From the NCBI GenBank assembly GCA_002694035.1, contig NZKY01000045.1, positions 1 to 39,466 on the forward strand: 39,466 bases of DNA. The letters are read 5' to 3'. This stretch comes from Opitutia bacterium (lineage in GTDB: Bacteria > Verrucomicrobiota > Verrucomicrobiia > Opitutales > Seribacteraceae). The notes below the pieces were generated by a model. That model saw only the letters and a program-made list of their open reading frames with translations, did not search any database and was not told where the DNA came from. The position numbers and the translations under genes were made by a program. Below are positions 1 to 39,466 of this stretch, piece by piece. The number at the start of each line of letters is the position of its first letter. Positions within the stretch are counted from its first letter, which is position 1.

Positions 1-469
1 GTGTGCCGGTAACTCGATCCACAACACCCTCATCCACACGAAGAATAAATCTCTCTTCTGTGGATGGATCCTGCCAACCATTCACAGGCAAACCTGAATT
101 AACCTCCAACTGCTCCAAAGAAACTCCATTCAAAGGGCTATCAATGTCCTCAACCATACTGGATGGTTGAGTGATCAAACCGTTTTTTTCATCATAATTT
201 CCCTGAAAAACTTTCAATATAAGAGGAGCTGAAAAATAAAAACCCAGTAGAAGCATAGCCACCAGACCAACAAGTGATGGGATCATTGGAAAATGAAGCA
301 CAGAACCCGAAATTTTATCATTATTCTCCTCAATTGTTGAATTTAAATGACACATCGCCACAGTGCCTGCCTTACCTAAAGCATTTTCAACTTTCTTAGA
401 AAATTCAACGGTTGGATCGTCCGGTTGAAGACCAGCCAATTCCTTTTCCAATTTTTCTAAATCGTTCAT
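1..469 (-). CDS. Single-TM membrane protein, possible anti-sigma factor partner of the adjacent ECF sigma factor (3' end beyond window)
   Basis: Open reading frame read by hand from ATG at 469 on the minus strand: MNDLEKLEKELAGLQPDDPTVEFSKKVENALGKAGTVAMCHLNST...FPMIPSLVGLVAMLLLGFYFSAPLILKVF..., running off the left edge without a stop. Starts 4 nt after the sigma factor stop codon, with one TM segment. Confidence 0.6.
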   Translation of the reverse strand, partial: MNDLEKLEKELAGLQPDDPTVEFSKKVENALGKAGTVAMCHLNSTIEENNDKISGSVLHFPMIPSLVGLVAMLLLGFYFSAPLILKVFQGNYDEKNGLITQPSSMVEDIDSPLNGVSLEQLEVNSGLPVNGWQDPSTEERFILRVDEGVVDRVTGT

Positions 470-473
470 CGGT

Positions 474-989
474 TTAATCCCTTGATGGAGCTTCCATTTC
501 AGTGGGTACAGAATCTTTTAATTTTTGGAGAGCGTAGCGATATCTGGATGCTACGGTATTTAAAGAAATGTCGAGCGTTTGGGCAATTTGATCAAAGGTT
601 AGTTCTCCCCATATTTTAAGAGTTAAGACTTCTCCCTGTTCTTTGGGTAATTTATCAACTGCTCGAAGGAGTGCCTGATTTCGTTCATTTTTCTCAAGAT
701 TTCTCTCAAAAGAAGCAGATAAGGGAGATTCGAGAAATACTTTTTGCTCACGAATCTTCCTTCTGTCCAAACTTCTTGCCCAGTCAATAGCGAGACGACG
801 GATCGCCCGATATACTAATGATGGAGAAACTTCTCCTGTATGACCATAAAGTCTCCAAATCCTTACAAAAGCTTCCTGAACCAGATCCTCAGCATCGTCC
901 GGATAGCGTGCTTGCTGACGGGCAAATAATAATAATTTACCACCGTGCTTAGCAAACCATGCTTTCCAAATTGGTTCAGAGTAAGACAT
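474..989 (-). CDS. RNA polymerase sigma factor, ECF (sigma-70 family)
   Basis: 171 aa; region 2 'DAEDLVQEAFVRIWR' and region 4 'LPKEQGEVLTLKIWGELTFDQIAQTLDISLNTVASRYRYALQKLK'. Confidence 0.9.
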   Translation of the reverse strand: MSYSEPIWKAWFAKHGGKLLLFARQQARYPDDAEDLVQEAFVRIWRLYGHTGEVSPSLVYRAIRRLAIDWARSLDRRKIREQKVFLESPLSASFERNLEKNERNQALLRAVDKLPKEQGEVLTLKIWGELTFDQIAQTLDISLNTVASRYRYALQKLKDSVPTEMEAPSRD

Positions 990-1111
990 AATTGATGTTT
1001 ATAGCGGTTCGATGAATAGGATTTGTTTAAAAATTATACAGGATTAAGTTTTTTGAACAAATCTTTCCGGGAAAACAAAAAAAAAAAACTTTTTTTTAAA
1101 AAATTTAAAAT

Positions 1112-1126
1112 TGGCACACCGAATGC
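1112..1126 (+). promoter_or_regulatory. Candidate sigma-54 (RpoN) -24/-12 promoter
   Basis: TGGCAC-N5-ATGC (TGGCACACCGAATGC). The GG and GC dinucleotides are 12 nt apart, as in the consensus TGGCAC-N5-TTGC; one mismatch. Confidence 0.35.
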
Positions 1127-1174
1127 AAACTTTCTTTTAAAGGGCAAGGTTATTCATAAGGATAACAATAAATA

Positions 1175-1209
1175 ATGTGCGACTCTGGGCTGGGTCGCAC
1201 ATTTTTTTT
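1175..1209 (+). terminator. Rho-independent terminator
   Basis: Perfect 9-bp stem ATGTGCGAC / GTCGCACAT (1175-1183 with 1194-1202), 10-nt loop TCTGGGCTGG, followed by a T run. Confidence 0.75.
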
Positions 1210-1311
1210 GTTTTAAAAAATCGTCTTAAGTTTTCCACTTTTCCTTTTCATTTTATCATTAGCTTTTGACTTAGGAAGAAGTAAATTATTCTATTCGTCG
1301 TACATAGACCG

Positions 1312-2484
1312 ATGAAAATTGAAAAAAATATACATCTTGCCTATTGCACCAATGTCCATCGGGGCAGTACATGGGAAGAAACTTTTTACGCTCTTGAAAA
1401 ATATGTACTGGAGGTAAAAAAAATAGTATGTCCTGAAAAACCCTTTGCTATTGGACTCAGACTTGGTGCCCAAGCCGCAACATCGCTTTCCCATCCGAGC
1501 ACTCTATTATTATTTCAAAAATGGTTGGAAGAAAAAAATTGCTATGTTTTTACAATAAACGGATTTCCTTACGGAAATTTTCATGGAGAAAGAGTAAAAG
1601 AACAAGTTTATCGACCAGATTGGAGCACCTCTGATCGATTGGAATACACTGTTCTTCTTTTCGAAATTTTGGAAAAACTTTTACAACCCGGAGAAGAAGG
1701 AAGTGTGAGTACATTACCTGGTTCTTTTAAAGAATTTCATTCCGCTGGAGAAATTCCAAAACTTGTTTTTCAAAATCTCTACACTTGTGCCCGGGAAATT
1801 GAGCGGATTAAAAAGGCTAAAGATTTAGATTTGCACCTTGGTCTTGAACCCGAGCCTCTTGGATCCTTTGAAACTACGGAGGAAACAATATCCTTTTTCG
1901 AAGATCTCGAAAAATTTGATCATAATCCTTCGATCAAACAAACAATTGGTGTAAATTACGATTGTTGCCATCTAGCGGTTGAGTTTGAAGATGCAGGAAA
2001 AGGACTTACCCAACTCCAAAATGCTAATATACGATTAAGTAAGTTACACTTAAGTTCAGCATTGCGGGCTTTGCCCACAGAAGAAAATTTAAAGTTGCTG
2101 GAATCATTTGTTGAGGAGGTTTATCTTCATCAGGTGGTAATTGGAAAGAATGGAAAAATTATCAATCGATACCGCGATCTCGATCAGGCACTTGAAGAAA
2201 AAAACATAACAGGAAATGAAATCGGGGATGAATGGAGAATCCATTTTCATGTACCCCTGCACGCTTCTCCGGAAGGCGAATTAAAGGATACAAAAAATCA
2301 TGTTCTTTCCACGATTGAATGGCTTTCAAAAAATGATCAGGCTTGTCGACATCTCGAAATGGAGACATACACTTGGGAAGTATTACCCAAAGAACTCCAA
2401 TCAATTGATGTAGTCGAACAAGTGGCGAAAGAATATGAATGGACCTTAAAAATTCTTGGCGCAAAAGGACTAGCTAACAAATAA
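1312..2484 (+). CDS. eboE: EboE-like metabolite traffic protein (sugar phosphate isomerase/TIM-barrel fold)
   Basis: 390 aa; 'HLAYCTNVHRGSTWEETF', 'PFAIGLRLGAQAA', 'CYVFTINGFPYGNFHGERVKEQVYRPDWSTSDRLEYT' recall EboE proteins; context with eboC/eboD/eboF homologues. Confidence 0.85.
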   Translation: MKIEKNIHLAYCTNVHRGSTWEETFYALEKYVLEVKKIVCPEKPFAIGLRLGAQAATSLSHPSTLLLFQKWLEEKNCYVFTINGFPYGNFHGERVKEQVYRPDWSTSDRLEYTVLLFEILEKLLQPGEEGSVSTLPGSFKEFHSAGEIPKLVFQNLYTCAREIERIKKAKDLDLHLGLEPEPLGSFETTEETISFFEDLEKFDHNPSIKQTIGVNYDCCHLAVEFEDAGKGLTQLQNANIRLSKLHLSSALRALPTEENLKLLESFVEEVYLHQVVIGKNGKIINRYRDLDQALEEKNITGNEIGDEWRIHFHVPLHASPEGELKDTKNHVLSTIEWLSKNDQACRHLEMETYTWEVLPKELQSIDVVEQVAKEYEWTLKILGAKGLANK

Positions 2485-2500
2485 ATATCTCATATTAAAA

Positions 2501-3427
2501 ATGAGAAGTTTCCTGATCAATGCCCTAACCCTGTCGCGTTTTTCCAATCTTCCCACTGTTTGGACAAATATTCTGGCTGCCTGGGCTATAAATTCGACCG
2601 CCAGTTCCTCCCTTAAAATTATTCCTGAACTTTCCAATTTAACCTTTTTCAACTGGAACACCTTTTTCTTTTTGGTCATCGGTGCCAGTTTGATCTATGC
2701 GGGTGGTTGCACGCTAAATGATGTAATTGATTTAAAATTTGATCTTAAACACAATAAAGAAAGACCTCTTCCTTCGGGCTCTATTGCAACTAGGGATGTC
2801 TGGCTACTGGGAAGTATTGAAATTCTTTTGGGTACTTATTTCCTAGTCGTTCAGGCTCAATGCGATCCAATTTGGGTATCCGCATTGGTATCGAGTGTGA
2901 TCATTTATGATATCGTTCATAAAAAATGGGCGGGTGGCATTATTATTATGGGATTATGCCGTTTCTTTTTATGGCTTTCCGCTGCCACCTGTCTGAACAA
3001 TTCTGAAATTGAACCGCAAACTGTGCTTTGGGGATTCGTTTTGATGTCCTTTATTATTGGAATAAGTTTTTTCGCAAGAAGTGAATCCCAGCAAAAAATC
3101 AGACATTCTCAAGTCTCCATTATTCTTTTGTTCGGTTCCCCCCTAACCGCATTGGCCGGACTTGTTTATTGGAATAATCTGGATCCAATCCGAGTATTTT
3201 TAATCAATGTAATTGGCTTACTTGTCGCGTGGATTGTCCTGTCTTCAATCTTGCAGATGAGGGAAGAAAAAAAGGGAGCGGTTGGTTCGGGTGTTTCCCG
3301 CTTACTAGCTGGGATTTGCGGACTTGATGCAACAGCTGTGGCTTTCTATTCGCCCCACCTGATAGTCCCCATGCTCGGGTGCTTATCTTTGTCCGTTCTT
3401 CTACAAAAGAGGTTTGCGGCTACCTAA
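2501..3427 (+). CDS. eboC: UbiA-family prenyltransferase, EboC-like
   Basis: 308 aa polytopic; 'LSRFSNLPTVWTNILAAW', 'GCTLNDVIDLKFDLKHNKERPLPSG' (UbiA NDxxDxxxD motif). Confidence 0.85.
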   Translation: MRSFLINALTLSRFSNLPTVWTNILAAWAINSTASSSLKIIPELSNLTFFNWNTFFFLVIGASLIYAGGCTLNDVIDLKFDLKHNKERPLPSGSIATRDVWLLGSIEILLGTYFLVVQAQCDPIWVSALVSSVIIYDIVHKKWAGGIIIMGLCRFFLWLSAATCLNNSEIEPQTVLWGFVLMSFIIGISFFARSESQQKIRHSQVSIILLFGSPLTALAGLVYWNNLDPIRVFLINVIGLLVAWIVLSSILQMREEKKGAVGSGVSRLLAGICGLDATAVAFYSPHLIVPMLGCLSLSVLLQKRFAAT

Positions 3428-3450
3428 TCCATATAATAGAACAAATTTCG

Positions 3451-4635
3451 ATGAATTCTTCCTACTCCTACATTCGCAAAAACATTCGTTTGGATTTCAG
3501 TCACACGGTGTACTTCACCAATGACGCTTTTACCCATAAAAATGATACCCTTGCGGAAATCTTACAGCCTAAAAGGCCGGGTAGGAAAACGAAAGCCATG
3601 GTTTATGTGGATGAAGGAATTATTGATGGAAATCCCAACTTATTGGAAAGAATAAAAAGTTATTTCCGTTCCCGTGATGATCAGTTGGATTTAGTCTGTG
3701 AACCAGAATTTATTCTCGGTGGTGAACCGGCAAAAAACGACTGGAGTCTGGTTGAAGGTATATGGAGCAAACTGAACAAATATGGAATGTGCCGACATTC
3801 CTATGTGATTATAGTTGGTGGGGGTGCATCCCTTGACCTTGTTGGCTTTGCTGCTTCAACTGCTCATCGGGGTGTCAGGCTGATTCGATTTCCAACCACC
3901 ACCCTTAGCCAAGGAGATGGCGGAGTTGGGGTTAAAAACGGGGTCAATTATTTTGGTAAGAAAAATTGGGTAGGAACATTTTCTGTCCCGGATGCAGTGG
4001 TCAATGATTTTTCTTTTCTGCAGGGCCTTCCAAAAAATCAAAAAAGAGCAGGTTATGTGGAAGCAATTAAAGTTGCCCTCATTCGAGATCGTTCTTTTTT
4101 CGAATTCATTGAAGAAAATGCAGAGGCACTTGCCGGGTTTGAAAGCCAAACATTAGAGCAGGTTGTCAGGAAGAGTGCTGCCCTTCACTTGGATCACATT
4201 GCTGGTTCGGGCGATCCCTTCGAGAAGGGTTCTGCCCGCCCTCTTGATTTCGGTCACTGGGTGGCACACAAAATTGAACAGTTATCTGATTTTAAAATCG
4301 GTCATGGTGATGCTGTCGCCATTGGACTTTCAGTTGATTTAACTTATTCCGCAAAAGTCGGTCTTGTAAAACCAAAGACTACTGAACGGATATTGACTCT
4401 TTTGGAGAAACTTAATTTTCCTATCTATCACGAATTACTCCAGGCAGATACAATAGATGGTAAAAAAGTAATTCTTGAAGGTTTGGAGGAATTTAGGGAA
4501 CATTTGGGAGGTGAGTTAACGATTACCCTTATACAGGGAATCGGAGAAGGGATTGAAGTCCATGCCATGGACCGAGATGCCATTCTGTATGCTGTTGAAA
4601 GCCTGAAAATAAAAAGTTTGGCAGCTAAATCATAA
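3451..4635 (+). CDS. eboD: 3-dehydroquinate synthase-like protein, EboD-like
   Basis: DHQ-synthase fold motifs 'GGGASLDLVGFAASTAHRGVRLIRFPTTTLSQGDGGVGVKNGVNYFGKKNWVGTF' and 'DFGHWVAHKIEQLSDFKIGHGDAVAIG'. The ORF track starts at 3379 inside eboC; internal ATG at 3451 (MNSSYSYIRKNIRLDF) is the likelier start. Confidence 0.85.
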   Translation: MNSSYSYIRKNIRLDFSHTVYFTNDAFTHKNDTLAEILQPKRPGRKTKAMVYVDEGIIDGNPNLLERIKSYFRSRDDQLDLVCEPEFILGGEPAKNDWSLVEGIWSKLNKYGMCRHSYVIIVGGGASLDLVGFAASTAHRGVRLIRFPTTTLSQGDGGVGVKNGVNYFGKKNWVGTFSVPDAVVNDFSFLQGLPKNQKRAGYVEAIKVALIRDRSFFEFIEENAEALAGFESQTLEQVVRKSAALHLDHIAGSGDPFEKGSARPLDFGHWVAHKIEQLSDFKIGHGDAVAIGLSVDLTYSAKVGLVKPKTTERILTLLEKLNFPIYHELLQADTIDGKKVILEGLEEFREHLGGELTITLIQGIGEGIEVHAMDRDAILYAVESLKIKSLAAKS

Positions 4636-4638
4636 CCC

Positions 4639-6051
4639 ATGACAAAAGGGACAGGGGGAAAAAAAGACCTGCCCCGAGCGGTCGTTCTTAATATTGTAGG
4701 ATTATGCAAACGCCATTTGGGGAATCACACGCCAAACCTATTACAATTTGCTGAAAAAAAATGTGCAGGGGTTCAAGTCGTTGACCCAGTTATGCCTGCA
4801 CTTACCTGCTCCGTGCAATCCACTTATTTAACCGGGAAGAGTCCCACTGAACACGGAATTGTTGCTAATGGTTGGTACGACCGTGAATTAAATGAGCATC
4901 ATTTTTGGAAACAGTCCAATCAGTTGGTGGGTGCTAAAAAAGTCTGGGAATATTTAAAAGAAAAAAACAAGGATTTTACCTGTGCCAATTTATTCTGGTG
5001 GTACAACATGCATTCAACTGTTGATTATTCAATTACACCCCGCCCTCTCTATCGTGCGGACGGTTTAAAAACATTCGATGTGCATACACAGCCGATGAAT
5101 TTACGCGAACAGATAAAGGGCGATATTGGAGAATTTCCTTTTCACGGTTTCTGGGGGCCTCGTGCAGGAATTGCATCATCAGAATGGATCGCTGAATCAG
5201 CTAAATGGACGGAGGAAAAATATTCTCCTAATCTTTCTCTCGTTTATCTTCCCCATCTTGATTATGACTTGCAAAGGTTGGGCCCAAATCATGCAAAGAT
5301 AGGAAATGTCCTTGGAGAGATTGATCAGGTTGCCGGAGATTTGATAAACTTCTATGAAAAAAAGGGTATTCGAATTCTAATCCTTTCAGAATATGGAATA
5401 ACTGAAGTGAATGATGTTATCTATCCAAACAGAATATTTCGGGAACAAGGTTGGTTAAGTATAAAAGATGAACTCGGGCTTGAGTATTTAGACTGTGGGG
5501 GATCACGGGCGTTCGCTATTACAGATCATCAGTTATCCCACATTTATCTTACCGATCAATCGCCATCCTTTCATAAGCAGGTACGAGAATGTTTGGAAAA
5601 AATAGAGGGAATCGAAAGAGTTATTCAGCGGGAAGAAATGGCTGAAATTGGAATGGATCACAAAAGATCCGGCGATTTTATTCTCTTTGCCCAGGAGAAT
5701 TCGTGGTTCGCTTACTATCACTGGTTGGATGATGAACTTGCCCCGGACTTTGCCCGTTGTATTGATGTTCACAGGAAATACGGGTATGATCCAGCTGAAC
5801 TTTTTGTTGATCCATCCTTATCTTTTCCATCTCTTAGGGTTGCAAGAAAATTAATTGGTAAAAAACTTGGGTTTCGAACAAATATGGATCTTATTCCTTT
5901 GGATTCTTCCCTCGTTAGGGGAAGCCATGGTATTCGCCCTGCAAACGAGATGGACTTCCCGATTGTTTTTGGTAGCCAAGTGAAGCCTTCAGAAGATTTG
6001 CTTGATCCAACAAAAGTCATGCATCACATGCTTGAACTTTTTGACGCTTAA
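4639..6051 (+). CDS. eboF: Alkaline phosphatase / nucleotide pyrophosphatase family protein, EboF-like
   Basis: 470 aa; 'PRAVVLNIVGLCKRHLGNHTPNLLQFAEK', 'VMPALTCSVQSTYLTGKSPTEHGIVANGWYDRE', 'RGSHG'. Immediately downstream of eboD. Confidence 0.8.
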   Translation: MTKGTGGKKDLPRAVVLNIVGLCKRHLGNHTPNLLQFAEKKCAGVQVVDPVMPALTCSVQSTYLTGKSPTEHGIVANGWYDRELNEHHFWKQSNQLVGAKKVWEYLKEKNKDFTCANLFWWYNMHSTVDYSITPRPLYRADGLKTFDVHTQPMNLREQIKGDIGEFPFHGFWGPRAGIASSEWIAESAKWTEEKYSPNLSLVYLPHLDYDLQRLGPNHAKIGNVLGEIDQVAGDLINFYEKKGIRILILSEYGITEVNDVIYPNRIFREQGWLSIKDELGLEYLDCGGSRAFAITDHQLSHIYLTDQSPSFHKQVRECLEKIEGIERVIQREEMAEIGMDHKRSGDFILFAQENSWFAYYHWLDDELAPDFARCIDVHRKYGYDPAELFVDPSLSFPSLRVARKLIGKKLGFRTNMDLIPLDSSLVRGSHGIRPANEMDFPIVFGSQVKPSEDLLDPTKVMHHMLELFDA

Positions 6052-6077
6052 TTAAAAAAATTTAGTTCAAAAATTTT

Positions 6078-6107
6078 ATGCAAAAAACAGAGTTTTTTGT
6101 ATTGCAT
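6078..6107. repeat. Inverted repeat / stem-loop downstream of eboF
   Basis: CAAAAAAC-AGA-GTTTTTTG (6081-6099) with further imperfect pairing of flanking ATG/CAT ends. Confidence 0.4.
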
Positions 6108-6187
6108 CAAAAACAAATGAATCTGAGAAGAGATTACCTGTTCAAATTTAAAGTTTTTAAAAATTTGACCGAATACATACAAAAATT

Positions 6188-7216
6188 ATGAGCCCTACGA
6201 AAAAAAACCAAAATGAAGATGATGAAAAAATGGCCAAGCAATTGGTTGAAGCCTACGAAAAAATTCGGGAACAGGTTCATCAGGTAATTGTTGGACAGGA
6301 AAAAGTCCTTGAACAACTTCTAATCGCCATGCTTGCTCGCGGCCATTGTCTTTTAGAAGGTGTTCCCGGACTGGCTAAAACTTTGATGATTCGTTCGTTA
6401 TCTCAGGCTATTGATCTAAGTTTTAGAAGAATTCAATTCACACCTGATCTTATGCCCGCCGATATTACGGGATTTGATATTATTCAGGAAGATAGAGAGA
6501 CCGGGCATCGGGAATTTATTTTTGAAAAAGGCCCGATATTTAGCCAAATTATTCTAGCCGATGAGATCAACCGTACACCTCCGAAAACACAGGCTGCACT
6601 TTTGGAGGCAATGCAGGAACATTCAGTAACCATTGGAGGAACAACCTACGACCTGGACGAACCTTTCTTTGTTCTCGCCACCCAGAATCCCATCGAGCAG
6701 GAAGGTACTTACCCTCTGCCCGAGGCTCAACGAGACCGTTTTTTATTCCAGGTCATTGTTGATTATCCAACCAGAGAAGAAGAAAGAAAAATTATTGAGC
6801 AAACCACATCAACTTTTGAATCTGAATTGAAACCTGTTATTGATGGGCCAACCCTCCAAAAGTGTCAGGAAACAGTACGAAAAGTACCGGTACCGGATCA
6901 TGTTTATGATTATGTGCTCGACCTGGTTCGTATGGCCCGCCCAAAAGAAGAGGGTGCTGAAAATTGGGTGAAGGATTTAATTGATTGGGGACCCGGTCCA
7001 CGTGCATGCCAACAGCTAATTTTGGGTTCCAAAGTAAGAGCCCTATTAAATGGAAGGTTTGCAGCCAAGGTTGAGGATGTCAAAGAACTTGCACACCCAG
7101 TCCTTAGACATCGTATTGTCCCAACCTTTAATGCTGAGGCAGAAGGTATTACGGTTGAATCGATTATTGATCGTTGTTTGGAAGCGGTTACTGAAAAAAA
7201 AGAAGCCATTCTTTAA
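6188..7216 (+). CDS. MoxR-family AAA+ ATPase
   Basis: 342 aa; '[17 protein letters not shown]', '[19 protein letters not shown]', '[25 protein letters not shown]', '[28 protein letters not shown]'. Confidence 0.95.
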
Positions 7217-7237
7217 GTAACCCATTCCCTTGCCCGG

Positions 7238-8158
7238 ATGGCCACTGTTACCGATTTTCTTGATCCCAAGGATCTATCAAGGCTTGCCAATCACCAAGTG
7301 TTGGCAAAGCGTGTAGTTGAAGGATTTTGCTCAGGAATGCACCGGTCGCCCCACAAAGGATTTAGTGTCGAATTTAAACAACACAGAGCCTACACACCGG
7401 GAGATGAAATTCGAAGGCTTGACTGGAAAGTATTTGCCAAAACGGATCGTTATTATGTTCGGGAATATGAAGAAGAAACCAACCTCCGTTGCCATCTCCT
7501 TCTTGATGCCAGCGGTTCAATGTCATACGGAAGCGATGAAGAGAACGGAATAAGTAAGATTGCGTACGGATCACGACTTGCCGCCTGCCTTGCATATCTT
7601 TGCTTACGACAAACGGATAGTGTTGGACTAACCACTTTCGACTCCGTTGTCCGTTCTGTGGTTCCTCCCCGCGGAGGTGCCTCGCATACGCGTCAAATAA
7701 TTGATCTGCTTGGAAAAACCACAGCGGGTGAAGAAACTGACCTAGGAAAAGTTTTTCACGAAATTGCACCCCAACTTAAAAAGCGTGGCATGGTGGTAAT
7801 TATATCCGATTGTTTCGGAGATATTCCCTCCATCCTCAAAGGATTGGCCCATTTTAATCATGCGAAACACGATGTGGCAATTTTTCAAATCTGGCATCGT
7901 GATGAACTGGAGTTTCCTTTTCGGAACTGGACCCGTTTTGATTGCCTGGAAAGTGCAGGGCTTAACCATACTGTTGATCCCGCTCATTTAAAAGAAGCTT
8001 ATTTGGAAAACTTACGAGAGTACCGCGAAGAACTTCTGAAAGGTTGTCATAAACACAGGGTACAATTATTTCCGATGACCACTGATGAACCCTATGCCGA
8101 AGGCTTGGCATCTTTCCTCGCAGCCCGTGGAAAAGCAGGGATGCCCATTCACCTGTGA
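7238..8158 (+). CDS. DUF58 domain-containing protein
   Basis: 306 aa; 'GFSVEFKQHRAYTPGDEIRRLDWKVFAKTDRYYVREYEEETNLRCHLLLDASGSMSYGS'. Confidence 0.95.
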   Translation: MATVTDFLDPKDLSRLANHQVLAKRVVEGFCSGMHRSPHKGFSVEFKQHRAYTPGDEIRRLDWKVFAKTDRYYVREYEEETNLRCHLLLDASGSMSYGSDEENGISKIAYGSRLAACLAYLCLRQTDSVGLTTFDSVVRSVVPPRGGASHTRQIIDLLGKTTAGEETDLGKVFHEIAPQLKKRGMVVIISDCFGDIPSILKGLAHFNHAKHDVAIFQIWHRDELEFPFRNWTRFDCLESAGLNHTVDPAHLKEAYLENLREYREELLKGCHKHRVQLFPMTTDEPYAEGLASFLAARGKAGMPIHL

Positions 8159-10548
8159 GCTTTCTCAACGGAGCATTAGTTCTTGGTGCATTGACCGCGC
8201 TGGTTCCCCTAATCATTCATTTATTCAACCGCAGTCGTTTTAAAATAATAAAATGGGGAGCAACCCATTTACTTGAATCAGTGTTAAGGAAAAATCGTAA
8301 ACAAATTCAGTTAGAACAATGGATTATTCTAATTATCCGGTGCACAATCCCAGTTCTCCTTGCACTGACCTTAGCACGCATGGTTGTGATGAATTGGAAT
8401 TCTTTTCTCTTTTTTTTATTACTCCCACTGGGTGCCCTACTCTTTTTGATTATAATGGCGTTCTCTCAAAAAACTCGGGTTTTTTGGGGACTGCTTTGCT
8501 TTGCATGTTTATTTTTAACAGGACTGGGTGCACTAGGCTTTCTTCCTGATTGGGGACAAGAAAATAAGCTCTCTGCTGCTTCTGGTGATGTACCGGCAAG
8601 CACGGTAATTCTTTTAGATGACAGCCTTTCAATGAATGCCGTTGAAAGTTTTTCAAAAGCACAGAATTTCATATCTGGGTACCTCAAGAATATGCATCAA
8701 CAATCTGAGACCAGCATTCTCCAGCTTGGTGGAATTACCACTCCCGTTTTTGAAAAGCCGACTTCTGATCCCAATGCACTTGCCCTAAGAAACGACTCCC
8801 TGAATGCCCAAGGCGATCGAATATCTTTGCTTTCCGGATTGGACCAGGCACTTAGTATCGTTGCAGATGGAAAAAATTTAAAGAGGGAAATCATTCTACT
8901 TTCGGACTTTAGAAAGCAGGATTGGAAAGACTGGGATGGAACAGCAGTCAATGCATTTAAGGAAAGATTATCTTCCATTCCAAATAGTCCAGATTTAACC
9001 TTTATAGATGTTGGTAAAGAATCCACAAAAAATTTATCGGTTGAAAAACTTGTGCTTTCTTCACAGACGATCGGAATCGGACACCCGGTGAGGATTAGAG
9101 CAACCATTCAAAATTACAGTTTGGAATCTTTTGATGGAAATTTACAAGTCAGCCTTTTTGCTGATCAAAACGAAACAGCTATAGATGAAGCATTTATTTC
9201 CATTGGGCCAAATGCATCGGCCCAAGTTGCATTCACTCATCAATTTAAAACTGCGGGCCCAAAAGTTGTGCATACCGAAATAAAAGTTGTAGATGATTTA
9301 CCCCAAGATAACAGAAGAAGTTCCGCACTTAATGTTATTGAACAAATCAATGTTCTCCTCGTGGATGGAGATCCGTCCGAAGAATGGCTTAGGGGCGAAA
9401 CAGACTTTATAAAATTAGCTCTTACACCTTTTGAGGAAAACAAAGAGAGCGGTTCGAAAAAGTCTTCGATTGTAAAAGGAGAAATGAAAGACCTTATTTT
9501 AGCCACATCACTTCCTTCCGACCGATTAAATACAATCGATTCATTTTCAAACTACAGTTTGATCATACTTGCTAATATCGAAAAGCTTGATCAGGAAGCA
9601 GCTCAAAGAATACAAGTCTTTGTTGAAAACGGCGGGGGATTGCTCATTTGCTCTGGCAACCGGATTAGTAGTGACTGGTATAACGAAAACTGGGGAACAA
9701 ATGGGATTCAATTTATGCCCATGGAAATAACCGGATCAAAAGGAATCCTTGAGAATGAATTATCTTACTCGAGGATTTCCAGTTCTTATTTTGAACATCC
9801 TGCTTTATCTATGTTTAATGATCCGCGTAATGGAAGCCTAGCAGATGCACAAATTAAAAAATGGCTGGTCATGGATGAATCAAAGGTGAGAAATGATCCT
9901 AATGTGACTACCCTTGCTAGACTTGCTAATGGTCAGCCTATTTTGGCTGAGAAAAAATTTGGTAAAGGCGTCGTCATGTTTTGGGGGACATCAATTGATA
10001 CGGATTGGACAAATCTCCCAGCTCGCCCAAGCTATCTCCCCTTTGCTCAACAAATTGCTTCTTATCTCTCTGAAAAAGTCCTACCCCCCAGAACGGTAAA
10101 TGCTGGTCTACCTATTACTCATTATATTGTCGAACAAGATAAAGATGTTGTGTTCAGTCTAAATTTACCAGATGGATCATCGCGATCTTTAATACCCCGC
10201 AAAAGAAAAGACCGGTACATCCTTGAATTCATGAATACACGCCTTCCCGGAACTTACGAATTGAAAAATTCTGAAAATGTGGTGGCTAAATTTGTAGTTT
10301 TACCCTCCTTATCTGAATCAATTTTAGAAAAAATCACAGAGGAACAAATCAAATCAGCCTCCGGTGCAATTCACGACAACATCATCCGAATAGATGGTAA
10401 AGATGGAAAAGGATGGGAATCCTATTCTATAATGGATAGTCGAAGGAAATTCGGACGGGAAACCTGGCAAATTCTTTTGGCTACCCTCTTGTGTCTGGTC
10501 TTTGTGGAAATCATTCTGCTTAGAAAATTTGCTAGGGTCACGACATGA
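8155..10548 (+). CDS. BatA-like N-terminal membrane domain / VWA protein
   Basis: 797 aa; N-term 'FLNGALVLGALTALVPLIIHLFNRSRFKIIKWGATHLLE', several TM segments, VWA MIDAS 'ILLDDSLSM', GATase-like stretch 'VFVENGGGLLICSGN', C-terminal TM. GTG start overlaps the previous stop. Confidence 0.85.
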   Translation: MSFLNGALVLGALTALVPLIIHLFNRSRFKIIKWGATHLLESVLRKNRKQIQLEQWIILIIRCTIPVLLALTLARMVVMNWNSFLFFLLLPLGALLFLIIMAFSQKTRVFWGLLCFACLFLTGLGALGFLPDWGQENKLSAASGDVPASTVILLDDSLSMNAVESFSKAQNFISGYLKNMHQQSETSILQLGGITTPVFEKPTSDPNALALRNDSLNAQGDRISLLSGLDQALSIVADGKNLKREIILLSDFRKQDWKDWDGTAVNAFKERLSSIPNSPDLTFIDVGKESTKNLSVEKLVLSSQTIGIGHPVRIRATIQNYSLESFDGNLQVSLFADQNETAIDEAFISIGPNASAQVAFTHQFKTAGPKVVHTEIKVVDDLPQDNRRSSALNVIEQINVLLVDGDPSEEWLRGETDFIKLALTPFEENKESGSKKSSIVKGEMKDLILATSLPSDRLNTIDSFSNYSLIILANIEKLDQEAAQRIQVFVENGGGLLICSGNRISSDWYNENWGTNGIQFMPMEITGSKGILENELSYSRISSSYFEHPALSMFNDPRNGSLADAQIKKWLVMDESKVRNDPNVTTLARLANGQPILAEKKFGKGVVMFWGTSIDTDWTNLPARPSYLPFAQQIASYLSEKVLPPRTVNAGLPITHYIVEQDKDVVFSLNLPDGSSRSLIPRKRKDRYILEFMNTRLPGTYELKNSENVVAKFVVLPSLSESILEKITEEQIKSASGAIHDNIIRIDGKDGKGWESYSIMDSRRKFGRETWQILLATLLCLVFVEIILLRKFARVTT

Positions 10549-13500
10549 ATTCTGCACCTGAAAATATTCGACTGCTATGGGCTGGTGAATGGCCGTTATG
10601 GCAGACTTTGGTACTGTCTTTGATCCTGGTACTTTTGGCAGTTTGGATTTATCGGTCGGAAGTAAAGCGGGGAACTAGTGGTCGACTTCGCTGGTTACTC
10701 CCCACCCTTCGATGTCTCTCATTAATTACTATTGTTCTAACTCTTGCCGGACCCGTTCTTCAGTTACAAAGAGAAGAAGGTAACCGGGGAAAAATCACAG
10801 TGTTTCTTGATTCATCTGAAAGTATGAGTTTAAAAGATGAAAGTTATAAAGCAGGAAGAAAAATACTTCTCGCAAAAGAACATGGATTTCTTCCAGAAGA
10901 ATCAGACATTGTAGATTACCGATTTGCTCAAGGTAGTCGAAAATTGGAAAAGCTGGCTGAAATACTAAGAAAAACAGATACCGAGAATACCGGGAAAGAT
11001 GAACTCGTTAGGATTCAAAAAGAAATAACATCAATTTTGAAATTACTGGGAGAAGAAAAATCCACCTTTTCCAAGTTAACCAGGGATAATTTCTTACTGG
11101 AAGAAGTTTGGCTGAATTTAGACGGCAGTAATTGGGAAGACTTACTAAACCAAAAAAGATACACGGATGAAAGTCCTGATCAATATGCGTATCTCTCCAA
11201 TTCGGAAACAAAAAGAAATACGGGCGATCAATACGCACGTAGAATTAAAGCATTTCTTAATCCACCAGAGGATGGAGACTATATATTTTGGTTGTATTCA
11301 GATGACTCATCTGTCTTAAAAATCGCACAGCCAAGATCCGAGAATTTCAAAAATATTGTCAAAGTTGACTCGTATACTGGTTCCTCATGGAAAGAAAGTG
11401 TAAGGAGTGAAAAAATCTTTCTTGAAAAACAAAAGATTTATCCGATTGAAATTATTCATAAGGAAGGTTCAGGGGATGATTTTTGTGCCATTGGATGGAC
11501 GCTTCCTTCCGGAAAAGAAGAAAAGCCAATTAATGGTAAATATTTTTCTGCTCCACTTAGTCCAAAAGACACTCCGGAGGAAATGGAAATTCAAAATCAA
11601 ATCAGTAAAAAATTCGAAGCTATTTTTCAATCTGACCCCCAAGATAAGCCTGTAAATTTTGAAAATCTTGCTATCAGTGCAATGGAGTTATCTATCGTTC
11701 TTCAGGAAAAATTTGATGATTATGCGGAATCCTTACTAAAACAAAATATTCTCGCTTTGAATGAGGCGATGAAAAATTTCGAAGCATTTACTAGAATGGA
11801 ACGGGCAACCCAGCTTTTATCTCATCCCAAAAATGGACTTTTGGAAGAATTCCGCGATACGCATTTGCTTGAAATTCGTAATCTGTCAGAAAATGCAACC
11901 GAAGTTCTCTGGGATAATTTTTCTGAATCAGAACAATTTGACACAGAAATAGATCCGGTATCCAAATACACTAATTTATCAGACGGAATCTTAAGCTCCC
12001 TAAGAGTTGAAGATCAAAATAAAGAAGAAAATAATATACGTGGAGCAGCTGTTCTCATTTCTGATGGTGGTCATAATCAGGAAAATTCTCCCCTTCAAAC
12101 CGCAAAGCTTCTAGCCGTTAGAAATCTGCCAATCTACACTGTCGGTCTGGGTAGCGATCAAAAACCATTAGACTTGGCACTTCTTCAGACTGTAGTACCG
12201 GACTCTGTTTACCAAGAAGACCGCATTAAAGGGATTATTTCAATTAAGGATAATCTCACCCCGGGAACTGCGTACTCGATTAGAATTAATGATTCCGAGG
12301 GACTTAATGTCTGGGAAAAATCAATGGTGGGCATGGATGTGGGCATTGGTCAAATTACTTTTGACTTTCCGGCAAAAAAAGTCGTGGAACAAAGATTAGC
12401 TGATTTTCCTGAATCTGAAAAAGAAGCGATTCGAACCATCCCCCTGTCCTTTAAAATTGAAGTCGAGCCCATTGAAAATGAAGCCGAAACAGAAAATAAT
12501 CAATTAACTTTTTCAATCGACGCTAGTCGTAGAAAAAATCAAATGCTCATTGTGGATAATAGACCGCGCTGGGAAACGAGGTATCTTAACAATCTTTTCG
12601 AACGAGATGATCGCTGGGAAGTTGCGTGTGTTTGGGGAAAACCCGATTCGGATGAACAAATATTACCGAGAGGTGAAAAAATTAATGAATTTCCAATTTC
12701 CAAAGAAGAATTACTTAAGTTTGACCAAATTGTATTTGGAGAGATTCCAACTGAAGAATTTAGCAAAGAAGAACAAAATTGGATTGTTGATTTTGTTACC
12801 CAACGAGCTGGAGGAATATTATTTATCGATGGCCCGAGACAAAATTTAAGATCATATGAAAATAAAGAAAAACATCCAATTTCTGCTCTTTTTCCAGTAA
12901 CATGGAAAAAAAATGGTCCACTTCGTATTAGCCCATCTTCTTTTGTGCGACCAGAGGAAGAAAATCGTTTAAATGCACTTACACTTGATCCCATTGAGGA
13001 AAGAGATGAAGAAATTTGGAAACACCTTCCTCTTCCCGCTTGGATATCTCCAGTTGAATCATTACCTGGTTCAGATGTTTATCTTGAGGCTTCAACCGAC
13101 GGGACCGACAAGAATAAATCGGCCAAAAATACAATACCCATACTGACTGGAAGATTAGTTGGGGCTGGTAAAGCATTTTATATGGGATTTGATGAAACTT
13201 GGAGATGGCGCTACGAAGTGGCCGACCTTTACCACCAAAGATTTTGGAATCAATTATTATCCAAAGTTATGGAAAGGCCCTTTGCACTAAACCAAGATCA
13301 ATTATCAATGGATGTTGGAGGCAGTGCACACAATAAAGGAAAAGCAATTCCTATTCGGGTTAGACTTCGTGATAAAAATGGAAAGATTCCGGAGCAGCCT
13401 TACCCAGAGGTGGATGCCCTTATCTGGGATGAAGATGAAGTAATTGCAACAGTTCCATTAAAAGGAGTGGATTCAAGTAATGGGCTTTTTATTGGTGAGG

Positions 13501-13853
13501 TTTTTGGTTTGGATGCAAATTCTTACCAGATGTCAGTCCGAGCACCAGGCATTCTAGATGAAATGGAATTTTCCGAACAAAAACTTCCTTTTGAGATAAA
13601 GCCTGGCTTAAACAAAGAGAAAAACTTCCTTGTTTGTGACGAAAATTTATTATCCGAAATGGCAGAACTGTCAGGGGGTAGTTATTTCCGTGAAGAAAAT
13701 TTCAATGAGTTAAAGGAAGTTCTCAGACCAATCAGTTCGGGGAGAATTATAATCAATGAAATTATTTTATGGCAAAGCTATGGTTGGCTTATTTTTGTAG
13801 TTTTTTTACTTGGCTTGGAGATGTTTCTCCGTAAACGAGCCGGTATGTTATAA
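10545..13853 (+). CDS. Large membrane VWA / glutamine-amidotransferase-like protein with PA14-like insertion
   Basis: 1102 aa; N-terminal TMs, MIDAS-like 'ITVFLDSSESMSL', PA14-like 'FLNPPEDGDYIFWLYSDDSSVLKI...PIEIIHKEGSGDDFCAIGWTLPSGKEEKPI', later 'AAVLISDGGHNQ...LPIYTVGLGS', C-terminal TM. Start overlaps previous stop (ATGA). Confidence 0.8.
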   Translation: MNSAPENIRLLWAGEWPLWQTLVLSLILVLLAVWIYRSEVKRGTSGRLRWLLPTLRCLSLITIVLTLAGPVLQLQREEGNRGKITVFLDSSESMSLKDESYKAGRKILLAKEHGFLPEESDIVDYRFAQGSRKLEKLAEILRKTDTENTGKDELVRIQKEITSILKLLGEEKSTFSKLTRDNFLLEEVWLNLDGSNWEDLLNQKRYTDESPDQYAYLSNSETKRNTGDQYARRIKAFLNPPEDGDYIFWLYSDDSSVLKIAQPRSENFKNIVKVDSYTGSSWKESVRSEKIFLEKQKIYPIEIIHKEGSGDDFCAIGWTLPSGKEEKPINGKYFSAPLSPKDTPEEMEIQNQISKKFEAIFQSDPQDKPVNFENLAISAMELSIVLQEKFDDYAESLLKQNILALNEAMKNFEAFTRMERATQLLSHPKNGLLEEFRDTHLLEIRNLSENATEVLWDNFSESEQFDTEIDPVSKYTNLSDGILSSLRVEDQNKEENNIRGAAVLISDGGHNQENSPLQTAKLLAVRNLPIYTVGLGSDQKPLDLALLQTVVPDSVYQEDRIKGIISIKDNLTPGTAYSIRINDSEGLNVWEKSMVGMDVGIGQITFDFPAKKVVEQRLADFPESEKEAIRTIPLSFKIEVEPIENEAETENNQLTFSIDASRRKNQMLIVDNRPRWETRYLNNLFERDDRWEVACVWGKPDSDEQILPRGEKINEFPISKEELLKFDQIVFGEIPTEEFSKEEQNWIVDFVTQRAGGILFIDGPRQNLRSYENKEKHPISALFPVTWKKNGPLRISPSSFVRPEEENRLNALTLDPIEERDEEIWKHLPLPAWISPVESLPGSDVYLEASTDGTDKNKSAKNTIPILTGRLVGAGKAFYMGFDETWRWRYEVADLYHQRFWNQLLSKVMERPFALNQDQLSMDVGGSAHNKGKAIPIRVRLRDKNGKIPEQPYPEVDALIWDEDEVIATVPLKGVDSSNGLFIGEVFGLDANSYQMSVRAPGILDEMEFSEQKLPFEIKPGLNKEKNFLVCDENLLSEMAELSGGSYFREENFNELKEVLRPISSGRIIINEIILWQSYGWLIFVVFLLGLEMFLRKRAGML

Positions 13854-13873
13854 CCCCTATTGGAGAATAGTAA

Positions 13874-16800
13874 ATGAATCCTGAATTAGATCCAATTATT
13901 AAGAGCAAACTGGAAGATTTTAGAGCCCGCAGAAAAAATCTTATCATACTTCGAGGTTTGTGTTCCGGCATTCTTAGTTTTCTCGGAACTTTTGTACTCA
14001 TTGCTTTGCTTGACTATCTAACTCAGGGGCGAATGTCTGCAGACTTAAGAAGCGGGCTTTCCCTATTCGGCTATTTAATTGTTTTGGGGATGGTATGGAG
14101 GACTTGTATCGGCCCTCTTTTGCAACTTCCAAGTGCAAAAAAACTTGCTCGTTTGCTTGAGCAGAGTTCTCCCGATTTGAAAGAAGATTTACTTTCCGCC
14201 GTAGAGTTGGGGATCACAAATGATAGCTCCGTGGATTCTGATGTTTTCAGAAAACTTGTTCAAAAGCAGGCATCCGTGAAGGCGAGCAAAATTGACATTA
14301 AAAGTATTCTTCCACTTGGAAGACTAAAGTATTGGCTTCGGGGAACTGTAACCCTGATTATTTTGACATTAGGCCTACTTCAAATTCCCGATTTTGGAAG
14401 TGATCTAAAATTGCTTATGCAAAGAGCTATCGTTCCGGGCTCAAATCTTCCACCTTTGACTTTATACGATGTCCGCATTCTTGCACCAGATGAGAATGTT
14501 ACCCGTACTCCGAGCAATGAACCGCTTCGTTTTGTAACCCTTATAAAACCAAAAAAAGAAGGATTAACCTTCAAGGAAATTTCTTTGGAAACAAAATCAC
14601 TCAAGGAAAGTAAGAATGTCCCATTATCAAAGCGGAATGACGAACGATTTTTTGTCGATTACAATGTGGGGAATCAAAAATTCGAATATCGGATTCTTGT
14701 TGATAACGCTCCGCAAACTGAATGGCGAAATATGGATGTTGGTTCCCGTCCTTATGTTAAAAATTTCCAAAAGAATTTTCAATATCCAGAATATTCAGAA
14801 CTGGAACCACTTCAGTTGACTGAAGGGCATGGTGATCTTGAAGCCTGGGAAGGAACAACCGTTGATCTAGCGCTAATTACCAACCAACCTGTTCAATCTG
14901 GAAAACTCGAGTTTCAATGGGTTGAGAAACCCAAGGAAGTTCGGGATTTAAAACCTGAAACAGAAGACAATATTTTACAAACCTCTATCCGGATGACCCA
15001 TCCGGGAACTTATCGGGTAAGAAATCTTATTGATCAGAAACTTGGATGGGAAGGGAGACCTTCCTCTCTTTTTGAGATAACGGTAAAACCGGACTTGGCT
15101 CCCTCAGTTAAATGGGTTAAACCAACGGAAAGAAAATTACTTGTTGCTCCAAATGATCTTCTAAGTTTTTCAGCTCTTGCAGAAGATGATCTCGGGTTGG
15201 CCCGAATCGAATATCTGATTCAAAAAAACAAGGGGAAATGGCAAGCTTTTGCGATACCAGGTTTGATTGATCCTAGAGGGCAAGTAGCATCGGCAATTTC
15301 CTTTGATCTTGATCTACTTCTTCATAACTTAAAACCAGGAACACAGGCTTCCCTTAAACTAAGAACACAAGACTTAAAGGGATTGAGAGCGGAAACTGAA
15401 ATAATTGAGCTTTCGATTGTTTCAAGGGACTTTGATTTAAGTAATCTTCATTTACTGGAGAAGAAAGCAAAGGTTTTGGAAAACCTTGATAGGATAAAAA
15501 CTGAATCTGTACAGATGCAGAAAAATTTTCAAAAATCTCTACGAGAATTTCAGCAAGATAAACAGAATAAAAAATATTTTCTTGAAAAAAGTAATCAGGC
15601 AGAAAATGAATTTCTTGTAACGGCAGAAAACACATACCTAGACAGTCTTAGATATCTGGTTTCAATGCCGAGAGGTGCAGATTCTTTTCAGCTTTCGCAG
15701 ATGGCTCAGATGAATGGACAGATTTTTCATACCATGGGTACGACATGGAAAAAAAATATGAACGATCTGGAAATTTATGATGATAGAAATCAGGCTCGGA
15801 CAAAGAGTAATGAACTCGCAAAGAAAGTCCTTAGTAAGCGAATATCAATGGCAGGGAATTTTCGTAATGTTGCCCAGGATTTACTTAATCAACACTCTGA
15901 AACTATCGGTGTTTCATTTCTCAATTCACTCCATAAAAGACAAAAAGAATTAATTGGGAATCTTGAGGAAAGAAAACCCCTACCCTTTATTTCTAGAAGG
16001 CAAGAGGTTGCCCTTGGTCAATGGGACCCGATTGCCAAAACATTCTCCTACTCCCGCGATTGGGCAAAATCCTCCACCTTAAAAAGAATCAAATCTGAAC
16101 AGTTAAAATTAGTTGAGTCCTTGAAAAATGGAAAGGACGACAGAAAAAGCATACAAAAAAATATATTGGAATGGGAAAAAACAATTCAGAATATTCTTCG
16201 TGAAACCCGGCAAAAACTTGCCTCAAAATCACGCGAATCTTTTCGACAAAAATCGGAAGAGCTTTTTTGGAATCTTAATCGTAATTATCTTCTTTGGGAT
16301 AAACTAGGTAATAAATGGAAAAAACTGATGAATTCAAAAACTGATGAATTCGATAAAATTACCCATGATTTACTTGGCGAATCGGATATCGTTATCTCGG
16401 AAACTATGATGCTTTCGGAAGTTGAGCAGTCCAGAAAAGATCAAAATTCTTTATTTGTTAAAGATGCCGGTCAAACAGGGCGAGCACTCATTAAAATACA
16501 ACAGGAAATACGTGAAATTGATACATATCAGAAAATTAAATTTGATGAGATTTCGAAAAAATCTTCTGAACTTGGTCAAGCATTCAGTCTTGTTCAGTTA
16601 CAACATCACTTAATCGGAACTGCCAATCAGGTGCTCTTTTTCATGAGAAAAGAGAATTCAAAACCTGCTTCATGGAAGGGTGCTGAATGTGCAAGGCAAT
16701 GGGGGCGTGTCGAAGCAATTTGGAAACCTATTTTGGATAGTATGTACCGAATGAGAATCTCAAATGAGATTGTGGACATAATGAAAAAACTTCCAAATCA

Positions 16801-19800
16801 ACCGTATCGAAAAAATGTAATTAGGGAAATGCAAAACCGGTTAAGAAACGATAAAGACATCGTTAAATCTATGATTCAAGACGCTGATCTTGTTTTTAAG
16901 GATCTTCAACAAATAATTTCCTTGCTAAAAGATGATATTCTCGAAGCCAGATCGTTCATAAATCAAATCGCACCTTCCATTCCCGAACTTGCCAGAGAAC
17001 TTGCCAAAGAAACTGCACAACAAAAAGAAAACATTCAAAAAATTCAAAATGATAATAATCAATCTTTTTCAGAAAAAAAAGAAGAGCTGACGGCCCTTAA
17101 GCTAGAACAGGAGGAAATTGGTAATTCGATTGAAAACTTTGCTCAGGCCCTCAGGCAAGAAGCAAATATTCAAAACCTGCTAGATGATGAAGGTCGAGAA
17201 ATAGCTAGAGATTCAGACGATGCTGCCGCACTTGTTGAGGAAACTGAAGTTGAAATTGAAGATAATTTTAAGAAAGTAACAGAGAGTAATGACTCAGAAG
17301 AAATTGAATCTTTGTCTGAGGAGACAATTGCCAGCCAAGAGGAATTAATTGAAGAATTAAATCTCATCGCGAATCATTTTGAAAAGTTAAAGGACCAAGA
17401 ATCAGTAGCGGAAACAAGAGCTGAACTTCGTGAATTGGAAGAAAATCTAGAAATTGCAGAAGAGATCGAAGAACAATATGCACAGGCAGAAAGACTCGCT
17501 GATTTAGCTAAGCTTGCACCCGAAGAACTCCTAAAAGAATTGGAAGAAGAACTAGAGCAAAATCAAGCCATGCAACGGGAATTATCCGACCTTGCACAAG
17601 AAACTGCGGAAGATGCTAAAGAGCAACTTAAAGAGGCTCTAACTGAAGAAGAAGCACTCATAGACAAATTAGAAAAGGAAAACAAAGGAATTCAGGAGGA
17701 AAAACAAAAGCTCGCCAAAGAATTAGAAAAAATAGCTAAAGAAACGCAAAAGCTAGCTGAACAAAAAATTGAGACTTTAAAAAAGGAAGCTGAAAAAGCG
17801 GAGATCGAAAAGGTTGAAGATAAGTCAAATGAGTTGATTGACTCTCTAATAGAGGAAGCACTTAAAGTGGAAGATGTGGCCAAAAAGAAACCGGACACTC
17901 AAAAACTTAAGGACTCAGCCAAGGAACTTGCCGAATCGTTGAACCAAACCAGTGAAGAATTAAATGAGCTTGCCAAAGAACTTGAAAAACAAGCTGAACA
18001 TACACCTGAATCAGCACAAGCAGAAGCTGAGGAGTTAGAGGAAGTTGCTCAAAAAGCGGAAAAGTTTGCGGATTCATTGCAGGAAAATACCGATCAGAAA
18101 AAAGAGGAGGCCCAGCAGGCCCAGCAGGAATCACTAAGGAAAGAAATGGAGGCGGAACAAAAGAAGGATAATCTAAACAAGGCTAGTCAAGAATTGGCAA
18201 AAGCAGAGGAGATAGCTTCTGAATTACCTGACGATCCCAATAATCGACAAAATTTAGAAGACTCAAAAAAAGAATTCGCTGAAGAATTGGAAGCATTTAA
18301 AAATGCTGAAGAAGAAAGAAAAGAAGCTGAGATCAAAGCCGATAATTTAGAGGAATTAGCAAAAAAATCGGAAGCGGCTTCTAATAAAGCTACTCAAGAG
18401 GCTCAAGAAAAAAGGGAGCAAGCTGAACAAGCAAAGAAAATTGCAGACGCTTTTACTAATGAGGAAGATCAAGAACTTATTTCACAAGCAAGCGAAAATG
18501 GCTCCGAGTTGGCTAGTGAGGCTGCCCTTCAGGCACAAGACCTTCAGCAGAGGGCAGAAGAGATTGCTGAGGCATTGGATCAACTCACAGAAAATGCTGA
18601 GGGAAATGAGGAACTTCTATCAGAGGCTTTGCAAAAACAGAATGAATTAGCAGAAGATATATTTGAAACTTCACAAGATCTTGCACGTGCCGCAAGACAC
18701 GAAGAGAGACTTGATAACGAGGAAGTAAGCAATTTGCTAGATGATCTTGCCGAAAATAGCAAAGAAACTGCATTGAATGAAATTCCTGAAACCGGACAGG
18801 CTATTGAAAATCAGGCTCTAGCAAATGAACTTGAAAATCTTGCTGAAGCTGCCAAAGACTTAGCTGGAGAATTAGAAGAAACAAATCCCCAAGGAGATCA
18901 AGGAATTGCTGATCAACTTACTGCGGGTGCAGAACAAGCAGAAAATGCCTTGGAAGATCAGCCCTCCTTTTCTGAATTAAAAAAAGAGGCAGAGACATTT
19001 ACAGAGCAGGCTAATCTTGCCGAAGAACAATTAGAGCAACTTGCCCAATCTCTTGCAGCAGAAGCAAAATCTGCACAGGAAAAAGCTGATGATTCAACAA
19101 GCGATACAAATCAGGCGAAAACAGAAATGGAACAAGCCCTAGAAGATGCAAAGCATGCTGAAGAACTTGCTCAAAAACTTGATGATGCTGCAAACAAAGC
19201 GACTCAAGAAATGGAAACTGGAAATGCTACACAACAAGATGTAAATGACGCTGTCGAAGCTGCTGAAAAGGCTGCCAAAGAGGCTGCACAACTTTCTTCC
19301 CTAGCCGAAAAAGCATCCGAAGATTTTGAAGATATACAGGAGCAAGCAACTTTAGACCAGCAGGCAGCTGAGACTGCAATGCAAGAATCAAAACAGGCTG
19401 CAGAGCAAGCAGAATCTGCTGCTAATCTTGCCAATTCGGCAGAGGAATTATTGGAAGAATTTTCTAATCCGTTTTCTTCTGAGCTTACTGATTCACAACT
19501 GCCAGGTGCAGTCATTTCCCTTAATGAGGTTGGAGACTCATTGGAACAACAGCTCGACGCACTTGAGCAGCTCCAATCGGGAGAGCCACTTAATTCCAAT
19601 AATTTAAACTCTAATCCTAATATCGAAGAGGAATCATCTTTTGATAGCAGTATCAGTGAACCTACTAATCCAACTACTGAACAATCCGGGTATTCAGAAA
19701 ATCCTTTTCAAATAAACACACCTTTTTCAGATCCGGAAGTTAGCGAAGTCTTGGCCCAGACACTGGATTCTCTTGATCAAGCTGTTTTTGAAAATGAAAA

Positions 19801-20347
19801 TCCTTTCTCACAGACTCCTGAACCCGCTTCTGAATTCGAAAACTCGGGACAAGTTCCACAAAGTGAGCAAACACCGAATGAACCATCAGGTGGCGAACAA
19901 ACTGGTGAAGCAAACCTTCCCGGAGACTCAAGTGAAAAACCTGGTGAGCAAATTCCAGGCTCAGGGCCAGGTACTGGTGGACTTACCAGCTTTTCTTCCA
20001 TTGCCAACCCAAGCGATGCCATGGCTATGGCATTACAGTCTTTACAACTGGCAACCGAAGCACATTCACAGGCAATGTCTCAGAAACGAACCAACATCAT
20101 GATGTCAGACGGTAAGGGTAACCAATTAAATTCTACGGATAATCAATATCAGGTAACCCCAGTCGCTGAGGTCGGAGAGTTGCCCGAATACGAAGAGCAA
20201 AATGAGGAAGACTGGGGAAAACTTCCACCAAAACTGGCGAAAGATCTGATGGAAGCAAAAAGAGAGAATGTTTCAGAAAATTATCGAAGTCAGGTGCAGG
20301 CATATTTTCAAGCGATGTCTAAAAAAGCAAGAACCATAAAAAAATGA
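13874..20347 (+). CDS. Giant DUF4175-like membrane protein with very long acidic coiled-coil region
   Basis: 2157 aa; two N-terminal TM segments, 'SAKKLARLLEQSSPDLKEDLLSAVELG', long E/A/K/L/Q-rich coil, C-terminal 'DWGKLPPKLAKDLMEAKRENVSENYRSQVQAYFQAMSKKAR'. Confidence 0.8.
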   Translation: MNPELDPIIKSKLEDFRARRKNLIILRGLCSGILSFLGTFVLIALLDYLTQGRMSADLRSGLSLFGYLIVLGMVWRTCIGPLLQLPSAKKLARLLEQSSPDLKEDLLSAVELGITNDSSVDSDVFRKLVQKQASVKASKIDIKSILPLGRLKYWLRGTVTLIILTLGLLQIPDFGSDLKLLMQRAIVPGSNLPPLTLYDVRILAPDENVTRTPSNEPLRFVTLIKPKKEGLTFKEISLETKSLKESKNVPLSKRNDERFFVDYNVGNQKFEYRILVDNAPQTEWRNMDVGSRPYVKNFQKNFQYPEYSELEPLQLTEGHGDLEAWEGTTVDLALITNQPVQSGKLEFQWVEKPKEVRDLKPETEDNILQTSIRMTHPGTYRVRNLIDQKLGWEGRPSSLFEITVKPDLAPSVKWVKPTERKLLVAPNDLLSFSALAEDDLGLARIEYLIQKNKGKWQAFAIPGLIDPRGQVASAISFDLDLLLHNLKPGTQASLKLRTQDLKGLRAETEIIELSIVSRDFDLSNLHLLEKKAKVLENLDRIKTESVQMQKNFQKSLREFQQDKQNKKYFLEKSNQAENEFLVTAENTYLDSLRYLVSMPRGADSFQLSQMAQMNGQIFHTMGTTWKKNMNDLEIYDDRNQARTKSNELAKKVLSKRISMAGNFRNVAQDLLNQHSETIGVSFLNSLHKRQKELIGNLEERKPLPFISRRQEVALGQWDPIAKTFSYSRDWAKSSTLKRIKSEQLKLVESLKNGKDDRKSIQKNILEWEKTIQNILRETRQKLASKSRESFRQKSEELFWNLNRNYLLWDKLGNKWKKLMNSKTDEFDKITHDLLGESDIVISETMMLSEVEQSRKDQNSLFVKDAGQTGRALIKIQQEIREIDTYQKIKFDEISKKSSELGQAFSLVQLQHHLIGTANQVLFFMRKENSKPASWKGAECARQWGRVEAIWKPILDSMYRMRISNEIVDIMKKLPNQPYRKNVIREMQNRLRNDKDIVKSMIQDADLVFKDLQQIISLLKDDILEARSFINQIAPSIPELARELAKETAQQKENIQKIQNDNNQSFSEKKEELTALKLEQEEIGNSIENFAQALRQEANIQNLLDDEGREIARDSDDAAALVEETEVEIEDNFKKVTESNDSEEIESLSEETIASQEELIEELNLIANHFEKLKDQESVAETRAELRELEENLEIAEEIEEQYAQAERLADLAKLAPEELLKELEEELEQNQAMQRELSDLAQETAEDAKEQLKEALTEEEALIDKLEKENKGIQEEKQKLAKELEKIAKETQKLAEQKIETLKKEAEKAEIEKVEDKSNELIDSLIEEALKVEDVAKKKPDTQKLKDSAKELAESLNQTSEELNELAKELEKQAEHTPESAQAEAEELEEVAQKAEKFADSLQENTDQKKEEAQQAQQESLRKEMEAEQKKDNLNKASQELAKAEEIASELPDDPNNRQNLEDSKKEFAEELEAFKNAEEERKEAEIKADNLEELAKKSEAASNKATQEAQEKREQAEQAKKIADAFTNEEDQELISQASENGSELASEAALQAQDLQQRAEEIAEALDQLTENAEGNEELLSEALQKQNELAEDIFETSQDLARAARHEERLDNEEVSNLLDDLAENSKETALNEIPETGQAIENQALANELENLAEAAKDLAGELEETNPQGDQGIADQLTAGAEQAENALEDQPSFSELKKEAETFTEQANLAEEQLEQLAQSLAAEAKSAQEKADDSTSDTNQAKTEMEQALEDAKHAEELAQKLDDAANKATQEMETGNATQQDVNDAVEAAEKAAKEAAQLSSLAEKASEDFEDIQEQATLDQQAAETAMQESKQAAEQAESAANLANSAEELLEEFSNPFSSELTDSQLPGAVISLNEVGDSLEQQLDALEQLQSGEPLNSNNLNSNPNIEEESSFDSSISEPTNPTTEQSGYSENPFQINTPFSDPEVSEVLAQTLDSLDQAVFENENPFSQTPEPASEFENSGQVPQSEQTPNEPSGGEQTGEANLPGDSSEKPGEQIPGSGPGTGGLTSFSSIANPSDAMAMALQSLQLATEAHSQAMSQKRTNIMMSDGKGNQLNSTDNQYQVTPVAEVGELPEYEEQNEEDWGKLPPKLAKDLMEAKRENVSENYRSQVQAYFQAMSKKARTIKK
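16320..16351. repeat. Exact tandem 16-bp direct repeat (AAAAACTGATGAATTC x2)
   Basis: Two contiguous identical copies read directly in the sequence, inside the giant CDS. Confidence 0.9.
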
Positions 20348-21459
20348 CCAGCACTTTCACATTTCCCAATTTTCTATATAAATTTCTTTATGTAGTATCA
20401 GTATTTATATTCTGTGAGGCTGTTCTGGGACAACCTACTGTAACTAAGGATTCTGTTGAATGGAAAAATCCTTTCAAACCGGATGAAGTCGATAAAGCAA
20501 TCGAGTCCGGTATTGAATTCCTTTTAAGTAATCAAAAAGACAATGGCGCTATCTATGACCGTGGGAACCCCACAGCGATTACTGCACTATCATTAATGTC
20601 ACTTGCAGCCGTTGGACATCTACCTATTCATCCAAATGAAAAAGGGAAAGCAATGGCCAAGGCTCTCGATTATATTTTATTGGATAAAAATCAGAATGAA
20701 ATGGGCTATTTTGGCAAAGATGGTGGTCGCATGTACGGTCATGGCATTGTTACCCTTACTCTGGCAGAAATGTTGGGAATGGGAATGGATGAAGAGTCGG
20801 ACAAAGCAATCAGAGAAAAATGTCAGATGGCAATCGATTTAATACTTAGATCTCAAAAAATTCCAAAAAATCAAGCTCAGCAGGGAGGATGGAGATATAG
20901 TCCGGACTCTAAGGATGCCGATTTATCCGTGACTATTTGGCAACTTATGGCTTTACGATCGGCTAAAAACTCTGGACTCGATGTTCCAGCTTCTTCCATC
21001 ACGGAAGCGATTGAATACTTAAAGCGTTCTTATAAATCAAAAGTGGATGCACAGGGAAGTCCTATCGATAAAAAATCTGGATTTGCCTACCAACCCGGTG
21101 GGCATCCTGAATATACCACTACGGCAGCAGGTTTATTAGCCATGCAGGTCTGCGGACAATATGAATCACCGTTTGTCTTAGGTGCAGCAGACTGGCTTCT
21201 TGATAATGCTCCCAAAACCAATCGAAAGTTTTTCTTCTATGGAACTTACTACTATGCACAAGCAATGTACCAACGCGGCGAGGAACATGCGGACATAGCA
21301 AGAGGTTTAGTCGAAGAAATTCTACTTCCCATGCAAAAAGAAAATGGTGCCTGGCAAGGAGGTGGTTCCGAGTCAGGAGCCGGTGAGGTATATTGTTCTT
21401 CTATGGCCATGCTGGCACTTGCAGTGAAATATCATTACCTGCCGATCTATCAACGTTGA
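20344..21459 (+). CDS. Secreted alpha/alpha-toroid (prenyltransferase / squalene-hopene cyclase-like repeat) protein
   Basis: 371 aa; hydrophobic N-term, repeats 'AIESGIEFLLSNQKDNGAI', 'MYGHGIVTLTLAEMLGM', 'GGWRYSPDSKDADLSVTIWQLMALRSAKN', 'YYYAQAMYQRG', 'NGAWQGGGSESGAGEVYCSSMAMLALAV'. ATGA overlap with upstream gene. Confidence 0.85.
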   Translation: MTSTFTFPNFLYKFLYVVSVFIFCEAVLGQPTVTKDSVEWKNPFKPDEVDKAIESGIEFLLSNQKDNGAIYDRGNPTAITALSLMSLAAVGHLPIHPNEKGKAMAKALDYILLDKNQNEMGYFGKDGGRMYGHGIVTLTLAEMLGMGMDEESDKAIREKCQMAIDLILRSQKIPKNQAQQGGWRYSPDSKDADLSVTIWQLMALRSAKNSGLDVPASSITEAIEYLKRSYKSKVDAQGSPIDKKSGFAYQPGGHPEYTTTAAGLLAMQVCGQYESPFVLGAADWLLDNAPKTNRKFFFYGTYYYAQAMYQRGEEHADIARGLVEEILLPMQKENGAWQGGGSESGAGEVYCSSMAMLALAVKYHYLPIYQR

Positions 21460-21478
21460 GCTAAAAAAGATTAAAATA

Positions 21479-22312
21479 TTATGTATTAAGTCCGTAAACC
21501 TGAGTAGCAACTTCTCCTTCGATTAATCTCTGCTCATCTTTACTTAGTCGAGAAATAAATTCTCGAAAAACATCAACCCAAGCACAGTATTCGACAGCCA
21601 GTCTTGCAACCGGCCAATCAGAACCAAACATTAATCGGTTAGAGCCAAATGCTTCCAGTGCAATTTCCATATACGGTAAAATATCACTGTCATCCCAATC
21701 CTTCCAACTTGCTTCAGTAACAATACCGGAAATTTTACACCAAACATTTTCACGCTTTGCGATCTCGTAGATTTGGGACTTCCATGGTTCCATCATACCA
21801 TCTTTTATCCTCGGCTTAGCTATATGGTCTAAAACAAAAATTTGATTAGGATGTTGATCAACAAATTCTATGGATGCAGATAATTGTCTTTCGTAAATTA
21901 AAATATCGTAAATTAAATTAAACTCATGGAGTAAAGAAATGCCTTTGTTGAAATTTTCTCCCAAAATGAATCGGTTATCTGGTTCATCCTGTACAACATG
22001 ACGAACTCCTTTAAATAAATTATTCGAAGAATAAAATTCGAGTTGTGATTTTACATCGTGGTTAGAAAGAGGGAGCCATCCGACAACCCCTTTGATAAAA
22101 TCGAACTTTTCTGCGTGACTAAGTAAAATATCTGTCTCCTTTAAAGTTTGTGAAGCCTGTACAGATACCACACCATCAATTCCTGAATGATTAATTTCTT
22201 TTTCCAACTCGTTTGGACCGTAATCTTTTTTTAGAATGTCCATATTTTCATTCATCCATGAATATTCAATGGGGTCGTACTTCCAGAAGTGATGATGGGA
22301 ATCAATTTTCAT
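21479..22312 (-). CDS. Amidohydrolase (amidohydrolase_2, L-fuconolactonase-like)
   Basis: 277 aa; 'MKIDSHHHFWKYDPIEYSWM', 'VLDHIAKPRIKDG', 'CKISGIVTEA', 'NRLMFGSDWPVA'. Confidence 0.85.
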   Translation of the reverse strand: MKIDSHHHFWKYDPIEYSWMNENMDILKKDYGPNELEKEINHSGIDGVVSVQASQTLKETDILLSHAEKFDFIKGVVGWLPLSNHDVKSQLEFYSSNNLFKGVRHVVQDEPDNRFILGENFNKGISLLHEFNLIYDILIYERQLSASIEFVDQHPNQIFVLDHIAKPRIKDGMMEPWKSQIYEIAKRENVWCKISGIVTEASWKDWDDSDILPYMEIALEAFGSNRLMFGSDWPVARLAVEYCAWVDVFREFISRLSKDEQRLIEGEVATQVYGLNT

Positions 22313-23361
22313 TATATTTTTGGAGGTTTAGATCTATTCTTCATTTCATTGAGCAAAATATTCCAGTTTTTTTGGGCAAGGTTGGCTTTCATTTTTCGAT
22401 AACCAACTCCATATGCAAGGCTGGTATTATTTTGTAAATTATCTAGAAGTACGGAAGCAAGCTTGCTCTTTTCTTTTTTCAAAACTTCAGAGGAGACCAA
22501 ATTACAAAAACCTTCAATAACAGGTGGGCTTGATTCTATAAATCGTTCGTTTAACCAGACATGTGCAAATTCATGTGCTAAAACAGACTCGCATTCGATA
22601 TAAGGAAGACCGTAAAGAACATATATTGTATGATCGAAACTCGTACCAGGATTTTTTCCCCCTTTTGTAATTTTATATTTCGTAAGAGTAAGTCCCCTTA
22701 AATTTCCTGTCGCATTAATTTTTAAAGCTTCTTGGTCCAATAGTCTTCGATCAACCAGTCGTATAGTGAGCTTACCAATCGGTTTTTTAAGTCCTATCTG
22801 CAGGAGAGTTTTCCATACTCTACTTTCCACTTCATTCAAGATTGATTTTTCAAATACACCATCATGAAAACAGGATGAACAACTCATCCTGCCATCCGTA
22901 AAAAATTGCTTTGGATTAGCATTTTTTTTGACAAAGATTTTTGAACATGTTCCACAAACTCCAGTTGATTGAAAATGTTTAACATGAACCATTCCATTCC
23001 AGGCATCTCTACGGAATTGATCACCACCCTTAAAGCCCGAATGACAAACCATGCACTTAAAACAGCCAATGTGGTATTTCACACCGCTCGCCTCAATTGT
23101 CCTTGTTCCCAAAGTTTTTTTACAGACAGGACAACGGGGTACTGATCTCCATTTACGCACATATTCCTGATCTGCTGTGACAAAGCGCGACAAAGAAAAA
23201 TGGTATTCTCTACCTTTTATTTTTAAACCAATCCGATCACCCAGCACTTCAAAAAGCTCACCTTCTGATTGTATCCCGTTTTTAGTTGTCCAAACCCGAG
23301 CAATAAGTGCTGTGGCAAAAGCAAGAAAAAGAACAAATATTCGGGTCCAAAAATAGACCAT
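22312..23361 (-). CDS. SHD1 - LIM zinc finger - DA1-like metallopeptidase, predicted exported
   Basis: 349 aa; N-terminal hydrophobic segment; SHD1-like 'ARVWTTKNGIQSEGELFEVLGDRIGLKIKGREYHFSLSRFVTADQEYV'; LIM pattern C-x2-C-x16-H-x2-C-x2-C-x2-C; 'TIYVLYGLPYIECESVLAHEFAHVWLNERF...VIEGFCNLVSSEV' matching the plant DA1 peptidase pattern (HExxH plus downstream E). Confidence 0.85.
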   Translation of the reverse strand: MVYFWTRIFVLFLAFATALIARVWTTKNGIQSEGELFEVLGDRIGLKIKGREYHFSLSRFVTADQEYVRKWRSVPRCPVCKKTLGTRTIEASGVKYHIGCFKCMVCHSGFKGGDQFRRDAWNGMVHVKHFQSTGVCGTCSKIFVKKNANPKQFFTDGRMSCSSCFHDGVFEKSILNEVESRVWKTLLQIGLKKPIGKLTIRLVDRRLLDQEALKINATGNLRGLTLTKYKITKGGKNPGTSFDHTIYVLYGLPYIECESVLAHEFAHVWLNERFIESSPPVIEGFCNLVSSEVLKKEKSKLASVLLDNLQNNTSLAYGVGYRKMKANLAQKNWNILLNEMKNRSKPPKI

Positions 23362-23367
23362 ATTCCA

Positions 23368-24783
23368 TTAAGAAGTTAGAATCGAAGTCCAATGGTTCAA
23401 TCTAGTATTGATCTCATTGGGACCAGGCATACCTGGTTTTTCCCTCTTTTTGAATGCTCTTGATAAATCAAAAACTTCGCGCCAGTCATCTCCCAAATGA
23501 GGGCAAATTTTGAGTGCCTCTTCTTGGTCCAAATTGGGAAGCAGTACTTTTTTCTTTTCAGAAAGTGAAACAAGTTCCCCGATGAAATGATGGGCGGTTC
23601 GAAAAGGAACCCCACGCTCAACCAGATAATCAGCTAAATCAGTTGCCAAAAGAAGGGGATCAGATGCAGCTTTCCTGCAGTTCTTTTCATTAAAGCTTGA
23701 AGCTTTGAGAGATTCAGTAACCACAGCCAAACATATACTTAACTGATCAAGTGAATCGAATACAGGCGGCTTATCCTCCTGCAAATCTCGATTGTAAGTC
23801 AGAGGAAGTCCTTTAATTGCAACACAGAGATTTTGTAAATTACCAATAATTCGGCCCGTTTTTCCTCGAATTAATTCGTATGAATCAGGATTTTTTTTCT
23901 GAGGCATTAATGAAGATCCAGTAGTGAAGGAATCAGGTAAATTAATAAATCCAAACTCTGAGGAATTCCACAATATGATATCCTCGGACATACGAGAAAG
24001 ATGCAAAGATGTGGTAACGCACGCCATTGAGAATTCGAGAAAAAGATCCCTGTCAGCAACTGCATCCATTCCATTCGGAGTAATTAAAGGCTTTCCATCC
24101 TCATTCACGAAACCAAGTTCTTTTGCAACAAATTCACGATCCAATGGTAATGTACTTCCAGCAATTGCCCCCGAACCTAGAGGACAGACATTGGCATGTT
24201 CTATAACTCGGGAAAACCTTTCGTGGTCTCGACCAAGTGCCTCAAGATGAGCAAGTAAATGATGACCTACCGTAACTGGTTGAGCCCTTTGTAAATGGGT
24301 ATAACCGGGAATCGGCAAATCTGAGTATTTTTTAGCTAAGTTAAGAATCGAAGACATAGCACCTTCCAAAGAAATTTTTAATTGAAAGCATGCATCCTTA
24401 AAAAATAGCCGCATATCCGTGGCCACTTGATCATTTCTGCTCCTTCCTGTGTGTAACTTATCAGCTGCTTTGGTTTTTTCCCGCAATGCCTGCTCAAGGT
24501 TCATGTGAACATCTTCAAGTTCAAGCTTCCAGGTGAATTGCGGTGATTTTATTTCCTCAATTAACTCATCAATTCCATTCTTGATTTCAATAAATTCGTC
24601 CTCACTAATAAGTCCAACATGAGCCAACATGGAGGCATGCCCAAGACTACCCTTTAAATCATAAGGTGCTAATCTTTTGTCAAAAGAAACGGACTCACCA
24701 AAAACTTGCATTAATGCATCGGGCTGCATTGAAAACCGACCACCCCAAGTCGCTTGTTTCTCATCTAATGCCATTACAGGCAT
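23368..24783 (-). CDS. argH: Argininosuccinate lyase
   Basis: 471 aa; 'TWGGRF', 'DVHMNLEQAL', 'HTGRSRNDQVATDMRLF', 'GSSLMPQKKNPD'. Start may be the second Met (MALDEKQ). Confidence 0.97.
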   Translation of the reverse strand: MPVMALDEKQATWGGRFSMQPDALMQVFGESVSFDKRLAPYDLKGSLGHASMLAHVGLISEDEFIEIKNGIDELIEEIKSPQFTWKLELEDVHMNLEQALREKTKAADKLHTGRSRNDQVATDMRLFFKDACFQLKISLEGAMSSILNLAKKYSDLPIPGYTHLQRAQPVTVGHHLLAHLEALGRDHERFSRVIEHANVCPLGSGAIAGSTLPLDREFVAKELGFVNEDGKPLITPNGMDAVADRDLFLEFSMACVTTSLHLSRMSEDIILWNSSEFGFINLPDSFTTGSSLMPQKKNPDSYELIRGKTGRIIGNLQNLCVAIKGLPLTYNRDLQEDKPPVFDSLDQLSICLAVVTESLKASSFNEKNCRKAASDPLLLATDLADYLVERGVPFRTAHHFIGELVSLSEKKKVLLPNLDQEEALKICPHLGDDWREVFDLSRAFKKREKPGMPGPNEINTRLNHWTSILTS

Positions 24784-24837
24784 TTTTCAAAGGAAGCAGA
24801 TTCCCGCAATCAAAAACCAATCAAATGTATTATACTT

Positions 24838-25590
24838 TTATGAGAAAAACTTTTTGATCTTAGCTTTTGCGTGATCGCGATTTAATTTTGCGATGTAATC
24901 AAGGGAAATATCCTTCGGACAAGCAGCGGAACATTCACCGTAATTTCTACAATTTCCAAAACCGGCTTCATCCATTGCGGATACCATGGCGAGAACCCGT
25001 TTATCTTTTTCTGCTTGGCCCTGAGGTAATAAGTTCAGATGACCAGCTTTGGCGGAAGTAAAGAGCATAGCTGATGCATTTTTACAAGACGCAACACATG
25101 CACCACAACCTATACAAGCAGCAGCATCCATTGCCTTATCTGAATCACTTTTAGCAACGGGTAAAGCATTTCCATCGGGAGCACTACCTGTTCTAACTGT
25201 TATAAAACCCCCAGCTTGTGTAATTCGATCAAAGGCGGAACGATCTACTACCAAGTCACGGACAACCGGAAAGGCCTTGGCTCGAAATGGTTCGATGGTA
25301 ATGGTTTCACCATCGCGAAATTTTCTCATGTGAAGCTGACAGGTCGTTGTCGAATCCTCGGGACCATGTGCATAACCGTTTATAGTAAGCGAACAGGTAC
25401 CACAAATTCCCTCCCTGCAATCATGATCAAACAACACTGGTTCTATTCCCTGGCTCAAGAGCTGCTCATTAAGCTGATCCATCATTTCTAAAAATGAAGA
25501 ATCTTCCGAAACCCCATCTAACTCATAATTCTCAAATCGACCATCCGAATCGTTACCGTCTTGCCTCCAAACCTTTAATGTCAATTTCAT
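24838..25590 (-). CDS. sdhB: Succinate dehydrogenase / fumarate reductase iron-sulfur subunit
   Basis: 250 aa; '[15 protein letters not shown]', '[19 protein letters not shown]', '[26 protein letters not shown]'. Confidence 0.97.
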
Positions 25591-25599
25591 AAAAAATGA

Positions 25600-27516
25600 T
25601 TATTTATAACTTCTTACGGCAAGTTTGACATTCTCATACTTTAATTCTTCCTGATGCCTAGCAGGAACACTTCCATCTCCTTTATATTCCCAAACAGCAG
25701 CATGGGCGAAATTTTCATCGTCTCTTGTCGCTTCTCCTTCTTCAGTCTGAAATTCTTCACGGAAATGTCCTCCACAAGACTCATTTCTTTCTAGTGCATC
25801 TCGACATAATAATTCACCGAAGTCCAAAAAGTCGCGAACGCGCCCTGCTCTTTCGAGCTCAGCATTTAAGTTACTGGAATTTCCAGGAACAAGAAGGTTT
25901 TTTTCAAAATCATCTCTTAAGTCTTGTATTTGCCCAATCGCTTTCTCAAGCCCGGGAGCATTCCTCGCCATACCGGCAGATTCCCACATAATTTGACCGA
26001 GTTGCTTATGATAGGAGCGAGAAGAACGATTTCCTTTGCAGGATGTTAAAAGATCGATTCTTTGTCTGACAGACTCCATTACCTCTTTGACCTCGGATGA
26101 ATCAGGACTAATTGAACCGGCACCCGTACTCGCAAGGTAATCGCCAATGGTGTATGGAATTACAAAATATCCATCACTCAAACCCTGCATGAGAGCACTT
26201 GCCCCCAATCTGTTTGCTCCATGATCTGAGAAGTTTGCTTCACCTAATGCAAAACAGCCAGGAATTGTAGTCATCAAATTATAGTCAACCCAAAGCCCAC
26301 CCATAGTATAATGAATAGCTGGATAAATTCTCATCGGTCTTTTATAAGCATTTTCACCGGTAATCCTTTCATACATCTGAAAAAGATTACCGTATCTCTC
26401 ACGAATGGTGGATTCACCAAGACGAGATATTGAATCAGCGAAGTCCAAATAAACTCCACGACCACCAGGACCAACTCCACGTCCTTCATCACATGCCTCT
26501 TTTGCAGAACGACTAGAAATGTCTCGTGGTGCAAGATTACCAAAACTTGGATACTTTCTCTCTAGGTAGTAATCCCGATCATTTTCTGAAATTTCATTCG
26601 GGTCCTTATTACAATCTTCAGGATTTTTAGGAACCCATACCCGACCATCGTTTCTCAGAGATTCGGACATCAAAGTTAGCTTTGATTGATGATCACCTGA
26701 AACAGGAATGCAAGTTGGGTGAATCTGGGTGAAACAAGGATTCGCAAATCCTGCTCCTCGTCGGTAAGCTCGGTATGTGGCTGTTACATTACAACCTATT
26801 GCGTTTGTTGATAAATAATATACATTTCCGTAACCACCGGTACACAGCAACACAGCATCAGCAGTCCAAGCCTTGATTTCACCTGTTGCTAAGTTACGGG
26901 TTATAATTCCCTTTGCATGTCCATCCACTACCACAAGATCCAACATCTCGCTTCTTGTGTGCATTTTTACCTGACCAGCAGAAATTTGTCGACTCAATGC
27001 ACTGTAGGCACCCAAGAGTAATTGCTGACCGGTTTGGCCTCTGGCATAAAAAGTTCTGCTCACCTGAGCTCCACCAAAAGAACGATTTGCAAGTAAGCCT
27101 CCGTACTCTCTAGCAAAAGGAACTCCTTGAGCAACACACTGATCGATAATATTAGTGCTGTTTTGAGCAAGACGATAAACATTTGCTTCTCTTGATCGAA
27201 AATCTCCTCCTTTAACAGTGTCGTAAAATAACCGGTATATACTGTCACCGTCATTTTGATAATTCTTGGCGGCGTTAATGCCACCCTGTGCTGCAATTGA
27301 ATGTGCCCTTCTGGGCGAATCCTGGTAGCAGAAACAATCAACATGGTATCCTAATTCACCAAGGGTTGCAGCAGCTGAACCACCTGCCAACCCAGAACCA
27401 ACCACAATGATACGAAATTTTCTTTTATTAGCTGGATTAACTAATTTCGAAGAGAACCGATGATTGTCCCATTTATCTGAAATTGGTCCTTCGGGAATTT
27501 TAGAGTTAAGATTCAT
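25600..27516 (-). CDS. sdhA: Succinate dehydrogenase / fumarate reductase flavoprotein subunit
   Basis: 638 aa; '[49 protein letters not shown]', '[45 protein letters not shown]'. Confidence 0.97.
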
Positions 27517-28265
27517 TTTTTTGAATGTTTAGGGGTTGGTTCCTCCATAGATGGGGGGAAAAAAGTTGAGTCATACGATTCGAAAATCTGATATTTTTGA
27601 GCCATAACGCTTAGAGGAACGATAGAAAATCCAGCAAAAATGATCCAAGCATAAGCTACGGATAAAAGGTCTAATTTTTTCCTCCATGATTCTGATCTTA
27701 TACCCAGAGATTGAAAAACACTCGAGAACCCATGAGCCAAGTGCCGGCATAATAGAAACATTGCAACTATATAAAAAACGGAAACAAAGTCATTTTTGAA
27801 ACCAGAGATGATCATGGAAAAAGCGTCGTGAATTTCTCTTTCATCCGGGGAACCAACTGTTGTCATCATTTCAGAGTATTCCGGATAGATTAATCGTATG
27901 GTAAAATGTAAGAGATGAAAAACTACAAAAGCTAAAATTATCGAACCAGTTAATCCCATTCTTAACGAGGACCAACCTGCACGCTTTGTAATTTCGATAT
28001 CGTTAGTATTCGGTCTAGCCGCTTTATTTTCCATTATCAATGAATATGCCGTCCATGCATGGATGAGAATAGCGGAAAGAAGAATAAGTCTGGAACCCCA
28101 TAGAACAAACCAAGGAAGTGATTGAAGGGAGTGAGCATAGGAGTTGATTTGTTCTTGTCCGGCAAAAACTTGGAGGTTACCTGCCATGTGCACAAGGACA
28201 AAACCCACAAGCACAATACCAGATAGTGCCATGAGATACTTCTTCCCAAGTGATGATGAAAACAT
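27513..28265 (-). CDS. sdhC: Succinate dehydrogenase cytochrome b subunit (single fused membrane anchor type)
   Basis: 250 aa polytopic; '[19 protein letters not shown]', '[12 protein letters not shown]', '[17 protein letters not shown]'; overlaps sdhA start. Confidence 0.93.
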
Positions 28266-28391
28266 AGAATTAATTTATTTTAGATTATGATTAGAGCAAA
28301 CCAAAGAAAACGATGTTTGGACAATTTGAAACATTCGGATTTTCTATTAGAAGAAATAATTGTAATTCGGCAAGAACCTTTAGGTATTTTC

Positions 28392-28405
28392 ACTTTTATA
28401 AAAGT
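28392..28405. promoter_or_regulatory. Perfect 14-bp palindrome in the sdhC / pyrG divergent intergenic region
   Basis: ACTTTTATAAAAGT is its own reverse complement. Confidence 0.3.
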
Positions 28406-28456
28406 ACTTATTTTTAAAAACTTTGTTGCCAGAAATTATTCTTAGGTTTCTTGTAG

Positions 28457-30103
<1,647 letters not shown>

Positions 30104-30196
30104 CTCAAAGTATTTTTTTCTTTTGGAAACAGAAAATATCTATTATTTTATCGCACCCAAGAGATTTCTTAAACTGTTAGTTTGTAACTGCTTAGG

Positions 30197-31075
30197 ATGA
30201 TTGACTGTCACACCCACCGATATCCTGTGGAGGTATATTCGAATCCACAAATTTTTGCAAAAAAACACAAAGAAAAACATTGGCTTGAAATCGTTGCCCC
30301 AAGCAATGGTAAAAGTATTCAAGGGTGGGCATCTAGAGATCAAATGATTGGAGCAATGGATAAAGCATCAGTAAAAAAAGCTGTGCTATTGAGTTGGTAC
30401 TGGGAAAATCCAGAGACATCCATACTTCAGAATGAGTGGTATGCGAGCTGGCTCAAGGAAGACTCGAATCGGTTTTATGCATTTGCTTCAATCCATCCAT
30501 CTTTAAAAAAGCCTCTTGATGAACTAAAGAAGTGTATTGATCTCGGGTTTGTTGGAATTGGTGAGACTCATCCGCATGTTCAGAAATTTTCTATGAAAGA
30601 CCCAGTCTGGTTAGAATGTGTAAAGTTCGCATCTGAAAATGGTTTACCCATCAATTTCCATGTAACCGAACCAGTTGGGCATGACTATCCCGGAAGAATT
30701 CCCACCCCGTTCGAAGATTTTCTATGGTTGGCATGCGAATTCCCGGAACTCAAAATCATTCTGGCTCATGCAGGTGGTCTTTTCCCCTTTTATGAATTAA
30801 ACCCGAAGGTTAAAAAAAAATTGAATAATGTTTTTTATGATTTGTCAGCATGCCCTCTTCTGTATGAAGGTTCTCTGTACCGAAAATTGATTGAAGTCGT
30901 GGGTCCGGAAAAAATCCTTTGGGGAACAGATTATCCCTTACGAATCTTTCCTAAATTTCAAAAAGATCCCGATTTTTTGACATTCAAGAATTTTGTTGAA
31001 CAAGAAGCCAAATTGAACGATTCCGAAAGTAGGGCAATCTTTGGTGAAAATTTTCTCTCCCTTCTCCCATGTTAA
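30197..31075 (+). CDS. Amidohydrolase family protein (amidohydrolase_2)
   Basis: 292 aa; 'MIDCHTHRYP', 'LPINFHVTEP', 'KIILAHAGG', 'EKILWGTDYPLR'. Confidence 0.85.
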   Translation: MIDCHTHRYPVEVYSNPQIFAKKHKEKHWLEIVAPSNGKSIQGWASRDQMIGAMDKASVKKAVLLSWYWENPETSILQNEWYASWLKEDSNRFYAFASIHPSLKKPLDELKKCIDLGFVGIGETHPHVQKFSMKDPVWLECVKFASENGLPINFHVTEPVGHDYPGRIPTPFEDFLWLACEFPELKIILAHAGGLFPFYELNPKVKKKLNNVFYDLSACPLLYEGSLYRKLIEVVGPEKILWGTDYPLRIFPKFQKDPDFLTFKNFVEQEAKLNDSESRAIFGENFLSLLPC

Positions 31076-31704
31076 TTGAACTAAAGAATATTATCCCCGA
31101 ACCAATCCCTAAAAAGATTGTTAAATCTTCAGAAGTTTGGGGGAGGAATCTTCGCATTGAAGCTAATTCTCGTGTTCTAATCTCTGCCCAATCAGGAATG
31201 GGGAAATCCACTCTACTTCACATAATTTACGGATTAAGAAAAGACTATTCAGGAAAACTTTTAATCAATGGAAAATCAATCCGTGAATACTCTTACGAGG
31301 AATGGGAAAACTTCAGAAAAAAATTCAGCTCCATGGTGTTTCAAGATTTGCGACTTTTCCCTCATTTAACCGCTAAACAAAATATTGAACTGCTTCCTGA
31401 AGTAAACAACACAGCACCATCCATAGGAGAAATGACTGTTAAGTTAGGAGTCGAAAGCTGTCTAGAACAATCTATTTCGACTTTATCACATGGACAGCGC
31501 CAGCGTATTGCAATTATTCGGGCACTTCGTAAACCATTTACACTTCTTATGCTTGACGAACCTTTCAGTCACCTGGATGAAGAAAATCAAAAGCATGCAT
31601 CACAATTGATCCAAGAAGTAGTTAAAGGAAATGCTGCTGGTTTGATCCTTTCCTCTCTCGGTTCTACGCCTGCCCTCTCCTTTGATCAACATATTTCCCT
31701 GTGA
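31069..31704 (+). CDS. ABC transporter ATP-binding protein, LolD/FtsE-like, divergent
   Basis: 211 aa; Walker A 'SAQSGMGKSTLL', Q-loop 'MVFQDLRLFPHLTAKQNI', signature 'LSHGQRQRIAIIRAL', Walker B 'LLMLDEPFSHLDE'. Confidence 0.9.
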   Translation: MLIELKNIIPEPIPKKIVKSSEVWGRNLRIEANSRVLISAQSGMGKSTLLHIIYGLRKDYSGKLLINGKSIREYSYEEWENFRKKFSSMVFQDLRLFPHLTAKQNIELLPEVNNTAPSIGEMTVKLGVESCLEQSISTLSHGQRQRIAIIRALRKPFTLLMLDEPFSHLDEENQKHASQLIQEVVKGNAAGLILSSLGSTPALSFDQHISL

Positions 31705-33092
31705 AACCAATTTTTAAGCAATCCATCCTGCAAATCTGTTTACAAGTCGCAGGCCCCCGCAAAGAATTGATTATTGCATCTGTGGGTTGTCTAATCGGAT
31801 CCATTCTTCTCTTACTTGCGATTCAGTTCTATCAGGATGCTCAAAATTACCTGAACGATAATGAAGCACCAAAAAATTATTTCACAATAAATAAAAAAGT
31901 GGAAGGTGGAGCCTTGGTAAATTTGGGTAAAAAAGATGAATCCTTTTCAAAAAAAGAATTAGATGCCATTGGCAAGCTCGATGGAGTCAAGAGAATTGGA
32001 GGTTTTGTTCGCAATCAATTTCCTTTGACCCTTTACATTTGGCCATCCGGTAAAATAGGGCTTGGAGCAGCAGCTAAAACTGATTTGTTCTTCGAATCTA
32101 TACCCGATGAATTTCTCGACTACATTCCCGAGGAATGGGTCTGGGAAGAAAACTCCACTCTTATACCCATCATGGTACCAAAATTCTACCTAGATCTTTG
32201 GAATTTTGGACTCGCCCCATCGCGGGTAGAATATCCTGCTCTATCCACCCAAGCCGCCAAGGGTATGCCGATCGAAATCTTTATTGGCAAAAATCGAGAA
32301 ACCACACTAGATGGTCGCTTCGTGGCGTTCAGTAAAAGAATTAACAGCGTTCTCGTTCCAGAAAGTTTCCTTACTTGGGCTAACGAAAAATTTGGCCAAC
32401 CGGACAGTGGAAACTTTTATTTTCTCTGGAAAGAAGGCACTATCGATGGTCCGCCCCGAACAAGTAAACAAATCATTGAGATGATAAACGAACCCGGTTT
32501 TGATTCCTGGGAAGTGTCTCCTCTTGGCAATCCAGCCGATCGTTCCCCAATCACCTCAATTTCTAAATCACAGGAGAAAGAAATTCAACCCTCCCGCATA
32601 ATTCTTGAGGTGGCAGATAATCCATCCCCTAGCCTTCTTCAGTTTATTGAGGATAAAGGATATGAACTCAACCGGGAATTTCCTGAGCAGGATATAATCA
32701 AAAAAGCACTGACTGGGCTTTTTATTGGATTAGTCGGAATAGGCACTCTACTCTCCCTTCTTTCCATTGCCACCTTTGCCACTAGTTACCGACTTCTGAT
32801 TGCAAAGTCTTCGGAACATGCACGCAATCTTCTATTACTCGGGTTTTCTCGTAAACAAATCAGCCAAATTTTCTTTTCACGCTTTACCCGTTTGTTCTTT
32901 GGTATCCTTATCCTTTCATTACTCATAGCATTCATTGGTAAATCTATTCTCATTGAACAGGTAAATGGAATTGGATTAAGTATTAATGAAATAATCTCGC
33001 CAAGCACCCTTTTCTTCTTGGGCATATACGCGATTATATTTCTTTTAATTAATAAGCGAGTAATCGACAAATCCATCGCCGATCTTCTTTAG
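31701..33092 (+). CDS. ABC transporter permease, FtsX/MacB-like
   Basis: 463 aa; N-terminal TM, large extracytoplasmic domain, C-terminal three-TM FtsX-like region; start overlaps the ATPase stop. Confidence 0.75.
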   Translation: MKPIFKQSILQICLQVAGPRKELIIASVGCLIGSILLLLAIQFYQDAQNYLNDNEAPKNYFTINKKVEGGALVNLGKKDESFSKKELDAIGKLDGVKRIGGFVRNQFPLTLYIWPSGKIGLGAAAKTDLFFESIPDEFLDYIPEEWVWEENSTLIPIMVPKFYLDLWNFGLAPSRVEYPALSTQAAKGMPIEIFIGKNRETTLDGRFVAFSKRINSVLVPESFLTWANEKFGQPDSGNFYFLWKEGTIDGPPRTSKQIIEMINEPGFDSWEVSPLGNPADRSPITSISKSQEKEIQPSRIILEVADNPSPSLLQFIEDKGYELNREFPEQDIIKKALTGLFIGLVGIGTLLSLLSIATFATSYRLLIAKSSEHARNLLLLGFSRKQISQIFFSRFTRLFFGILILSLLIAFIGKSILIEQVNGIGLSINEIISPSTLFFLGIYAIIFLLINKRVIDKSIADLL

Positions 33093-33107
33093 CTCTGAGT
33101 TCGAAGT

Positions 33108-35711
33108 TTATACTAAATTAACCTTCATCACCAGTTCTTCGTCTTTTATGGAAAAAGCAATTTCACTCCCTTCATCCACCTCGCCCGCAACAAGTGCCCG
33201 GGCAAGTTGGGTCTCAACTTGTTTTTGTAGAAATCTTTTCAATGGACGGGCACCATAGGTTGGGTCATACCCTTTTTCCCCGATCCATTTCTTAGCCGCA
33301 TCCGTAAAGACTACAGAGATTTTCCGATCCTTTAGTCTTTTATTTAGTGAATTCAGCAAGAGATCAACTATCTCGGTAATTTCTTCAAGTGAGAGTGGTT
33401 TAAAAAGAACAGTATCGTCAATCCGATTAAGAAACTCAGGACGAAAATGATCCCGTAGGTCCGCCAAAACTGACTCACGGGCGGATTCGGAAATTTCATT
33501 ATTTATCAAATTATCCTGTAAGTATCGACTTCCAACATTGGAGGTCATAATAACAACCACATTCTTAAAGTCGACGGTTCGACCCTGAGAATCGGTTAGT
33601 CGACCATCGTCCATCAATTGAAGAAGGACATTAAAAACATCCGGATGAGCTTTTTCTATCTCGTCGAAAAGGACAACTGAATAGGGCTTACGACGAACCG
33701 CTTCAGTAAGCTGTCCCCCTTCCTCATATCCCACATACCCTGGAGGTGCACCGATTAATCGGGCAACGGAATGCTTTTCCATGTATTCGGACATATCTAT
33801 GCGCACTACATTGTTTTCGCTGTCGAACAGGCTCTCTGCCAAAGTCTTTGCAAGTTCGGTTTTACCCACTCCGGTAGGTCCGAGAAAAAGAAAAGAACCA
33901 ATTGGACGATGCGGATCTTTGATACCCGCTCGGGCACGCATGATCGCTTCAGAAACTGCATCCACTGCTTCGTTCTGCCCAATTACACGCTCGTGTAAAA
34001 TATTCTGGAGACGAAGAAGTTTTTCGCGTTCACCTTCAATTAATTTAGTAACCGGTACGCCTGTCCAGCGGGCTACAATATCGGCAATTTCCTCAGCAGT
34101 CACTTCTTCCTTAAGAATGGAATCATCTTTTTTTTCCGCATTCTCTAGTTTCTCTAATTCTGCTTCTAAGTCGGGTAGTTTTCCATGTTTTAATTCGGCA
34201 ACAAGATTTAAATCATAGGCTCGCTCGGCACGTTCCATTTCGGCACGGGTGGATTCGATTTGTTCTCGGAGAACTCGAACATCATCAATTCCTTTTCTCT
34301 CATTTTCCCACTGACGTTTGATCGTTTCCATCTTATCCCGAGCATTTCCCAAATCTTTACGCAATGCTTCTAGTCGGTCCTTACTCGATTTATCTTTTTC
34401 CTGCTTAAGGGCAGTTTCCTCAATTTCGAGCTGTAATACTCGCCGGCTTATCTCATCAAGTTCAGATGGCATGCTATCAAGTTCAGTGCGAATCATAGCA
34501 CATGCTTCGTCGACTAGATCTATCGCTTTATCAGGAAGAAAACGATCTGAAATATATCGATTTGAAAGAACAGCCGCATTGACTAATGCTTCGTCACGAA
34601 TGTTTACACCGTGATGAATTTCAAAACGTTCACGTAAACCACGAAGGATAGAAATTGTATCTTCCACATTAGGCTGATCAACCAAGACGGTTTGGAAGCG
34701 TCTCTCAAGAGCGGCATCTTTTTCTATATTTTGTCTATATTCATTCAATGTGGTTGCACCAATACAATGAAGCTCTCCACGGGCAAGCATTGGTTTTAGC
34801 ATATTACCCGCATCAATTGCACCCTCGGCTTTACCCGCACCCACAATGGTATGCATTTCATCGATAAATAAGATTATTCTGCCATCTGCTTTACTCACCT
34901 CATTCAATACAGCTTTTAACCTTTCTTCAAATTCCCCACGAAATTTTGCTCCGGCTAAAAGAGAGCCCATTTCAAGAGTAAAAATAGTTTTGTCCTTAAG
35001 TCCTTCGGGAACATCGCCTCGAACAATTCTTTGGGCTAATCCTTCAACAATTGCCGTTTTTCCAACACCTGGCTCCCCAATAAGCACTGGATTATTTTTG
35101 GTCTTTCTGGATAGAATTCGAATAACACGCCGAATTTCTGAATCTCTGCCAATAACAGGATCCAATTTTCCTGACTTTGCTTGTTCAACCAAGTCTATAC
35201 CATATTTTTTCAATGCACGAAATGAGTTCTCGGGGGTTCGATTAGTTACTTTTTGATTCCCTCTAATTTCTTTCAAGGTATCCCTGACTTTCTTTTCACT
35301 TAAATCAAAATTTTTGAGAAATTGTTTAAAAGTGGAAGGTTTACCAACTGAACATAATCCGAGCAGTAAATGTTCTGTGCTAATGTAATCATCCTGCATT
35401 TCGGATGAGATTTTTTGACTTTTTTCAACTGCTTCAGTTAAAGATGCTGAAGCGTATGATCGCGAAGAATTAATGTCACCTGAAATCTTGGGCAAATTTT
35501 TAAGCTCTCGTTGTAGAGCTAGCTGTATAGGTGCAGCACCAACTCCCATTTCTTCGATTAGTGCTGGTACAATTCCATTTTCCTGAGCGATTAAAGCCGA
35601 CAACAAATGCCATACTTCCACCTCCTGTTGCCCATTTCGCTTAGCTACCTCTCCCATCTCTTTTATTGCGGTAATTCCTAGCTCTGTAAATTTTTCTGGG
35701 TCAATATTCAT
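33108..35711 (-). CDS. clpB: ATP-dependent chaperone ClpB
   Basis: 867 aa; two AAA+ modules '[19 protein letters not shown]' and '[20 protein letters not shown]', '[53 protein letters not shown]', middle coiled coil. Confidence 0.97.
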
Positions 35712-35841
35712 ACAAAAGGTTATGCAAGTTATATTCCGTTTCTAATTTTCAATAAAATTTACAGATAGCCGTGCATAGAGGCTTTTTTTCAAATACAATA
35801 GATTCAGGAAGAGACAAAATCCCCCGATAGATTTACAAAGC

Positions 35842-35856
35842 GTGACATTGTGTCAC
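35842..35856. promoter_or_regulatory. Palindromic operator candidate in the clpB / formate dehydrogenase intergenic region
   Basis: Perfect inverted repeat GTGACA-TTG-TGTCAC. Confidence 0.4.
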
Positions 35857-36004
35857 ATTAAAATTGAGTAGAATTTGATATTTGGAATAATAAATTCCTT
35901 TTCATTCAATAGCAGATATGTTCGTATGATTCTAGTTTAGCCCGACACCTCCTTGAGAACCTTATTTTGCAGGAGTTATGATCAAAAAATCTTACCCTGA
36001 AATT

Positions 36005-37201
36005 ATGAAAATATTATGCATTTTATACGATGACCCCAAAACCGTTATGCCTAAACGCTATGCATTGGACGATATACCCAAATTGGAAAAATATCCGGAT
36101 GAAATGACCTTGCCTTCCCCAAAAGAAATCGACTTCACTCCAGGTGAATTGTTGGGTTGTGTATCGGGTGAATTAGGATTGCACAAATTTCTTGAAGAAA
36201 ATGGACACACATTAATTGTTACTTCCGATAAAGATGGTAAAGGTTGCCAGGCAGAGAAGGAATTAATAGATTCGGACGTGGTGATCTCGCAACCATTCTT
36301 TCCATTTTATCTGACACGTGAAAGAATGAAATCTGCTTCGAATCTAAAAATGGCGATTACGGCGGGAATTGGATCGGATCATCTCGATTTGCAGGCCGCC
36401 ATGGATCATAAAGTAGATGTGGTCGAAGTAACCTACTGCAATTCTCGCTCAGTTGCTGAACATGTCGTGATGATGATCCTTTCCTTAGTTCGCGACTATC
36501 ATAATCAACATAGAATCGTGAACGAGGGAGGATGGAATATAGCTGATGCCATACAAAGATCATATGATGTAGAAGGTATGCATGTTGGAACTGTAGCAGC
36601 CGGTCGAATCGGACTGGATGTATTGCACAAAATGAAGCCTTTCGATGTACATATGCATTATTTTGATCGCCACCGTTTACCTGAAAGTGTAGAGCAAGAG
36701 CTAAATTTAACCCATCATGAATCCGTTGAATCCTTGGTCTCCGTTTGTGATGTGGTCACAATTAATTGCCCCCTACACCCCGAAACGGAACACCTATTTA
36801 ACGATGAATTAATCGGAAAAATGAAGCGCGGGGCATACATCGTAAATACAGCCCGCGGAAAGATCTGTGACCGGGATGCCATCCCCAGGGCACTAGAAAG
36901 TGGTAAGCTGAGTGGTTATGCAGGTGATGTCTGGTTTCAGCAACCGGCTTCTAATGACCATGCTTGGAGAACCATGCCCAATCATGGAATGACCCCTCAT
37001 ACCTCAGGGACATCTCTTTCTGCACAAGCACGATATGCCGCAGGAGTAAGAGAAATTCTCGAATGCTTCTTCAACGATTCTCCTATTCGCGATCCATACC
37101 TGATCGTAAAAGACGGAGAACTTGCCGGAATGGGAGCTCATTCCTATTCAAAAGGAACCACGACCGGTGGGTCGGAAGAGGCAGCGAATTTCCAGAAGTG
37201 A
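36005..37201 (+). CDS. NAD-dependent formate dehydrogenase (D-2-hydroxyacid dehydrogenase superfamily)
   Basis: 'MKILCILYDDPKTVMPKRYALDDIPKLEKYPDEMTLPSPKEIDFTPGELLGCVSGELGLHKFLEENGHTLIVTSDKDG', 'KMAITAGIGSDHLDLQAA', 'VAEHVVMMILSLVRDY', 'GTVAAGRIG', 'MTPHTSGTSLSAQARYAAG'. The track ORF begins at 35978; the family-typical start is the internal ATG at 36005. Confidence 0.92.
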   Translation: MKILCILYDDPKTVMPKRYALDDIPKLEKYPDEMTLPSPKEIDFTPGELLGCVSGELGLHKFLEENGHTLIVTSDKDGKGCQAEKELIDSDVVISQPFFPFYLTRERMKSASNLKMAITAGIGSDHLDLQAAMDHKVDVVEVTYCNSRSVAEHVVMMILSLVRDYHNQHRIVNEGGWNIADAIQRSYDVEGMHVGTVAAGRIGLDVLHKMKPFDVHMHYFDRHRLPESVEQELNLTHHESVESLVSVCDVVTINCPLHPETEHLFNDELIGKMKRGAYIVNTARGKICDRDAIPRALESGKLSGYAGDVWFQQPASNDHAWRTMPNHGMTPHTSGTSLSAQARYAAGVREILECFFNDSPIRDPYLIVKDGELAGMGAHSYSKGTTTGGSEEAANFQK

Positions 37202-37263
37202 AATCCTTATAATTAAACGGATTCAATTTAATTTATAGATATCGCTCTTTTCTTTTCCCAAAA

Positions 37264-37917
37264 ATGAGACTTAAGGAAAGAATCAGATTCATTGACGAAA
37301 AACTGAATGAATTATACCCTAATCCTCCAATTCCCCTCGATCATTCAGACCCTTATACTTTATTGATCGCTGTTCTTCTCTCGGCACAATGCACGGATGC
37401 AAGAGTTAATAAAGTAACTCCTGATCTTTTTCATTTAGCAAACACTCCGAGAAAAATGGTTTCCACAAGTGTTGAAAAAATAAATGAAATCGTTCGTCCA
37501 TGCGGTTTAGCACCAAGAAAATCAAATGCCATCTATCGACTTTCGAAGATCTTAATTGAGAAATATGACGGTTCAGTACCCGATAGTTTTGAAGAATTAG
37601 AAGAACTTCCTGGAGTAGGCCACAAAACTGCATCCGTTGTCATGTCTCAGGCATTTGGGCACCCTTCCTTTCCCGTCGATACCCATATTCATCGACTCGC
37701 TCAAAGATGGAAATTAACTAACGGTAAAAATGTTGTTCAAACTGAGAAAGACCTAAAAAGACATTTTCGAAAAGAAAGATGGAATGACATTCACCTACAA
37801 ATTATTTTTTATGGTAGAGAATACTGCAAAGCCCATAATTGCTTTGGTTTAGATTGTTTAATATGTAAAACTATCTTTCCCAATCGGAAAAAAAAGATAA
37901 TTACAAAAAAGCCTTAG
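37264..37917 (+). CDS. nth: Endonuclease III (HhH-GPD base-excision glycosylase)
   Basis: 217 aa; 'LLIAVLLSAQCTDARVNKVTPDLF', HhH 'LEELPGVGHKTASVVMSQAFGHPSFPVDTHIHRLAQRW', C-terminal Cys-rich 'GREYCKAHNCFGLDCLIC'. Confidence 0.93.
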   Translation: MRLKERIRFIDEKLNELYPNPPIPLDHSDPYTLLIAVLLSAQCTDARVNKVTPDLFHLANTPRKMVSTSVEKINEIVRPCGLAPRKSNAIYRLSKILIEKYDGSVPDSFEELEELPGVGHKTASVVMSQAFGHPSFPVDTHIHRLAQRWKLTNGKNVVQTEKDLKRHFRKERWNDIHLQIIFYGREYCKAHNCFGLDCLICKTIFPNRKKKIITKKP

Positions 37918-38900
37918 CCTCGATTAACAAAAACTTTTGGCCGTTCATTAGTAAGTCTAGATATTGAATCTTCACTTAATCCTGATTCAAAAAGGTAAAT
38001 TTCTCTTAAGTTTTCCATTGCAATCAGAACATCAACAAGACTGTCATCTAAATCAACTCTGACCAAATTAAGATAATTCACATTTTTTAAATCTTTTAAA
38101 TTAGTAAGTCCTCTTGAAGTTATGGCTTTATTTCCTTCAAGATAAAGCCTCTGAAGGTTAGTAAATTTAGAGATAATAGAAATTCCTTTGTCAGAAATCT
38201 CCGCGTGGGTTAAGTCTAAAGTTAAGATCTCATTAGAAATTGGGATAAGAGCTTCCAAATCATCATCGTTTAATCCCTGATCTTTATCTGCAGGTGAAAG
38301 AATTCTGAAGCCTTTTCCTTTTTCATCCCAAAGTAATATGATGTTACTAGATCTTAGCCTATGAAGTTCTTCATCACTCAATGTCTTTTCAATAGGTGAA
38401 ATAGGTTCCTGAGTAACATTGCTTACTACACTTAAGTTTTCATCATTAGAAGGTTTTTCAAAATCTAAACCAAATTTGGCAAGAATTGGAGCAACCTTAG
38501 TGGGCATGGCAAAATATAAACCTGCAATAATTCCTATAACAAGTATACATGTCACACAAAATACTACTGCAATGGAAAATAACTTAGAGAAAAGTCCTTT
38601 CTCTTTAATAACGACTGAAGACTGAGCACGATTTACTCTTACCTTTTGTCTTTTTTTAGAACCAGAAACTTGCTTTTTAACAGCTTTTACACTAGCAGTC
38701 GGTGTTTCAAATTCCCCAATACTTGTAGTGGTTACTCTTTCATTTTGTCCAAGGAGGACTCCTAAACTTTTCCATTCAGATTCTCCTTCATAAAGAGCAA
38801 AATCAGAAGCTAATAGTTGTCCAGAATGTAAAAATTCTTTGGCCTGATCAACAGTGTAAGGTCCGAAAGTTTGTCCATCTCTAGAAACATATAAATTCAT
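37914..38900 (-). CDS. GYF_2-domain membrane protein with leucine-rich-repeat-like C-terminus
   Basis: 328 aa; 'MNLYVSRDGQTFGPYTVDQAKEFLHSGQLLASDFALYEGESEWKSL' (GYF_2), one TM, LRR-like 'LTLDLTHAEISDKGISIISKFTNLQRLYLEGNKAITSRGLTNLKDLKNVNYLNL'. Confidence 0.75.
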   Translation of the reverse strand: MNLYVSRDGQTFGPYTVDQAKEFLHSGQLLASDFALYEGESEWKSLGVLLGQNERVTTTSIGEFETPTASVKAVKKQVSGSKKRQKVRVNRAQSSVVIKEKGLFSKLFSIAVVFCVTCILVIGIIAGLYFAMPTKVAPILAKFGLDFEKPSNDENLSVVSNVTQEPISPIEKTLSDEELHRLRSSNIILLWDEKGKGFRILSPADKDQGLNDDDLEALIPISNEILTLDLTHAEISDKGISIISKFTNLQRLYLEGNKAITSRGLTNLKDLKNVNYLNLVRVDLDDSLVDVLIAMENLREIYLFESGLSEDSISRLTNERPKVFVNRG

Positions 38901-38913
38901 GTGAATTAGATGT

Positions 38914-39466
38914 TTATTTTTTTTCTGTTACCGGACTCACTGATTCAATCAAATCATTAGGGATTCCAATATTTTGCAAGATTGGCACAACTCTTTCCGG
39001 TACGAAAATAAGACCTGAAAAGGTAATAATTGCAACGAGTACACATAAAATAATAAATACCAATGATGTGGAATAAATTTTCGATATAATCCCTTCCCCC
39101 TTAACAACAATAACAGTTTGATTACTGTTCAAACCCTTAATTTTATGAGAACTTGTAATACGGTTTTGAGATGGACTTGTTTTACTTTCACTTACCTTTT
39201 TAGAATATTGCTTGGCATTCTTTAAGTTTGATGGCGGTGGGGGTGGAATAAATTGAGGGGAATCATCTTCCACTCCAGTTTGAATTATAGATTCCTCATG
39301 ATCATGTAATTCATTGGAGGAAATGTAGTTTTCTGTAGGTAAAGGAACATCTGATGAGGCGGTGGGAACTTGCATTTCAGATTCCTGAAGAGGAGGTGGA
39401 GCAGGTGCGTATGATCCTTGTTGATCAGTAAGATTAGCTTCGCTATAAATAGATTGCTCAGAAGAA
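38914..39466 (-). CDS. Proline-rich single-TM protein, paralogous to the adjacent GYF_2 protein TM module (5' end beyond window)
   Basis: The frame stays open to the right edge upstream of the listed ATG at 39375 (..SYSEANLTDQQGSYAPAPPPLQESEMQVPTAS..). TM block 'VIVVKGEGIISKIYSTSLVFIILCVLVAIITFSGLIFVPERVVPILQNIGI' aligns with the neighbour's. Confidence 0.65.
   Translation of the reverse strand, partial: SSEQSIYSEANLTDQQGSYAPAPPPLQESEMQVPTASSDVPLPTENYISSNELHDHEESIIQTGVEDDSPQFIPPPPPSNLKNAKQYSKKVSESKTSPSQNRITSSHKIKGLNSNQTVIVVKGEGIISKIYSTSLVFIILCVLVAIITFSGLIFVPERVVPILQNIGIPNDLIESVSPVTEKK

Follow-up and report, generated by a model that had tools for sequence, protein, structure and literature searches.

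A probably exported SHD1-LIM-DA1 protein from an Opitutia bacterium and its relation to the plant DA1 peptidases

DA1 is an agronomically important growth regulator of plants. Plant DA1 proteins are intracellular, latent peptidases that carry N-terminal ubiquitin-interaction motifs (UIMs) and are activated by ubiquitylation through them, and the C274Y substitution abolishes both ubiquitylation and peptidase activity (PMC5322733). High similarity of DA1 to Roseiflexus proteins has been noted in the same work, citing Burroughs et al. 2011 (PMC5322733), and bacterial LIM-DA1 proteins are hence already known. No description of SHD1-LIM-DA1 proteins or of exported DA1s was found in the literature searched, with most subscription journals lying outside it, and the exported SHD1-LIM-DA1 architecture presented here appears to be new.

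The window analysed, a stretch of 39,466 nucleotides from an Opitutia bacterium (contig NZKY01000045.1), encodes a 349-residue SHD1-LIM-DA1 protein, labelled P0001, at 22312..23361 (-), with an ATG start and exact ORF bounds. The gene is preceded by argH, encoding argininosuccinate lyase (23368..24783 (-); Pfam Lyase_1 and ASL_C2), and followed by a gene for an L-fuconolactonase-like amidohydrolase (21479..22312 (-); Pfam Amidohydro_2), the latter scoring 263.7 bits in NCBIfam, under the cut-off of 400. As only 6 nt separate the argH stop from the SHD1-LIM-DA1 start, and the stop codon of the latter overlaps the amidohydrolase start, the three genes probably form a single transcript. Across the bacterial family of P0001 (f1), argH adjoins the gene in 12/12 distinct loci examined, and the succinate dehydrogenase genes (sdhCAB) also precede it in these loci wherever the contig extends far enough. 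The presence of the amidohydrolase gene on the other side varies, and it does not adjoin the DA1 gene in loci L101-L104. All with housekeeping functions, the neighbouring argH, sdhCAB and pyrG offer no pointer to a substrate. The SHD1-LIM-DA1 gene is under strong purifying selection, with dN/dS of 0.04-0.08 among close relatives where measurable.

The C-terminal half of P0001 is a DA1-like peptidase domain (residues 168-349; 22315..22860 (-)), which matches Pfam DA1-like (PF12315) with 43.6 bits and 2.9e-11 against a curated cut-off of 25. It includes the zinc-binding HEFAH sequence (residues 263-267; 22561..22575 (-)) and E283-G284 (22510..22515 (-)), the former being the presumed third zinc ligand, as well as a C-terminal Y317-GVGYR322 motif (22396..22413 (-)) that is kept in the family. 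In an alignment of 47 proteins from two phyla, Verrucomicrobiota and Chloroflexota, H263, E264, H267, E283, G284 and Y317 are invariant, and G320 and R322 are at least 90% kept. The AlphaFold2 model of the full protein, computed with 47 relatives, reached a mean pLDDT of 93.2 and a pTM of 0.86 (pLDDT 95.1 for the peptidase domain modelled alone), and places HEFAH within helix 254-272 and E283-G284 within helix 279-295, i.e. on successive helices. H263, H267 and E283 are presumed to be the zinc ligands of a small zincin. Comparison of the DA1 domain model with PDB structures returned nothing significant and, with no close solved relative, it is motif and topology that define the putative zinc site. 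Three matches of the full model to viral models at E ≤ 0.001 were rejected as poor overlays (TM ~0.25 or less), with a weak SprT/IrrE-like zincin resemblance. We note that C286 (window 22504-22506), located right after the zinc-ligand E-G in the sequence EGFC, is kept in the bacterial family and also in plant DA1, where the sequence reads EGIC.

The peptidase is preceded by Cys- and His-rich fingers. A LIM finger pair, C77 C80 H97 C100 / C103 C106 H126 H129 (22975..23133 (-)), matches Pfam LIM (PF00412) with 35 bits and 1.7e-8 (curated cut-off 22.9), the best PDB sequence match of P0001 is a human TRIP6 LIM domain (5.5e-7), and Foldseek recovers LIM structures with the P0001 model. The ligand pattern is CxxC, HxxC, CxxC, HxxH, the seventh ligand being His and not Cys. 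A third, LIM-like finger follows (C136xxC139...C161xxC164; 22870..22956 (-)). In the alignment of 47 DA1-like proteins, C103, C136, C139, C161 and C164 are invariant in Verrucomicrobiota and Chloroflexota alike. The LIM ligands are kept among relatives save C106, which is Thr or Ser in L054 and L055; these two proteins keep the peptidase and may have lost one zinc site of the LIM pair, and the second site is thus no absolute requirement.

For comparison with plants, an Arabidopsis DA1 sequence was used that may hold small errors; its match to PF12315 spans the whole profile with 322 bits, and residue 274 is Cys, in agreement with the published protein. Plant DA1/DAR proteins and P0001 agree in domain order, the LIM finger coming first, then LIM-like fingers and finally the HExxH...EG peptidase, and 13 Cys/His zinc or catalytic positions of P0001 match the Arabidopsis sequence in kind, with H126 facing a Cys. 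C136, C139, C161 and C164 align with C271, C274, C294 and C297, so that C139 is the equivalent of C274 and the third finger is the counterpart of the final pair in the plant LIM-like region. The C-terminal YGxGxR motif is likewise common to both, reading YGDGFR in the plant sequence. However, P0001 has one CxxC/HxxC pair fewer, and its LIM thereby joins the first half of the plant LIM to the plant LIM-like half. The N-termini differ as well, since P0001 has a predicted signal peptide and an SHD1 domain in place of the ubiquitin-interaction motifs of the intracellular plant protein; a Pfam search at E ≤ 1 detected no UIM in P0001, whereas the Arabidopsis DA1 sequence gives UIM_2.

The SHD1 domain (residues 22-71; 23149..23298 (-)) falls under the Pfam threshold. 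P0001 has no match to Pfam SHD1 (PF03983) at E ≤ 1, nor is it among the SHD1 matches of its genome at E ≤ 10. As the Pfam model alone would dismiss a true domain, an order-specific profile was used instead, built from 11 SHD1 segments of the same order that had been collected with the Pfam model. Residues 21-70 match this profile with 28.6 bits (E=1.6e-7), and in Foldseek the model superposes on Sla1 SHD1 as solved by NMR (2hbp), with TMt 0.67 and rmsd 1.5 A over 52 columns. The N-terminal module is therefore SHD1-like by order-specific homology and fold, not by Pfam threshold. It shares the SH3-like fold of 2hbp at 21% identity, but Sla1 is a eukaryotic endocytic adaptor, whereas here SHD1 is a module of a predicted exported enzyme. 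The profile matches all family-f1 DA1s, one with a trimmed start scoring once complete, and none of the DA1 proteins outside f1. In other proteins of the order, SHD1 follows a hydrophobic start and precedes unrelated domains, e.g. thioredoxin-like or peptidase-like ones as judged by eye; for such a recurrent module before varied domains, a role in binding or localisation is more likely than one in the catalytic machine.

These data bear on an initial annotation made from the DNA sequence alone. Its placement of the LIM fingers holds, C77 beginning at 23133 and C164 ending at 22870, as does that of HEFAH at 22561-22575 followed by VIEGFCNL. The SHD1-like stretch that it described is recovered by the order-specific profile and the Sla1 overlay, although in the profile search that it had proposed only DA1-like and LIM are found, Pfam SHD1 not being reported. 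The AlphaFold model, likewise proposed as a check, agrees with the expected metal site in its prediction of HExxH and EG on two successive helices.

The N-terminus resembles a signal peptide (residues 1-21; 23299..23361 (-)), with a hydrophobic core and a small residue before R-x-W-T/S, i.e. the two features expected of a Sec/SPI signal and its predicted cleavage site, and the model shows a helix at residues 2-18. In nearly all relatives, R-x-W-T/S directly follows A, G or S while the hydrophobic segment itself diverges, and such a kept small residue next to a freely diverging segment is the pattern of a cleaved signal peptide. The hydrophobic, signal-like segment of the initial annotation is hence supported by the comparison of relatives. 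A signal-like N-terminus is apparently kept throughout the family, as opposed to the intracellular plant-type DA1 without export signal. The start is strongly hydrophobic in most DA1s of Verrucomicrobiota, and several exceptions trace to start-codon choice when the frames are read; 16/16 Chloroflexota DA1s lack a hydrophobic start, all being below 1.5 on the same scale. Judged from sequence, the SHD1-LIM-DA1 protein is thus probably exported. Cys-ligated zinc fingers are unusual in the oxidising periplasm, and their presence in a periplasmic protein is a point against the predicted export model.

A survey of Verrucomicrobiota, Chloroflexota and Actinomycetota genomes detected DA1-like domains in 37/388, 16/151 and 0/297 genomes, respectively, and tblastn against a plasmid collection gave no match. 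Actinomycetota candidates from a first scan (L012-L017) were discarded, as by sequence they look like IrrE/ImmA-type HEFAHVW proteins. Within the family of P0001, which consists of marine Opitutales bacteria, the SHD1-LIM-DA1 gene is present in 34/42 genomes, counted from the match table; three more of the 42 match only via other SHD1 proteins, and most of the remaining ones are incomplete. Orthologues in 7 records are 76-80% identical. LIM-DA1 proteins are encoded by Chloroflexota and, within P0001's order, by two families. In one Verrucomicrobiota genome, two DA1-like genes adjoin each other (L043 196-1206 and 1333-2142), likely through tandem duplication.

The relatives differ in their N-terminal parts. 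Chloroflexota LIM-DA1 proteins (L087-L089) match LIM and DA1-like above both Pfam cut-offs, but lack the hydrophobic N-terminus and SHD1 of P0001. The multi-LIM DA1s of a second Opitutales family (f93; L059, L060) share the hydrophobic start, LIM and DA1, yet have more tandem CxxC/HxxC fingers and no SHD1. Other Verrucomicrobiota DA1s (f23, f28, f48) have a hydrophobic start, CxxC fingers, the same LxDGRxxCxxC finger and the DA1 core, whereas their N-terminal fingers are FCS/treble-clef-like and not canonical LIM, again without SHD1. A maximum-likelihood tree was built from the last finger and the peptidase; it is unrooted, and Arabidopsis DA1 is its one plant sequence. In it, a 97/95 branch separates the Opitutales LIM-DA1s, with f93 as sister group to P0001's own, the Chloroflexota LIM-DA1s and Arabidopsis DA1 from the FCS-finger Verrucomicrobiota (f23, f28 and f48 among them) and Herpetosiphon types. 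Arabidopsis DA1 forms a long separate branch beside broad bacterial diversity. A single clade of all Verrucomicrobiota DA1s is not rejected by a tree test (p=0.127), and separate origins of export are accordingly not claimed. With one plant sequence in an unrooted tree, the favoured view is that the DA1 family is bacterial and that plants form one branch of it; on the alternative of ancestry or transfer that the initial annotation had raised, the phylogeny leans to the former within these bounds. Its reading is supported in that SHD1, LIM, DA1 and a predicted export signal are all in place; the architecture is, however, not a plant property, considering the LIM-DA1s of Chloroflexota and Opitutales and the exported-looking Verrucomicrobiota DA1s.

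Starting from the observed domains, conserved ligands, purifying selection and conserved genomic site, we consider it likely, with reasonable confidence, that P0001 is a Sec-exported zinc peptidase of the DA1 family that operates independently of ubiquitin and uses SHD1 and LIM for recognition. The signal peptide would direct the protein to the Sec route and be cut just before R22-V-W-T. The mature protein would then reside in the periplasm or be released, consisting of an SH3-like SHD1, the LIM pair, the LIM-like finger and a small zincin, in which H263, H267 and E283 would hold the catalytic zinc. Proteolysis is suggested by the DA1 family, and the fingers probably serve to bind the substrate, or else a peptide of a partner, and to keep the peptidase in its working or latent state, in analogy to plant DA1. 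SHD1 and LIM would take over recognition from the ubiquitin-binding motifs of the plant protein, the recognition role being conjecture. As these motifs are absent from P0001, control by ubiquitin is unlikely.

Alternatively, the hydrophobic N-terminus may be an uncleaved anchor that tethers the peptidase to the inner membrane, facing the periplasm, where it would process membrane or envelope proteins. The hydrophobic run of P0001 is long with Leu at -3, and Burroughs et al. in 2011 reportedly proposed that LIM domains of prokaryotes partner peptidases associated with the membrane, both compatible with an anchor, but the small residue kept before R-x-W-T next to a diverging segment rather speaks for cleavage, and we regard tethering as unlikely, albeit the strongest of the competing explanations. 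That P0001 is a non-proteolytic zinc protein, such as a peptide-binding scaffold or a zinc store with a dead zincin fold, would agree with its many zinc ligands, and the literature searched yielded no protease assay of a bacterial DA1; a dead enzyme is nevertheless improbable considering that HExxH and E283 are invariant in 47/47 relatives of two phyla and kept in 25/25 aligned rows of the bacterial family.

Acquisition of the gene by Opitutales from a plant or alga is harder still to reconcile with the data. Canonical LIM is rare in Verrucomicrobiota (4/289 genomes) and eukaryotic LIM proteins rank first among PDB sequence matches, both in favour of such a transfer, but close relatives are found in each of the family's 4 genera and at one conserved genomic site, a second LIM-DA1 family exists in the order, LIM-DA1s are present in Chloroflexota, and the Opitutales sequences are not nested within the long Arabidopsis branch. 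As far as sequences can tell, this argues against a eukaryote-to-Opitutales transfer, which we hold to be very improbable. Least credible is a chance resemblance of Cys-rich and beta-rich stretches to LIM and SHD1, for which the silence of the Pfam SHD1 model could be invoked; the LIM match exceeds its cut-off, the best of 2000 shuffles reaches only 7.4 bits against the order-specific SHD1 profile compared to the 28.6 bits of P0001, and both folds are recovered structurally.

If the exported zinc peptidase reading is right, the small bacterial relative, which lacks ubiquitin motifs and retains the same zinc ligands including the C274 equivalent, represents a practical model for the DA1 switch. 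No close match to the plant DA1 peptidase domain was found among solved structures. The bacterial protein also suggests that canonical LIM fingers can be active outside the cytoplasm, where Cys-zinc sites are not expected, and offers a bacterial background against which to view the origin of the plant DA1 family. More speculatively, and with considerable doubt, plant DA1 may have arisen from a bacterial finger-peptidase family, of which the Verrucomicrobiota form would be exported, ubiquitin-free and gated by peptide binding to SHD1 and LIM, in which case the latent switch would be older than its control by ubiquitin.

The window holds further features of note. At 1312-6051 (+) lies an Ebo-like metabolite cluster, in which EboE (NF035939) exceeds its cut-off with 433 bits; an EboC/UbiA-like prenyltransferase, a type I phosphodiesterase and a 3-dehydroquinate synthase-like enzyme are encoded there as well. 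An ECF sigma factor gene is divergently oriented to it at 474-989 (-). The Ebo-like block directly adjoins the DA1 gene in L101, L103 and L104; in the window the two are separated by one run of genes (6188-21459 (+)) for a MoxR AAA protein, DUF58, BatA-VWA and PA14-VWA proteins, a 2157-aa DUF4175-like protein and a prenyltransferase-toroid protein, a run not interposed in those three loci. Finally, the product of a gene at 37917-38900 (-) shows an unusual combination, in which weak leucine-rich-repeat matches come after a GYF_2 domain.
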